Of a DNA stretch of 52,632 nucleotides, positions 1 through 52,632 are shown one piece after another. The notes beneath the pieces are model-generated. The model saw only the letters and a list, made by a program, of their open reading frames with translations, was not told the origin of the DNA and ran no database searches. How positions within the stretch are numbered: the stretch's first letter is position 1; the number at the start of each line of letters is the position of its first letter. Source of the stretch: a virus; IMG/VR virus record IMGVR_UViG_3300006162_000018, positions 1 to 52,632 of that record. One strand, given 5' to 3'. The position numbers were made by a program, and so were the translations under genes.

Positions 1-404
1 GCCCCATCGCAGGCCGCGTTGATTCGCGGCCAACATTCGAGATTCACCGAAACGGGCAGCGCCGCCGCTCGCGCGGTCTCAATTACAGCGATAAGCCATC
101 GATCGCGCACCGCATCGCCGACCCGGCTCATCGCCCCCGAGGCTACCAATTTCCCATAGCGCCGGGAAATTGGGTAAACCTCCGCTTCCGGCAATCCATC
201 GAAAAGCGTTACTGTACATTGAGCCAGCCACAACGGCATTAGCGCCGCAGGACACTTGCGTGGATCGTTGATCCCTGGATGAATTGATCCAAGCAAGCAA
301 GCAATCTCTTGCCCTTCATGCCACACTCGTTGCCTTAGCGTGTGCTGCTCGACATGGTACAGAATGTTAGCGCCGGCTTCCGCCGGAGTGATTTCGATGG
401 TCAT
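1..404 (-). CDS. Hypothetical protein, N-terminal part (cut by window edge)
   Basis: An open frame of 134 codons runs leftward from ATG at 404 and leaves the window without a stop. The start overlaps the stop of the gene upstream in an ATGA arrangement, so the two are probably translationally coupled. It is the third gene of a leftward operon that begins at 1374. The protein starts MTIEITPAEAGANILYHVEQ, contains several Cys and Trp residues, and has no signal peptide or motif that I recognise. The C-terminus is unknown because it lies outside the window. The coupling makes it credible; its function is not known. Confidence 0.7.
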   Translation of the reverse strand, partial: MTIEITPAEAGANILYHVEQHTLRQRVWHEGQEIACLLGSIHPGINDPRKCPAALMPLWLAQCTVTLFDGLPEAEVYPISRRYGKLVASGAMSRVGDAVRDRWLIAVIETARAAALPVSVNLECWPRINAACDG

Positions 405-925
405 TTACCCGATCCCTTTCCTGGCGGCGCGGCTGCCTGTGCCGCCGCAGTCTTCTCCTCGATCAGCGCGACCAAATTATCCACCTTCTGCGCGTGAGTG
501 CGTCCTGGCCGGACATCCCTGCCGTCGCCGCGCATCAAGAATGGGTCGAGGCTCTGTTTAAGCCGCACCGCTTCGGTGGATAGCGACCTAATTCGTTCAA
601 TCGTTTCGCCGATCCAAGGCAATGCGGGGTAATAGTTCGCATAAAGCCCAAACCGGTCGTTCTTAGCTAACCCAAGGACATTGCCATTGCTCGCGTGAAC
701 GCCGGTTACTGTGCATTCGTCGCCGGTCTCGTTGAGAACCTTGATCGCAATCCGTCTGCGCTTTTGCGCCTCGTGTTCGGCGACTGCGGCATCAATTATG
801 GTTTGTGCTTCGAGATATCGATCACACCACGTTTCCACTATTGGCCCCTGAACACGGAACCTCATAGTACTGTCATCATTTATCGTGATCGTGTGCCCAT
901 TATACTCCTTGCTGATCTCAGTCAT
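401..925 (-). CDS. Hypothetical phage protein, 174 aa
   Basis: The chosen ATG at 925 overlaps the stop of the pentapeptide gene (ATGA), which is preferred to an ATG five codons upstream. The protein begins MTEISKEYNGHTITIND. Its first half is a short beta-rich segment (EYNGHTITINDDSTMRFRV) followed by a helical, charged region, and its C-terminus is Ala/Gly/Lys-rich. It has no membrane segment or signal peptide. It is the middle gene of the leftward operon. I do not recognise the family; an early accessory or host-takeover role would be a guess from position only. Confidence 0.75.
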   Translation of the reverse strand: MTEISKEYNGHTITINDDSTMRFRVQGPIVETWCDRYLEAQTIIDAAVAEHEAQKRRRIAIKVLNETGDECTVTGVHASNGNVLGLAKNDRFGLYANYYPALPWIGETIERIRSLSTEAVRLKQSLDPFLMRGDGRDVRPGRTHAQKVDNLVALIEEKTAAAQAAAPPGKGSGK

Positions 926-1374
926 CGCTTCAACTCCCATCCCCTCAGCTTAGCAACTGTCTCCGCATAATCCAGCGCCGCCAGCACCTCGCGGCGATCG
1001 CCCTTATCGGCCCAATAGGCGCGGCCATCTGCCAGAGACTTGGTGCGGCAACCAATACGCACCCAAATCTCTCCTTCCCAAAGATAGGCGAAAGCCCACC
1101 AGCCATTCGGTTGGCCTAGCGCGATCACTTGTTTGACGCCGCAGAGATCCGCGCCGCCGAGATCCGCGTCGCCGAGGTTCGCGCCGTGGAGATCCGCGTC
1201 GCGGAGATTCACGCCGCGGAGATCCGCGCCGCAGAGATCCGCGCCGCCGAGGTGCGCGCGCTTTCCCTCTCTGGCGCCAGCCAACCACTCGAGGTGCGCC
1301 GCGAGGATTTCTTTAAGCTGTTCTTTGGTCATTAGGTATCGCCCGATATTCGAGGTCGGATCAATCCGTGTCAT
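922..1374 (-). CDS. Pentapeptide repeat protein, 150 aa
   Basis: The start is ATG 1374, which has a good GGAGG ribosome site just upstream. A longer frame exists upstream but only reads through the promoter, and the same spurious N-terminal residues appear at the other promoter copy near 4911. After a helical N-terminus (MTKEQLKEILAAHLEWLAG) come about eight A(D/N)LxG-type pentapeptides (HLGGADLCGADLRGVNL and on), which fold as a quadrilateral beta helix. A C-terminal domain with the segments WVRIGCRTKSLADGRAYW and LAALDYAETVAKL follows, and is common in phage pentapeptide proteins. Some pentapeptide proteins mimic DNA and bind gyrase, but nothing here proves that. It is the first gene of the leftward operon, behind the promoter at 1400-1428. 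Confidence 0.88.
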   Translation of the reverse strand: MTRIDPTSNIGRYLMTKEQLKEILAAHLEWLAGAREGKRAHLGGADLCGADLRGVNLRDADLHGANLGDADLGGADLCGVKQVIALGQPNGWWAFAYLWEGEIWVRIGCRTKSLADGRAYWADKGDRREVLAALDYAETVAKLRGWELKR

Positions 1375-1399
1375 CGGTTCCTCCGTTGTCTGTGACTGG

Positions 1400-1428
1400 A
1401 ATATATGCGGCGTTGGCGGATATGTCAA
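1400..1428 (-). promoter_or_regulatory. Leftward sigma70-type promoter for the 1374 operon
   Basis: On the minus strand a perfect TTGACA (1423-1428) is followed after 17 nt by TATATT (1400-1405). Transcription should start near 1393, giving a short leader with the GGAGG site before ATG 1374. The -35 box lies inside the segment that is duplicated at 4948-4996, where a second leftward gene has the same arrangement. Confidence 0.75.
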
Positions 1429-1462
1429 CAGATAAATCGACACCCTTGCCATTTTTTTTCGA
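1411..1462. repeat. Duplicated promoter/operator segment, copy 1
   Basis: About 50 bp here match 4948-4996 closely. The central TGTCAACAGATAAATCGACA is identical in both copies and is followed by the shared TTGCCATTTTT. The 20-bp core is an imperfect dyad (TGTC.A ... T.GACA) and covers the leftward -35 box, so it could be an operator. The divergent HTH gene at 1480 is the obvious candidate to bind it; that is an inference. Confidence 0.7.
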
Positions 1463-1473
1463 GACGCTATGTT
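1446..1473 (+). promoter_or_regulatory. Rightward promoter candidate for the HTH gene, possibly leaderless
   Basis: TTGCCA (1446-1451), a 16-nt spacer and TATGTT (1468-1473) sit just before ATG 1480. A normal start point 6-7 nt after the -10 box would fall on or beside the ATG, so the transcript would have almost no leader. An AGG 5 nt before the ATG could still act as a weak ribosome site if the start lies upstream. Confidence 0.45.
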
Positions 1474-1479
1474 AGGCAC

Positions 1480-1692
1480 ATGACCGAGAACGAAATCATC
1501 CGAACCTCACGCGAAGACGCCGGTATCCGGCAGAACGCTCTTGCCGCGCAAATCGGCATCGACAAAAGCACTTGGTCGAAAATAGAGACCGGCGAGCGTA
1601 CGCTCCCCGACGCCTATCTGCCGCTGCTGCCGCGGGAGATTCGCGCCCCGCTGGTCCGCGCCAGGATCGCCGCACTGAAGCTGCTGCTATGA
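1480..1692 (+). CDS. HTH (XRE/Cro-type) DNA-binding protein, 70 aa
   Basis: The protein begins MTENEIIRTSREDAGIRQN. Residues about 5-45 form a helix-turn-helix of the XRE type, with the signature QNALAAQIGIDKSTWSKIETG matching the usual A-x-x-x-G-(I/V)-x-x-x-x-x-S-x-x-E-x-G pattern. It is a single small domain, as in Cro-like repressors. It is transcribed away from the pentapeptide operon, and the space between holds the dyad at 1411-1462. An upstream start at 1405 would read through the promoter and is rejected. The likely role is to regulate the divergent early promoters. The stop overlaps the ATG of the next small frame. Confidence 0.85.
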   Translation: MTENEIIRTSREDAGIRQNALAAQIGIDKSTWSKIETGERTLPDAYLPLLPREIRAPLVRARIAALKLLL

Positions 1693-1778
1693 GCAGATTG
1701 GAGCCGGGCGTCCCGATACCAAAAGCGCTCCCATTTTTTCCTGGTGTGTTCCTTGTGAGTTTCACGATTGTCGCCTGA
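1689..1778 (+). CDS. Possible 29-aa peptide coupled to the HTH gene
   Basis: ATG overlaps the HTH stop (ATGA). The peptide starts MSRLEPGVPIPKALPFF and ends in a hydrophobic stretch (GVFLVSFTIVA). The same DNA start, GCTGCTATGAGCAGAT, recurs at 2266-2281 before another small frame, also followed by GGGCGTCCCGATA. It may be a real small membrane peptide or the remnant of a duplicated gene. Confidence 0.35.
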   Translation: MSRLEPGVPIPKALPFFPGVFLVSFTIVA

Positions 1779-1821
1779 TCGATGATGGCCGTCCTCTCAC
1801 TTTACTCGACCTGGCTGGCTG

Positions 1822-2235
1822 ATGGTCGCCTATAGCTTTAAGGCACGGTTCGCCGAACCGATCCTCGCCGGCTCCAAGGGCGGCACGATCCGTGCGGCTC
1901 GCAAAGTCGCGGCTCGGCGTCTGCCACCAGATCGACCTGGCGGCCATGCACGGCCGGGTGAAATGCTGCAACTCTACGCCGGCATGCGGACCAAGCACTG
2001 CTGGCGTATCGCCGACAAGCGCTGCCTCGATACCGAACGGATTATCCTCAGCTTCGGTGGTAGCCTCATAGGGCTCGCCTCTCGGCCGATCTATCGGTTA
2101 GAGGATTTGGACACTTTCGCGCGCTTCGATGGCTTCGAGTCCTGGCTTGAAATGTGCGCCTTTTGGCATCCCGCAGCCTGCTTCGAGGGCTGGCACATCC
2201 GCTGGCTTCCGCTGCCGGAGGCCGTGCGTGGCTGA
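1822..2235 (+). CDS. ASCH/PUA-like domain protein, 137 aa
   Basis: The N-terminus AYSFKARFAEPILAGSKGGT followed by IR is the hallmark of ASCH-type proteins found in many phages, with the lysine and T-I-R motif of the first beta-alpha unit. It is followed by GHARPGEMLQLYAGMRTKHC, the usual second motif. The ASCH fold resembles PUA domains and is thought to bind RNA or modified nucleotides; the substrate here is unknown. The length fits the family. The ribosome site is weak. The C-terminus (FWHPAACFEGWHIRWLPLPE) is also typical. It is followed by fragments of a further small gene. Confidence 0.82.
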   Translation: MVAYSFKARFAEPILAGSKGGTIRAARKVAARRLPPDRPGGHARPGEMLQLYAGMRTKHCWRIADKRCLDTERIILSFGGSLIGLASRPIYRLEDLDTFARFDGFESWLEMCAFWHPAACFEGWHIRWLPLPEAVRG

Positions 2236-2275
2236 CTACCGCACCCTGATCGCCAACCTCGAGAAGCTGCTATGA
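2228..2275 (+). pseudogene. Fragment of a small phage gene (15 codons)
   Basis: GTG 2228 opens MADYRTLIANLEKLL and stops at once. This looks like the opening of phage proteins that begin with a D-Y-x-x-L-I-x-x-L-E pattern and normally continue much longer. It overlaps the ASCH stop and its own stop overlaps the next ATG. I read it as a remnant; a translational bridge is the alternative. Confidence 0.35.
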
Positions 2276-2466
2276 GCAGATGGGCTATCGCTTCAGAGCG
2301 GGGCGTCCCGATATCGGAAAGCATCGGGCGCTCTTGGCTGTTTTTGCGGATTGTCGCGCACTTCATGGGCAGGTGGAACAACCCCAACGGCTGTCGATAT
2401 CTGGTGGTCCGCGTGCCTGAAAGGGAAGGGATTTATATACTTGACTCCCCTCGACAAGATCGTTGA
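2272..2466 (+). CDS. Uncertain small frame, 64 aa
   Basis: The frame begins MSRWAIASERGVPISESIG and is coupled by ATGA to the fragment before it. Its start resembles the 29-aa peptide at 1689. It overlaps the better-supported frame 2351-2554 for most of its length, so only one of the two is likely to be a functional protein over that stretch. No domain is visible. Confidence 0.25.
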   Translation: MSRWAIASERGVPISESIGRSWLFLRIVAHFMGRWNNPNGCRYLVVRVPEREGIYILDSPRQDR

Positions 2467-2554
2467 TACGGTTCTCGCGTACCGACCCAAGCCGAAGAGT
2501 AAACCGGCAAAGGCTCGCAAGCGGCGCGCGGCGAAAGCCGCAAAGGCGACGTGA
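2351..2554 (+). CDS. Small basic protein, 67 aa
   Basis: A TTG at 2351 opens the frame; the true start could be a later codon. Its stop overlaps the GTG start of the methyltransferase (GTGA), which supports it as a real gene. The core DKIVDTVLAYRPKPKSKPAK followed by an Arg/Lys/Ala-rich tail is a type I associate with small phage proteins next to DNA methyltransferases. The tail is strongly basic and could bind nucleic acid. Its function is unknown. Confidence 0.5.
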   Translation: MSRTSWAGGTTPTAVDIWWSACLKGKGFIYLTPLDKIVDTVLAYRPKPKSKPAKARKRRAAKAAKAT

Positions 2555-4086
2555 TCCGGATCGAGCACGGAGACATGCTAGACATTCTTCCTCGCCTTGC
2601 GGCTGAGGGGATTGTCGCCGACGCGATCGTTACCGATCCTCCTTACGGCCTTGAATTTATGGGCAAGAAGTGGGATGCCCCGCTGAAACTGTGGGAGACG
2701 GGCGCGGGCTTTGGTAAGCCGGGAATTGGTGATCGCAATACGCCCTGGCCGGCCTTTGGCGCTTTCGGCGCAGCTAATCCGACATGCGCAAATTGCGGCG
2801 GACGAGCGCGCGGCGCAAAGAGATGCGGGTGTGCCGAACCTAAATGGAAATCCATCGGCAAGCGTCGCGGCGGCGCTCCGATCCCCGCTGGCGATGCGCC
2901 ATCGCCGATGCAGGCTTATCAGCAATTTTCCGAGAATTGGGCGCGACAAGCGTTCGCCGTGTTGCGACCGGGTGGGTTCATGCTTGTGTTTGGTGGCACG
3001 CGCACCTATCACCGCATGGCCTGCGCGATCGAGGATGCTGGCTTTGAAATCCGCGACGCAATCATGTGGCACTACGGCACGGGATTCCCGAAATCGCTCA
3101 ACGTGTCGAAGGCGATCGACAAGGCGGCCGGAGCCGAGCGCAAAGTCGTGGCGACGGTGCGCTACAAGGGCGGCGGCACCGAGCATATCAACCGCTCGAA
3201 TGCGGCGGTTCACGATTACCGGCCTGACGGCTATCAGAAGGGCGAGAACATCCTGGACGTGACGACTGCCGCAACCCCAGAGGCTGCGGCATGGGAAGGC
3301 TGGGGCACCGCTCTAAAGCCAGCAACCGAGATCATCTGCGTGGCACGCAAGCCGCTCTCCGAGCGCACCGTGGCGGCGAACGTGCTCAAGCACGGCACCG
3401 GGGCGCTCAACATCGACGAGTGCCGGATAGGATACGAAGACGACAAGCCCGACCCGGCTACTAATCCGCTCTATAGGGCGCAGAACGGCTACGCGAACAC
3501 TAGCGCACCCGATACAAACTCGTCGTCCTATACCTTCCGAGCCGACGGTGGCCCCGACCGAAAACCTCAACCTGCAGGCCGATGGCCCGCCAATCTTGCG
3601 CACGACGGCTCGCCCGAGGTCATGGCTTTGTTCCCGGATAGCGCGGGTCAACAAGCCGCCGTCCGCCCCGATAGCGGGACCGGACAGAAAACCAATGGCA
3701 TCTTGGGAAAGTTTGCAACCAACAGCGACCACGAACCGCGTGGCGACACCGGCTCTGCGGCCCGGTTCTTCTATTCGACGAAGGCTGGTGCGGAAGATCG
3801 CTGGGGGTCGAAGCATCCGACCGTCAAGCCGGTCAAGCTGATCGAATGGCTGATTACGCTGGTCACGCGGAAGGGCGGACTGGTGCTCGATTGCTTCGCC
3901 GGCTCGGGTACTGCAGGCGTGGCAGCACTCGCGACCGGGCGAAATGCCATTTTGGTTGAGCAGGACGAAAGCTACGTCGCCGACATCCGCGAGCGCATGG
4001 CGTTTTATCAAGGCGACGGTCGTCACTCACTGGCCTCGAAAAACCGGAACGTCGGGGCGCGCGACAAACCTGGACCGCTCTTGTGA
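2551..4086 (+). CDS. Site-specific DNA methyltransferase (N4-cytosine/N6-adenine, beta-type order), 511 aa
   Basis: Motif IV DPPY is at residues 29-32 and is followed by GLEFMGKKWD. Motif X TVKPVKLIEWL and motif I LDCFAGSGTAG (about 446-456) lie near the C-terminus. This order (IV, then target region, then X-I) is the beta class, which methylates an exocyclic amino group using S-adenosylmethionine. The start is GTG, set by overlap with the gene before it. An insert after motif IV carries four cysteines (C79, C82, C92, C94; CANCGG ... RCGC) that may bind zinc. A long variable segment in the middle is the likely target-recognition region. No restriction partner is nearby, so it is an orphan enzyme that probably protects phage DNA from host nucleases. 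Confidence 0.92.
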   Translation: MIRIEHGDMLDILPRLAAEGIVADAIVTDPPYGLEFMGKKWDAPLKLWETGAGFGKPGIGDRNTPWPAFGAFGAANPTCANCGGRARGAKRCGCAEPKWKSIGKRRGGAPIPAGDAPSPMQAYQQFSENWARQAFAVLRPGGFMLVFGGTRTYHRMACAIEDAGFEIRDAIMWHYGTGFPKSLNVSKAIDKAAGAERKVVATVRYKGGGTEHINRSNAAVHDYRPDGYQKGENILDVTTAATPEAAAWEGWGTALKPATEIICVARKPLSERTVAANVLKHGTGALNIDECRIGYEDDKPDPATNPLYRAQNGYANTSAPDTNSSSYTFRADGGPDRKPQPAGRWPANLAHDGSPEVMALFPDSAGQQAAVRPDSGTGQKTNGILGKFATNSDHEPRGDTGSAARFFYSTKAGAEDRWGSKHPTVKPVKLIEWLITLVTRKGGLVLDCFAGSGTAGVAALATGRNAILVEQDESYVADIRERMAFYQGDGRHSLASKNRNVGARDKPGPLL

Positions 4087-4098
4087 TCCGAGGGACTC

Positions 4099-4221
4099 AT
4101 GTATATAAATCCGAAAGGGAAACGCCCCCCGCCGGGCCGAGCCGTTGACGCCGGATCGATCCGATTCGATATGCCTTGCGGTTGTCGAGCACCTTATGCT
4201 TTTGATTACAAACGGATTTAG
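4099..4221 (+). CDS. Possible 40-aa Cys-containing peptide
   Basis: ATG 4099 follows a GAGGGA ribosome site at a good distance. The peptide starts MYINPKGKRPPPGRAVDAGS, carries a C-G-C motif (MPCGCRAP) and ends FDYKRI. The stretch encoding the PPPGRAVDAGS part recurs in degenerate form at 4378-4431, where the frame is broken. It could be a true small phage gene; I do not recognise it. Confidence 0.35.
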   Translation: MYINPKGKRPPPGRAVDAGSIRFDMPCGCRAPYAFDYKRI

Positions 4222-4431
4222 ATTGATTGCGCACCCTGATCCGATTGTACGGCTCCAGGTTGCCAAGCAGGTAAGCCAACACGCGCCAAGCCTGCCCGCT
4301 CAACTCGTGGTCGAAGGACAATCTTAGGACCCAAACCGAGGAGGGTAATTTCGCAAATGAGCACCATAGCGGCGTTTAGAAACGGGAACGCCCGGCCGAA
4401 GCCGGGGCGCGCCCATCGTTGAGGCCGGATC
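4108..4431. repeat. Two diverged copies of a ~50-bp segment in the 4087-4434 gap
   Basis: The gap between the methyltransferase and the Rmf-like gene has no large gene. It holds copy 1 at about 4108-4157 and copy 2 at about 4378-4431. Both read roughly GGGAAACGCCC, then a GC-rich part, then GTTGA(C/G)GCCGGATCG. In copy 2 a 21-aa frame (4357-4422, start MSTIAAFRNGNARPKPGRA) stops early. This looks like duplication and decay of a small gene. Confidence 0.45.
4389..4409 (-). terminator. UUCG-capped hairpin, possible terminator of the 4911 gene
   Basis: On the minus strand CGCCCCGGC-TTCG-GCCGGGCG forms a GC-rich stem with one bulged C and a very stable C(UUCG)G loop. It lies about 25 nt past the stop at 4435. 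The T content after it (TTCCCGTTTC) is weak, so termination may be inefficient. Confidence 0.4.
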
Positions 4432-4434
4432 GCT

Positions 4435-4911
4435 TTAGCTAATTATCATCGCGCCACCCGTCGAGCGGCGGCCGTCTGTCGCTTTCCAGCCTGATTTCGA
4501 TTTGAAGCCACGACACCAGTCAGCGACCCTCTGCCGCGAGGTTCTGCGCTTGCCCGCGCAGGAATAGGCGAGGAGCGCCGAACCGAACGGCGTCGTCATG
4601 TCTTTCCATACGCCAGCGACGTAACCGGGCGGGTGTAGCGGTCGCGCGACTTCGGTATGCGATTCGCGGTCGGCTTGCGTCCACCCCATGCGCCAGGCTG
4701 CATAGCGCTTCGCCGCAATCGCCATGTAGGGGCATTGCGATTGCGGCTTGCCGGCGAGCCGAGCGGCATAACCGCGATCGTAGGCCGTCTTTGTCGCATT
4801 CCGTTTCGGCTTGGGTGTTTCGATCGGCGACGCCGGCCCGGCGAGATAGATAACCGACTCAGTGTTGCCGGCCCACTTGTCGCGAAGATCGCGCAAACGA
4901 TAATGTGTCAT
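4435..4911 (-). CDS. Rmf-like (ribosome modulation factor-type) domain protein, 158 aa
   Basis: The start is ATG 4911, behind a strong AGGAGG site; the longer frame upstream only reads through the promoter. Residues about 43-84 (AYDRGYAARLAGKPQSQCPY and on to AAWRMGWTQAD) match the ribosome modulation factor pattern: a G-x-x-A-x-x-x-G element, C-P-Y, then A-W-x-x-G-W. Rmf dimerises 70S ribosomes in resting cells. The rest of the protein is basic and unrecognised, and the C-terminus is Arg/Lys/Gly-rich. The family resemblance is good over this short motif only. The gene is expressed from a copy of the same promoter segment as the 1374 operon, so it is probably co-regulated. Confidence 0.75.
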   Translation of the reverse strand: MTHYRLRDLRDKWAGNTESVIYLAGPASPIETPKPKRNATKTAYDRGYAARLAGKPQSQCPYMAIAAKRYAAWRMGWTQADRESHTEVARPLHPPGYVAGVWKDMTTPFGSALLAYSCAGKRRTSRQRVADWCRGFKSKSGWKATDGRRSTGGAMIIS

Positions 4912-4936
4912 TTGGTTCCTCCTTGCTGACACCCAC

Positions 4937-4965
4937 AACCTAATCGCCGTTGGCAAATCTGTCAA
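4937..4965 (-). promoter_or_regulatory. Leftward promoter for the Rmf-like gene
   Basis: On the minus strand TTGACA (4960-4965) is followed after 17 nt by TAGGTT (4937-4942). The -35 box and upstream sequence are identical to the 1374 promoter, while the -10 box is weaker. The AGGAGG site and ATG 4911 follow. Confidence 0.6.
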
Positions 4966-4996
4966 CAGATAAATCGACACCGTTGCCATTTTTCGA
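4948..4996. repeat. Duplicated promoter/operator segment, copy 2
   Basis: This matches 1411-1462, sharing the 20-bp dyad TGTCAACAGATAAATCGACA and the flanking TTGCCATTTTT. Unlike copy 1, no acceptable rightward -10 box follows the TTGCCA here, so only the leftward promoter seems to be kept. Confidence 0.7.
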
Positions 4997-5028
4997 TCGA
5001 CATTACAGGCGGTCATTTAGTCGGCTCA

Positions 5029-5111
5029 GGGCAATGACCCGCGGTCATAAACGGAAACCGGCCCGCGTGGGGGCGGGCCGGGAAATCCGAAGATTTTTTC
5101 GCTTGACCTGG
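5029..5111 (+). promoter_or_regulatory. Second duplicated regulatory block (copy 1) with a 9-bp perfect hairpin
   Basis: The 28 bp at 5029-5056 match 6776-6803 at 24 positions (GGGCAATGACC ... CATAAACGGAA). A perfect 9-bp stem follows: CCGGCCCGC (5058-5066) and GCGGGCCGG (5073-5081), with a 6-nt loop. A T-run (5094-5099) begins 12 nt after the stem. CGCTTGACCTGG at 5100-5111 matches CGCTTGACACTGG at 6937. The hairpin plus T-run could end transcripts, and the TTGACC could be a weak -35 box for the gene at 5192. Confidence 0.45.
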
Positions 5112-5191
5112 GGAGGAACCCGGTTCAGCGTGCCGTTGGGTGACAGCGAGGGCAAATTGCCTAACGTTCCAAGCCAGAGTCAAGCGAAAAG

Positions 5192-5470
5192 ATGAGCGGC
5201 CAGGCTTGGCTGATGCTCGCCTTTCCCGGTGACGACGCCGGAAAACACGCGCTACAGGCATTCGTGCCGGCCAAATCGGGCAAATGCTGGTTCCGTACGC
5301 TGTTCACCCGCGAGCAAGCGATTGCCTGCAAGCGCGAGCTGATCGCGGCCGGCATCCGCTACACCTGCAGGAAAGTTGACCGCCCGCAACCCCGATTCGC
5401 GGCGCACCAGGCAAAAAGCCAAGGTGGTGTCGGCGGTCGGCTTAACACGACACCGATTGACTGGAGATGA
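5192..5470 (+). CDS. Hypothetical protein, 92 aa
   Basis: The frame begins MSGQAWLMLAFPGDDAGKHA. The middle (KCWFRTLFTREQAIACKREL) is helical and basic, and the C-terminus is Gly/Arg-rich. The stop overlaps the next ATG (ATGA). There is no signal peptide or membrane segment. I do not recognise the family. The coupling to the following gene and the regulatory block upstream support it as a real gene. Confidence 0.65.
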   Translation: MSGQAWLMLAFPGDDAGKHALQAFVPAKSGKCWFRTLFTREQAIACKRELIAAGIRYTCRKVDRPQPRFAAHQAKSQGGVGGRLNTTPIDWR

Positions 5471-5769
5471 AATCACGGCGCCCTTTCGGCTCGACCCCTT
5501 GGCTTGCCAAGAGAGCAACCGAACGCGCCACTAATCAGGCGGAGAGACAGCAACGCAACCGTTCGCGACGATTGGCGCGCGAGTTGGATGTTGCGGCTGT
5601 CCTCGCCAAAGCAACGACGCCGAGCCGTAGCGAATCGCGGCTGGTTAAAGCCCCCGAGGGATCGAATAGGCATACGCACACGGGTGATTCCGTAGGCTTA
5701 ATACGATTGCCCGATCCCGCCGTCATCCTTGTGACGGTTGGCAGAATTAAGGCCTACCGAACGGAATAG
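5467..5769 (+). CDS. Hypothetical basic protein, 100 aa
   Basis: It is coupled to the gene before it by an ATGA overlap. The first 60 residues are rich in Arg, Lys and Ala (RATNQAERQQRNRSRRLARE) and probably form a long basic helix that could bind nucleic acid. The C-terminal part (GLIRLPDPAVILVTVGRIKA) is beta-like. No known domain is visible. Confidence 0.55.
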   Translation: MKSRRPFGSTPWLAKRATERATNQAERQQRNRSRRLARELDVAAVLAKATTPSRSESRLVKAPEGSNRHTHTGDSVGLIRLPDPAVILVTVGRIKAYRTE

Positions 5770-6030
5770 CCCGTGAAACCAGGGCTACGTAACCACGCGT
5801 AGTCGCATCGCTGGGGATGGCGCCGTTTGCAGGGCAAGATTCATTGAGCGCTCGAATTGTGCCCGGAGATTAGTGCAGGGCACACCACAACCTATCAGAG
5901 AACCTTCAGCGATGCCGGCTACTCGGGCAGGCCCATAGGGGGGAGGGGCACTGTTACCCCTTGATACCCCAAAGCCAGCGCTTTCTCTGAGCCCGCAAGC
6001 ACAAACCCCGCACCCTCCCCTCAAAAAAAA

Positions 6031-6093
6031 GACCGCCGAAATGGTCTCGGCAGTGGGCCGGGATGCCTCCGGTGAGGCAGTATCGCCCGGCCC
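6031..6093. other. Tandem hairpins in the gene-free stretch 5770-6218
   Basis: No gene is convincing in the ~450 bases before the small terminase. The stretch has two adjacent stem-loops. The first is GCCGA (6035-6039) with TCGGC (6047-6051). The second is two-tiered: GGGCCGGG (6055-6062) with CCCGGCCC (6086-6093), enclosing TGCCTC (6064-6069) with GAGGCA (6074-6079). Read leftward, the first hairpin is followed by eight Ts (6023-6030), so it could be a leftward terminator. Position beside terS also allows a packaging-site role. Neither is proven. Confidence 0.5.
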
Positions 6094-6147
6094 TGCTGCT
6101 GGAATGACTGAGCCTGCCCGTAGCTACGGCGCGACAACCCGAGAGAA

Positions 6148-6166
6148 CGCTTGACAAAATCAAGCG
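6148..6166. promoter_or_regulatory. Perfect 7-bp dyad upstream of the small terminase
   Basis: CGCTTGA (6148-6154) and TCAAGCG (6160-6166) are perfect inverted repeats five bases apart. A TTGACA (6151-6156) lies within the dyad but no fair -10 box follows at 16-18 nt. The dyad could be a protein-binding site, such as a small-terminase or repressor site, or a short RNA hairpin. Confidence 0.4.
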
Positions 6167-6218
6167 CATGTGAATTGGTGCGAGCCAGCAACCCGTTGAT
6201 GTAAAACGATACACCGCC

Positions 6219-6641
6219 ATGCCACAAGTCGGAAATCCCAAATGGGTCAAAGGCGTCTCCGGAAATCCCGAAGGGTTGACCAAGCGCATCGTTAACATCG
6301 AATCACTCTGCCGCTTCCAGGCACCCAATGCTGTCAAAGCCCTTACCCGGATAATGACATCAGCTAAGTCGCCGGCTTCCGCCGTCGTCTCTGCTGCGTG
6401 CGCGATCCTCGATCGCGGCTATGGCAAGCCTCGCCAAGATGTGCACCTCACCCAAGGTGACGAGTTCAGCGAACTGTCGGACGATGCACTGCGGGAGCGG
6501 GTGCTTGAGCTGGCGAGGGCGATGGCGGCACTCGACCGGCGCGGGGGGGAAGTAATCGACGGTGTGGCAGTTGAGCAACACCTACTAGATGTTGATGCAA
6601 CCACCAAAATCAGCGGTACAACCAATACCGACCAGAGCTAA
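6219..6641 (+). CDS. terS: Small terminase subunit candidate, 140 aa
   Basis: The N-terminus NPKWVKGVSGNPEGLTKRIV is the G-x-W-x-x-G-x-S-G-N-P-x-G motif often found at the start of phage small terminase-like and related packaging proteins. Residues about 30-75 (APNAVKALTRIMTSAKSPAS, then VVSAACAILDRGYGKP) match the helical core seen in such proteins. A helical charged C-terminus (DALRERVLELARAMAALDRR) could mediate oligomerisation. Small terminases recognise packaging sites and feed DNA to the large subunit. The gene is about 3.1 kb from terL, which is less usual than direct adjacency. The ribosome site is weak. Confidence 0.65.
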   Translation: MPQVGNPKWVKGVSGNPEGLTKRIVNIESLCRFQAPNAVKALTRIMTSAKSPASAVVSAACAILDRGYGKPRQDVHLTQGDEFSELSDDALRERVLELARAMAALDRRGGEVIDGVAVEQHLLDVDATTKISGTTNTDQS

Positions 6642-6775
6642 GCCATTGATATCGGCTGATGCTGAATGTCGCATATGTCCTATTATGGAAAGTTGCACTG
6701 CACAACGAACATATAAGGAACGCACGCACAGGTAGTGCCGCGCCGCCCCATTACCGGCGGTCATCTCCTCGTTGC

Positions 6776-6803
6776 GGGCAATGACCTAGGGCCATAAACG
6801 GAA
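6776..6803. repeat. Second duplicated regulatory block (copy 2) in gap 6642-6973
   Basis: This 28-bp stretch matches 5029-5056 at 24 positions. Further downstream the CGCTTGAC element also recurs (6937 and 5100), each preceded by a run of six or more Ts. Between them copy 2 has about 120 bp more, GC-rich and without a clear gene. The rest of the gap 6642-6973 shows no coding frame that I can support on the plus strand. Confidence 0.5.
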
Positions 6804-6939
6804 CCGCTCCCATGTGAACGGTCGAAAGTACCCCTCCGACCCCCCGGCCATCCCTTTGACGTTGACCGTCCGGGGACGGGAGCCTCTCCCCGCTCTCGTG
6901 CGTTCTTTTTGCGGCCAAATTTTTTTGGGAAATCGGCGC

Positions 6940-6967
6940 TTGACACTGGCGGCATCTGCTATATCTT
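6940..6967 (+). promoter_or_regulatory. Rightward sigma70-type promoter before 6974, probably leaderless
   Basis: TTGACA (6940-6945), a 16-nt spacer and TATCTT (6962-6967) precede ATG 6974. A start point 7 nt after the -10 box would be the A of the ATG itself, so the mRNA would lack a leader. It is the only strong promoter that I see before the 6974-9405 row of genes, so it may drive them all. Confidence 0.6.
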
Positions 6968-6973
6968 AGCGGC

Positions 6974-7275
6974 ATGAAGCGGCGCTTAGCGATTGACCTA
7001 TTCTGCGGGCTTGGCGGCTGGGCCGAGGGATTGCTGGCTGAGGGGTGGGACGTGGTTGGGTTCGACGTAGAGCGGCACGAGTACGGCGCGCATCGGTATC
7101 CGGGGCAGTTGGTGTTGCAGGCATCCCACCCGTCTCGGACGTGCAGACATTGCATGGGTCTCAGTTCCGGGATGTTGGGCTGATCGTGGCGAGCCCGCCG
7201 TGTCAGGCGTATTCGTGGATGGCAATGCCGTGGAAGCGGGCGAAGGCGAAGGCCGCTGCGATCCGGGCGGACGAA
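6974..7275 (+). pseudogene. C5-cytosine DNA methyltransferase remnant (truncated and frameshifted)
   Basis: The first 47 residues (AIDLFCGLGGWAEGLLAEGW, then VVGFDVERH) are motif I and II of a Dcm-type enzyme. They end ...YPGQLVLQ at 7120. The expected continuation DVQTLHGSQFRDVGLIVASP resumes in another frame from 7138, followed by the catalytic P-C motif (ASPPCQAYSWMAMPWKRAKA). Removing the 17 bases 7121-7137 restores one frame, so a 17-bp insertion broke the gene. Similarity stops near 7275 at RADES, before motifs VI-X and the target region. There the sequence changes to the Lar-like zinc ribbon. The protein cannot be an active enzyme. Confidence 0.75.
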
Positions 7276-7460
7276 AGCCATGCCCAATGTGCGGGGGTCG
7301 GCCCGTTTATCATCACGGCGGACGGTGGTTTGGGTGCGCTCAGTGTAAGCTTGGATACCAAGTGGCGGATTACGATGGCGATCTTGGTCTTGTAGAGGCG
7401 TGCTGGGATCGTCGTGTCGCACATTTGTCTATTGACAGCGCCCCGGAGGTTTCCCGGTGA
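7200..7460 (+). CDS. Lar-like zinc-ribbon protein, up to 86 aa
   Basis: Residues about 26-70 (KPCPMCGGRPVYHHGGRWFG, then CAQCKLGYQ and ACWDRRV) match the restriction-alleviation Lar-like pattern: P-C-P-x-C-G-G, a second C-x-x-C, and a terminal W-x-x-R. The four cysteines are C28, C31, C46 and C49. Lar family proteins modulate type I restriction; many phage members are uncharacterised. The first ~25 residues are read out of frame from the methyltransferase remnant, so the original start was lost and GTG 7200, 7215 or 7230 may now serve. The stop overlaps the next GTG (GTGA). Confidence 0.65.
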   Translation: MSGVFVDGNAVEAGEGEGRCDPGGRKPCPMCGGRPVYHHGGRWFGCAQCKLGYQVADYDGDLGLVEACWDRRVAHLSIDSAPEVSR

Positions 7461-7672
7461 GACGGCAGAAAGGCGCGACGGTGCGTCGGTTACAGATTGA
7501 TACGCCGGAGGCGATGGTTGCTCGGATAGACGCGTGGCGGGCTGGGTTGATTGTTCCGGCGTCGCGGGCGGCGGCGATCAACGTGTTGCTGGACCGTGCG
7601 CTGAACGAGGTCGAGGTGGATCAGGAGGCGCTACGGCAGTTCGTGGCTTCCCTACCAAGAGCAGAAGAGTGA
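7457..7672 (+). CDS. Ribbon-helix-helix-like protein, 71 aa
   Basis: GTG start set by GTGA overlap with the gene before it. The pattern is a short beta strand (TVRRLQIDTPEAMVARIDAW) followed by two helices (ASRAAAINVLLDRALNEV), as in Arc/CopG-type DNA-binding proteins. The S-R-A-x-A-I-x-x-L-L-x-x-A-L segment matches the second helix of that fold. It may regulate the surrounding row of small genes. No toxin partner is apparent next to it. Confidence 0.65.
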   Translation: MRRQKGATVRRLQIDTPEAMVARIDAWRAGLIVPASRAAAINVLLDRALNEVEVDQEALRQFVASLPRAEE

Positions 7673-7678
7673 GCCGGC

Positions 7679-7915
7679 ATGAACGAGATAATTGAGAGGG
7701 GCGCGATACGGCTGTTCTGGCGCGCGGAACATTTGGACCCGACTGACGAGGGCGATGTCCCGGAGAGCGAGTGGGGCGGTGATGAGTTTCCGGCGTCCCT
7801 GAGCGAGCATCGCCGGGAGTTTTGGCGGCTTTTGATGAAAGAGGCGATCCGGGCCATGCGCCAGCCGACGGAGGCGGCGCTGGGTAGTGTGATTTCCGCG
7901 AAGACAGGAGAGTGA
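7679..7915 (+). CDS. Hypothetical acidic protein, 78 aa
   Basis: The frame begins MNEIIERGAIRLFWRAEHLD, with six bases between it and the preceding stop. The middle is acidic (DPTDEGDVPESEWGGDEFPA) and the C-terminal half is helical (EHRREFWRLLMKEAIRAMRQ). No signal peptide, membrane segment or known motif is visible. It belongs to the row of co-oriented small genes that follows the promoter at 6940. Confidence 0.65.
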   Translation: MNEIIERGAIRLFWRAEHLDPTDEGDVPESEWGGDEFPASLSEHRREFWRLLMKEAIRAMRQPTEAALGSVISAKTGE

Positions 7916-7918
7916 GCG

Positions 7919-8188
7919 ATGAGGATTTCGTGGGGTTTGGTGGCTGGTTTGGGGATGTTCGGGCTGGCGCTGGACGTGTTTGGTGGTCAGCAGCCTCCTG
8001 TGGCTGCGCCGGATGCGGTTCAGATGCAGATTGCTGCGGTGAAGCAGCGGATTGCGAATGGCGAGCATGATCTTCCGGTTTTACAGACGGAAGCGGCTGC
8101 GGCTGGGTCGTTGCTGGCGGCCGATCGCGCGGCGCTGTTGAAGTTGTGCGCGCCGGATCCGCAGCGGTGTGCGGAGGGAAAGAAATGA
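7919..8188 (+). CDS. Small exported or membrane-anchored helical protein, 89 aa
   Basis: The start has an AGGAG-type site upstream. The N-terminal segment ISWGLVAGLGMFGLALDVFG is hydrophobic and could be a signal or anchor. The rest is a long helix with heptad character (VQMQIAAVKQRIANGEHDLP). Two cysteines lie near the C-terminus (LCAPDPQRC). The shape, one membrane anchor plus a periplasmic helix, is also seen in spanin-like and other small phage envelope proteins; the function is unknown. Confidence 0.6.
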   Translation: MRISWGLVAGLGMFGLALDVFGGQQPPVAAPDAVQMQIAAVKQRIANGEHDLPVLQTEAAAAGSLLAADRAALLKLCAPDPQRCAEGKK

Positions 8189-8478
8189 CGATACGTTTTT
8201 ACCGGCAGCACGATACCCCGTACAGCCTCGCGTCTGGCACGGGACATGGTTTCAGGATGGCTCACTCTACGGTAGAGGAATTCCGGGAGGGTGTGGGTGA
8301 GGGGATGGACACGGTATCGGGGGCGGAGGTTCCTGCGGCGCTTGCCACGCCAGGGATGATTGACGCCGGCCTGATTGCGGCGCTGCGTTGGCTAGGTCCG
8401 GTGAGCGACGTTCAGATGGTTCGGGCTCAGGTCGAGGCGACCTGGCTGGCGATGGAGCGGGTGCGGCGCAATGGCTGA
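8185..8478 (+). CDS. Hypothetical protein, 97 aa
   Basis: ATG 8185 overlaps the preceding stop (ATGA) and is preferred to an ATG 13 codons upstream. The protein begins MTIRFYRQHDTPYSLASGTG. Its C-terminal half is helical (MIDAGLIAALRWLGPVSDVQ). No domain is recognised. It overlaps the next gene by 8 bases. Confidence 0.6.
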   Translation: MTIRFYRQHDTPYSLASGTGHGFRMAHSTVEEFREGVGEGMDTVSGAEVPAALATPGMIDAGLIAALRWLGPVSDVQMVRAQVEATWLAMERVRRNG

Positions 8479-8746
8479 GCCGACCGAGCGAGATCGCGAG
8501 ATAGCGTGGATCTGGTTGCGGAGTCAGCCTTATATCTTCGACTCGGCTGCGGGCCATGATCTTGCCAAATCTTTCGCAGCTTGGCGCATTACCGCCCGCG
8601 AGGAGGGCCGGCGCGAGGCGGTCGAGGAATGCGCGAAGATCGCCGACGAGGTAAGACGCGAGGGCGCCGATGATGGTGTCGGGGGGGTTTGGCGATTGGC
8701 TTGCTCAGAGATTTCCCAGCGTATCAGGCACGGAGAAGTTAAATGA
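8471..8746 (+). CDS. Hypothetical protein, 91 aa
   Basis: The frame begins MAEPTERDREIAWIWLRSQP. The middle (REEGRREAVEECAKIADEVR) is a charged helix of the kind common in small phage proteins annotated as hypothetical. It has no membrane segment. Its stop overlaps the ATG of the exported PEP-CTERM-like gene, which suggests coupled translation. Confidence 0.65.
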   Translation: MAEPTERDREIAWIWLRSQPYIFDSAAGHDLAKSFAAWRITAREEGRREAVEECAKIADEVRREGADDGVGGVWRLACSEISQRIRHGEVK

Positions 8747-9405
8747 AAACCTTGCTCACCTCTACCGCGCTAGCACTGGCGCTCGCGTCCACTGCGGCGC
8801 ACGCAACCTGCGTCTCGACGACAGCGATCTCGGCGCCGGATTCGAGCGCCGGCACGACCTGCTCGATCACTGCGGCGGCATCGACGGTTGATATCGTCTT
8901 CGCCTACAAGGCGGCGTCGGACATTGACTTGCTGATCAACGGCACGACGACCTTGCTGAAGAACACCGATCCGCTGGGGACCGAGGCGGTTCTGACCGGG
9001 CTCACGCCGGGGCAGACGATCGGCTTCACCTGGAAGAACATGACCACCGGGGACAGCTTTCAGGCCGGGGTTCCGGCGAGCGACGGCAAGCAGCACATCG
9101 CGGTAGAGGCGGGATACGCCGACTTTCAGACCGACCCGCCGCGCCGCTATCTGACGGCGGCGGATCTTGGCGCTGCCTATGGGGTGATGACCGGGATTGC
9201 GCCGATCGCCGACTGGACCTTTGTCGGCATGGAGGATTTGCTGACGAACCAGGCGAGCGACTTCGACTACAACGATTTGGTTTTCGGGATGCGCGGCATC
9301 GACCCGCAGGTGGTTGAGCCGGCGATGGGGCTGACGGCGTTTGTGCTGTTCGGGCTGGCGGCGTGGTTTCGTCGCGGCCGGCGCGGCAGCTTCGTCGGCT
9401 TATGA
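8743..9405 (+). CDS. Exported protein with DUF4114-like motif and PEP-CTERM-like sorting tail, 220 aa
   Basis: The N-terminus MKTLLTSTALALALASTAAH is a Sec signal peptide, with likely cleavage after A-H-A near residue 21. The middle is beta-rich. Near residue 173 DFDYNDLVFGMR matches the D-x-D-Y-N-D-x-V-F signature of DUF4114-type domains. The tail has the three-part layout of PEP-CTERM signals: V-E-P-A (about 191-194), a hydrophobic stretch (MGLTAFVLFGLAAWF) and an R-R-G-R-R cluster. PEP-CTERM proteins are processed by exosortase in the bacterial envelope. No exosortase is in the window, so the host would have to supply it. A phage-carried (moron) function at the cell surface is my inference. 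ATG is coupled by ATGA. Confidence 0.8.
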   Translation: MKTLLTSTALALALASTAAHATCVSTTAISAPDSSAGTTCSITAAASTVDIVFAYKAASDIDLLINGTTTLLKNTDPLGTEAVLTGLTPGQTIGFTWKNMTTGDSFQAGVPASDGKQHIAVEAGYADFQTDPPRRYLTAADLGAAYGVMTGIAPIADWTFVGMEDLLTNQASDFDYNDLVFGMRGIDPQVVEPAMGLTAFVLFGLAAWFRRGRRGSFVGL

Positions 9406-9477
9406 GAGCTTCGGCCGCCCGCATTGAGCGGCCGGGGGACCGGCGTCCGACACGCCGGGGCGTTTCCTCCCAGACTT

Positions 9478-9505
9478 GGCCGGGGCGAGAGTCCCGGCCA
9501 TTTTT
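9478..9505 (+). terminator. Intrinsic terminator after the PEP-CTERM-like gene
   Basis: GGCCGGG (9478-9484) and CCCGGCC (9493-9499) form a 7-bp GC stem with an 8-nt loop, followed by ATTTTTA. Two more GC hairpins lie just upstream (9411-9431 and 9441-9457). This probably ends the 6974-9405 transcript before the terminase block. Confidence 0.65.
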
Positions 9506-9516
9506 AGGGTGAGGTG

Positions 9517-9624
9517 ATGATGACCTATGCTGGCTTGTTTCTGCTGGGCGTTGGGCTGGGCGTCTTGGCCCCCATAATCGGCCGTTGTGTGCGGCGTGTC
9601 CCGGACTTCTACGATGAGGAGTGA
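9517..9624 (+). CDS. Small membrane protein, 35 aa
   Basis: An AGG lies just upstream of tandem ATG codons at 9517 and 9520. The peptide has one hydrophobic segment (YAGLFLLGVGLGVLAPIIG) followed by a basic, then acidic tail (RCVRRVPDFYDEE). It overlaps the next frame by 11 bases. Its role is unknown. Confidence 0.5.
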   Translation: MMTYAGLFLLGVGLGVLAPIIGRCVRRVPDFYDEE

Positions 9625-9787
9625 GTGCCCGTGGCAGAACGGCAAGAAGGCGCGCGAACTGACGGCGGTAGCGAAGCTGTCGGCGTTCATGATAGGCAAG
9701 GAAGAGAGCCCGCATGACGGCTGGATCGCGGTGCTGGTCGGGTTTGTGGCTGGTTTTGTGATCGGCTATCTGGTGGGCTCGTTTTGA
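9614..9787 (+). CDS. Small membrane protein, 57 aa
   Basis: The frame begins MRSECPWQNGKKARELTAVA; an internal ATG at 9689 is an alternative start. The C-terminal part GWIAVLVGFVAGFVIGYLVG is a single glycine-rich transmembrane segment. The stop overlaps the TTG start of terL (TTGA), which supports the frame. A small membrane protein in this place could be a holin or an entry factor, but I cannot tell. Confidence 0.55.
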   Translation: MRSECPWQNGKKARELTAVAKLSAFMIGKEESPHDGWIAVLVGFVAGFVIGYLVGSF

Positions 9788-11418
9788 TTTCGGCCGCTTC
9801 CGCCACACGCGAGGAGATGCTGGAGGTTCTGCGGGCTGCGCGGGCGGTTGAGGGGCGGCGTGAGAAGGAGGATGCAGAGCGATCGCTATTGTCCTTTGTG
9901 CGGCTGATGTGGCCCGCGGTCGAGCCTGAGACGCCGTTCGTCAGTGGTTGGGTGCTGGAAGCGATTTGCGAGCATTTGGAGGCGGTGACGGCGGGGGAGA
10001 TTACCCGGCTGCTGATAAATGTGCCTCCTGGCTCTACCAAGAGTATCGTTTCGGACGTAATGTGGCCGGCGTGGGAATGGGGGCCACAGAATAGACCGCA
10101 TCTTCGCTATCTATGCTGCGCCTACGCGGCGCATCTGACGGAACGTGACAATCGGCGGTTCAAGCGGGTCATTGAGTATCCGGTATTTGTCCGGCATTGG
10201 GGCGATCGGTTTGCGCCGCAGCCCGACATGTACTCGACGACTCAGGTAGGCAACGACAAGACCGGGTGGAAGCTGGCGTCATCTGTGGGCGGGGTCGGCA
10301 CGGGCGAGCGGGCGGATCGGGTGATCATCGACGATCCGAACAATCCGCAGCAGGCAGAGTCTGAGCTGGTGATGCGGGACACGACGACGTGGTTTCGTGA
10401 AGTCATGCCGGACCGGCTGAATTCGCTGGCGAAGTCAGTGATCGTGGTCATTCAGCAGCGGACGCATGATCTCGATGTGTCGGGCACGATCTTGGATCTT
10501 GGGTTGAATTATTGCCACCTGAGTGTGCCGATGCGTTTCGACGCCAAGCGTAGAATCATGCCGACCGACATCGGCTGGATCGACCCTCGCACGATGGATG
10601 AGGATGGGCTGATCCTTGATGGTTTGCTGCCTGACGGCTCGATCGAGGAGGGATCGGATCTGGCGGGGCAGGATGGCGTGCTGGCTTGGTCTGAGCGGTT
10701 TTCCTTCGCCGATTTATTGGAACTGGAGAAAGCGAAAGGGTCCTACGCTTTTTCCGCGCAATATCAGATGCTTCCCGTACCTCGGGGGGGTGGCATCATC
10801 AAGGATATCTGGTGGCAACTATGGTCTGATGAGATGTTTCCGGAATATGGGACCTGCGTCGCTAGTTTGGATACGGCGTTTAAGCTGGGCCAGCAAAATG
10901 ATTATTCGGCACTGACGGTATGGGCGGCATTTGCGCATCCTGATACCGGGAAACCCAAGTTGATGCTTCGCGATGCATGGCGCGGTCGCGTGAATTTGAT
11001 GGATCTTGTTCGGCAGCTAATCAAGACATGTCGCGCTCATAAGGTTGACGTGCTGCTGATTGAGGATGCCGGTCGCGGCGGTGACGTTCGTGATGAGATT
11101 TACCGGTTGCTAGGGCAGCGCGATATTCGTTGCCAACTGATTCCATCGACGCGAGACAAGGTGGCGCGGCTTAATGACTGCCAACCCATTTTTGAGAATG
11201 AGGTCGTATATGCGCCGGACAAGGATTGGGCCGAAGGAGTGATTCGCGAGGTTTCGGCATTTCCGTTCGGGCGGCACGATGATTGGGTGGACACCGTCAG
11301 TCTTGCGCTGTTATATCTGCGCAAAACGGGGGTAACATTGCGGCGCGAGGAGTTCGACGAGGCGGAGACAGCCAAGCTGATGTTCAAGAAGGTTCGGAGG
11401 CCGGTTTACGATGTCTGA
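9784..11418 (+). CDS. terL: Terminase large subunit, 544 aa
   Basis: It is the DNA-packaging motor ATPase and headful/cos nuclease. The Walker A-like motif NVPPGSTKS is at 79-87 and the Walker B VIIDDPNN at about 180-187. The RNase H-like nuclease domain starts near 358 (CVASLDTAFKLG, first acidic residue D363), with a second acidic motif LLIEDAGRGGDV further on. The length is normal for the family. The start is TTG, set by a TTGA overlap with the small membrane protein and a GGTGGG upstream. The motor docks on the portal vertex with the small subunit. The stop is followed within a few bases by small genes. Confidence 0.95.
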   Translation: MISAASATREEMLEVLRAARAVEGRREKEDAERSLLSFVRLMWPAVEPETPFVSGWVLEAICEHLEAVTAGEITRLLINVPPGSTKSIVSDVMWPAWEWGPQNRPHLRYLCCAYAAHLTERDNRRFKRVIEYPVFVRHWGDRFAPQPDMYSTTQVGNDKTGWKLASSVGGVGTGERADRVIIDDPNNPQQAESELVMRDTTTWFREVMPDRLNSLAKSVIVVIQQRTHDLDVSGTILDLGLNYCHLSVPMRFDAKRRIMPTDIGWIDPRTMDEDGLILDGLLPDGSIEEGSDLAGQDGVLAWSERFSFADLLELEKAKGSYAFSAQYQMLPVPRGGGIIKDIWWQLWSDEMFPEYGTCVASLDTAFKLGQQNDYSALTVWAAFAHPDTGKPKLMLRDAWRGRVNLMDLVRQLIKTCRAHKVDVLLIEDAGRGGDVRDEIYRLLGQRDIRCQLIPSTRDKVARLNDCQPIFENEVVYAPDKDWAEGVIREVSAFPFGRHDDWVDTVSLALLYLRKTGVTLRREEFDEAETAKLMFKKVRRPVYDV

Positions 11419-11557
11419 ATGGATCACCACGGTTTGGCGTCCTTGGTTCGAGACTTTTAAAGTGTGGAGGACATCGGATTGGGTATGCGATGTCGGGAGC
11501 CGCTGTGAAATCATGATTGGCGATCTAAGTAAGGTGAGGACCGAAGACTATGTCTAG
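11411..11557 (+). CDS. Hypothetical peptide, 48 aa
   Basis: ATG 11411 overlaps the end of terL by 8 bases. The peptide begins MSEWITTVWRPWFETFKVWR, is rich in Trp, and contains two cysteines (VCDVGSRCE). It has no membrane segment. It is too short to recognise. Confidence 0.5.
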   Translation: MSEWITTVWRPWFETFKVWRTSDWVCDVGSRCEIMIGDLSKVRTEDYV

Positions 11558-11566
11558 GATCGTGGC

Positions 11567-11854
11567 ATGAATGAAACCGAGATTGCTCCGTCCTGTAGTT
11601 CGTGTCCCTGGATGCGCTATGAGGGCAACTCGATGCGCTGCTACCACGAGCCGCCGGTTGCGACTTTCCTCGGCACGATCCCGTCGCGGATGATGGGCGG
11701 TCAGCAGCAATTATTAATCGCCGGCATTTCACCGGAGGTGCATCCGGATCGGTTTTGCCGGCATCATCCACTGCTCGCCGACGGGGCCATGCCGCCGATG
11801 CGCGGCGAGGCCGTGGCATTGCCGACCCACGGTGAGAGCGAGGCGAGGAACTGA
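11567..11854 (+). CDS. Small Cys-rich (possible zinc-binding) protein, 95 aa
   Basis: The protein begins MNETEIAPSCSSCPWMRYEG. Cysteines at 10, 13, 25 and 64, with neighbouring histidines (FCRHHP), form a C-x2-C ... C ... C pattern that could hold one zinc ion. An AGGA lies seven bases before the ATG. The stop overlaps the next ATG. Proteins of this shape occur in phage structural clusters, but I know of no defined role. Confidence 0.65.
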   Translation: MNETEIAPSCSSCPWMRYEGNSMRCYHEPPVATFLGTIPSRMMGGQQQLLIAGISPEVHPDRFCRHHPLLADGAMPPMRGEAVALPTHGESEARN

Positions 11855-12180
11855 TGGAAGCTCTCTACAATCTGCCGAACGGCGCCAGCCAGATCGCCGA
11901 TTGGCCGGTCACGGTGACCACGGCATCGACTCAGGCGGTTCCGGTCAACGCCGCGAATAACCGGCTATCGCTGCGTTTCCACAATCCCGGCACCGTCGAT
12001 GTTTATGTCTGTCCTGATCAGACGGCTCAGGGCGTGGCTCAGCCTGCGGTCGCGGCCGGGCCGGGAATGATTTTGGTCATCGCGGGCGCCACGATCGACA
12101 TCGATTCGACTTGGCAGAATGCGTGGAACTGCATCGCGGCATCCTCGGCGGTGCTGACCGTGCTGGAAATGCTGGGATGA
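11854..12180 (+). CDS. Beta-rich virion-type protein, 108 aa
   Basis: The start MEALYNLPNGASQIADWPVT overlaps the preceding stop. The pattern of alternating beta strands (RLSLRFHNPGTVDVYVCPDQ, then AAGPGMILVIAGATIDI) suggests a small beta sandwich of the type found as head decoration or short-fibre domains. The position between terL and connector genes agrees with a structural role. No catalytic motif is visible. Confidence 0.65.
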   Translation: MEALYNLPNGASQIADWPVTVTTASTQAVPVNAANNRLSLRFHNPGTVDVYVCPDQTAQGVAQPAVAAGPGMILVIAGATIDIDSTWQNAWNCIAASSAVLTVLEMLG

Positions 12181-12692
12181 TTCCGCGCGGCAATCCAGTC
12201 GTCAAGACGCCGGGCTCGGGCGATTCAAGCGACCGTGTCGCCACGACGGCATGGGTAGGTGGCGGCGGTGGCGGTGGAATTACCTCGCTGACCGGGCCGG
12301 TGACTGCCACAGGCCCCGGTGCTGCGGCCACGACGATTACCGCTGGCGCGGCTGCAACCAACGTCGGCACGCTCGGCGGAACGCTCACCGGCACGCTGCC
12401 CAATCCTGGATTTGGCCATGGGGCCGTTGTCGCGGCAGCGGGGGCCGCCACGCTCAACGCCAACGCCGGAATTATCACCTCAGAAGCGCTGGTGGGGGCG
12501 ACGACCTACACCCTGACCCTGACCAACAGCAAAATTGTCTCGACCAGCGTCGTTTTGACGACGCCTTACGATGGGGCGGTGACAGGCGTTCAGGTGACTT
12601 CGATCACGGTCTCGACCAACCAGGCGGTCATCGCCATGACGATGGCAGCGCTGACCGGTACGGTCGTGATCCCGTTCGCGGTGTTCAACTGA
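12177..12692 (+). CDS. Fibre-like structural protein with Gly/Thr-rich shaft, 171 aa
   Basis: ATG 12177 is set by ATGA overlap; a longer upstream frame is spurious. The N-terminus (MIPRGNPVVKTPGSGDSS) leads to a glycine run and then low-complexity repeats (LTGPVTATGPGAAATTITAG) that resemble trimeric fibre shafts. A C-terminal beta domain follows (TYTLTLTNSKIVSTSVVLTT). It is most likely a small fibre or whisker subunit. Confidence 0.65.
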   Translation: MIPRGNPVVKTPGSGDSSDRVATTAWVGGGGGGGITSLTGPVTATGPGAAATTITAGAAATNVGTLGGTLTGTLPNPGFGHGAVVAAAGAATLNANAGIITSEALVGATTYTLTLTNSKIVSTSVVLTTPYDGAVTGVQVTSITVSTNQAVIAMTMAALTGTVVIPFAVFN

Positions 12693-12781
12693 TGGCTTTG
12701 GCGGAAGACCCGAGAATGATTGGCCTGGAACTCATTCTGATCGGGATCATCCTGATGGCTTCCGACCGCAGGGCGCGGTAA
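12692..12781 (+). CDS. Small membrane peptide, 29 aa
   Basis: TGATG overlap with the preceding stop. After MALAEDPRM comes one short hydrophobic segment (IGLELILIGIILMA) and a basic end (SDRRAR), the orientation signal of a small inner-membrane peptide. Its function is unknown. Confidence 0.45.
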   Translation: MALAEDPRMIGLELILIGIILMASDRRAR

Positions 12782-12782
12782 G

Positions 12783-13505
12783 TTGGATTACGTGGGTAAT
12801 CTCTCTGCCCTGGCCCAACTCGCGGGCGACGCCGAATACGCGACGGATGATAACTTTCTCGCGCAGTTGCCGGTATGGATTCAGCAGGGCGAGCTACGCA
12901 TCTGGCGTGACCTTGATCTGCTCTCGACCCGAGTCTATGACGCCACTGGGACACTGACCCAAAACAGTCGAATCTTCATTCTGCCGACGAGCATCGGCAC
13001 TTTCCAGGTGATCGAGACCCTTCAGGTGATTGACGAGAACGGCATTCGCCAGCCGCCGTTGGAGCCGATGTCCAAGGACTGCCTTGACATGCTCTATCCC
13101 GACGAGCACGCGGTCGGCGATGTCAGCGTACCGCTGGCTTGGGCACCGCTCAATCAGGCGCAGATATTGGTCGGGCCGGCGCCAAGCCTCAATCCGGCCG
13201 GAGCCAATTATGAAATGCTGACTTTCGGCACGCAGCGTCCGGCCTCGCTATCGGAAGCGAACACGACGACCTTCATCACCCTCAATCTGCCGGACGTGTT
13301 CATTGCCGCCGAGATGATCCAGGTGAGTGCTTGGCAGCGGCTATTTTCGGCGATGTCGGAAGATCCCGCCGCCGCCCGCGACTGGAACCAGGAATACGAG
13401 CGGCTGATGAAGGGGGCCGATGTCGAGGAGTTGCGCAAGAAGATCAGCGCCGATGGCTGGTCAACGCGCATTCCGAACCCCGTCGCGAAACCGCCGCAGA
13501 CATGA
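12783..13505 (+). CDS. Connector/adaptor-like virion protein, 240 aa
   Basis: The frame starts with TTG directly after a stop. The helical N-terminus (LAGDAEYATDDNFLAQLPVW, then IQQGELRIWRDLDLL) followed by a beta region and a helical C-terminus (AWQRLFSAMSEDPAAARDWN) is the layout of phage adaptor (gp4-like) proteins in short-tailed phages. They bind below the portal and close the filled head. The family match is by overall pattern rather than a signature motif. A second connector-like gene lies at 35682. Confidence 0.65.
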   Translation: MDYVGNLSALAQLAGDAEYATDDNFLAQLPVWIQQGELRIWRDLDLLSTRVYDATGTLTQNSRIFILPTSIGTFQVIETLQVIDENGIRQPPLEPMSKDCLDMLYPDEHAVGDVSVPLAWAPLNQAQILVGPAPSLNPAGANYEMLTFGTQRPASLSEANTTTFITLNLPDVFIAAEMIQVSAWQRLFSAMSEDPAAARDWNQEYERLMKGADVEELRKKISADGWSTRIPNPVAKPPQT

Positions 13506-13603
13506 TGGATTGGCGCGAGTGGATCTTGGTCGTATTTACCCTGGCGATCTGCGCTTTTGCCGTCGCAGTAGTCATGTGGCGCGCAGTTTACGGCGAGTTG
13601 TGA
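13502..13603 (+). CDS. Small membrane peptide, 33 aa
   Basis: ATGA overlap with the adaptor gene. One transmembrane segment (WILVVFTLAICAFAVAVVMW) fills most of the peptide. Its position suggests an accessory structural or lysis peptide; nothing more can be said. Confidence 0.5.
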   Translation: MMDWREWILVVFTLAICAFAVAVVMWRAVYGEL

Positions 13604-13606
13604 CTA

Positions 13607-13846
13607 ATGCAATGGTGGTTTTCGTTTTGCGATTCAGCTAGGCCAAAGGGCCATCAATGGCTAGGAGTCGCAATCGTGGAGGCTCCAGATTGGTTTGCAG
13701 CCTGGAGGAAGACGCACGATCTAGGGCTAAATCCAGGCGGAGACGTGCGATTTCATCCGACCACGGGCGAACCGGATGCCCACATCGATCGGTTCTTCGA
13801 CGCTGAAGAGGCAAATGATACGTTCGACCTGGTGCAGATGATATAA
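13607..13846 (+). CDS. Hypothetical protein, 79 aa
   Basis: The frame begins MQWWFSFCDSARPKGHQWLG. A middle segment (VEAPDWFAAWRKTHDLGLNP, then GGDVRF) looks like a compact alpha/beta domain often seen in very small phage proteins. The stop directly abuts the ATG of the next gene. The function is unknown. Confidence 0.6.
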   Translation: MQWWFSFCDSARPKGHQWLGVAIVEAPDWFAAWRKTHDLGLNPGGDVRFHPTTGEPDAHIDRFFDAEEANDTFDLVQMI

Positions 13847-15271
13847 ATGCCGCTCACCTCGCTTAAGCTGAAACCGGGCGTTGTATCGGTTCAAACACCG
13901 ACACTCAACGAGTCCGGGTGGTCGAGCGGCTCCAATATCCGATTTTTCCAGGGTCTGCTTCAGAAAGACGCCGGCTTCGTTGACCTGTTCACCAGTCTCG
14001 GCGGCATCATCAAAGCGCTGAAGGCCTGGGCGGCTCTCTCCGGCATCAAATATCTCGGCGTTGGCTCGCAGAATGCCTTGCAGGTGTGGAACGGCTCGGT
14101 TTTGACCGATATCACGCCGAGTTTGGGCTGGATGATGCCGGCTGCGATCGTGACCCTGGACAATTGGGGCGAGTTCCTGATGGCCTGCGATCAGGGGGGG
14201 CAGATTTTCGTCTGGCAGCCAGCTATTGGCGGTCCCGCCAGTCCGATCGGCGGCCAAGCCCCCCCCCAGGTGGGGTTTATCTTTGTCGCAACGCAAGAGC
14301 AGCAACTGGTCGCCTGTGGCAGCACGAACGCGGCAACCAGCGTCTTCGATCCGATGCTCGATGCTTGGTCCGATGTCGGGAATTACGCGACCTGGACCGC
14401 AGCAACCGACAATGAGGCGGGGACTTTCCGGCTGGCGAATGGCTCGACTTTGCGCGCCGGCCTCGCGATGGTCGGGCAGAACCTTCTATGGACCGATACA
14501 GCACTCTACGCGATGTCCTACATCCAGCCGCCGTTGGTTTATGGCTTCGTGCCGCTCGGAGTGAATTGTGGCGCTGACGGTCCACATGCGATTGGCGTGC
14601 TCGCTGGCCAGATCGCATGGAAAAGCCTTAACCAGTTCTTCACCTTGGGTGCTTCGGGTCCGGTCGCGATCGAATGCCCGGTGTGGGATCAGGTGTTTCC
14701 AAACCAGGACCCGGCAAATCTCATCAATACGGTATGCCAGACCGATAGCCTCTATGGCGAGATCGGCTGGATGGTGTTGCAGCTCTCGGGCGAGTACGTA
14801 TTTGCGCGCGCCAATCTGGCGACGGGCGCATGGACCGCCGATATTTACCATCCGCACACCGCCTGGATCGATCAGAATGTCTTCGGTGCACCGATCGGCG
14901 GCCACAGCACTGGATTGGTCGATCAGCACGATATCGGCTACGACGCCAACGGTGCCGCCGCTTCCTGGAGCGCCACGACCGGGATCATGATGATCGCCGA
15001 AGGCGAGGAGACAACCTTTGTGCGCGACTTCATCCCGGATATCGCCGCACAGGGCACCAGCCCGACGATCGAATGGACTTTCTTCTTCTACGACTATCCG
15101 AATAAGCCGCCGCGGGTGCATGGTCCGTTCACGACCACGCAGGCAACGCCGATCATCCATCCTCGCGGCCGCGGCCGCGGATTCCAGATCCAGATCGCCG
15201 GCAATGACCTCGGCACCTTCGCCCGCCTCGGGAATTGCCGTTACCGCGGGCAAGTAGACGGGAAACGCTGA
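13847..15271 (+). CDS. gp10-like stabilisation/tail hub protein, 474 aa
   Basis: The N-terminus (LTSLKLKPGVVSVQTPTLNE, then SGWSSGSNIRF) is the pattern of P22 gp10-like structural proteins of short-tailed phages: L-K-P-G-V, then G-W, then I-R-F-x-x-G. The rest consists of repeated beta-strand blades with aromatic residues (LQVWNGSVLTDITPSLGWMM; GQIFVWQPAIGG), as in a beta-propeller. Such proteins close the portal after packaging. The length fits. It lies between adaptor and fibre genes, as expected. Confidence 0.75.
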   Translation: MPLTSLKLKPGVVSVQTPTLNESGWSSGSNIRFFQGLLQKDAGFVDLFTSLGGIIKALKAWAALSGIKYLGVGSQNALQVWNGSVLTDITPSLGWMMPAAIVTLDNWGEFLMACDQGGQIFVWQPAIGGPASPIGGQAPPQVGFIFVATQEQQLVACGSTNAATSVFDPMLDAWSDVGNYATWTAATDNEAGTFRLANGSTLRAGLAMVGQNLLWTDTALYAMSYIQPPLVYGFVPLGVNCGADGPHAIGVLAGQIAWKSLNQFFTLGASGPVAIECPVWDQVFPNQDPANLINTVCQTDSLYGEIGWMVLQLSGEYVFARANLATGAWTADIYHPHTAWIDQNVFGAPIGGHSTGLVDQHDIGYDANGAAASWSATTGIMMIAEGEETTFVRDFIPDIAAQGTSPTIEWTFFFYDYPNKPPRVHGPFTTTQATPIIHPRGRGRGFQIQIAGNDLGTFARLGNCRYRGQVDGKR

Positions 15272-15567
15272 TGTCTTATGCCTTAGCCAAAGAACTAGGC
15301 GATTCGACCGCGATCAAGGCTGCATTCGATAAGAACCCGGCGGCCATGCGCCCATTGATCGAGCGAGAAATCGAGGCGCATCAACCGCTCATCATGCGCG
15401 ATTACGTTGCTCGCGAGTATATTATGATGCTGTGCGATATCATTGGTAAGCGAAGCGGCAATCTGCATGGTCTGCACGACATAGAGATGCAAGCAGCACT
15501 TAGGAAATCTGGCCTAAGCCGAGAAAAGATCCTCGAAAACATTCAAGTAGAGCTAAAAAAGGCATGA
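15271..15567 (+). CDS. Hypothetical helical protein, 98 aa
   Basis: ATG 15271 overlaps the preceding stop (TGATG), which excludes an ATG 12 codons upstream. The protein begins MSYALAKELGDSTAIKAAFD and is helical throughout, with charged heptads near the end (SREKILENIQVELKKA). It is unrecognised. The stop overlaps the next gene's ATG. Confidence 0.65.
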   Translation: MSYALAKELGDSTAIKAAFDKNPAAMRPLIEREIEAHQPLIMRDYVAREYIMMLCDIIGKRSGNLHGLHDIEMQAALRKSGLSREKILENIQVELKKA

Positions 15568-16187
15568 GTGGCGTCGGCGGCGGCGTTTTTCAGCAGCTCG
15601 CCACCCAACTCAACCTGATTGCGCAGAATCTTGGCCGTCTGGTCACTCAGACGGCACTCCAGGTGGTGATTCCGATCACTCAAGGAGGCACCGGAGCGAC
15701 TACGGCCTCCGGTGCGCGCGACAATCTCGGGATTGTCGTCGGCAGCGCCACGCCAAACCATCTTGCGGCGTTCGATACACCTAACTCGTTCCAGGACGGC
15801 GGTGTCGGCGGCAGCTATCAGGTGGGAGAACTGATTGGGGCGGATTTCGATATCACCGGCGATCAGACGATTATCCTGACTTTGCCGCCCGGCGTCAGCG
15901 TGTGGGTGCTCGACGCTGTGGTGGCGACAAATGCGTCGATTCCGCTTACCTCTGCCGTCGGCGGCATCTATGTCGGCCCCGGCAAGACCGGACTTCAAGT
16001 TGTTGCTGCATCGCAACATTATTCAGCGCTTACAACGAATGCGCCAAACGTCGCCGGTGGCCTGCTGTTCCTGACGATTGAGCAATCGGCGACACTTACG
16101 GTCTCCGCGTTGTTCTTTTCCTTGACCACGCCACAAGGGGTTGCGGCGACAGCCGATTTGCGCGTATATGCGAGGCCGCTTTTCTGA
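15564..16187 (+). CDS. Short tail-fibre protein, 207 aa
   Basis: It contains QGGTGATTASGARDNLGI (about residues 39-57), a motif that recurs in tail fibres of many phages. The N-terminal helix (VFQQLATQLNLIAQNLGRLV) may attach to the particle, and the C-terminal part is a beta domain (TVSALFFSLTTPQGVAATAD). ATGA-coupled to the gene before it. No signal peptide, unlike the fibres of the 37-52 kb cassette. Confidence 0.75.
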   Translation: MSGVGGGVFQQLATQLNLIAQNLGRLVTQTALQVVIPITQGGTGATTASGARDNLGIVVGSATPNHLAAFDTPNSFQDGGVGGSYQVGELIGADFDITGDQTIILTLPPGVSVWVLDAVVATNASIPLTSAVGGIYVGPGKTGLQVVAASQHYSALTTNAPNVAGGLLFLTIEQSATLTVSALFFSLTTPQGVAATADLRVYARPLF

Positions 16188-16199
16188 GGAGTCAAGCAG

Positions 16200-17069
16200 A
16201 TTCCGCTCACGCCGGGCAATAGCCGTGGAATCGTGGAACGCAACATACACGAAATGTATGAATCGGGTCACCCCGCTCGCGTCGCGGTTGCCGCCGCGCT
16301 TTCGAACGCCGATCGCCATCCTCGTCGCACGGCTGGAGGCATAATCCCGGCGCAAGCCATATCTCGGTCGCCATCGGGATGGCACCCGCGGCATTACCAG
16401 ATCGGCGGCCAGTTGCCACAAGGAGCGATGAATCCCCAGATCGCCGGTCTGATCCAGCAGATGCAGCAGATGACGCCGCAGCAGCTTCAGGCAGTCACGG
16501 CCCAAACCGGCCCTAATTCGCCGCAAGGGCTGCTGGCGCAGCGGATCTTGCAATCGAAGGGCATGCCGGGCGCGGGAACATCGCCTTCAACGGTTGCCCC
16601 GGCGATGAGCCAGCCGCCGGTCCCTAGCCGCATGTTCGCTCGTGGTGGAGCACCTCCGGCCGATGTTTCACGTGGGACAACTGGCTTCCTTCATTCTCAG
16701 ACGCCGGGCCGCACCGATCACCTGCGGATCTCGGCTCCGTCGGGTTCCTATGTGGTGCCGGCCGACATCGTGTCGGGGATTGGCGAGGGGAATTCAAACG
16801 CGGGCGCCCCGCTATTGATGCGGGCGTTGATGATGGGGCCGGGCAAACCGAAGCGACCTGCATCTCGCGCCAAGGGAGGAGCCGTCGAGGGCGAGCCTAC
16901 ACCGATTCTGGCTGCCGGCGGCGAGCTGATTGTGCCGCCCGAGCTGGTCAAGCTCTGGGGTTATGGCGACGCCAAGCGGGGCAACGATTTTCTCGACAAA
17001 TGGGTTATCGCCAAACGTAAGGAACTGGCTCGGAAGCAACGCAAGTTGCCGGGACCGGTGAAGTCGTGA
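16200..17069 (+). CDS. Conserved phage virion-associated protein with probable AUU start, 289 aa
   Basis: AGGAG (16187-16191) sits exactly 8 nt before an ATT codon at 16200. Reading from there gives IPLTPGNSRGIVERNIHEMY and then ESGHPARVAVAAALSNADR. Phage proteins of this kind begin with M-P-L-x-x-G-x-S followed by I-x-x-N-I and end the domain in A-V-A-x-A-L. No ATG, GTG or TTG gives that full domain; GTG 16233 and ATG 16254 cut into it. After a Gln/Met-rich middle, the C-terminus has PTPILAAGGELIVPPELV and DKWVIAKRKELARKQRKLPG, another conserved phage tail domain. The role is unknown; it is probably in the virion. Confidence 0.7.
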   Translation: MPLTPGNSRGIVERNIHEMYESGHPARVAVAAALSNADRHPRRTAGGIIPAQAISRSPSGWHPRHYQIGGQLPQGAMNPQIAGLIQQMQQMTPQQLQAVTAQTGPNSPQGLLAQRILQSKGMPGAGTSPSTVAPAMSQPPVPSRMFARGGAPPADVSRGTTGFLHSQTPGRTDHLRISAPSGSYVVPADIVSGIGEGNSNAGAPLLMRALMMGPGKPKRPASRAKGGAVEGEPTPILAAGGELIVPPELVKLWGYGDAKRGNDFLDKWVIAKRKELARKQRKLPGPVKS

Positions 17070-17113
17070 TGGAAATAAGCAAAGAAAATAGAGCCGGCTG
17101 GCCCCCTTCATGA
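17069..17113 (+). CDS. 14-aa bridging peptide
   Basis: An ATG overlapping the previous stop (TGATG) opens MEISKENRAGWPPS, whose stop overlaps the ATG of the acetyltransferase (ATGA). The acetyltransferase lacks a ribosome site, so this tiny frame may serve to carry ribosomes across the 40-base gap. Confidence 0.4.
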   Translation: MEISKENRAGWPPS

Positions 17114-17604
17114 GCGCGATTACCAAATCTGCTATTACGAGACGCCCGCAGAATGTTAGGCTGGCCACATTCGCTGATGAGTCTCCTCTCTTCGATTTTT
17201 TGATGCTGGCGGCAGCAGAAAATGCCCTATCTCCTCCTAATGATGAAATAGTAAGAGCTACTATTAAGAAAGCCACAGAACGCGACGGAAATGTAATCGG
17301 AATTATTGACGCTCCGGACGGCACAATAGCTGGTTCTATAGGGATGTGCATGAATACATGGTGGTATTCTCGGCATTTCCATTGCCAGGATCTGTGGTGT
17401 TTCGTCCATCCTGACCATCGCCGGGGTAAGCAGACTTATGCGCGAGACCTGATCGATTTTGCGAAATGGTGGGCCGACCAGCTCGGCATGGATCTAATCA
17501 TGGGAGTGATGTCTCTCCATCGCGCGGAGGGGAAAGTGAGGCTCTATCGCCGCGTTCTTCCGTTTGTTGGCGCTGTGTTCCTGCATCGCGGTGGGGCCGC
17601 CTGA
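17110..17604 (+). CDS. GNAT-family acetyltransferase, 164 aa
   Basis: The pattern NVRLATFADESPLFDFLMLA at the start, a central strand pair (NVIGIIDAPDGTIAGSIGMC), LWCFVHPDHRRGKQTYARDL (motif A, acetyl-CoA pyrophosphate loop with R-R-G-K) and LIMGVMSLHRAEGKVRLYRR fit a GNAT fold that moves an acetyl group from acetyl-CoA to an amine. Such genes recur among virion genes of short-tailed phages; the substrate is unknown. The first half is AT-richer than its neighbours, a hint of separate origin. Confidence 0.78.
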   Translation: MSAITKSAITRRPQNVRLATFADESPLFDFLMLAAAENALSPPNDEIVRATIKKATERDGNVIGIIDAPDGTIAGSIGMCMNTWWYSRHFHCQDLWCFVHPDHRRGKQTYARDLIDFAKWWADQLGMDLIMGVMSLHRAEGKVRLYRRVLPFVGAVFLHRGGAA

Positions 17605-17605
17605 C

Positions 17606-20600
17606 ATGCCGAGTAAACCCAGCGGCACCAGTAGCACGAACACGGTAACGCAGCAATCCTCGCCGCCGCCGCAGATCATGGCGAACTATGAGAACGTCTA
17701 TAATCAAGCGGCCGGTCTTCCGGCCGCTTCTGCTGCCGCCGGTCTACCGACAGTAGCCCCATTAAATCAACAGCAAATGAATGCCGTAGGGGCGACGCCG
17801 TATCTAGCGGCGGGCTCCACGCCGTATCTTAATGCCGCCTCAAATTTATACGGCTCGGCCACAGCTCCACTCTACAGTGATGTCAACAATTACATGTCGC
17901 CTTATATCGGCGATGTGGTTAATGCGACCGAGCAGCAATTCAACAATCAGAATGCGATTCAGCAGACGGGGGTGCAGGGCAATGCCGTCGCCCAAGGAGC
18001 ATGGGGTGGGGATCGCTCGGCGGTAGCGCAGGGCATCGTCGCCGGTCAGCAGCAGGCGAACGAGGCCCCCGTCATCGCCGGCCTCTACAATACCGGTTAC
18101 GGAACCGCGCTGAATGCCGCGGAGACACAGGGTTGGCTCGGCTTGCAGGGAGCGGCCGGCCTTTCCAATCTCGGTCAGGAGAACTTCAACATCGGCGCTG
18201 GCACGCTCGGGGCCGAACTCCAGGGCGGCGCGCTTGTTCAGAACGAGCAGCAAGCGCTACTCAATGCGCCATATCAGCAGACCGGATGGCTAGCGAACAT
18301 CGCCGAAGGGCTGGGTGGTGCTTCAGGCGGCACGTCATCGACGCAGTATCCGAGTCCAAGCGCGCTATCGCAGGCAGCCGGACTCGGCATCGGCGGCCTC
18401 GGTATTCTCGGTTCGACCGGAGCATTCGGCTCGTCGGGCTATCTGACCGGTGCCGGCGGATTGCTGAATTTCAGTGGGGCCGTACCGGCGGCGGCGTCGA
18501 TCTTAGGATTGCCTGCCGCGACCAGCGGTGATGCATTGGCTTCCGCCAGTTTAAGCGCGGCCTTACGCCGCGGTGGCGGAATCCCGCATCGCGACTCCGG
18601 TGGAGGTATCGCCAACGATCTTTCCGAAGCGGCTGGTTACGGCGCGAACGGCTCGGGCATATTGGCCTCAGCCGGGGGCTCGGGCGGCATCCTACAGGAT
18701 CTGAGCGATCCAACCTCCAGCGCAGGTGCCGGATTGCTGACGGCGTTGTCGCTGCGCCGTGGTGGATGGGTGCCGCATCGCGACGGCGGCGGCGGCATCG
18801 TGCCAGGAGCCGGGCCATTCGGCATGCCGGGATCGTCGCCCATGCCGGTTTCGCTTCAGGTCATGGCGTTACCGCAGCATGGCATGCCGGGCAATCCGAT
18901 CGTCGGCGGGCCTCCCAGGCCGCCGAATGCACCACCGTCGAGCTGGGGTTCGACTTACGCCAACCCGAACGATTACGGCGGCATGCTGAGCGGCCTCGCG
19001 CACTCGATCCATTCAAGCGGGATCATGGGCCAGCGCCGCGGCGGCCTCGTGCGGCGTGCCGATGGCGGCGGCGGGATCATGCCGCCCAACATGCTGGCCC
19101 CTCCCACGGGCGATGACGCAAACACTTTCGTCATCGATGCGTCCGCGGCTCCGCAAGCAGGTGCGGCGCCTTCGGTCGCGGGTTTCTGGACTCAGCATGG
19201 AGCGACGCCGGCTGCGGCGCAGGGCATTCAAGCCGCAGCCGAGAGCGAAAGCGGGCTCAATCCGGGGGCGCCTGGCGATAATGGCACCAGCCTTGGCCTT
19301 TATCAGCATCATGGCCCGCGCCTTGACGCCCTCAAGGATTACGCAGCTACTCAAGGCGGATCGCCGACCGATCCTAACATACAGAACCAATTCGCTCTTT
19401 CGGAAGTGAACGGCGGCGATCCGCTCGCGACGAAACACTGGGATGAAATCAAATCCCAAACCGATCCCGGCAAAGCGCAGGCCCTTTGGGAAAAATATTT
19501 CGAGCGTCCGGGATTGGCTTCTAGGAGCGCTTCAGTTCAGCCACAGGGTATCGCACCCTCCGCCCCGGCCTTCATGGGTCAGGTCACCGATACTGGCGAG
19601 CCCTCGATGGGTGCGGGTCCGGCTTCGATGGGGCCGCCGCCTGCGCCCTCTGAGATGGATCGGCTGAATATGCCGGGCACCGATCCATGGCTTGCCTTGG
19701 CTGCGGCCGGATTCGGCATGGCCTCGGGCACGTCGCCCTTCGCAGCCGCGAACATCGGCCGCGGAGCTGAAGCTGGCATCAACTTCCTCGAACAAGAGCG
19801 CCAGATGCTGCCGGAGCAGCGCTTGCGCACAGCGCAAGCCGAACAGGCCGAAGTGACGGCGGGACTGACTGAGGCCCAGCTCGACTACTACGCCAATCAT
19901 GGCATCAACACCTTGAACGGCAATCTGGCGCTGGCTGGGAAAGCGCTCACCGGAGCCGGTGCGGGGCAGATCAGCGCGACGAATGGAGGTGTCAGCCAAG
20001 CGCCATCGATGATGACCTTGCCGAACGCGGGGGTTCCGGTGCCGACCGGTGGCGAGGCAAATCCGCAGTTTCAGCAGCTCGACGAGGCATATCGGCAACT
20101 CGACTTTCTTGCCGGGGCTCCGATGCTTCCGGCGCAAAAAGCGCAGATTATCGAGCAGATCGCCCGGCTACGCGATACGGACCCGCGTGTGGCCGCTGCC
20201 AAGGCTGGGATGGCGGCGCAGGCTCAGGTCGCGCCACACATCCAAGAGGCCGGCGGCAAGAAAGCCGCCGAGCTGGGATCGACGATCACAATGAGCCGCG
20301 ATGGAACCATGTATCTGGGGACTCAGCCCATCTGGACTTCTGCCATTCCGAGGCCCTATGTGACTTCGGCTGCGGAGGCAACGCCAACGGACCCCGAAGG
20401 GACGCCGCATGAGGGCTTTCGTGCGCGACCTATGCCCATTCCGGTAGGAGGTCAGCAACCTGCGGGCGGCGGTATTGCCCCCGTTCCTGGGTCGCCCGCA
20501 GCTATCGCCATTCCAAATCCGCCCTCTGCGCTGGCGGCTCCTCATCAGGCCAATCCTAACGCGCCGATTGGTGCCGATTGGCAGACGGGATTGTCGCCGG

Positions 20601-21253
20601 AGGCTCTGGGCCACGCGGAAGAGGCAGGTAAGACACGAGGCGAAGAGGAGCAGAAGGATCGTCAAGAGACAATCGAGGGCGGTGTCGCCGCCCAGCAGCA
20701 GCAGGCAATCCTATCGAGGCTAAAGGATGACGCGCCGCAATTCACCCAAGGCCCTTTCGCGGGCCACGTCCAAGCGGTCAACACCTATCTGCGTGCCATG
20801 TTCGGAACTCAGGTCCCGCAGGTGGCGTCCTATGAGGATTTCATCAAAAATGCCGGGGCATTGACCCGCGCGGCAGTGCGCGAGACTTCATCTCGGGCGG
20901 CGGTTCAAGAGTTCAAACTTATTGACGCGACGTTGCCCAGCCCCGATATGTCGCCGCAAGGCCTCAATCAGGTGGTTAACGAATACCAGGGATTGAACGA
21001 TTACAAGATAGCCAAAGTGCAGGCCCAGCAGGCGTGGGAACAGCAGCATGGCGGCACCGGCAATGTCCAGGGTTTTGAGACCGATTTCCAAGCCAAGGTT
21101 TCACCTTATGCCTTTGTCTTCAATCGGATGGACCCTGACGAGCAGCGTGGTCTTGTAAGTCGGATGCGCGCGACCTCGGCTGGTCGTGCCGAACTCGGCC
21201 ATCTAGCGCAGCAACTTCAGTATGCCAAGAACGCCGGGCTTGAGCCGCAATGA
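17606..21253 (+). CDS. Large internal virion (ejection) protein with tail-lysozyme domain, 1215 aa
   Basis: The start ATG 17606 lies two bases after the previous stop. The N-terminal third is Ala/Gly/Gln-rich and helical. Three copies of an RRGG(G/W/L)(I/V) ... (D)GGGGI element follow (IPHRDSGGGI, VPHRDGGGGI, VRRADGGGGI). Residues about 525-635 (FWTQHGATPAAAQGIQAAAE, SESGLNPGAPGDNGTSLGLY, QHH) match phage tail lysozyme, with the E-x-E-S-G-L-N and S-x-G-L-x-Q-H elements of a peptidoglycan-cleaving fold. The C-terminal half is helical with a Q-rich linker. It probably travels in the head or tail tip and opens the cell wall during DNA entry. The stop overlaps the next gene (ATGA). Confidence 0.8.
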   Translation: MPSKPSGTSSTNTVTQQSSPPPQIMANYENVYNQAAGLPAASAAAGLPTVAPLNQQQMNAVGATPYLAAGSTPYLNAASNLYGSATAPLYSDVNNYMSPYIGDVVNATEQQFNNQNAIQQTGVQGNAVAQGAWGGDRSAVAQGIVAGQQQANEAPVIAGLYNTGYGTALNAAETQGWLGLQGAAGLSNLGQENFNIGAGTLGAELQGGALVQNEQQALLNAPYQQTGWLANIAEGLGGASGGTSSTQYPSPSALSQAAGLGIGGLGILGSTGAFGSSGYLTGAGGLLNFSGAVPAAASILGLPAATSGDALASASLSAALRRGGGIPHRDSGGGIANDLSEAAGYGANGSGILASAGGSGGILQDLSDPTSSAGAGLLTALSLRRGGWVPHRDGGGGIVPGAGPFGMPGSSPMPVSLQVMALPQHGMPGNPIVGGPPRPPNAPPSSWGSTYANPNDYGGMLSGLAHSIHSSGIMGQRRGGLVRRADGGGGIMPPNMLAPPTGDDANTFVIDASAAPQAGAAPSVAGFWTQHGATPAAAQGIQAAAESESGLNPGAPGDNGTSLGLYQHHGPRLDALKDYAATQGGSPTDPNIQNQFALSEVNGGDPLATKHWDEIKSQTDPGKAQALWEKYFERPGLASRSASVQPQGIAPSAPAFMGQVTDTGEPSMGAGPASMGPPPAPSEMDRLNMPGTDPWLALAAAGFGMASGTSPFAAANIGRGAEAGINFLEQERQMLPEQRLRTAQAEQAEVTAGLTEAQLDYYANHGINTLNGNLALAGKALTGAGAGQISATNGGVSQAPSMMTLPNAGVPVPTGGEANPQFQQLDEAYRQLDFLAGAPMLPAQKAQIIEQIARLRDTDPRVAAAKAGMAAQAQVAPHIQEAGGKKAAELGSTITMSRDGTMYLGTQPIWTSAIPRPYVTSAAEATPTDPEGTPHEGFRARPMPIPVGGQQPAGGGIAPVPGSPAAIAIPNPPSALAAPHQANPNAPIGADWQTGLSPEALGHAEEAGKTRGEEEQKDRQETIEGGVAAQQQQAILSRLKDDAPQFTQGPFAGHVQAVNTYLRAMFGTQVPQVASYEDFIKNAGALTRAAVRETSSRAAVQEFKLIDATLPSPDMSPQGLNQVVNEYQGLNDYKIAKVQAQQAWEQQHGGTGNVQGFETDFQAKVSPYAFVFNRMDPDEQRGLVSRMRATSAGRAELGHLAQQLQYAKNAGLEPQ

Positions 21254-23274
21254 GCAGCCTCGATGACGCTCTTTCGGTGCTGAATACCGGCTTGGCTCAG
21301 CCGCCCCCGGCGAATGCCGGCGCGCCTCCGGCCGCCGCGCCGAGCAGTTTCGATCAGTCGCTCAGCATTTTGCAGAGCCCTGAAGCGTCGGCACCGTCTT
21401 CTATGCCCATGCCGGTGCCGACCTATCCCTCGCGACCATCCGGCGTTGCGGCGGGGATGGGTGAGGGATGGCTTGATGTTCTAGCCGCCGGAGCCCAAGG
21501 CACCCGTCCCGATGTTAAGGGCATGCCGGCCTATGGTTATCCTGGTTATACGGCTGCTCCTGCCCCGGACCAATGGACCTATCAAGAAAGCGGCTTGGTT
21601 CCGCATGGCGATACGCAGGTAGTTCTCCGCGATCCCGATACGGGTGAACAGAAAGTCTATATGCGTAATCCAGCGATGGAAGAGAGCGCTGATCTCGGAT
21701 ACGGCATTAGACCGAACCTTCCGGCGTTAGGTCGCGCTCTCGGCTATGGCATTCCCGAGCCCGGCATTCCGGCGGTGGCGATACCTCGCGCGGTCACTGC
21801 GGCGCAAATGTTGGCTCAAGATTTTGCGCGAAGTGGGGTTGATCCAACTATTCCCGTCCTCGCCCAAGGGCCAGCTTCTGGCTATGCCGCCTCGGTCATG
21901 TCGAAGCTTCCTGGCTTTTCTGGGCCGATCGTTCGTGGCATGCAGCGCACCGCGGCGCAAACTGGAGCCTCTGCTGATCGGACGGCCGCGCTCTTCGGGT
22001 CGGCTGGCAGCCAGAACATTAGCGAAGCTGCGGAAGAGGGGGGAGCTGCGGCGCAGACTGGAATTAAGAGCTTCGACAAGGGCGAGGCCCCCGCTGGCAT
22101 GAGCGCGGCCGACATCATCGCTTCGCCGACCAAGGCGTCGAGTTTTGCGGCTAAGTCCGGTGCGCTCTATGACCGGTTCTGGGATCAGATGGACCCGAGT
22201 ATCCAGATTCCGCTGGAGAATACGCTTGAGGCGCTTAAGGGGCCGATCGAGCGGTTCCCGTCCAATCCCTCTCTTGGTCAACAGATCACCAATTCAAACC
22301 TCCAGTCGCTTTATCAAAAGGCAGCGTCGAACGGCGGAACCTTAACGGTTCCAGAGTTGAAGGAGTTCCGATCCTTCATCGGTCGCGCGATGGGGGAGCC
22401 TGCATTGGCCGGCGGCAACGATATACCGCGTGGGGATCTGAGCGATGTTTATCGGGGAATGTCGCAAGACCTCGAAGGGGCAGCTGCTGCGCAAGGCCCG
22501 CAAGCCTCTCGGGCTTTCGAGGCGGCAAATTCCTACTACAACGCCGGCAAAGGGAGGATAGATCAACTTGAGCCCTTGCTATCCGGCTCGCCTGAACAGA
22601 CCTTCGCGGCAATCAATCGTGCGGCCGGGCAAGGACCATCGGCAAATGCTGGACTATTGCGATCCCTACAGCGATCGCTCCCCGATGCCGATTGGGGGAA
22701 TGTAGGGGCTGCTGTACTGCGCAAAATGGGAGTCCCGACTCCGGGTGTCGGGCCGCAAGACGCCTTCTCGCCAGCGAGCTTCGTCACCAATTGGAACAAG
22801 CTCTCCGATGCTGCGAAGGATACGCTATTTGGTGCGCAGGGAACCGATCAGCGTGATGGCATCGAGGCGCTGACCCGCGTTGCCGGCGCGCAAAAGGCGA
22901 TGACCCGATTCGGCAATCCGAGTGGGACGGCCCACATGGGGGCGACGCTCGGCGAGGTCGGAGTCGGGGTGACTGCTCTGGAGAATCGTGAAGCATTGCT
23001 GGCGCATCCGATCATGACGACTCTAGCCATCGCCGGGGGTTACGCAGCGCCACGCCTGCTGATGAATCCTTCCATCGCGCGGTGGCTCTATCAGATGCCG
23101 TCAACCATCAATCGCGCTCCGACAGTGCAAGCCGGAATCCAACGTGTGCTCGGCGGCCTGGATAATGTCGTCAGGTCGGATCAGGGATTGGCACCTTTCG
23201 CGGCGCAGATGCGGCAGTCTGTGGCTCCCGCAGCCTCCGTGCCACAGCCTCAGCGCCCCGAGCTAAGGCCGTGA
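21250..23274 (+). CDS. Internal virion protein, 674 aa
   Basis: It is coupled to the lysozyme-bearing protein by ATGA. It starts MSSLDDALSVLNTGLAQPPP, with a repeated short motif SFDQSLSILQSPE that resembles the start. The middle has amphipathic helical stretches (TALFGSAGSQNISEAAEEGG; FRSFIGRAMGEPALAGGND) and a hydrophobic region near the C-terminus (HPIMTTLAIAGGYAAPRLLM). This composition, with the partner gene, suggests a second ejection protein that may help to form a channel across the envelope. No catalytic motif was seen. The family is not certain. Confidence 0.65.
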   Translation: MSSLDDALSVLNTGLAQPPPANAGAPPAAAPSSFDQSLSILQSPEASAPSSMPMPVPTYPSRPSGVAAGMGEGWLDVLAAGAQGTRPDVKGMPAYGYPGYTAAPAPDQWTYQESGLVPHGDTQVVLRDPDTGEQKVYMRNPAMEESADLGYGIRPNLPALGRALGYGIPEPGIPAVAIPRAVTAAQMLAQDFARSGVDPTIPVLAQGPASGYAASVMSKLPGFSGPIVRGMQRTAAQTGASADRTAALFGSAGSQNISEAAEEGGAAAQTGIKSFDKGEAPAGMSAADIIASPTKASSFAAKSGALYDRFWDQMDPSIQIPLENTLEALKGPIERFPSNPSLGQQITNSNLQSLYQKAASNGGTLTVPELKEFRSFIGRAMGEPALAGGNDIPRGDLSDVYRGMSQDLEGAAAAQGPQASRAFEAANSYYNAGKGRIDQLEPLLSGSPEQTFAAINRAAGQGPSANAGLLRSLQRSLPDADWGNVGAAVLRKMGVPTPGVGPQDAFSPASFVTNWNKLSDAAKDTLFGAQGTDQRDGIEALTRVAGAQKAMTRFGNPSGTAHMGATLGEVGVGVTALENREALLAHPIMTTLAIAGGYAAPRLLMNPSIARWLYQMPSTINRAPTVQAGIQRVLGGLDNVVRSDQGLAPFAAQMRQSVAPAASVPQPQRPELRP

Positions 23275-23383
23275 GAATCGTCCCGAGCCATAAGGCGAAC
23301 AGCGTGATCCAGATCAGGTCGAGCGTGATCTGGAACATCAGCCCGTAGACGAGCGCAAACGATGCCACAAACCAGCGGTTCAC
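23171..23383 (-). CDS. Possible antisense two-segment membrane protein, 70 aa
   Basis: On the minus strand GTG 23383 opens a frame with two hydrophobic segments (WFVASFALVYGLMFQITLDL and WITLFALWLGTILTALA) and an Arg-rich tail. It lies against the 3' end of the 674-aa gene and fills most of the gap to the next gene. Codon third positions are G/C-rich. There is no clear ribosome site, so a real holin-like gene and a chance frame are both possible. Confidence 0.4.
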   Translation of the reverse strand: MNRWFVASFALVYGLMFQITLDLIWITLFALWLGTILTALARGAEAVARRLREPQTAASAPRKVPIPDPT

Positions 23384-23586
23384 GCGCCATATATAGTGAC
23401 AGGGCGAAAGCCTTGTCAGCCCTATTGCCGGAAGGTTGGTCCAATAGGGAGATTTTGATAGCACTTGGGAAATGTGCGGCAGCTCAAATGCTCTTAATCG
23501 CCGAAGCCGGAGGGTCTCCTGTTGAGGAAATATTTCGATGGTGGAGCGGCAGCATCGAAAACATTCTGGCTGAGCACGGGAAATGA
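23362..23586 (+). CDS. Hypothetical protein, 74 aa
   Basis: The frame begins MPQTSGSRAIYSDRAKALSA. The segment R-A-I-Y-S-D recurs at the start of the next protein, and the DNA TATATAGTGAC around it is repeated at 23594. The rest is helical (REILIALGKCAAAQMLLIAE). Its stop overlaps the next ATG. The N-terminus may have arisen by duplication of its neighbour. Confidence 0.55.
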   Translation: MPQTSGSRAIYSDRAKALSALLPEGWSNREILIALGKCAAAQMLLIAEAGGSPVEEIFRWWSGSIENILAEHGK

Positions 23587-23801
23587 ACAGAGCTATATAT
23601 AGTGACGACGTCATCGGCGATGGAATGGCGATCTTCGATCGCCTGCCGAAGCGCGTGCGCGATCGGCTCAATGATGGCATCGTGACTCAGAAGGTGGAGG
23701 ATATGGCCGTCATTGCCAGGGTGATCCGGACCCGTGGCGAGGACGAGGTCCTGCGGCTTCTGCGCGAAGCCGATCAGCAGAGGCGGGACGGGAAACTCTG
23801 A
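23583..23801 (+). CDS. Hypothetical helical protein, 72 aa
   Basis: ATGA-coupled to the gene before it. It begins MNRAIYSDDVIGDGMAIFDR and continues with charged helices (PKRVRDRLNDGIVTQKVEDM). The C-terminus is Arg/Asp-rich. The stop overlaps the next ATG (TGATG). It is unrecognised. Confidence 0.6.
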   Translation: MNRAIYSDDVIGDGMAIFDRLPKRVRDRLNDGIVTQKVEDMAVIARVIRTRGEDEVLRLLREADQQRRDGKL

Positions 23802-24076
23802 TGAAAACCATCTACGCTAAACATGCGCCCTACGATGACGGTACACTCGGCTTGGTATGCAACGAGATGGAGTTGTGTGGGGCACCAACGATCCGCGTTA
23901 TCCAGATCGCCGAATGTTTTTACGCAGTAGAGGGTTCCCATAGGCTGGCAAGCGCTCATTACCTCGGACTCGAGCCTAAGCTGATCGTTCTACATGCCGA
24001 TCTTCCTGGCATTCCGCGCATCTCCCAAGATTTGCCAGTATATGATTTTACTCATGTTTGGGTGATAGAATCATGA
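23801..24076 (+). CDS. ParB-like (ParB/Srx-fold) domain protein, 91 aa
   Basis: The stretch TIRVIQIAECFYAVEGSHRL then ASAHYLGLEP matches the short ParB N-terminal fold, whose hallmark is a G-x-H-R-(L/x)-x-A-x-x-x-L-G-x loop. Small stand-alone versions in phages may be nucleases, nucleotide-binding or regulatory proteins. The flanking parts are short. TGATG-coupled on the left and ATGA-coupled on the right. Confidence 0.65.
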   Translation: MKTIYAKHAPYDDGTLGLVCNEMELCGAPTIRVIQIAECFYAVEGSHRLASAHYLGLEPKLIVLHADLPGIPRISQDLPVYDFTHVWVIES

Positions 24077-24387
24077 GCGAATACAAATATTTGTGGGGAT
24101 ATCGCTTCCGGCGCCCTCGGGAGTTGAGCTATACATGCGGATCTTTTTTGCCAGAAGAGACTGAGAAGGTCAATGCACTCATGGCTATCGCGGCGACGGC
24201 AAGAGATCCGGCCGATGATCTTCTTGTCGGGTTTTTGTTGCCTCCTGCTATCGCCGCCGCGCTTATTGCCGCGTGCGAGAGTGGTGATATAGTGCAATTC
24301 GCACACGAGTTTCGGGCGATGCAGGTTCGCAGTCCTGCGGTAAGTGGCGACAGTGACATAGATTTGCCCCCGCTTCGGTATGATTGA
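24073..24387 (+). CDS. Hypothetical protein, 104 aa
   Basis: ATG 24073 overlaps the preceding stop and is preferred to an ATG five codons upstream. It begins MSEYKYLWGYRFRRPRELSY. The middle is helical (VNALMAIAATARDPADDLLV), with a short hydrophobic piece (GFLLPPAIAAALIAACESGD). No domain is recognised. Its stop overlaps the next ATG. Confidence 0.6.
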   Translation: MSEYKYLWGYRFRRPRELSYTCGSFLPEETEKVNALMAIAATARDPADDLLVGFLLPPAIAAALIAACESGDIVQFAHEFRAMQVRSPAVSGDSDIDLPPLRYD

Positions 24388-24560
24388 TGGCGCAGTCGGT
24401 CGATATTCCGTTTAGGCAGCGCGAAGAATGTGGGGGTTTCTATTACGCCGTCGGGATACCGCAATGGGCTTGGGACCAGATTGCTAGATTGGAGGAAGAG
24501 CGTCTGGCGAAGCGTTGGCTTACCAAGAGTGAGATGAATGTGATGTTCGGCGATGGATAA
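24387..24560 (+). CDS. Hypothetical protein, 57 aa
   Basis: TGATG overlap with the gene before it. The peptide begins MAQSVDIPFRQREECGGFYY and ends with a charged helix (RLEEERLAKRWLTKSEMNVM). It sits six bases before the portal gene, whose start has similar DNA (GATGGCGCA). Its function is unknown. Confidence 0.55.
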   Translation: MAQSVDIPFRQREECGGFYYAVGIPQWAWDQIARLEEERLAKRWLTKSEMNVMFGDG

Positions 24561-24566
24561 GGTCTG

Positions 24567-26807
24567 ATGGCGCAATCTGCCGGCCTTGGCGATTTCCGCC
24601 CGATCGATGACGGGAACGCCACCCGACTGCCGGAGCAGATCAGGCGTGAGCTTGCCGGCCGTGATGCGCTGACTTTGGTCGTGGCGAACGACGCCGATGA
24701 AGGGCTCGCCATCGCCAACCAAGACGAGGAAGATGACGGTCCGCGGCCGTCGTATCTGCGCGGCGATTTCGATGCCAATCTCGCCGAGAAAATGAGCCCC
24801 GGCGATCTAGCGGTCATCGCTTCGCGACTGCTGGAAGGCGTCGAGGCCGACCTGGCGACGCGGCGGGAATGGGAGAAGATCGCCGAGCGGGCGCTGGAAT
24901 ATCTCGGGCTGATTTTCCAGGAGGCGAGCGGCGTCCCGCAATCCGAGGGCAGCATATCTAAGGTGTGGCATACCTTGATGCTGGAGGCCTCGATCAATTT
25001 CTGGGCTAATGCGTATGCCGAGTTTCTGCCGGCCGATGGCCCGGTCAAGGTGCGTGACGACAAGCCGATCCAGCCGCGACCGACTAATGCGCCGGATGTT
25101 TCGCCGATCTCGCCGGATATGGAGGGCGACCGAGACGAGAAAGCCGAAGCATTCGAGCGTATATTCAACCACTTCCTGACCGTTACCGACAAACAGTATT
25201 ATCCAGATTTCTCGCGGATGTTGTGGTCCCTCGGCCCTATCGGCACTGAGTTCCGCAAGGTTTATTACAATCCGCTAAGGCGCATGATCGTCAGTGAATG
25301 GGTCAAATCGACTAACCTAATCGTTTCTAACGACGCGATGCATCTTACGACCGCGGGCCGAGTGACCGAGCGGATCATGATGCGCCATGCCGAGGTCAAG
25401 CGACTGGAGCACATGGATTGGTGGATCGACAATGAGTCGCTGATGCAGCCGATGGAGACGCCGACCGGCTTTGAGAAGAAGGTCGGCGAAATCGAGGGCA
25501 TCCGGCCCGGTCCCGAGCTTCCCGCCGATCACCGGCATACGATCTATGAGTCCCGTTGCGAATGGGATCTTCCTGATTTTGAGCATGAAGAAGAAGGAAG
25601 ACTGACCGGGCTGCCATTGCCGTACAAGATCACCGTCGATAAGGATTCTCGACGTATCAAAGAGATACGGCGTAATTGGAAAGAGGGCGATGAGAATTTC
25701 GAGCCGCGTCAACGCTATATCATGTTTGGTATGGTGCCGGGGTTCGGTTTCTATTCGCTCGGTTTCGCGCACATCCTCGGTAATACCGAACGCGCGCTGA
25801 CCACCCTGGAGCGTGAAGTCATCGACGCTGGAATGCTGTCGATCTTCCCTGGTCTGCTGGCCGCTAAGGGCTCGATGCCGCGGGGCACGACGCAGATCGC
25901 GATGGGGCCGATGGGTGTCCAGGAAATCGACCTGCAAATGAAGCAGCGTATCCAGGACGCGGTCATGGGTCTGCCGTATAAGGACCTCTCACCGCAGGTC
26001 ATGGAGCTGTCCGAAAAGCTGGAGCAGAACGGCCGCAAGCTCGCGGCGACGGTAGAGTTGCCGGTTGGTGAAGGCACTGCGGACATTCCGGTCGGCACGA
26101 TGATCGCGATGATCGAGCAGAGCACGAAGGTCATCGCCGCCGTTCACAAAGGGCTGCATAACTCGCGGCAGCAGGAATTAGAGCTGCTGAAAGAACTTCT
26201 CGCCGAGAATCCCGAGCAGTTGATGCGGATGGCGAAATCCTCTGGCCAGCCATGGCTGGAAGAGGACGAGTTCAGCGATATCAATTTGGTTCCGGCCAGC
26301 GATCCGAACACAGCGAGCCACATTCATCGGGTCATGAAGGCGACGGCGCTTGGGCAATTGGCGCAGATGTTCCCGGATTTGGCGAACCGGCAGGCGATCT
26401 TCCGGCGGCTCCTCAATGTGCTGCAAGAGCCCAATCCGGAGCAATATATAAACGAGGCTCCGGCACAGTCCGCGCCTACCCCGCAGCAGCAGGCCGCGCA
26501 GCAAAAATTGCAGGCGACGCAGCTTCAGACGCAGGCGAAGATGGCTGACACTCAGACGCGCGCCCAGACTTCGGCCGCCGATCAGCGAGCCAAGGTACAG
26601 ATCGCAGCGATGGGCGAACAGACGGAGCGGCTCAAAACCGCAGCCGAAGTCAAGGGTGACGCGGATAAGTTGCAAGCCGACCGTGCCGAGGGTATCGTCG
26701 ATCGTCAGCACGAGACGCAATTGGCGCGAGAAGAGCATGCCCACGATGGGGCGCAACAGCAACAAGAGCGACTGTTTCCGAATGTAACTCCCAAGAGGGC
26801 TTTCTGA
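24567..26807 (+). CDS. Portal protein, 746 aa
   Basis: It forms the ring at the unique head vertex through which DNA passes. Supporting patterns are the helical N-terminal region (EWEKIAERALEYLGLIFQEA), the wing-like segment with conserved aromatic residues (DFSRMLWSLGPIGTEFRKVY), a beta region with R-Y-I-M-F-G, and a clip/stem-like region (DLQMKQRIQDAVMGLPYKDL). The C-terminal ~150 residues are Gln/Ala-rich coiled coil (QAAQQKLQATQLQTQAKMAD), as in portals with a long barrel. Length is in the range for portals of short-tailed phages. It precedes the scaffold and capsid genes as expected. Confidence 0.85.
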   Translation: MAQSAGLGDFRPIDDGNATRLPEQIRRELAGRDALTLVVANDADEGLAIANQDEEDDGPRPSYLRGDFDANLAEKMSPGDLAVIASRLLEGVEADLATRREWEKIAERALEYLGLIFQEASGVPQSEGSISKVWHTLMLEASINFWANAYAEFLPADGPVKVRDDKPIQPRPTNAPDVSPISPDMEGDRDEKAEAFERIFNHFLTVTDKQYYPDFSRMLWSLGPIGTEFRKVYYNPLRRMIVSEWVKSTNLIVSNDAMHLTTAGRVTERIMMRHAEVKRLEHMDWWIDNESLMQPMETPTGFEKKVGEIEGIRPGPELPADHRHTIYESRCEWDLPDFEHEEEGRLTGLPLPYKITVDKDSRRIKEIRRNWKEGDENFEPRQRYIMFGMVPGFGFYSLGFAHILGNTERALTTLEREVIDAGMLSIFPGLLAAKGSMPRGTTQIAMGPMGVQEIDLQMKQRIQDAVMGLPYKDLSPQVMELSEKLEQNGRKLAATVELPVGEGTADIPVGTMIAMIEQSTKVIAAVHKGLHNSRQQELELLKELLAENPEQLMRMAKSSGQPWLEEDEFSDINLVPASDPNTASHIHRVMKATALGQLAQMFPDLANRQAIFRRLLNVLQEPNPEQYINEAPAQSAPTPQQQAAQQKLQATQLQTQAKMADTQTRAQTSAADQRAKVQIAAMGEQTERLKTAAEVKGDADKLQADRAEGIVDRQHETQLAREEHAHDGAQQQQERLFPNVTPKRAF

Positions 26808-27442
26808 TGACCAGCCATCACGCATCGCTTCGCCACGAGGAGCAGTCAAAGGCTGAGGCGCACGCCCGCAGGGCCGGCTACAAGGTCGGCGGTCATGTGG
26901 ATGAGGAGCAGGATCGCAAGCAGACGGCGGAGATGATCCACAAGCACGAGCGTCATGATCACAAAGGCGAATCGCTGACGCGATACCGAGCTGGCGGCGA
27001 AGTCAAAGGCCGAGAGGCTTGCGCCCGTCCTGATCGTCGCGCTCGTGGCGGCAAAGTCGGCAAGGGACCGAGCAAGGTCAATATTGTTATTGCGACCGGC
27101 GGTGGCGCTGCTGAGCGCCAGCAAGCTCAGCAGCAAGGCATGCAGATAGGGGCGCGTCTCGCGGCTTCTGCGCCGCGCCCACCGATGATGCCGCCTCCTG
27201 GCGCCGGTCTTCCTCCTGGATCCGGAATGCCGCCGCCTGGGGTAATGCCGCCTGGCGCTGGACTTCCTCCCGGCGCGTTGCCGCCGCGGCCCGGCATGCC
27301 GCCAATGAAACGCGGTGGCGGCATCTATCCGCTACACAACGCCGGATCGGGCGGTGCCGAAGGACGGCTGCAAAAGGCGGGACTCGAAAATCTCGTGCCG
27401 GTGAAGGCGCATAGTCGCCGGAAAGCTGGGGGGCGCGTATGA
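26807..27442 (+). CDS. His/Lys-rich protein with Pro-Gly repeats, 211 aa
   Basis: Start overlaps the portal stop. The N-terminus is charged and His-rich (AEMIHKHERHDHKGESLTRY) and is followed by GGEVKGREACARPDRRARGG, a block that recurs in the 34891 protein. The centre is a collagen-like Pro/Gly/Met run (PPGAGLPPGSGMPPPGVMPP), and the end is basic. Proteins of this composition are common beside portals in phages related to this one. It may be a flexible structural or assembly protein; the real role is unknown. Confidence 0.65.
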   Translation: MTSHHASLRHEEQSKAEAHARRAGYKVGGHVDEEQDRKQTAEMIHKHERHDHKGESLTRYRAGGEVKGREACARPDRRARGGKVGKGPSKVNIVIATGGGAAERQQAQQQGMQIGARLAASAPRPPMMPPPGAGLPPGSGMPPPGVMPPGAGLPPGALPPRPGMPPMKRGGGIYPLHNAGSGGAEGRLQKAGLENLVPVKAHSRRKAGGRV

Positions 27443-27651
27443 CGGATCTTTCTGCCGCTGCGCGGGAAGCCCTTCGTGGTGCTGATGGCCGATATGTCGG
27501 GCTTATAAGGCGATCCACTTTTTTCGAGCTGTGTAACGCCGGATTCATGGATACCGAAGGTCGCTTGACTGAGGAAGGATTGGAATACGTGCGAGCAGCT
27601 CGGCAAGCGCCGCGCGCTGCTATTCCCCGCCGGCCTGCGAGTAATCTTTGA
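27439..27651 (+). CDS. Hypothetical protein, 70 aa
   Basis: ATGA-coupled to the gene before it. It begins MTDLSAAAREALRGADGRYV. It resembles a small winged-helix-like unit (LIRRSTFFELCNAGFMDTEG, then RLTEEGLEYV), in which T-E-x-G-x-x-Y would be the final helix. The assignment is tentative. The end is Pro/Arg-rich and the stop overlaps a TTG start (TTGA). Confidence 0.55.
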   Translation: MTDLSAAAREALRGADGRYVGLIRRSTFFELCNAGFMDTEGRLTEEGLEYVRAARQAPRAAIPRRPASNL

Positions 27652-27845
27652 TTCCCCTTCAGGAATTCGTCGATCGCCTCCGGCGCGAGATCCAAGACGA
27701 AGTGGATTCGCGATCTGTGCCGGTGCTTAAAGGTTCGTGCGCAGACTTCGGCGATTATATGGCTGCGGCCGGGGAAATTCGCGGATTGGCGAAAGCACGA
27801 GAAGTCCTAGATGAATTAATAAGGAGAGTGAACAGTGGCGAATAG
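27648..27845 (+). CDS. Hypothetical helical protein, 65 aa
   Basis: TTG start, set by overlap with the preceding stop. It begins MIPLQEFVDRLRREIQDEVD, and the middle KGSCADFGDYMAAAGEIRGL resembles a small family of phage helical proteins that carry a G-x-C-x-D-F-x-x-Y pattern followed by a G-x-x-x-G-L helix. No biochemical role is known to me. It overlaps the next GTG by 11 bases. Confidence 0.6.
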   Translation: MIPLQEFVDRLRREIQDEVDSRSVPVLKGSCADFGDYMAAAGEIRGLAKAREVLDELIRRVNSGE

Positions 27846-28350
27846 TCCTTTAGCGACGAACACGACCATCCATGGCTATGTCCGTTACAATGCGCGAACC
27901 GAAATACTCTCCTGCGTCGGCGATCTTTCCGATATGGAGTTGTTCGGTACGCAGTTGATCGTCGCTCCCTATGTTCATAGCGGCTTGATGTGGTCCGACA
28001 AGTTGGGGTTCCCGCGCGAGGAACGTTTATCGCTCCCACGACTATATGAGCTTTACGACAGCAGCGTGGGCTTTGTGATACGCGAGCACTCGGTTGAAAG
28101 CATCTACACCGGCAAAGTGCTGCTCGTGGTCAAGATCGGCTCGGAAGCTGACAAGCTCGGGCTCCGTATCGGTGATTGGGTGGTAACTCTGCAAGAGAAC
28201 ACCCGGCAGGTCTCAATCACATCGTTATCGGCCGAGAAAAGCCGGGTGCTCGAATTTGTCGGCGTCAAGTACGCCGCTGGTTGGCCTTGTAAATTCCTAT
28301 ATGAATCAGATGTTTACGCGCGGATCTCCGACCCTGATATGGTGGTATGA
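27835..28350 (+). CDS. Hypothetical protein, 171 aa
   Basis: GTG 27835 is preceded by AGGAGAG. The protein begins MANSPLATNTTIHGYVRYNA. Recognisable stretches are GFPREERLSLPRLYELYDSS and VGFVIREHSVESIYTGKVLL, then GLRIGDWVVTLQENTRQVSI. It looks like a mixed alpha/beta protein, but I cannot assign the family. No signal peptide. It overlaps the next gene by four bases (ATGA). Confidence 0.6.
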   Translation: MANSPLATNTTIHGYVRYNARTEILSCVGDLSDMELFGTQLIVAPYVHSGLMWSDKLGFPREERLSLPRLYELYDSSVGFVIREHSVESIYTGKVLLVVKIGSEADKLGLRIGDWVVTLQENTRQVSITSLSAEKSRVLEFVGVKYAAGWPCKFLYESDVYARISDPDMVV

Positions 28351-28685
28351 TGGGAAAACGTCGTCCCGTTGCTCGCGACCGAGATGTCACCTCTTGGGTT
28401 GAAAGCCTCTCTCCAGGAAGCCATCGCGGAAATGCTACGAACCTTGCGGTTCCGCGGGTCCTGGGCCGACGCCCAAGAGCCCGAGATCGGAATGTTGCGT
28501 CATGGTTTGATGATGTGATCGATTTCCAAATCGATGTTACTGATGAATCCACTGTCAATCCGATGGGCGCGCGCTATCTTGGCCTCGCACCCCTTCGATC
28601 CCCGGGCCATCTAAAGCGTGAAGGTGGCATGATCATCAATCCTTGGGGACCGAAGATCATCGAAATCTATCCGGTGGAATCATGA
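28347..28685 (+). CDS. Hypothetical protein with internal repeat, 112 aa
   Basis: ATGA overlap at its start and again at its end. Two copies of an R-R-P-x-A-R-D-R-(D/N)-V-x-S-W motif are present, at residues about 5-17 (RRPVARDRDVTSW) and 41-53 (RRPRARDRNVASW), with similar DNA under them. This suggests a partial internal duplication. The rest is unrecognised. Confidence 0.5.
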   Translation: MMGKRRPVARDRDVTSWVESLSPGSHRGNATNLAVPRVLGRRPRARDRNVASWFDDVIDFQIDVTDESTVNPMGARYLGLAPLRSPGHLKREGGMIINPWGPKIIEIYPVES

Positions 28686-29710
28686 GTGGATCTCGACAAT
28701 CCGATCTTCCCAATCCGGACGAGCTTACGCGCCAGCCCGGCTCGCCGTCTTCCGGAGGAGGAGAAGCACCGACGCCGGAAGAGGCATTAGAGGAGGCTCG
28801 CGCCTATACGGCGCGCATTGAGCGCGAGCGCGATACCGAGCGCCAGCGCGCATCCGAGGCCACGAGACAGCGAGATGAGGCGGAGACGCGTGCCCGCACT
28901 GCCGGCGACGCCGCCGTCTCTTCGCAGGAACGCGAACTGCTGGCCGGCATTCAGGCGCAGAAGACGATTATCGATCAAGCCGAGCAGGAAATCGTGGTCA
29001 CGCAATCGGCGGGCGATGCGGTGGCGACGGCCAAGGCTTTCCGCCGCATGTCTGCTGCCTCTGCCCTGCTGGATCGTTTCGAGGGACAAAAGGCCTGGAT
29101 TGACCAGCAGAAGACCGCCCGGCCGCAGGAGGTCGAGCGGCAACAACAGCCAACCCGAGATCCATCGATCGTTAGCGTCACGACGCCGGGCGGCACGATG
29201 GATGCCACGCCATCGGCAAAATCATGGATGGACAAGCATCCCCGCTTCTATGATGACTCCGCCTATTACAATCACGCGGTTGCGGCTCATTCGACGGTCG
29301 TCGCCGATGGCATCCGCGAAGGAACGCCGGCCTATTTCCGCGCTCTCGACGATGCGATGGCGCGATACGAGCGATTCGAATCCTATGAGCGTGGAGATGG
29401 AGGACAACAACAGATGCCGAACGGTCAGCAGCAAGCTCAGCGGCGTGGGCCATCGGCATCCTCGATGGGCGCCCCGGTCTCGCGATCAAGCGTGCCTGTC
29501 ACCAATCGCAATGGAGTGCCATCGCCGGAGGCAATCGCTCGGCATATCGGCCCGGCCGTGACAGTCGATGATCTTCGCGAATTCGCCAGGCATAACGGCT
29601 ACAAAGGCGAGGAAGGCTTCCAAGCCTACCTCAAAGAGCAGCAAGCGATCATCGATATACAGCGCGCTGGCGGCGACGCTGGTTTGCGGGTTGATGGAGT
29701 TTATCGATGA
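28682..29710 (+). CDS. Scaffold-like assembly protein, 342 aa
   Basis: ATG 28682 is set by ATGA overlap; the ATG 13 codons upstream is spurious. The protein is acidic at the start and then forms long charged coiled coil (LEEARAYTARIERERDTERQ, RASEATRQRDEAETRARTAG), followed by Q-rich and low-complexity linkers. A short conserved-looking domain lies at the end (AVTVDDLREFARHNGYKGEE). Placement between portal and capsid and the coiled-coil content fit a head scaffolding protein, which guides shell assembly and is later removed. Confidence 0.7.
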   Translation: MSGSRQSDLPNPDELTRQPGSPSSGGGEAPTPEEALEEARAYTARIERERDTERQRASEATRQRDEAETRARTAGDAAVSSQERELLAGIQAQKTIIDQAEQEIVVTQSAGDAVATAKAFRRMSAASALLDRFEGQKAWIDQQKTARPQEVERQQQPTRDPSIVSVTTPGGTMDATPSAKSWMDKHPRFYDDSAYYNHAVAAHSTVVADGIREGTPAYFRALDDAMARYERFESYERGDGGQQQMPNGQQQAQRRGPSASSMGAPVSRSSVPVTNRNGVPSPEAIARHIGPAVTVDDLREFARHNGYKGEEGFQAYLKEQQAIIDIQRAGGDAGLRVDGVYR

Positions 29711-30393
29711 GCGACTCGGATAATCTGCCTGGCGGCATGGAATCTCCCGAGAAAGTTGATCGGCGCAAACGGGTTCGCACACCGGAAGAGAAACTGGAGA
29801 TGCTCGCCAATCTCTCCAAGGCCAGGGAAGCCAAGTCTGGCAAGACGCGTGGGCGGCCCGCTTTTCGGGAGATGACGGAGCGGCTACCCAAGGTGCGTGC
29901 GCCTGAGATTACCGGCGATATGTCTCCCGAGCAAATGCTCGACGCTATCGGTTCCGGCGAGGGGCTGACTCGCGAATCGCGCGTCGGCATTACTGCTGCT
30001 TTCGATATTCCGGAGCGCGGTCGTCGAGAAGGATGGGATTATCAGTGGTGGCCCACCCATTATGTTGGTGAGGAAGTCGATCCGTCCTATCAAGTCGAGA
30101 TCGCCCGCGGTTCTTGGTTCCCGGTTCCGGCCTCGCATTTCCCACAGCTTTGCCCGCCCGGCTGGAAGCGCCCGACAATCGACCGCGAGGGAATGCGGCT
30201 CTATATGCGGCCGATGCGGCTAACCGAAGAGGCTCGCAACGAGGCGGCGCAGATGGCCTATAGGCAGAAGATGGATCGGCTTGCTGCCGCTCAGGCTGGT
30301 GACGCCGGCCGTGACATGGCCCGCCGTGTCGGGGGCGACCGTTGGGGGGATGCGGGCATTCGCGTCGAGGGCGACACGAAGCCGTTGATATGA
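29707..30393 (+). CDS. Hypothetical virion-cluster protein, 228 aa
   Basis: ATGA-coupled to the scaffold gene. The N-terminus is very basic (KVDRRKRVRTPEEKLEMLAN). The middle has a Trp-rich conserved-looking block (REGWDYQWWPTHYVGEEVDP, then RGSWFPVPASHFPQL) and the C-terminal third is helical (ARNEAAQMAYRQKMDRLAAA). I have seen this layout as a protein of unknown function near capsid genes. It could assist head assembly. Confidence 0.6.
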   Translation: MSDSDNLPGGMESPEKVDRRKRVRTPEEKLEMLANLSKAREAKSGKTRGRPAFREMTERLPKVRAPEITGDMSPEQMLDAIGSGEGLTRESRVGITAAFDIPERGRREGWDYQWWPTHYVGEEVDPSYQVEIARGSWFPVPASHFPQLCPPGWKRPTIDREGMRLYMRPMRLTEEARNEAAQMAYRQKMDRLAAAQAGDAGRDMARRVGGDRWGDAGIRVEGDTKPLI

Positions 30394-30470
30394 ACTTATT
30401 CATAGTTGCTATTGGCTATGCCATCCTCGTTTATGTGATTACTTTTGTAGCTCTAAATTATCTGATATGA
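30390..30470 (+). CDS. Small membrane peptide, 26 aa
   Basis: ATGA overlaps at both ends place this peptide in a coupled chain. It is nearly all one transmembrane segment (LFIVAIGYAILVYVITFVAL) and its DNA is AT-rich compared with the neighbours. The function is unknown. Confidence 0.5.
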   Translation: MNLFIVAIGYAILVYVITFVALNYLI

Positions 30471-30754
30471 TGATCGAAGAGGATATCGAGCGGCTTGCAG
30501 AGCAACTTTCAATGGGGCGCGACGCCCCCTCAGTGATTGAGGAGAGTTGCGAGATCGAGATCACGCCAGAGATGATTGAGGCGGGGCGCGATAAGGTTTA
30601 CACGCATATATCAGGACTGATCTCCGCTACGGATTCGTCTGAAGCGGAAGAAGCGGCGCGGGATATTTTTTGCGCAATGATTCGCGCACGCCGGCATCCA
30701 GCTAAGATTTCGATCTTGTACCCGGATGCGCCTTGGCGACCTCTTCGAGATTAG
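30467..30754 (+). CDS. Hypothetical acidic protein, 95 aa
   Basis: ATGA-coupled to the membrane peptide. It starts MMIEEDIERLAEQLSMGRDA and contains EIEITPEMIEAGRDKVYTHI, a pattern often seen in small phage proteins with T-P-E-M-I-E-A-G. The rest is helical. The 3' end overlaps the convergent gene at 30702 by 53 bases. Confidence 0.6.
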   Translation: MMIEEDIERLAEQLSMGRDAPSVIEESCEIEITPEMIEAGRDKVYTHISGLISATDSSEAEEAARDIFCAMIRARRHPAKISILYPDAPWRPLRD

Positions 30755-30893
30755 ATTTCATCGAATTAAACATCTCAAATAGGCGTTGATCTGTAACTCC
30801 TAATCGGTTCAGTATTTGGAACACTCGTTCCATATCCTGCCTAAGGTCTTCGATCTTTTCCGTTTGGTTCAGCTCTACCCATGTCTTTGGCAC
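30702..30893 (-). CDS. Leftward hypothetical helical protein, 63 aa
   Basis: GTG 30893 opens MPKTWVELNQTEKIEDLRQD, followed by MERVFQILNRLGVTDQRLFE. The E-K-I-E-D-L-R-x-D-x-x-x-x-F segment is familiar from small phage proteins that I cannot name. It is on the opposite strand to the structural genes around it and converges with 30467-30754, overlapping by 53 bases. The ribosome site is weak. Confidence 0.65.
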   Translation of the reverse strand: MPKTWVELNQTEKIEDLRQDMERVFQILNRLGVTDQRLFEMFNSMKSNLEEVAKAHPGTRSKS

Positions 30894-30942
30894 AGAATCC
30901 GTTGGCTCGCGCCGAATCGTCGATCCCGAGAACCGCGCGATT

Positions 30943-31071
30943 CTACTCGTCCTTTCGGATCGAGTCCAGGATCGCCCGGAATTGCTCGCGTGTGAGCTTC
31001 GGCTTACGCGTCCGTCCCCCGGTGAGGCTGTCGGTAAGTGAGCCTCTTGCCAGCGATCCCCTTGATCGCAT
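30943..31071 (-). CDS. Leftward small basic protein, 42 aa
   Basis: GAGG lies 8 nt before ATG 31071. The peptide starts MRSRGSLARGSLTDSLTGGR and ends with a compact conserved-looking helix (KPKLTREQFRAILDSIRKDE). It lies 49 bases upstream of the other leftward gene and in the same direction, so they are probably co-transcribed. The tandem heptamer TAACCGC TAACCGC (about 31112-31125) lies upstream of it and could be a binding site. Confidence 0.5.
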   Translation of the reverse strand: MRSRGSLARGSLTDSLTGGRTRKPKLTREQFRAILDSIRKDE

Positions 31072-31209
31072 TATCGGGACCTCGCACGAAGATTTCTCTT
31101 GACTGATGATGGCCTAACCGCTAACCGCTGATTAGATCGAGCCATGGTCCGCGCGTGATCGGCTCTCAGCAACCGACGATCTGACCTGAAGGCGCTCTGA
31201 GGGAACGAT

Positions 31210-31228
31210 CTGAGACATGGAGTCTCAG
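31210..31228 (+). promoter_or_regulatory. Hairpin overlapping the ribosome site of the 31231 gene
   Basis: CTGAGAC (31210-31216) and GTCTCAG (31222-31228) form a perfect 7-bp stem with a 5-nt loop, two bases before the GTG at 31231. The best ribosome site, GGAG (31219-31222), lies in the loop and first stem base. Opening of the hairpin could therefore control translation of this capsid-block gene. Confidence 0.5.
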
Positions 31229-31230
31229 GC

Positions 31231-31875
31231 GTGGCGACCCTCACTCTCGCCCCATTCGGTCTGCGGCCCACCCGCAATCTCGGCGCCCAAGCCCCGACCT
31301 ATCAGGCAAACCTCTATCTAATCAAAAAGAGCTATAGCTCTGCGATCGGCTTCGGCGATCTGATCGAGACCAGATCAGGCTCCGGCGTCTATGGCTATGT
31401 CGGCATCTACACAGCGGGCGATACCCATTCATTGGGCGTCTTCGGTGGGTGCCTGCCGTACTTCGATACGGTGCTCCAGCAGACGATCAACAAGCAGTGG
31501 TATGCTGGCACAGAGAGCCCGTCAGGGGATATCTATTGCTTGGTCTACGATGATCCGACGATCGTCTTTACCGCTCAGTTAGGCGGTACGAACGCTTCAA
31601 ATCCAGGGAATGTCCTTGACCGGGGCGGCAATATCGATCTGGCGCAGAACGGCTCCCCCAATACTTCGACGGGGGTGAGCACCGCCTATCTCGACGCCAC
31701 CACCTACAACAACACCACGGCAACCTTACCCCTACGCATCGTCGGGTTGTCGATGATGTTCCAGCCTGGCTATGACCCGACAACCCTACTGCCGACCGCG
31801 GCGAGTCAGCCTACCAATAACTATCTCGATGTGGTGCTCAATACTTCCGAGTATCGCACATCTACCGGCATCTGA
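31231..31875 (+). CDS. Head decoration/stabilisation-like protein, 214 aa
   Basis: GTG start behind the hairpin described above. The N-terminus (LTLAPFGLRPTRNLGAQAPT) resembles head proteins that begin with F-G-L-R-P. The body is beta-rich with conserved aromatic residues (SSAIGFGDLIETRSGSGVYG; PYFDTVLQQTINKQWYAGTE) and the end is PTTLLPTAASQPTNNYLDVV. It directly precedes the major capsid candidate, the usual place for a decoration or head-stabilising protein. The family call is tentative. Confidence 0.65.
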   Translation: MATLTLAPFGLRPTRNLGAQAPTYQANLYLIKKSYSSAIGFGDLIETRSGSGVYGYVGIYTAGDTHSLGVFGGCLPYFDTVLQQTINKQWYAGTESPSGDIYCLVYDDPTIVFTAQLGGTNASNPGNVLDRGGNIDLAQNGSPNTSTGVSTAYLDATTYNNTTATLPLRIVGLSMMFQPGYDPTTLLPTAASQPTNNYLDVVLNTSEYRTSTGI

Positions 31876-31886
31876 GGAGTTAGGCC

Positions 31887-32795
31887 ATGGCAGTCAATTC
31901 CTCAAATATTCCGGCCCTGCTGCTTCCTGGTGTTCGTAAGATCACTGGAGATTACGCGCAGATCCCGACCCAATACTCGCGCGTCTTCGCCGAAAGCCAA
32001 TCGGATCTGCAAGTCGAGCGCACGATCGCCGCCCGCTATTTGCCGCTCGCCGGACTCAAGATCACCGGCATGCCGACGAACTTCGACAATGGCGCTGGCC
32101 AACGCTACGTCTACTCGCATATCCACGTCGCCATCGGTCTCGGTTACTCCTTCACCCGAGAAGCGATCGACGACAATCTTTACAAAGGCCAATTCAATCC
32201 GACCAACCTCGGGCTGATCAAGTCCTTCCGGCAGACCAAGGAGATCATCGCGGCCGATGTGTTAAATCTCGGGAATATCTATAACGCCGCGATCGGCGGC
32301 GATGGCGTGGCTCTGTTCTCGACCGCGCATCCGGTCGATGGCCTCACCGTCCCGAACACTCCGGTCAATCAGGTCGGCCTCAACGAAGCCACCCTACTCT
32401 ACGGCAACAACATCATCCGCCGCTTCCGCGACAACGCCGGTCTGCTCCAAGGCGCGCAAGGCAAGATGCTGATCGTGCCAGTTGAGCTGCGCCATGTCGC
32501 CAAACGGCTGATGGAAACGCCGCTTCGCACCGGGACTGCCAACAACGACATCTCGGCGGTCAAGGAATACGGCGATCTTGCCGACGGCTACTTGGTCATG
32601 GACTTCCTGACCAGCCCGTACCCCTGGTTTATCGCGTCCGACCAAGGCGGGTTTATCCATCTCGTCCGCGTGCCGTTCGAATCGAGCATGCAGGTGGATT
32701 TCTCGACGGACAATCTTTTGGTGAAGGCTTACGAGCGCTATTACCTTGGATACGATGATTGGCGCGCCGGGTTTGGCAGTTTTCCCACCAATTAG
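31887..32795 (+). CDS. Major capsid protein candidate (HK97-fold, gpT-like), 302 aa
   Basis: A GAGGAG site precedes the ATG. Features expected for Mu gpT-like or related HK97-fold capsids are present: an N-terminal arm (NSSNIPALLLPGVRKITGDY), a long helix with SFRQTKEIIAADVLNLG, a conserved stretch FSTAHPVDG, an A-domain strand (KMLIVPVELRHVAKRLMETP), and the end PYPWFIASDQGGFIHLVRVP. The length is right for a 300-residue capsid. It follows portal and scaffold. It should form the icosahedral head shell in many copies. Confidence 0.82.
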   Translation: MAVNSSNIPALLLPGVRKITGDYAQIPTQYSRVFAESQSDLQVERTIAARYLPLAGLKITGMPTNFDNGAGQRYVYSHIHVAIGLGYSFTREAIDDNLYKGQFNPTNLGLIKSFRQTKEIIAADVLNLGNIYNAAIGGDGVALFSTAHPVDGLTVPNTPVNQVGLNEATLLYGNNIIRRFRDNAGLLQGAQGKMLIVPVELRHVAKRLMETPLRTGTANNDISAVKEYGDLADGYLVMDFLTSPYPWFIASDQGGFIHLVRVPFESSMQVDFSTDNLLVKAYERYYLGYDDWRAGFGSFPTN

Positions 32796-32826
32796 TGCAT
32801 AGGCTGCACCCGAAAGGAGCCGCCTA

Positions 32827-34107
32827 ATGGGCGCTACCAACTTCACCGGCCCGCTCTTCGTCAGCGGGGATCTTGAGCAGCTTGAGGCGTCTCCGGGCGG
32901 CGCGATTCTGCTGCCGGACCCAAACCCGGATCGTGGTCCATCGATGCTGTTCGGCGGCTACGGCTATCCCGATACACGCTATACCTTTCTCAAGGATCTG
33001 GTGCAGGGCTATCCGGGCCGCGTGCCGGAACTGCTGACCTCTGGGCAGGTCGTCAGCAACAACGCGATCCCGGCAGCGCATGCGACCAACAGCCTGGTTA
33101 CGACGGCGCACACGACCTCTGGTACGGCGATGACCTTGGTCACGACTGCGGCCTACGGGATCACGCCGAATATTCCGATCATCCCGTTTACCGGCATATT
33201 GAATGCCGGCGCGGTGGTCACGGCGCCGATCGTGCTCGATTTTGGTTTCTGCTACGGCACCACGACGACCGGTTCTACCGCACAGACTGTAACCGTGCTG
33301 GACTCGACCTTGTTCATGGTGGGCATGCCGTTGGTCATTTCGTCGGCCGGAGCTGCAACGGGCGCGCTCACGCCGCTGCTGACCTACGTGACCGGCATGC
33401 CGACATCGACCACTATCACGATACATGATGCTGCATTGCAAGCAGGCTCCTTCGCGATCGGCACGGGAAATTCTTGGCCGACCAGCGAGTTCGGGCAAGT
33501 CGAGCCGGTATCACATCTTCCGATGTTGGCGGCCGGCCCCGGTCTGTTTCTCGATCCGCGCCAGGGGATTGCGCGGGGCATCGTAACGACAGTTTCGGCC
33601 GGAGCTAGTGCCAGTAATCATATCGTAGTCCATGGCTGGGATGTCTATTGGCAGCCGATGACCGAGTCGATCGCGCAGGGGTCGGCAACCAACTACGGCA
33701 AGAAAGCCTTCAAGGCGATCAGTTCGATTGTGCCGGACTTCACCGACGGGACGAACAACTACACGGTCGGTACATCGGATGTGTTTGGCTTTGCCCAGCG
33801 CTGCGATCTCCTTGAGGAAACTATGGTATGGTGGGGCGGGGCGCTGAGTGCTGGCGCCAATTATGGCTTTGTGGCAGCCGACACGACCAATCCAGCGACA
33901 ACCACTACTGGCGATGTACGCGGCACGATCCAGACTTCGGCGATTGGCGGAGGCACGGGCCTTGGCTCGACTGCCTCGAACGGTTCGGTTTCGACGATTA
34001 CAGTTTCAGGCAACCGGTTACGCATGCAGTCGGCGATGACGGTGTGGCAACAGACCCAGAACCGGTTGAGTCAGCCACAATTCGGCTTCGGACAGCCCCA
34101 GGTGTAG
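32827..34107 (+). CDS. Virion structural protein (decoration or head fibre), 426 aa
   Basis: AAAGGAG lies 8 nt before ATG. The protein begins MGATNFTGPLFVSGDLEQLE and is rich in Thr, Ala and Gly, with strand-like repeats (AQTVTVLDSTLFMVGMPLVI; STTITIHDAALQAGSFAIGT). The second half has HIVVHGWDVYWQPMTESIAQ. It looks like a beta-rich outer-head protein made in quantity together with the capsid. No enzyme motif is visible. Confidence 0.65.
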   Translation: MGATNFTGPLFVSGDLEQLEASPGGAILLPDPNPDRGPSMLFGGYGYPDTRYTFLKDLVQGYPGRVPELLTSGQVVSNNAIPAAHATNSLVTTAHTTSGTAMTLVTTAAYGITPNIPIIPFTGILNAGAVVTAPIVLDFGFCYGTTTTGSTAQTVTVLDSTLFMVGMPLVISSAGAATGALTPLLTYVTGMPTSTTITIHDAALQAGSFAIGTGNSWPTSEFGQVEPVSHLPMLAAGPGLFLDPRQGIARGIVTTVSAGASASNHIVVHGWDVYWQPMTESIAQGSATNYGKKAFKAISSIVPDFTDGTNNYTVGTSDVFGFAQRCDLLEETMVWWGGALSAGANYGFVAADTTNPATTTTGDVRGTIQTSAIGGGTGLGSTASNGSVSTITVSGNRLRMQSAMTVWQQTQNRLSQPQFGFGQPQV

Positions 34108-34110
34108 TCG

Positions 34111-34851
34111 TTGAATCCGGTTCGCGTTACACTGACGCTCGGAGCGGCTTCCGCAACGGTCATCGCAGCCTCGCAGACGCCGGTTAGCGGCACCGATCTT
34201 ACTTTGGTCGGCGGCGGAACAGTCACGCTTGATGCGGCTCGCCGAGTGCTCCTTACCTACGGCAACGAAGCGTCGGCACGGACTTTGGTCGTCGCCGGTA
34301 CTGACCGCTCCGGCAATGTCCAGACCGAGACGCTTGCGGTCCCGTCTGGTGGTTCCGGCACAGTCTATACGCATCTCGATTTCCTGACGGTCACAAGCCT
34401 TTTGCCGCTTGGAGGCGGTTGGACGGCGGCGGTTACGGTCGGCACCAACGCGGTCGGCTCGACGCCATGGATTCAGCGCGAATGGGGTCAGATCGGCAAG
34501 ATGGGTGTGCTGATCTCAATCGCGGCGAGCGGCCCGACCTCGCAGCTCGAATGCACCTGGGATGACATCAACGCTGTCCAGGAATTGCCGCCATGGGGCG
34601 CATCGCCGGAGCCGCAGAGTGCTGTCCCGCCGCTGGCGATCATTGCCCCTGCTTCCGAGGCAATCTTTGCGCCGACGACGGGATTGGCGCTCGGGACTCA
34701 GAGCTGGGCTGGCATCACCTCGACTGGCGGCGGAGCCGTGAGTGCATTCGATGTGCCCGTCTTCGCTATTCGCGCAACGCAGACGGCCGGTTCCGGTACG
34801 ACCGTCTTGTACGTGATCGAGACCACCGGAGATCGTAAGAACGCGTTCTAG
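34111..34851 (+). CDS. Virion structural protein, 246 aa
   Basis: TTG start shortly after the previous stop. It begins MNPVRVTLTLGAASATVIAA and consists of repeated beta strands with small residues (TDLTLVGGGTVTLDAARRVL, then GNVQTETLAVPSGGSGTVYT). A sandwich or Ig-like fold is likely. Position and composition suggest a head-surface or neck protein. I do not recognise the family. Confidence 0.6.
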   Translation: MNPVRVTLTLGAASATVIAASQTPVSGTDLTLVGGGTVTLDAARRVLLTYGNEASARTLVVAGTDRSGNVQTETLAVPSGGSGTVYTHLDFLTVTSLLPLGGGWTAAVTVGTNAVGSTPWIQREWGQIGKMGVLISIAASGPTSQLECTWDDINAVQELPPWGASPEPQSAVPPLAIIAPASEAIFAPTTGLALGTQSWAGITSTGGGAVSAFDVPVFAIRATQTAGSGTTVLYVIETTGDRKNAF

Positions 34852-34890
34852 GACGCGGTGCCGACGGTTCGCAAACAGGAGTTAGATTGA

Positions 34891-35241
34891 ATGAAAGACG
34901 GTCATTCCGGGCACCACAAGGAAGAGCACAAGGCTCATAGCGAGCACCATCACCACGCTGGCCACAAGGGCGCGGTTGTCCATGTCCATGCCAAAAAGAA
35001 GGGCGGCAAGGTCATGGAGGACGAGCGGACCAAGGAAGAGGTCAGCGAGGAGATGGAGGGCCACAAGCGCGGCGGCGAGGTCAAGGGCGAGGAAGCTCGT
35101 CATAGGCCTGATCGGCGGGCGCGGGGTGGACGCATGACGCCAAAATCTCCCTTTAGCGGGGCCGACACTGGCCGCGCATCCTACCAGTCCACGGTCAAGG
35201 GCGTGGACGAAGGCGGAAAGGGCAAAGAAGTCCGCCCTTAG
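34891..35241 (+). CDS. His/Lys/Glu-rich protein related to 26807, 116 aa
   Basis: AGGAG lies 9 nt before ATG. The first 40 residues are dominated by His (SEHHHHAGHKGAVVHVHAKK). The block KRGGEVKGEEARHRPDRRAR then GGR matches the GGEVKGREACARPDRRARGG block of the 26807 protein. The C-terminal part is short and Gly/Ser-rich. Histidine clusters may bind metal. Both paralogues lie beside head genes, so a shared role in assembly is plausible but unproven. Confidence 0.65.
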   Translation: MKDGHSGHHKEEHKAHSEHHHHAGHKGAVVHVHAKKKGGKVMEDERTKEEVSEEMEGHKRGGEVKGEEARHRPDRRARGGRMTPKSPFSGADTGRASYQSTVKGVDEGGKGKEVRP

Positions 35242-35247
35242 CTCGCG

Positions 35248-35465
35248 GTGGCCGACTTGATGCGGCGGAGCGCCGCCGGCTGCCGCGGAGCGACTTTGCG
35301 CTCCCAGGAAAGGGCGAGGGACCGAAAGGTTCTGGTCCCGGCTCTTATCCGATCGAAGACCGAAAGCACGCGATCAATGCGCTTGCTCGCAGTTCAGGCA
35401 AGCCTGTCGAGGCGGCGGTACGCCGGAAGGTACATGCGAAGTACCCTGGCCTTGGGGAAGACTAA
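35248..35465 (+). CDS. Conserved small phage protein with apparent frameshift near its start
   Basis: From about 35256 the frame reads LDAAERRRLPRSDFALPGKG, then SYPIEDRKHAINALARSSGK and AAVRRKVHAKYPGLGED, ending with TAA at 35463-35465. This matches a small phage family with a S-D-F-A-L-P-G-K-G ... S-Y-P-I-x-D ... A-x-N-A-L-A-R ... V-x-x-K-Y-P-G pattern. No ATG, GTG or TTG opens it in frame. GTG 35248 gives the expected M-A-D-L but in another frame; one extra base near 35258 would join them. A mutation or a sequence error is likely. The TAATG overlap to the next gene supports it. Confidence 0.6.
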
Positions 35466-35710
35466 TGGCCGATTTCACGATCATGCCCGGCACGTTTCAC
35501 GTTCGCGTGAACGATGGGCATTCCTCAGAAATCTATGAGATCGAGGCGGAGTCGCCAGATGAGGCGATGACTAAGGCTGCCGTGAAGTGGGCGGCGCGTC
35601 CCGTTCGGCGCCGTCGGTCGCCTTCGCACACCGAAGATCATCTTGCCGAAGTCGCAGAGGATGTCGCAAAGGAGGAACCCGGTGCCGCAAGGCGTTCCCG
35701 GAACTCCTAG
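35465..35710 (+). CDS. Hypothetical protein, 81 aa
   Basis: TAATG overlap at the start. The first half (ADFTIMPGTFHVRVNDGHSS, then EIYEIEAESPDEAMTKAAVK) is beta-rich and ends in a helix; the second half is Arg/Ser/Glu-rich and likely disordered. It overlaps the next gene by 29 bases. No domain is recognised. Confidence 0.6.
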   Translation: MADFTIMPGTFHVRVNDGHSSEIYEIEAESPDEAMTKAAVKWAARPVRRRRSPSHTEDHLAEVAEDVAKEEPGAARRSRNS

Positions 35711-36500
35711 TGGGCTCTACGATTTTTCGCTCAGCAACGGCGAGGTCGTGCTGGAAGCGTTCTCACGCTGCCAGATCCGCGCGACCTCACTGACCGTTTA
35801 TCACATGCGGGACGCCTATCGGTCGCAGAACCTATGCCTCCAAGCCTGGGCCAACAAGGGCGTCAATCTCTTCCAGCAAGTTCAGGGCGTCGTCCAGCTT
35901 GTCGTCGGGCAGGGCACTTATCTGATGCCCGACAACATCGTGTCGATCACCGATGCCTACTACAATACAATCCTCTCGACCGGACCTGGACCGGATTGGG
36001 ATGCTCCGGTCAACGACTGGCTTGAACCGCAGGTATCGGCCGATCCACAAGTGGTGATCACTCAGAGCCAGGACCGCTGGCTGATGCCGCGAGGTCGCGC
36101 CGACATCGCGATGATCCCGAACAAACAATATGATGGCTTGCCGACTATCTACTGGTTCAACCGGTTGGGGCCGCCTGGCCAGACCACGCTTACTTTCTGG
36201 CAGCCGCCACTATTCGGCTACCCGCAAGCCGCAGTCACCTATTTTGCGTTACGACAGATCCAGGACGCCAATCTCGCGAATGGCGAGACACCTGACGTAG
36301 CGAACCGCGCGCTTGACGCGCTGTGCGCCGATGTGGCCTTCCGTCTGGCTCGCAAATATGCGCCGCAACTGATCGGCGCTCCGAATACCGGTGGCTTGCT
36401 CGACGACAAGATGGAATCGTGGGCGTTGTTCGCCGCCGAGGATACCGAGAAGGCCGAGGTGTTCATCGCACCTCGGCTCGCTGCATACTGGAAAGTGTGA
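35682..36500 (+). CDS. Head-tail connector/adaptor-like protein, 272 aa
   Basis: GTG 35682 follows a strong AAGGAGG at 6 nt; the TTG 13 codons upstream lacks such a site. The protein begins MPQGVPGTPSGLYDFSLSNG. The helical start with EVVLEAFSRCQIRATSLTVY, the beta middle (PTIYWFNRLGPPGQTTLTFW) and the helical end (ALDALCADVAFRLARKYAPQ) resemble adaptor proteins of short-tailed phages. With 12783, the genome has two such proteins, perhaps for two rings below the portal. Confidence 0.65.
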   Translation: MPQGVPGTPSGLYDFSLSNGEVVLEAFSRCQIRATSLTVYHMRDAYRSQNLCLQAWANKGVNLFQQVQGVVQLVVGQGTYLMPDNIVSITDAYYNTILSTGPGPDWDAPVNDWLEPQVSADPQVVITQSQDRWLMPRGRADIAMIPNKQYDGLPTIYWFNRLGPPGQTTLTFWQPPLFGYPQAAVTYFALRQIQDANLANGETPDVANRALDALCADVAFRLARKYAPQLIGAPNTGGLLDDKMESWALFAAEDTEKAEVFIAPRLAAYWKV

Positions 36501-36504
36501 TCTG

Positions 36505-37248
36505 ATGGGCTGGGCTGATCGCGCTGGTCAGGCTACGGTCGATCCGCAAAGGCCACGTGCCTTCGGTGTGTGCGACGACTGCGGAGAATGGTACAATCGG
36601 CACAATCTCCGTGATCAATACGAGTGGTACGGCGCCGAGCTGACGGATACGCATCGGCGCGTCTGCGCTCGATGCCTTTCCAAGCCACAGGATCAGCTCC
36701 GTCCGATTTTGCTGCCGCCCGATCCGGTTCCGATCATTGATCCACGCCCGGAATATCCTAGCGTCCTGCAAAATCAGAATGGGTTTTCGTACTACGTCGG
36801 CCCACAAGGCACGACCATTATCAAACCGGTCGTCGCCGAACTCGACCCGACGATGCCGCTACCCAACAAAGCGGCGGTGCTGGCATCGGCTGCGAGTGGA
36901 TGGGGCGAGCCGATGCCGGCGACTCTGATCGACCGCGGCGGCACGATCACGCTCTCTGGCGTTGGGCAGATGATCACGGCCCCGAACCCTGCGCGTACCT
37001 ATCTCTTGCTGTTCAATCCGGCGTCTGGGCTCTTGGCGGCAGCGCAGGGCATGCCGCCGGTCTTGGGGATCTCGTCCGCCAATGTGCTGTCTCCAACCCA
37101 GGCTGAGACTGGGACGATCTTCGTGGGAACCGGATCAGGAGTGCTGCAAAACGGCACGAAGATTCCTCCGGATCCCGTATGGCTAGGTTCCGTTTGGGTG
37201 TTGGGCTTGATTCCCGGCCAGCCGTTCTTCGCTTGGGAGAATGGCTGA
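36505..37248 (+). CDS. Virion protein with N-terminal zinc ribbon, 247 aa
   Basis: ATG 36505 is chosen; upstream codons read through the preceding gene. Residues 23-57 hold two C-x-x-C pairs (GVCDDCGEWYNRHNL; RRVCARCLSKPQDQL), followed by PILLPPDPVPIIDPRPEYPS, a pattern that I know from proteins in phage structural clusters. The C-terminal half is a beta domain (RGGTITLSGVGQMITAPNPA). It probably joins the neck or fibre base; the metal site is predicted from the cysteines only. Confidence 0.7.
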   Translation: MGWADRAGQATVDPQRPRAFGVCDDCGEWYNRHNLRDQYEWYGAELTDTHRRVCARCLSKPQDQLRPILLPPDPVPIIDPRPEYPSVLQNQNGFSYYVGPQGTTIIKPVVAELDPTMPLPNKAAVLASAASGWGEPMPATLIDRGGTITLSGVGQMITAPNPARTYLLLFNPASGLLAAAQGMPPVLGISSANVLSPTQAETGTIFVGTGSGVLQNGTKIPPDPVWLGSVWVLGLIPGQPFFAWENG

Positions 37249-37694
37249 TGCGCTGGTTGGCACTCTTCCTCTTGCTGATCTCGACGCCGGCATGGGCGAC
37301 AAGCTCGATTGACCCGAATCAGCCGGCCGGGACAACTTATACCTCGGAACCGACCCGGAACAATTTCGCGGCTTTTGCCGCCGATGTGAATGCCCAGCAG
37401 AATTGCAATCGCGGTTCTATCCCCCCAGCCAATCCGCAAACTGGATATTGTTGGCTGAATGTCCTGAGTCCGACGACATATTGTTATGAAGTTTATTCTG
37501 GCTCGGGGTGGGTTCCGGTTTTTGCGATGTATCCGACGACCAATACTGTGGCTATGGCCGTGCAGCTACCGATTACCGCCCAGGCGATATTGACCGATGA
37601 TTCAGGTAGATATCTGCTGACCGATCCTTCAACGGGCTCCCTGCTCACTACTCCTACGACAACATTTTCGGTGTGGCAATGCGTCGCGCAGTGA
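37248..37694 (+). CDS. Exported protein, 148 aa, paralogue of 39533
   Basis: TGATG overlap sets the start. MRWLALFLLLISTPAWATSS is a Sec signal peptide with cleavage near A-W-A. The mature part shares S-x-I-(D/N)-P, P-x-R-N-N-F-x-A, then C-N-x-G-x-x-P-P and TGYCWLN with the 39533 protein, and ends in a beta-rich tail. It is the first of the signal-peptide genes in the fibre block. It might be an accessory part of the adsorption apparatus. Confidence 0.7.
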   Translation: MRWLALFLLLISTPAWATSSIDPNQPAGTTYTSEPTRNNFAAFAADVNAQQNCNRGSIPPANPQTGYCWLNVLSPTTYCYEVYSGSGWVPVFAMYPTTNTVAMAVQLPITAQAILTDDSGRYLLTDPSTGSLLTTPTTTFSVWQCVAQ

Positions 37695-39487
37695 TTGCAT
37701 TCCTGACGTTGTGGTGCGCTATTGTCTTCGGTCCTTCGGACGGACGCGCACAGAGCGCTTGTCCCGCGCCGCTACCTGCCGGCACTCTATGTTTCCCGTT
37801 TCCAGCCTACACGAATGCGGCGCCTCCTGTCACGACGCCCGCGTCAACCGATCGGACGCCCTACGTGCAGGGTTCGGTGACCCATTTCATCGGGCCGTGG
37901 GCGGTGAATGACGTTCGCCAATGGGGAGCGGTGGGCGACGGCGTGACGGATGACTCTGGTCATATCCAGGCCTGTCTTAGCGCCCAGCCGCCGGGCGGTT
38001 GCTTCGCCGGGGGCAAGCGGTATTTCATCGGTAGCGGCGTGCAGATTCCAGCCGGTTCGACCTTGGACTGCGGCTATGGGATGGGAGACCTCGGCAGCCA
38101 TACCAGCACACAGAGCAACCTCAACATCTACCCGGCGCTTCTGCTGACTCCAGGCAGCGGCGAGATCACCGCCAGCGGCCCCTCGGCTCGGGTCAAAGGC
38201 TGCCTGATCCTCAACAAGAACCTGACCTTTCCGGTGGCGGATAGCAGCGGCTTCGCCGGCATCGCCGTCGCCGATAACGGAAACGCTAGTTTCAATGTGG
38301 TGGATAGCGAGATCCTCGGCTTCGATACTACGATCTGGATCACCGGCAACCGGCCTTACTTGCAGCATCTGATCCTCGATGGTACGGGGATTTCAAAAGC
38401 CGCCCTCGAAATTGATGTCGGTAACACCGATAGCGGTATCGCCGACGACGTTAAGATCCAAACTGGGCAGTCTGCACCGTTTAGTTGCCCGAACGGCGAG
38501 CGCCCAGGTACAGGGGTACGTGTGGCCGGGACGCCTATCGGCGCCGCCGGCATTTTCATGAACAATATCGTCTCGCAGCCGTTTCAGACGGCTGATTACG
38601 AGTTCGATAATTCGGTGATTGCCCAGAATATCTGGGCAGACGGCGCTGGGATTGCGTGTGGTTTTGGCAGTTCAATCGGCGTTCTAATCAATAATCCCGG
38701 AGCAACCGTACAGATCGATACCCTGACGGCCGGGGATATGAATGTGCCGCTGGCGGTCAAAAATGGGTTGCTGATCGTAAACCAGATTTACGCGGAGTTG
38801 GCTGGCAGCGACGGAATCGAAGTAGGAACAAATTCGACCGCAGGACAAATATATGCGACGCAAGTTCAAATCGTCAGTGTAGGTCGGGTGAGCGGATATG
38901 GAGTTAACTTAGAAAATGTAAACTCTAGGTTCTCTGCAAATCAGGCAACCATCCTTAGCGCCAACGGTTCCGCGGCCCCGTATGTCGCCAATACCTCCGG
39001 CTCCAATATGTACATGGGTGGGAGCGGGAACAAACAAAACCTAGTTTACATCGGCAATCTTCGCACGGATCTATCCGTCACCACCAGCCCCTATAGCACT
39101 AATCTGTTCGCTGGAACGGGCAGTGACCCGATGCTGGCCGGGCTGAAACCCTCTCCCGGACCGATATGCAGCGACGTTGGTAGTGGCGGTACGTGCGCAT
39201 TGGATTCATCGAATAGTGACCAGAATGCTGGCACGCTTGTCATTACCGCCGGGTCGGGAGCCTTGGCGGCGGGCGAGTTCGATCTCGCGATGCCGGTTAG
39301 TTTCGCCTCTGGTCAGGCGTGTGTTGCTGCTCTACAGGTTGGAACCGGCGTTTGGGATCGCTTGGCCGGTTTTACCGTTGTGGGGCCATTGTCCGGGAAC
39401 GTCGTGGCCTTCGATTGGTCAAACAATAGTGTCAACCTGACACCGGGCGAGACCTATAAATTCGCGTACAATTGCCGCCCGCTATGA
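37679..39487 (+). CDS. Exported beta-helix (pectate lyase-like) tailspike, 602 aa
   Basis: ATG 37679 gives MRRAVIAFLTLWCAIVFGPS, a signal peptide ending near D-G-R-A-Q; GTG 37673 is an alternative two codons earlier. The stretch NDVRQWGAVGDGVTDDSGHI is the classic entry to right-handed beta-helix proteins such as pectate lyase-like tailspikes. Regular beta coils follow (GIFMNNIVSQPFQTADYEFD; GVNLENVNSRFSANQATILS). The C-terminal ~120 residues form a separate beta domain. Tailspikes bind or cut surface sugars; no catalytic pair could be assigned here. It overlaps the preceding gene by 16 bases. Confidence 0.8.
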   Translation: MRRAVIAFLTLWCAIVFGPSDGRAQSACPAPLPAGTLCFPFPAYTNAAPPVTTPASTDRTPYVQGSVTHFIGPWAVNDVRQWGAVGDGVTDDSGHIQACLSAQPPGGCFAGGKRYFIGSGVQIPAGSTLDCGYGMGDLGSHTSTQSNLNIYPALLLTPGSGEITASGPSARVKGCLILNKNLTFPVADSSGFAGIAVADNGNASFNVVDSEILGFDTTIWITGNRPYLQHLILDGTGISKAALEIDVGNTDSGIADDVKIQTGQSAPFSCPNGERPGTGVRVAGTPIGAAGIFMNNIVSQPFQTADYEFDNSVIAQNIWADGAGIACGFGSSIGVLINNPGATVQIDTLTAGDMNVPLAVKNGLLIVNQIYAELAGSDGIEVGTNSTAGQIYATQVQIVSVGRVSGYGVNLENVNSRFSANQATILSANGSAAPYVANTSGSNMYMGGSGNKQNLVYIGNLRTDLSVTTSPYSTNLFAGTGSDPMLAGLKPSPGPICSDVGSGGTCALDSSNSDQNAGTLVITAGSGALAAGEFDLAMPVSFASGQACVAALQVGTGVWDRLAGFTVVGPLSGNVVAFDWSNNSVNLTPGETYKFAYNCRPL

Positions 39488-39532
39488 GACTGATAGCGTT
39501 CGTCGCCAATCCGCTGGGTCATTGAGGAGCCA

Positions 39533-40006
39533 ATGCGCCGCGTTTCCCCTTTGATCGCGGCAGCACCGATCGCATGCTTGGTCCGCGCGATCGTCATCAT
39601 CGTCGCCGTCCTGGTCCTTGGCGTGCAGCCTTTTGTTGCCAAGGCCAATAGCACGATCAACCCGGCGATGCCTCAATCCGGCGTGCCCTACAACTCAGTT
39701 CCGATCAGAAACAACTTCCAAGCCGGCGCGAACGATATCAACGGTTTGCAGACCTGCAATCAGGGCGCGACGCCCCCCTCGGCCCCGAACACCGGATATT
39801 GTTGGCTGAACACCAGCAATTCGGCGCTTTGGTGCCGCGAAATCTACAACGGCGTGTTGAGCACCTGGACGCCGGTCTACGCGATAAATCCGATCACGCA
39901 ACAGGTTACGTTTGGGTCGTGCGCCGTCACCCCCTCACTAGCCTTGGGGTTGTACTCTGGTGGAACGCTGGGTCTCTATAGTGGAGGGTCGCTTGGCTTA
40001 TATTAG
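39533..40006 (+). CDS. Exported or anchored protein, 157 aa, paralogue of 37248
   Basis: A GAGGAG site precedes ATG 39533. Residues about 12-38 (IACLVRAIVIIVAVLVLGVQ and on) form a hydrophobic segment that can be a signal peptide ending near V-A-K-A. The mature part mirrors 37248 (STINPAMPQSGVPYNSVPIR, then NNFQAGANDINGLQTCNQGA). The C-terminus ends in three tandem copies of LGLYSGG-like repeats. The gene overlaps the start of the next fibre gene. Confidence 0.65.
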   Translation: MRRVSPLIAAAPIACLVRAIVIIVAVLVLGVQPFVAKANSTINPAMPQSGVPYNSVPIRNNFQAGANDINGLQTCNQGATPPSAPNTGYCWLNTSNSALWCREIYNGVLSTWTPVYAINPITQQVTFGSCAVTPSLALGLYSGGTLGLYSGGSLGLY

Positions 40007-42710
40007 ACGGACTCTCTATGGGGCGCTGGTTGCCCTGGTCTCGGCTGGTCCTGCCGCGGCTCAGACAACGACCCTTGTGGGGAATATTGCGACACCGACG
40101 ACGGTGCCGATGGTATCCTTCAACAATTGTTTTTATGTCGGGCAGGGAGTTAGCGGATCAACCGGAACCGATACCAAGCTTTGTGCGAGCACAGCGGCTG
40201 GCTGGGCGAACGCTTTCGGCTTGGCGCCGATTACGACGATCGGTTCGGGACTAACTCTCAGTTCCGGCGTCTTAGCGGCAACTGGCGGCGGCGGGACGCC
40301 CGGCGGATCAAATCAAGCTGCACAGATCAACAGCTCCGGCTCCTTTGGCGCGATCGGCCCCACAGCGAGCAACCTCTTTGGCTGGAACGCATCGGGGATC
40401 GCGACCCCAATCGTGCTGGGAACGAATCTATCGCTGTCAGGCTCGACGCTGAATGCCACTGGCGGCAGCGGAACGCCGGGCGGGTCGAACGGCCAGATTC
40501 AGTATAACAATTCCGGCGCGTTTGGCGGCTTTACCTTCAGCGGCGGCATGACGGTTACGCCATCAACCGGCGTTGTCGTGCTTGGCAATCCGGGGCCTTC
40601 CACCCTCGGCGGAATCGAGAGCATCGCGCAGGCTGCCGGCGAGTTCGTTCAGTACATCGACACATCCGGAGTCCCGCATCTGGCGACGCCATCCGGCGGC
40701 GGTAATTTCAGCGGCCCCGGAAGTGCTGTCTCCAATGACCTCGTCTCGTTCAATGGCACGTCCGGCACCGTAGGCCAGGATAGTGGCATTCTCTCGACCA
40801 ACGTCGTCACCGCGGCGGCCACGCTAACTTCAAATGCCCTGACCTTGGGCGGCGGCTCCAAGGCAGTTTCCGTGCTCGGGTCTCTCGGCACGACGACGAC
40901 CTTGCTGCATGGCAACGGCGCCGGCCCACCATCCTTCGGCGCGGTTGTCCTGACGACCGATGTGAGCGGCGTCCTGCCCCTGGCAAACGGCGGGAGCAAT
41001 GCGGCCCTGACGGCAGCCGCTGGGGCCGTCCCCTATTCCACAGGCAGCGCGTTGGCATTGCTGGCCGCCGGCACGTCGGGGCAATTCTTAGAGTCTCAGG
41101 GCGCGGCCCCGCCGATTTGGGGCTCGCCTTCCGGTTCAGGCACAGTCGGAAGCTGCTCGACGGCGGATGCGCTGGCCTACTACGCCGCGACAGGAACGAC
41201 GACTAGCTGCTTGGCTGGCGTCGGCACTTCGGGGCAGGTGTTGACCAGCAACGGCACGGGCGTTGCGCCGACATTCCAGGCCGCTGGCGGTTTCACGGCG
41301 CCCACGCTTTCCCCCGGCTTGGCTACGACGCCGGGAACCTACAATGCCGGCGCGCAAACTCTTACATCAGGCAGCACGCTGTCGCCGCAGATTTTCTACA
41401 AGGCGGAAACATCGAGCTGCACCCTCAACTCGACCTGCAATTCGCCATCGACAAACGACACGGCTCTGTTGCCGACATTCACCAATGCGAGCCTGACGGG
41501 GACTCTGCCAAATCCGAGTACGGTGGGTTCTGGCTCGTACCAGATCGGCTATGACGGCACTCACAGCTATTCGGTGACGACGGTCGGTGGCACCGCCAGC
41601 ATCTACGGTTGCGGCACGCCCGGAACGACGGTCTCGGGAATCGCCTACCAGACTCAGTTCGTTACCGACGGCACGAATTATCAGTGCATCCCGAGCGGCG
41701 CGAGCAGTGGTTCCGGCGTGACCAGCGTCGGGCTGACGGTCCCGGCCGCGTCGATCTTCGGTGTCACGGGATCGCCGGTTACGACGAGCGGCAATCTCGG
41801 GCTGACAACGACCGTGACCTCGGGCGGTGTACTCTATGGATCTTCTGGGACGCAGGTCGCGTCGAGCGGCGCACTGACGGTAAATGCCCTTGTCAAGGGC
41901 GGTGGGGCTGGGACGGCTCCAAGTCCCTCGTCCGTGACAGACAACGGCACGATCGTAAATGCGAGCGCCGAGCCTATCCAAGTCGCTCAGGCATATTCGA
42001 CTCCGGGCGCTCTGACCGATGCGTCAACGGTCGCGGTGAACGCCGCTCTCAGCAACAATTTCACCTTGCTGATGACTTCCGGGATCGGCGCGACCCGCGC
42101 GTTGGGCAATCCGTCGAATTTGGTTGCTGGGCAAGTTCTGAACTTCGTCGTCACTCAGGACCCTACAGGCGGCCGGTTGCTGACTTTCGGGTCGGATTAC
42201 ACGGGGACCATTGCCCTGAATGCCGGGGCAAACGCGGTAACGCCGTTCTCGTGCGTGGCAAACACCTCCTCGACCTTGCAGTGTGCGGGCGGGGCCTCGA
42301 TCACTCCGGCCATCGCGCAAAGCTCTCCGTCGAACCCGACCGGCACGACATCGACGACGCCGGTCATGATGGGGCTCGCCGGCACGCTGACCCCACTTTA
42401 TAAAACCCGCATGTTCGTCTCGATCCAAGGGACGATTGCCAATTCGACGATCTCCGATGGGGCGACGGTGCGCTGCTATTTCGGGACGAGCACGGCGCCG
42501 ACCAATGGTGCCGCCCTTACCGGGACCGCGATCGGCTCGGCCCGCACAAACTCGACGCTGATCGCCGGGGCCGGGGTGCCGTTCTCATGTGGGGGCTGGG
42601 TGACGGGCCTCACAGCCAACACGGCATACTGGATCGACGCGGCGGTTGCTGCGGTTACGGGCGGGACGGCCTCGATTACCGCCGTCGATATCTCCGCAAA
42701 TGAGTTCTAA
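39993..42710 (+). CDS. Exported tail-fibre protein, 905 aa
   Basis: TTG 39993 follows GGAGGG by 4 nt; GTG at 39960 or 39981 is possible. The N-terminus LAYIRRTLYGALVALVSAGP then AAAQ is a signal peptide. The body is built of repeated fibre motifs: two G-G-x-G-T-P-G-G-S-N blocks (about residues 96-165), a G-x-I-Q-Y-N-N-S-G-A-F-G element, and two G-T-S-G-Q-(F/V)-L-x-S-(Q/N)-G repeats (GTSGQFLESQGAAPPIW; GTSGQVLTSNGTGVAPTF). The end is a beta domain. The repeats mark it as a long trimeric fibre. Confidence 0.75.
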   Translation: MAYIRRTLYGALVALVSAGPAAAQTTTLVGNIATPTTVPMVSFNNCFYVGQGVSGSTGTDTKLCASTAAGWANAFGLAPITTIGSGLTLSSGVLAATGGGGTPGGSNQAAQINSSGSFGAIGPTASNLFGWNASGIATPIVLGTNLSLSGSTLNATGGSGTPGGSNGQIQYNNSGAFGGFTFSGGMTVTPSTGVVVLGNPGPSTLGGIESIAQAAGEFVQYIDTSGVPHLATPSGGGNFSGPGSAVSNDLVSFNGTSGTVGQDSGILSTNVVTAAATLTSNALTLGGGSKAVSVLGSLGTTTTLLHGNGAGPPSFGAVVLTTDVSGVLPLANGGSNAALTAAAGAVPYSTGSALALLAAGTSGQFLESQGAAPPIWGSPSGSGTVGSCSTADALAYYAATGTTTSCLAGVGTSGQVLTSNGTGVAPTFQAAGGFTAPTLSPGLATTPGTYNAGAQTLTSGSTLSPQIFYKAETSSCTLNSTCNSPSTNDTALLPTFTNASLTGTLPNPSTVGSGSYQIGYDGTHSYSVTTVGGTASIYGCGTPGTTVSGIAYQTQFVTDGTNYQCIPSGASSGSGVTSVGLTVPAASIFGVTGSPVTTSGNLGLTTTVTSGGVLYGSSGTQVASSGALTVNALVKGGGAGTAPSPSSVTDNGTIVNASAEPIQVAQAYSTPGALTDASTVAVNAALSNNFTLLMTSGIGATRALGNPSNLVAGQVLNFVVTQDPTGGRLLTFGSDYTGTIALNAGANAVTPFSCVANTSSTLQCAGGASITPAIAQSSPSNPTGTTSTTPVMMGLAGTLTPLYKTRMFVSIQGTIANSTISDGATVRCYFGTSTAPTNGAALTGTAIGSARTNSTLIAGAGVPFSCGGWVTGLTANTAYWIDAAVAAVTGGTASITAVDISANEF

Positions 42711-42720
42711 GAGGATGACG

Positions 42721-43281
42721 ATGATGCTGAAAAGACTGTTCCTCGCATTTGCGTTGGTGCTCGCACTGGCGCAGGGCGCAAATGCTGCCAGCCGATCGGC
42801 ATGGACCGCAGGTAACGGGGTCGGTTATACATGGACCGCCGTAATGGCGTCCGGGGATATGACCTCGCTTGCCAACGGCAGTACAGTTCTATCGAGCGCC
42901 AGCTCGATCACAAACCAGACCGCTCAAGATCAGTTTATGGATCTTGGCGGGGTCTGGACTGTTGCCAGCGCAACGCCCCCGGCCGGCGCTTACATCGGCA
43001 TCTATCTAGTGCCTCTGAATAGTGATGGCGCGACGTTCGGAACGGGAGAAATGGCCTCCGGTTCGACCATCACTCGCGCCCCGGCTGCCGGTCTTGTTTG
43101 CAGCATGCCGCAAGAAACCGCCGCCGCCACAACGACACTCGCAGGAACTTGCACCGGGATCATCATCCCGCCCGGTAGCTTTAGGATCGCCGTATTCAAT
43201 GGCTCCGGTGCGGGGTTAAGTTCAACCGCGGGCAACAACACCCTGCTTTATCGTACCTACAATATCAACCTCAACAACTGA
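42721..43281 (+). CDS. Exported beta-rich protein, 186 aa
   Basis: AGAGG lies just upstream. ATG 42721 is chosen for spacing over ATG 42715. MMLKRLFLAFALVLALAQGA followed by NA is a clear signal peptide. The mature domain starts SRSAWTAGNGVGYTWTAVMA and has a jelly-roll-like strand pattern with two cysteines (LVCSMPQETA; GTCTGIIIPP). Its size fits a fibre tip or cap subunit. It has no known catalytic motif. Confidence 0.65.
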   Translation: MMLKRLFLAFALVLALAQGANAASRSAWTAGNGVGYTWTAVMASGDMTSLANGSTVLSSASSITNQTAQDQFMDLGGVWTVASATPPAGAYIGIYLVPLNSDGATFGTGEMASGSTITRAPAAGLVCSMPQETAAATTTLAGTCTGIIIPPGSFRIAVFNGSGAGLSSTAGNNTLLYRTYNINLNN

Positions 43282-43285
43282 TCTT

Positions 43286-44221
43286 ATGGCATACCTTACA
43301 GGATATGCGTCGATCGCTCGACGCGCGGCATCTGGAGTAATCCCGAGCATTGCGACCAGTCATCCTTTAGCGCGGGGGCTGCTCGCCGCGTACTATCCGG
43401 CGACGGCTCCCAATGGTACATTGCAGAACCTCGTAGCAGGCGGCAACGGCAATCTGACGACGCGTGTTGGCGTTGCGGTTGGGCTTTCGCCAACTCCCGA
43501 GGGACCAGGTCTTCTTTATTCCGGCCAGGCGACAGCATCATTTGGCGGCGCATGCCCTTCGACATTTCAATTATCTTCCGGCCAATCTCTTTTTGTGAGA
43601 ATGAAACGAGGGCCAACCGTCTATCAAGGTGGGCATGTTGCTTATTTATTTGGGGTTGCGATTACTTCCAGTCCGTTCAATTGCTATATTATAGGGACGG
43701 GGCTGAACGGAAGCACGGGAAATGGGCAATTAGGACTATTGTACCAAACGACCGCTTCGTCTTACATCGGAACTGCCATACTGCCTCTAAACACGATGGC
43801 TTCTGCGGGAGCTACGTTTGGGTCCGGCGCTCCCGGCAAATTGTACGTGAATGGCGCACAAGATACGGTAACAGGTTCGCCACCAAATGTGAACATCACC
43901 ACTTACACTCCTAACCCGACTATATATCTAGGGCTACAGAATACGACCGACTCTGTCTATGCCACAATCACTGTGGCTTATATTTGGGGACGACCCCTGA
44001 ACGATGGAGAGCATCGTTATCTTGACGCCAATCCCTATTCGCTGCTGCGCTGGCCGGTTGATATCGTTTATGATACAATTGAAAATCAAACGACGGTGCT
44101 TCCATCAGGCGTGATCGTTAATAAACCCATGATTTTCTCCCCGTTGATGCTTGCGGGCGTCGGCGGTCTGGAGTGGCTACGAAAACGCAAGATCAAGATG
44201 CGGCAATTGCGGGGGCAATAA
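43286..44221 (+). CDS. LamG/concanavalin-like lectin protein with hydrophobic-basic C-terminus, 311 aa
   Basis: The frame starts four bases after the previous stop. After a non-signal N-terminus (AYLTGYASIARRAASGVIPS), the domain has the pattern of phage LamG-like proteins: HPLARGLLAAYYPATAPNGT, a G-K-L-Y-V-N-G-A-Q-D loop, and VAYIWGRPLNDGEHRYLDAN followed by P-Y-S-L-L-R-W-P. The last 30 residues are a hydrophobic stretch (FSPLMLAGVGGLEWL) with a basic tail (RKRKIKMRQLRGQ), like a membrane or sorting anchor. The sugar-binding role is by family. Its DNA is AT-richer than that of its neighbours. Confidence 0.75.
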   Translation: MAYLTGYASIARRAASGVIPSIATSHPLARGLLAAYYPATAPNGTLQNLVAGGNGNLTTRVGVAVGLSPTPEGPGLLYSGQATASFGGACPSTFQLSSGQSLFVRMKRGPTVYQGGHVAYLFGVAITSSPFNCYIIGTGLNGSTGNGQLGLLYQTTASSYIGTAILPLNTMASAGATFGSGAPGKLYVNGAQDTVTGSPPNVNITTYTPNPTIYLGLQNTTDSVYATITVAYIWGRPLNDGEHRYLDANPYSLLRWPVDIVYDTIENQTTVLPSGVIVNKPMIFSPLMLAGVGGLEWLRKRKIKMRQLRGQ

Positions 44222-46165
44222 GTGCGTCGATGGCTTCTTGCGGTTCTGCTGCTGCTGTTGTTCTGCGGGTCAGCCTCGGCGCGATTTCTACCCGGCGGCG
44301 GCAGCGCGCCGATTACGACCTACACGCCGCTGTGCGGCGGATCAAACCCGACGTGCATCTATACCTACTCGACCGAGCGCCAGATGGCCTCGACCGCGAC
44401 CACGGCGATCCAGGTATACCGCTCGGTCGATGGTACGATGCAGGATATCGGTTTCACCAGCGCCGGGCTGGTCAACACCGCAACCGTCGATGCATTTTGC
44501 AACGCCTCGGTCGGCGGGGTGATCTCGCGTAACTGCTTGCTCGCGCAGATATACGACCAGTCGGGCAACGCCTGCCCGATCTGGAACGCCAACGCTTCGA
44601 CTATGCCGGATTATTACGTCGATCCGGGGCATCAGGGGCTACCGCGGTTCCAGGCGGTGTATCAAGGCAGCGGCGCCGTATTCAGCTTCCTGCTCGACAG
44701 CGGCGGCACGACGCAGAACCCGCCCACCCATCATTGCGCCGCCTTGACCGGCCCGGCGCAATCCTTGTTCTTCGCCGGCAACAGCAGCTATGGGGCGTTC
44801 TCTTCAGGGCAGAACGGCCTCATGGAAGGTACGGTCGCGAGCGGGCCACAGGGCGCGATGTTCGCCGCCTTCACCGGACCTTCGGGATACGCCTACGATC
44901 ATTGTTTAACTTCGTCACCCTGCGGCGGCATGGATACAGAAGCGCAGGGGCCGCAGTACAATTATACTCGCACCAGCAACGATGATTTCATCGATATCGC
45001 TGCGGCTCCTACCAGCGGTAACAGCCCGTGGAACGTTTGGATCAACAACGTAAATGTCAGTGCGCCGTTCGCGCCCGATAGCGTGGTTGACGCGCTAGTG
45101 ACTGGGTTCCGCATGACGTGGGGCGCGTCCGGCGATCATTCTCAGCATGGGCCGAACATCGGGCGTTCTGAATCGTTCTACAACTCGGTTCTATCCTCGG
45201 GACAGGTAGCGGCGCTTTACAGCAACGAGACCAGCTTTGTTGCGGGACTGACGACCGGGTATGTCGGTCCCGGCGACAACGCGATCGCCGGCAATGAAAA
45301 CAGCTATTCGACCGGCCTCACCTCGCAAAAGGTGCTGCAATTGCAGTGGCTGTCGCAGTGCTTCTCTTTGCGCAAGTGCTATGCCGGATATGAGGGGCCG
45401 GCGCTGAACGCCTGCCAGGGCAGCGGGGCATGCGAGGATATCGGTTGGGTCAACAACATCATCGACACCGCGACCCTGAGCGCGTGGTGCGGGCCGGTGA
45501 GCGGGCTCAATAACTGCGCGGCGCAGATTTGGTACAACGAGGCGCTCAACCAAGCGAGCGACACCAACGGAGTCGGCACCGGGATCGACGCCACGGCGGT
45601 ATCATCGTCGAACCGGCCAGCGATCTTGTGGTCCGGCTGCGGTACTTCGGCGATCACGGTTTGCATCCAGACCAGCGCCACCAACTACTTCACCACAGCC
45701 GGAATCACCGTCACCGGCGGATACACGATGAGCGCGGTGGCGATGCGGACCGCGGGAACGAGCGCGAGTGCGATCCTTTCCTCGGTTTCGACCCCGGAGA
45801 CTTTCATCGGGTTTGGCGCGGCGAACACCTGCACCGGCAGCGCCACATCGGGCGGCGGCGCATCGACCGTGGCCTGCAACGACAATGTGGTTCACAGCAT
45901 TACCGTCGATGCCCACACGTCGCCCTCCGCATCGACGATCACCTATGCCGACGGTACGGCGGGAACGGCCAACATCTCGGCGATCGGCTACAGCGCCAGC
46001 GGGCTCGGCGTCGGCGCGACCGGCGCCGGACTCGACCCTTGCGCTTGCCAGTTGAGCGAAGTGCTGGTCTATACCGACGCGCACAACACCAGCTACAATA
46101 CGGCCCTTGGCTCATCGGGCGTCGCTCTCTTGCGTGCCAATCAGCGCGCAGTCTTCGGGTTCTAG
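44222..46165 (+). CDS. Exported protein with two arabinofuranosidase B-like (GH54-like) domains, 647 aa
   Basis: GTG start directly after the previous stop. MRRWLLAVLLLLLFCGSASA is a signal peptide, followed by RFLPGGGSA, shared with the next two proteins. Domain 1 (about 37-345) has YSTERQMAS, A-I-Q-V-Y-R-S-V-D, MQDIGFTSAGLVNTATVDAF and LAQIYDQSGN, the pattern of alpha-L-arabinofuranosidase B catalytic-type lectin folds. Domain 2 (about 350-645), after YVGPGDNA, repeats the pattern in weaker form (DIGWVNNIIDTATLSAWC; CAAQIWYNEALNQ). Whether either domain is active is not shown; in phages such folds often only bind sugars. It is probably a receptor-binding protein. Confidence 0.75.
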   Translation: MRRWLLAVLLLLLFCGSASARFLPGGGSAPITTYTPLCGGSNPTCIYTYSTERQMASTATTAIQVYRSVDGTMQDIGFTSAGLVNTATVDAFCNASVGGVISRNCLLAQIYDQSGNACPIWNANASTMPDYYVDPGHQGLPRFQAVYQGSGAVFSFLLDSGGTTQNPPTHHCAALTGPAQSLFFAGNSSYGAFSSGQNGLMEGTVASGPQGAMFAAFTGPSGYAYDHCLTSSPCGGMDTEAQGPQYNYTRTSNDDFIDIAAAPTSGNSPWNVWINNVNVSAPFAPDSVVDALVTGFRMTWGASGDHSQHGPNIGRSESFYNSVLSSGQVAALYSNETSFVAGLTTGYVGPGDNAIAGNENSYSTGLTSQKVLQLQWLSQCFSLRKCYAGYEGPALNACQGSGACEDIGWVNNIIDTATLSAWCGPVSGLNNCAAQIWYNEALNQASDTNGVGTGIDATAVSSSNRPAILWSGCGTSAITVCIQTSATNYFTTAGITVTGGYTMSAVAMRTAGTSASAILSSVSTPETFIGFGAANTCTGSATSGGGASTVACNDNVVHSITVDAHTSPSASTITYADGTAGTANISAIGYSASGLGVGATGAGLDPCACQLSEVLVYTDAHNTSYNTALGSSGVALLRANQRAVFGF

Positions 46166-46166
46166 G

Positions 46167-47840
46167 ATGCGCCGCCTCTTCGTGGCGCTCGCGCTTCTGG
46201 TGCTTGGTTCATCAGCCGCACCGGCAAGATTTTTGCCGGGTGGTGGAAGCGCATCGAGTGGCAGCGTCACCAACGTAATCGCCGCCGCGATCACTAACGA
46301 GAACGTGCCTCCTAGCTCGTCTCCGGGCTTTCAGATCGGTGACCTGAGCGCGACCGTGACCGGCGGCGGCCCTTGCACGACCTGCACCTGGACTATGATC
46401 AACACGGGCAGCGCGGCACAGGGCAACGGATGCGGAAGCCAAAGCAACAACTTCCAGGTTGCTAATTTTGGAAGCGGCGCTGCGCACTTAGAGGTGCTGA
46501 GCAGCGGCCTGACCGCTCGGATCTGGGGTGCGACGCCGACGGCAGTATCTTCGTCATCGGAAACATATATCTGCGCCAAGGCGACCCCAGCCGTGGGTGC
46601 GTCTTATGTGTTCGCGTTCTCGATCATCGTGCGCGCCCCGATGATCACCAGCGTCTCGCCGCGGAAGGTTCAGTACACACTAGGCGTGGCACAGTCGATA
46701 CCGCTCTCGGCGACGATATGCTGGACGAATTGCCACCAAGGCGGATCGGCGCCGACGCCGACCTTTACCTTGGGCAGCGATGCGGCCTGCACCGCGTCGG
46801 GCATTTCGATCTCCGGCTCAAGTCTCAATCTCAGCTCGTCCTACGCTGGCGCTGGCGTTTGTCACATTGTAGTTGCGGCGACTGGTGCGAACTGCGCGGT
46901 CCTCGGCTACGTCACGGCTACGCCGACGACGTGCAACGCGGCCGTTAATATCACGCAAGGGGCGTATGTTGGCCCCGGCGACGACTCGGCGCTCGCTGGC
47001 CTCACTTGGTATGTTTGGGCCGAGCCATACGCCTTCAGCGCCGCCTACGCGGCGGCTGGTGGGCCGATCTGGAAGGTCATCCGCGAGAGTGATCAGCAGC
47101 CGTTCACGATCAACGCCCTATCAAACGGCGACATGGACGTTGCCACCATGGCGACCGATTGTGACACGTCGATCTGCGCGCTGGATGATCCGGTGGATCA
47201 GAGTGGCAACAGTCCGGCGAACGATATACCGGCGTGGTCTAATAGTCACGGTTCCCCGCCACCCGTGACTATTTGGCATCCCATAGTATTGTTCAATAGT
47301 ATAAACGGCTCGATGCCGGCTTATAATTCCAGCAATCCTAATGACAGGCTACTGTATAACCCCACCACCTATACTGGCGCAGGAACAACGGGAACGCTTG
47401 GCATCGTCGCCCAAACAATCAGTGTCCCCGGATCTAATAGTTATTTGATGGCATTTAACGACGGGGTGACACCGGGAACATTCTTGTATTTTCCGTCATC
47501 TGGCAACGGCGGCGGTGCGGGCGTGTGGGTTGGGCCGCACAACTTCACCGGGGGAACTGGCATCCAGGATACAGCGCCTGCTGCGGGCGCGTTCCACAGC
47601 ATCATTGCAACCATCAACGGTACGAGTTCGATCCTGGATGCGGATGGCAATCAAACTACGGGAACATTGGGGACTGCGGCTATCAATAAGCCGGCAGGAA
47701 TATTTGGCGATTTCGGCGGCGGCTCCAATACGGGTAACGGCGTCGGCTTCTTTATCTTGGCGTCCGTTCTAACATCAACGCAACTCAGCGTCCTCTGCAC
47801 GTATGACCAGATAAATTTTGCGACGAGTGGGTCATGCTGA
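46167..47840 (+). CDS. Exported spike-type protein with an arabinofuranosidase-like domain, 557 aa
   Basis: ATG 46167 sits one base past the previous stop. MRRLFVALALLVLGSSAAPA is a signal peptide, then RFLPGGGSA. Residues about 25-265 are beta-rich and contain several cysteines (GGPCTTCTWTMINTG). From YVGPGDDSAL (about 266) a domain follows that resembles those in the gene before it (AFSAAYAAAGGPIWKVIRES, then DDPVDQSGNS). It shares both the leader and the linker with its neighbour, so the three genes look like shuffled modules. Confidence 0.7.
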   Translation: MRRLFVALALLVLGSSAAPARFLPGGGSASSGSVTNVIAAAITNENVPPSSSPGFQIGDLSATVTGGGPCTTCTWTMINTGSAAQGNGCGSQSNNFQVANFGSGAAHLEVLSSGLTARIWGATPTAVSSSSETYICAKATPAVGASYVFAFSIIVRAPMITSVSPRKVQYTLGVAQSIPLSATICWTNCHQGGSAPTPTFTLGSDAACTASGISISGSSLNLSSSYAGAGVCHIVVAATGANCAVLGYVTATPTTCNAAVNITQGAYVGPGDDSALAGLTWYVWAEPYAFSAAYAAAGGPIWKVIRESDQQPFTINALSNGDMDVATMATDCDTSICALDDPVDQSGNSPANDIPAWSNSHGSPPPVTIWHPIVLFNSINGSMPAYNSSNPNDRLLYNPTTYTGAGTTGTLGIVAQTISVPGSNSYLMAFNDGVTPGTFLYFPSSGNGGGAGVWVGPHNFTGGTGIQDTAPAAGAFHSIIATINGTSSILDADGNQTTGTLGTAAINKPAGIFGDFGGGSNTGNGVGFFILASVLTSTQLSVLCTYDQINFATSGSC

Positions 47841-50800
47841 TCCGGCGCTTGTTGCTGGTGGCGGCCCTGCTGATCGGGGTGGCACCCACTGGCTCGGCGC
47901 GGTTCCTGCTGCATAGCGGCGGTTCGAGTGGAACATCCTCGGGTGATGTTGCCAGCATTACCGAGCGAAACACCGGACCATCGACGACACCGGGCTCGAC
48001 TTTTCCCGCGCAATTTGCGGCAAACTTTGCACAGGATGCGGTTCCCGTCGGATCGATTGCCGTGCCGAGCATCGGCGGATCGTCGATTGTCTATCAGAAC
48101 GATTGCGCCGCCGAGGGTTGCCCGATGTGGCCGGCGCACGGCGCTTCGCCGGCATCGTTGAGGCAGGGGATCTTCTCGGTCATTGAGCCGCAGCTCGCTA
48201 GTACTTCTGAGCAGACCGCGCATTTCACGGTGACAGCCGGCTCCTACAATACGACGACAACCGTAACTCCGGCGTCTCTAGCCGCTCATGACGATTGGGT
48301 AATGACCCTGAATCATGTCAATGATTCCTGGGTCAACACTCATCCGGCGGCAATGAATGTCCCGCACGGAACCTATGTCGGCTGCTATGCGGACCCAACG
48401 ACGCACAGCATTACGAGTTGCGGGGTTCAACAGCACGCACCGACCACGACGAGTGGCCTGATTGGGCAGAACTGCTCAAACCAAGGGGCTGGCGCTTGTA
48501 CCGGATACACCTACCTAGCCGGCGTAGCTACAACCACATCCTCCACGCTCCCTAACACGATCTACTTCGACCCAACCGCGAGCCAGCCGTCATTAAATCC
48601 GAATTGCATCAATAACTGCGTGCGTATCGGATCGGTGGTAACCGACGCCACCACGAGCGGCGTGATCCCATCTTTGGCAACCGTGGCCCTCAGCGGCACG
48701 GGCTCGACGACGTCAACCTCGGCGGGCTCATTGGCTGGCGCGACGACACTTACATTCGCCAGCACTCCGACCGCGCCTCAATACGCCTTGGTTGTTGATG
48801 TAAACACTCCATCGGCAATCACGGCCGGGACTTATGTTTCAGTCACGCCGAGTTCGGGAACCGTGACGATCTCGGCGCCGGTTACTGGCCCTGGCGTCGG
48901 ATCTGGCGACACGATCAAGTTCTATACGTTCGTCCAGCTATCGGCGAACGTAACCGCCGGAGGAGTCGCACAGGGTGATAGCGTCAATTTCAGCTATACC
49001 GTGTTGGGCTCGACCGGGACGCCGGCGGCGATCAGCTTCAATCAGACAAACAATCTGGTCACTTCGGTTAATGTTCTTACGCCGGGTTCGGGATACGCGA
49101 CCGAGGGTAGCGGGACATGGGTATTCGATTTTAATACGATCTTGAATGAGTACGGCTCGACTCAGCCGCATCAATGCGATCAGGTTGGCGGAGCCGCGAC
49201 CTTTACCGGAACTGTCTCTGGAACGAGCCTCACATCATCGGCGGTGACCGGCACGATCTCGCTCTTGCAAGTGGTTACCGACTCCGCCACCCCGCCACAC
49301 ACTGCTTTGATCACCGCGGGCTCCGGGTCGAGTTGGACGGTCGCGAACGGCACCCTCGTATCTGGAGCCATGTCGTCGAATGAGCCTCTATGCATCTACG
49401 GTCAGGGCACTGTGGCGGCGAAGTACCAACTCTGGGGGCCGTACATCGACACGACGACTGGTGCGCGGCACCCGTGGCTCTATGGTCGCGGCACCATCGA
49501 GGCGTGGACCAATGGAACCGGCTCTATCGTCGAAACCCGTCCCGTCATGGGAACCACGACGGGAATGGTTTATGTCAACTCGGTAATCCCGAGCTACACC
49601 TTCGACGCTGAGTGGACCGATAACGGAACGACGGTGCGCGGGGCCTCGATAGGATCGTCTGGGTTCAACGCGATCGTACAAGAGAACAACGGCATTTGGT
49701 ATTCGGTTGGGACCACGGCCAACAGTCTCGGGCCGCCGCAGAGCGGTCGGCCGGATTGGAGCGCCAACAGCGATGCTTTCAACAACGTCATCCTAGCTTT
49801 CACGACACCAGACAAGGTGTTGTTTAAGGCGTCAGGTGCGCAACTGCCGCTTAACGATTGCCTGAGCGCCGGGCCACCCCCATCCAACTGTAGCGGGACC
49901 GCTGTTTCGGTAACGCCGGCAATCTTGCCGGCGATCTCGCTTACTAGCTGGGGCTCGCCTTCGACAATGGTGAATACCTACGTGCCGTACACGTTCGGCG
50001 GCATGGATACGAACCTTACCTTGTCGGGCGGCGGCAATCATTGGTGGTTTGGCCCGGTCCCAACGCACGCCATCTATTGGTACGAAAGCACCGATTGCTC
50101 GCCCGTAAGCAGCAGTTGCGACCGCGGCGCATCTTGGCTCAACAATCTTCGGGTTGCGTCGATAGCCGAGCTTGGCACGTTCGATGGAATACGGGAACCC
50201 GCTACCTACAATCCGGTGAACGTCGTCAGCGACACGTCAGTTTTCAGTAACCCAGCTTTCACTGATACAGTGAAAACAAAGTTCAATTTCCGTGGCGACA
50301 CGAATGTCTTCGGAACTGTATCCGGCGGGGCGTATCCACATAGTCTCGATAGATCACTTGACGATCCGACGCACTTCGTTCCTCTTCCGCCCTCTATGTA
50401 TGTCCTCGAAGGCGAGCGCTTTATGCTGGATGGCTTGGAGGGATTTACCTCTGGCGATCAAATACATTACAATCTTACCGGCAACAGCGGCGGCACTACT
50501 CTCGGCAGCGCCACGACGCTCACTTCGCTCGGCACGACGTATTATGGCATATTCCTGGATAATAGCCCGCGCGGTATGGGGTGGTCGTGGGATTCCCTGC
50601 GGGAAAACGCCACTCTTAGCCCGCCGAACGAGCCGATCGGAAAGTATTATAGGTTTCTACAGGAAGAGAACTATGACTTTCAGTTGGCCTTCATACCTTA
50701 CGTCGGAAGCGGAACCGTCGGCAGTAGTCTGACGTTTACGAAGGGATATGATCTCACAAATATCGGTCTATTCACGAGCCCTCAAATCCTTTCAACCAAC

Positions 50801-51952
50801 AACATAGCCCCACTGACAATCCTGTGGCAGGATTACTACTGGCACATGGGTGAGGAAGAAGGCGCCATGTTACAGGGCGTCGGCGGCTCAACAGCGGCGG
50901 CGGCGGTCGATAATATCATCCTCAATAATTACGCCGTCAAGAATCCTGCCGTGAACTGCGTCTTCAATGATCTCTCGTACAGCAATCTTTGGGCCGACGA
51001 GGCGACGCAAGTACCTAATGCTAATTGGGATGCGACCAATCCGGCGACGGCGACGCGCTTCAACGGCTACCGTAACACGACGATTACCGCAATCGGCGGA
51101 CAGTCCGAGGTTTCGGCGTCGCTATTTAATGCGGGATTTAGCGGCAATACTCAGATGACTGCCGCGACAACGGGTGCTGGATCGGCAGTCAATGTCACGT
51201 CTATCCCCGGCAGCGTATTGATCGGCGGCATCATTTACGATCAGACGACGCCGAGCGCTATCGTACCACCTGCGGGATCTAGCTTCGCATGGATTACGGC
51301 GACCGGCGGAACGACTATCACTATGTCGGGAACCACTACAGGCATTACGGCTGGCGATGTGATTCAGGTTTCAGCGAAATTGATTTATCCGCTCAACGGA
51401 GCTAATTCGGCCGCGATCCCTGGCGACAGCATAATTTCGCCGATCAACGCAGATACGGCGGATGAAGGGGTGCCAAATGGCTTTAATATCGGCACCTTTC
51501 CGCCACCGTCCACTCCCTCGATAGTAGGTGGCACGCACTATTATTGGTGTCCCGATCAAAACGGCCTCTCGGTCGGGGCGGCGGCTGGATATATCAGCAC
51601 GACGCACTGCGGGATCGCGAATAGCACCATGACGCCGATCATGTTCACGGGTGGCGTACCGGTCGGCGGCACTTCGGCAGTTAACCAGTTTCAGGTCGGC
51701 TGGGTTCCTAATCGAAGCTGCCCGACTGGTATTCCGGGGCAGTCCTCGGATTGGCAGGGTGGGTCCGAGATCGGCGGCACGCAGTCCTACGGACTCGAAA
51801 TGCTGGCGACCGTCAAATCCGACCAGGCCATCCGCGGCGTGACGGCCGACAACACGGCGGCGATCGCCAACCTCGCGCCGTACTGGCCGCCCTCGTCCCT
51901 GGCCGGGCTCCCGAGCTGGGCGACCTCGCAAACGCTGACGCCGGGTCCGTGA
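47834..51952 (+). CDS. Very large exported spike/fibre protein, 1372 aa
   Basis: ATG 47834 overlaps the previous stop by 7 bases. MLIRRLLLVAALLIGVAPTG followed by SARFL is a signal peptide with the same R-F-L leader as its neighbours. The mature part is rich in Ser, Thr, Gly and Asn and in beta strands. It has repeated Ig-like strand runs (about 260-420) and aromatic-rich segments (VAAKYQLWGPYIDTTTGARH; DYYWHMGEEEGAMLQG). The C-terminus ends SLAGLPSWATSQTLTPGP. It is the largest protein in the cassette. It may be a receptor-binding or depolymerase protein; no catalytic motif could be fixed. Confidence 0.7.
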   Translation: MLIRRLLLVAALLIGVAPTGSARFLLHSGGSSGTSSGDVASITERNTGPSTTPGSTFPAQFAANFAQDAVPVGSIAVPSIGGSSIVYQNDCAAEGCPMWPAHGASPASLRQGIFSVIEPQLASTSEQTAHFTVTAGSYNTTTTVTPASLAAHDDWVMTLNHVNDSWVNTHPAAMNVPHGTYVGCYADPTTHSITSCGVQQHAPTTTSGLIGQNCSNQGAGACTGYTYLAGVATTTSSTLPNTIYFDPTASQPSLNPNCINNCVRIGSVVTDATTSGVIPSLATVALSGTGSTTSTSAGSLAGATTLTFASTPTAPQYALVVDVNTPSAITAGTYVSVTPSSGTVTISAPVTGPGVGSGDTIKFYTFVQLSANVTAGGVAQGDSVNFSYTVLGSTGTPAAISFNQTNNLVTSVNVLTPGSGYATEGSGTWVFDFNTILNEYGSTQPHQCDQVGGAATFTGTVSGTSLTSSAVTGTISLLQVVTDSATPPHTALITAGSGSSWTVANGTLVSGAMSSNEPLCIYGQGTVAAKYQLWGPYIDTTTGARHPWLYGRGTIEAWTNGTGSIVETRPVMGTTTGMVYVNSVIPSYTFDAEWTDNGTTVRGASIGSSGFNAIVQENNGIWYSVGTTANSLGPPQSGRPDWSANSDAFNNVILAFTTPDKVLFKASGAQLPLNDCLSAGPPPSNCSGTAVSVTPAILPAISLTSWGSPSTMVNTYVPYTFGGMDTNLTLSGGGNHWWFGPVPTHAIYWYESTDCSPVSSSCDRGASWLNNLRVASIAELGTFDGIREPATYNPVNVVSDTSVFSNPAFTDTVKTKFNFRGDTNVFGTVSGGAYPHSLDRSLDDPTHFVPLPPSMYVLEGERFMLDGLEGFTSGDQIHYNLTGNSGGTTLGSATTLTSLGTTYYGIFLDNSPRGMGWSWDSLRENATLSPPNEPIGKYYRFLQEENYDFQLAFIPYVGSGTVGSSLTFTKGYDLTNIGLFTSPQILSTNNIAPLTILWQDYYWHMGEEEGAMLQGVGGSTAAAAVDNIILNNYAVKNPAVNCVFNDLSYSNLWADEATQVPNANWDATNPATATRFNGYRNTTITAIGGQSEVSASLFNAGFSGNTQMTAATTGAGSAVNVTSIPGSVLIGGIIYDQTTPSAIVPPAGSSFAWITATGGTTITMSGTTTGITAGDVIQVSAKLIYPLNGANSAAIPGDSIISPINADTADEGVPNGFNIGTFPPPSTPSIVGGTHYYWCPDQNGLSVGAAAGYISTTHCGIANSTMTPIMFTGGVPVGGTSAVNQFQVGWVPNRSCPTGIPGQSSDWQGGSEIGGTQSYGLEMLATVKSDQAIRGVTADNTAAIANLAPYWPPSSLAGLPSWATSQTLTPGP

Positions 51953-52233
51953 TGGAAGAGGGGCACGCGATGATCGTCGCCGGCACCTTGGCCGGGTTTG
52001 GGGCATTGGCGTGGTACGTGCGCAGCAGTGCCGCGATTCAAGCCAAGGCGATGGATAAACTCGCGGCGGCGATCGAGAAGCTGCGGGACCGCCTCGATAC
52101 CATAGGGGCTCCGTCCCGCGCGGAGCACAACCAGCTTGCGGCCCAGGTCAATCAGATCGCGCTGCGGCAGGTGCAGATCGGTACCGAGCTGGAAGAGCTG
52201 CGGCATTCGCGGCGCGAGGGGGATGGGGGGTGA
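51952..52233 (+). CDS. Small membrane-anchored coiled-coil protein, 93 aa
   Basis: TGATG overlap with the giant exported gene. MEEGHAMIVAGTLAGFGALA then WYVRSS gives one N-terminal transmembrane segment. The rest is coiled coil (AMDKLAAAIEKLRDRLDTIG). Downstream of fibre genes such a protein is a candidate for a holin, spanin or other envelope factor; no motif decides it. Confidence 0.65.
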   Translation: MEEGHAMIVAGTLAGFGALAWYVRSSAAIQAKAMDKLAAAIEKLRDRLDTIGAPSRAEHNQLAAQVNQIALRQVQIGTELEELRHSRREGDGG

Positions 52234-52471
52234 AGTGGATCGCAATGGTGGCGATCCCATAACTTTCGTGCGGGCGATCTTTTTGGTCATCCTGACCGCG
52301 ATTTTTACCCTATCAGGCTGGTCGCTATGGAAGATCAACGAACTGGACGAAGAGATCCATAATAGCTCGGCGCTCCTTGTGATCCTAGAAAACGAGGTCG
52401 TCGAGCTTCATAAGGACGTTCGGAATCTTGAAATCTACACTTATCCGTCACAGAAAATCCCGCCGCAATAA
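52223..52471 (+). CDS. Small membrane-anchored coiled-coil protein, 82 aa
   Basis: ATG 52223 has a GAGGGGG before it and overlaps the previous gene by 11 bases. One transmembrane segment (FVRAIFLVILTAIFTLSGWS) is followed by an acidic coiled coil (LWKINELDEEIHNSSALLVI, then LENEVVELHKDVRNLEIY). With its neighbour it forms a pair of similarly built proteins, perhaps the start of a lysis cassette. It ends 12 bases before the apparent IS end. Confidence 0.65.
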   Translation: MGGEVDRNGGDPITFVRAIFLVILTAIFTLSGWSLWKINELDEEIHNSSALLVILENEVVELHKDVRNLEIYTYPSQKIPPQ

Positions 52472-52483
52472 ATACGATTTCAC

Positions 52484-52632
52484 GGTAGTGTCTCAGTCTG
52501 AAATCGGGGCACCCGACTGACGCGGGCGATAGGGGCCGCGCTTTTTCGCTGGAGCCTCTGCTGCCTCAACCAGCGCAACGATATCATCAACAGACCATAA
52601 CCGATCCGAGACGCCAGCTTCCATCGCCGGGC
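52484..52632. mobile_element. IS1-like insertion sequence, one end only
   Basis: The phage-type sequence stops after 52471. From 52484 (GGTAGTGTCTCAGTCTG) a terminal-repeat-like start leads into the 3' end of a transposase on the minus strand. The other end lies outside the window, so neither the repeat pair nor the target duplication can be checked. Confidence 0.6.
52493..52632 (-). CDS. IS1-like transposase, C-terminal 46 residues
   Basis: Read leftward from the window edge, the frame gives PAMEAGVSDRLWSVDDIVAL, then AEAPAKKRGPYRPRQ and a stop at 52493-52495. The P-A-M-x-A-G-(V/I)-(S/T)-D-(R/K)-L-W-(S/D)-x-x-D-I motif, ending in K-R-G-P-Y-(R/K)-P-R, is the typical C-terminus of DDE transposases usually annotated as IS1 family in soil bacteria. 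The catalytic core is off the window. The family name is from memory. Confidence 0.75.
   Translation of the reverse strand, partial: PAMEAGVSDRLWSVDDIVALVEAAEAPAKKRGPYRPRQSGAPISD

Follow-up and report, generated by a model that had tools for sequence, protein, structure and literature searches.

Assembly of tailed phages is taught as a wholly cytoplasmic process, and phage fibres normally fold and join the virion inside the cytoplasm. Exported phage proteins of other kinds are also familiar, including the morons Lom of phage lambda, whose gene sits among the tail genes, and Llp of T5, as well as the coat proteins of filamentous phages, such as pIII of M13, which are virion proteins carrying Sec leaders and disulfides. 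Phage proteins using the host Sec pathway before lysis include Lys44 of fOg44 and the SAR endolysins (PMC6116005), and a detachable tailspike, TspA, has been described for RcGTA with no mention of a signal peptide, the periplasm or disulfides (PMC13420450). The individual parts, fibres, Sec leaders and Sec-exported endolysins, are already known (PMC6116005); for Sec-exported tail fibres, or fibre sets combining leaders with disulfides, no published description was found in the open-access papers searched.

The stretch of DNA analysed here, referred to below as the window, corresponds to a possibly partial virus record from IMG/VR, 52,632 bases long. Its main features are listed in Table 1. Relatives of its capsid and portal genes sit in genomes of Rhizobium, Bosea, Bradyrhizobium and Acidisoma, and more distant ones occur in Caulobacter phage RW and Roseobacter phage CRP-901. 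Contig G001 is identical to the window over 33.9 kb, cassette included. Searches of the window for end repeats, tRNAs and Rfam families were all negative. One minus-strand gene encodes a ribosome modulation factor domain. The DUF4114-like gene at 8743-9405 adjoins the terminase gene on its upstream side and carries a clean leader, which is unusual in a phage; its DUF4114-like region scores below the cut-off, its C-terminal tail, of the form EPA-hydrophobic-RRGRR, resembles a PEP-CTERM sorting signal and the PEP-CTERM models gave no match to it.

Table 1. Features of the window; genes are named in the text by their first position, and arrows mark predicted cleavage sites.
Coordinates	Strand	Feature	Details
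4435-5016	-	RMF (ribosome modulation factor) domain gene	Pfam 2.6e-9
8743..9405	+	Separate DUF4114-like protein with leader	Leader MKTLLTSTALALALASTAAHA↓TC; hydrophobic-basic C-terminal tail; 2 mature Cys
9784-11418		Large terminase	
17564-21253		Ejection-type proteins with tail lysozyme domain	
24567-26807		Portal	
31887-32795		Major capsid protein	
36505..37248	+	Conserved structural gene, Cys-rich zinc-finger-like N-terminus	Syntenic anchor upstream of cassette
37248..37694	+	Short fibre N-domain protein	Leader 37248-37298, MRWLALFLLLISTPAWA↓TSSIDP; 4 mature Cys
37679..39487	+	Spike-like protein	Weak pectate-lyase/tail matches; leader 37679-37750, MRRAVIAFLTLWCAIVFGPSDGRA↓QSACP; 12 mature Cys
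39533..40006	+	Paralogue of 37248, likewise a short protein with the fibre N-domain	Leader 39533-39646 (or from TTG 39578), ...VAKA↓NSTINP; 4 mature Cys
39993..42710	+	Long fibre-like protein, TTG start	Leader 39993-40061, ...AGPAAA↓QTTT; 12 mature Cys
42721..43281	+	Small protein	Leader 42721-42786, ...QGANA↓ASRSAW; 2 mature Cys
43286..44221	+	LamG/concanavalin-like protein, no leader	Laminin_G_3 E=0.003, below curated cut-off; 2 Cys in 311 aa
44222..46165	+	Protein with two repeats, judged by eye	Leader 44222-44281, VRRWLLAVLLLLLFCGSASA↓RFLPGGGS; 20 mature Cys
46167..47840	+	Leader-bearing protein	Leader 46167-46226, MRRLFVALALLVLGSSAAPA↓RFLPGGGS; 14 mature Cys
47834..51952	+	1372-aa protein	Leader 47834-47899, MLIRRLLLVAALLIGVAPTGSA↓RFLLHSGGS; 18 mature Cys
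51964..52471	+	Two small membrane-protein genes	Directly 3' of cassette

All nine cassette reading frames described in the first-pass annotation of this DNA are present at the same coordinates. Leaders were scored with a home-made procedure combining a von Heijne-type cleavage matrix with h-region hydrophobicity and n-region charge; all of the six E. coli leaders used as references were recognised by it. An n-h-c leader with an SPI site was scored in eight of the nine cassette proteins, in agreement with the eight leaders over nine genes counted in that annotation, whose heading, "seven of eight", was a miscount; every cassette leader that it listed was called, and it had overlooked the clear ninth leader at 8743-9405. 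The sole cassette gene for which the scorer makes no call, 43286, had also been recognised as leaderless and it encodes a hydrophobic-basic C-terminal tail (PMIFSPLMLAGVGGLEWLRKRKIKMRQLRGQ).

With one rule applied throughout, Sec-type leaders occur in 8/9 cassette genes as against 2/51 other window genes (Fisher 1.5e-7). Under a strict rule the cassette retains 7/9, compared with 1/51 for the rest of the window (7e-7) and 3/370 genes in seven control phages, T7, P22 and five others (2e-11), the fibres of which lack leaders. Most leaders are 17-24 residues long with clean A-x-A sites and the weakest cleavage site is that of 37679 (GRA↓QS). For 47834 the scorer placed cleavage later and the site GSA↓RF was picked by analogy with 44222 and 46167. 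Since the leader predictor is approximate, one might suppose that these are hydrophobic N-termini lacking any export function, arising by chance or from wrong start codons, but the degree of enrichment, the recurrence of leaders in unrelated contigs and the cysteine parity described below render this hardly credible.

Two of the cassette proteins, 37248 and 39533, share an N-domain with leaderless fibres. In contig G003, a leaderless fibre of 950 aa, starting MTVQQSTINPTQPPEGSPLTSAPVRSNFQAAYNDIN, lies directly behind the 36505 homologue, and on alignment with it the mature starts of 37248 (AWA↓TSSIDPNQP...PTRNNF) and 39533 (AKA↓NSTINPAMP...PIRNNF) coincide with the leaderless start. A second leaderless syntenic case is L035, whose fibre matches tail-fibre PHROGs at 1e-18; the window's cassette genes other than 37248 and 39533 gave only weak matches. 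MTVQ-QSTINPTQP of G003 and MTLQ-TSTIIATNP of L035 are to be compared with AKA↓NSTINP and AWA↓TSSIDP of the window and AQA↓TSTIDP of L029. A scan for the N-domain yielded eight species-level contigs and a leader is present in 6/8, with diverged leader sequences; the leader-bearing cases are the window (twice), L029, L193/L208/L209, L197/L205, L198/L203 and L201/L202. Judged from sequence, the leaders have been joined precisely to a fibre N-domain. In L029, L193 and G003 this domain forms one protein with a long spike or fibre, and in the window it makes up a separate short reading frame upstream of 37679 and of 39993. Both members of each overlapping pair, 37248/37679 and 39533/39993, carry leaders, which would fit with parts that meet outside the cytoplasm.

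In Gram-negative bacteria, exported proteins tend towards an even number of cysteines and avoid odd numbers because of disulfides (PMC7678975). Cysteine constitutes 1.92% of the mature leader proteins of the window as against 0.52% of other structural proteins (p = 2e-12), and 66 of the 86 cassette cysteines lie in close pairs (permutation p = 2e-4), while the leaderless fibres of relatives carry 0-2 cysteines in 560-950 aa. Even, paired mature cysteines are a feature of Dsb substrates, and the mature count is even in all nine leader proteins of the window and in 26/28 of those collected. Adding the Bm1 protein (even) and the GH5 protein L162 (odd) gives 27/30 (p = 4e-6). Some of the collected proteins are mutual homologues, and with one member per family group the count is even in 23/24. 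A smaller first set was even throughout (21/21) and two odd cases came with its widening; the odd counts are those of L185, L202 and the GH5 protein L162, which lies outside its cassette. When leader cysteines are included only 18/28 are even, whereas all eight proteins with one leader cysteine have an even mature part, and leaderless controls are even in 80/137. This pattern would not be expected unless the chains exit the cytoplasm minus their leader cysteines. Parity alone is no proof of cleavage, because an odd leader cysteine could be buried in the membrane.

That possibility, together with the very long hydrophobic stretch of 39533, for which the first-pass annotation had allowed an anchor, would accord with N-termini that stay uncut and tether the fibres to the inner membrane as signal anchors. 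However, 39533 also scores well as a leader when started at the internal TTG at 39578 (VRAIVIIVAVLVLGVQPFVAKA↓NS) and, therefore, need not be an anchor. Moreover, the length and clean sites of most leaders, the conserved mature starts behind diverged leaders and the leaderless homologues which start exactly at the cut all speak against anchoring, and we regard it as very improbable.

The first-pass annotation had suggested looking for the same leaders in homologues, and they were found in relatives, in Bradyrhizobium and Acetobacteraceae proviruses and in myophage-like contigs, with the sequences diverging and the signal-peptide pattern retained. Leaders occur on all three visible cassette genes of L029, on three consecutive genes in both L203 and L071, and on several adjoining genes in L208/L209. 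We read L202, L203 and L205 as myophage-like, from a baseplate-J-like gene upstream, and the leader trait is therefore not confined to the capsid group of the window. The third leader gene in the myophage-like fibre cluster of L203 (7705-8394) gives a weak match to outer-membrane beta-barrels and recalls lambda lom, next to tail genes.

In the Bradyrhizobium proviruses L125 and L127 the cleavage site is followed by a conserved start, ...A↓QIFPPAG(G/S)GG, and then by TAGGDLAGTYPNP, a fibre-type repeat. Related fibres are present in five genomes of the Acetobacteraceae, the family of Acidisoma, of which four keep QYAPFxPPGG behind diverged leaders, for example MMLFRCGLVAGALAVPVSAWA, MISLRYGLIFSGLVLPVSAWA and MKMRAVIVGLSLWAPAPAVA, whereas L186, the fifth, differs in both leader and start. 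These provirus motifs lie where the three neighbouring genes 44222, 46167 and 47834 have RFLPGGGS or RFLLHSGGS directly past the predicted cut, and all these starts are perhaps variants of one shared mature N-terminal motif. Burkholderia phage Bm1 (PP183292) encodes a protein of 1001 aa, CDS_0099, which starts MKKLVSALLLFAASVGVLA↓QNYPSP and carries 10 cysteines, mostly in close pairs. Its C-terminal domain is common to the Acetobacteraceae leader fibres and occurs also in BcepF1 gp012, which has no leader and one cysteine. With both phage and host named in its record, Bm1 offers an experimental system for leader fibres. True leader fibres were found in four (about 10%) of the 39 relatives whose sequence extends 5 kb or more past the capsid gene and they are, consequently, a minority trait; an apparent leader in L124 was judged false, being Arg-rich. 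Three independent lines, the aligned mature starts, the recurrence and the cysteines, indicate that the cassette leaders are functional, and export with folding outside the cytoplasm appears very probable. The earlier claim of an exported fibre set, unexpected for a phage, is supported by leader enrichment, recurrence and the content and parity of cysteines.

The cassette starts with a one-base overlap of the stop of 36505..37248, its internal spacings range from -16 to 45 bases and a small membrane-protein gene begins 11 bases past its end; this gene and its neighbour may, from their position, be lysis genes. It follows the homologues of tail adaptor 35643 and of 36505, at the same site as in L029, L208/L209 and G003, and homologues of 36505 adjoin the fibre locus in G003-G006, MW202675, L029 and L208/L209. 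This is the usual place of tail fibres and fits with late expression. Inside the cassette there is no excess of promoter-like sites, compared with shuffles, or of terminator-like sites.

This gene order bears on lysogenic conversion, in which a lysogen would make the proteins as a surface coat or adhesin set, like Lom or Llp on a larger scale. The related proviruses of Bradyrhizobium and Acetobacteraceae, the resemblance of 8743 to a surface-sorted protein and the outer-membrane-barrel-like leader gene behind the fibre of L203 would all accord with such a role. The tight coupling to late structural genes argues against it, as does the promoter result; the one-base overlap and the 11-base gap to the membrane-protein gene look like late lytic expression, and no integrase was recognised among the left-side genes scanned of this possibly partial record. 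We therefore consider a lysogen coat improbable. Of the three fates offered at first pass, periplasmic maturation is the best supported.

The description of the set as fibre-, spike- and lectin-like is likewise supported. Weak matches were obtained for 37679 (pectate-lyase-like), 43286 (LamG) and 8743 (DUF4114), and 39993, whose TTG start is preceded by GGAGG, has local matches to phrog_4757 and to a Cyanophage PSS2 fibre. In the related phage L071, a cassette leader protein is a GH5 cellulase (1.6e-14) and another leader-bearing GH5 cellulase is encoded outside the fibre cassette (L162:7020-9383; 3.5e-17). Given these pectate-lyase, LamG, DUF4114 and GH5 matches, the proteins likely bind or degrade glycans. 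Among 50,697 phage records no direct homologues of 37679, 39533, 43286, 44222 or 47834 were detected and 39993 gave short local matches only; IMG/VR scans for 44222, 47834 and AxARFLPGGG recovered only the near-identical contig G001. A PDB sequence search gave no match and AlphaFold2, run on single sequences, gave no usable model for 37679 (pLDDT 37) or 44222 (pLDDT 32). Resemblance of 44222, by eye, to alpha-L-arabinofuranosidase B was not confirmed by Pfam. Neither Pfam nor NCBIfam showed a C-terminal barrel or anchor of an outer-membrane autotransporter or adhesin, and the leader proteins showed no recognisable lysin domain.

The same activities raise the possibility of export and oxidation without any later attachment to the virion. 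The proteins would then act as soluble lectins or depolymerases, freed at lysis or secreted, that remove exopolysaccharide or mask receptors on sister cells and debris. The two cellulases of the L071 phage, one of them inside the cassette, the LamG, pectate-lyase and DUF4114 matches and the precedent of the detachable biofilm-degrading tailspike of RcGTA (PMC13420450) would accord with this. Nevertheless, the N-domain is the start of leaderless syntenic fibres and shaft-like sequence is kept, both of which would be needless in pure enzymes, and we consider a purely soluble role unlikely, if the most substantial of the alternatives.

The explanation that we favour, and consider probable, is that the cassette encodes a late-made, Sec-exported set of fibre, spike and glycan-binding proteins which acquire disulfides in the periplasm and are released by lysis, and some of which may dock on virions. 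Starting from the leaders, their recurrence and fusion to a fibre N-domain, the pairing and parity of cysteines and the operon position, we infer the following steps. The cassette would be transcribed in line with the virion structural genes in the late phase, and the proteins would cross the inner membrane unfolded via Sec and then lose their leaders. Disulfides would form in the periplasm, where the Dsb system works, with the aid of that host system. The exported pool would be kept apart from the cytoplasmic virions until lysis, which likely releases it and mixes the two. Some proteins might then dock on released virions through the N-domain common to leaderless homologues, and others may work unattached, binding or degrading glycans. 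Docking is the least certain step and we place it slightly on the doubtful side of an even balance, an estimate based on the shared N-domain and on the classical addition of tailspikes and fibres to particles in vitro. The window also carries a fibre-like, leaderless gene, 15564, with weak tail-fibre matches, and the virion may therefore carry its own fibres. Points against the favoured explanation are the leaderless 43286 within the cassette, the odd cysteine counts of L185 and L202 and, outside the cassette, of the GH5 protein L162, and the scarcity of leader fibres among relatives.

More tentatively, the periplasm could serve some tailed phages of proteobacteria as a folding chamber for disulfide-stabilised fibres, with virions completed after lysis, and such a two-compartment assembly route could, with similar reserve, have arisen repeatedly by addition of leaders to ordinary fibre genes. 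If so, the receptor-binding part of some virions would be made in another compartment and added late; alternatively, phages would supply soluble proteins active on glycans as a public tool. Either outcome would affect work on host range, depolymerase discovery and virion annotation, since recombinant expression of fibres in the cytoplasm would have to take leaders and cysteines into account.

Of the known systems, cytoplasmic fibres and tailspikes (P22 gp9, T7 gp17 and those of G003 and L035) share with the cassette the site after tail-adaptor genes and shaft- or spike-like sequence and, for G003 and L035, the N-domain, but they have no leader and the leaderless relatives carry 0-2 cysteines. 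Sec-exported endolysins make the same use of host Sec, although they are single lysis enzymes and the cassette encodes a fibre set. Lom and Llp are exported like the cassette proteins but are single, not fibre-like and lack the fibre N-domain. M13 pIII combines a Sec leader with disulfides, as the cassette proteins do, but belongs to the membrane assembly of a non-tailed virion. Finally, TspA of RcGTA, an alphaproteobacterial tail enzyme able to act off the particle, can be likened to the cassette proteins.
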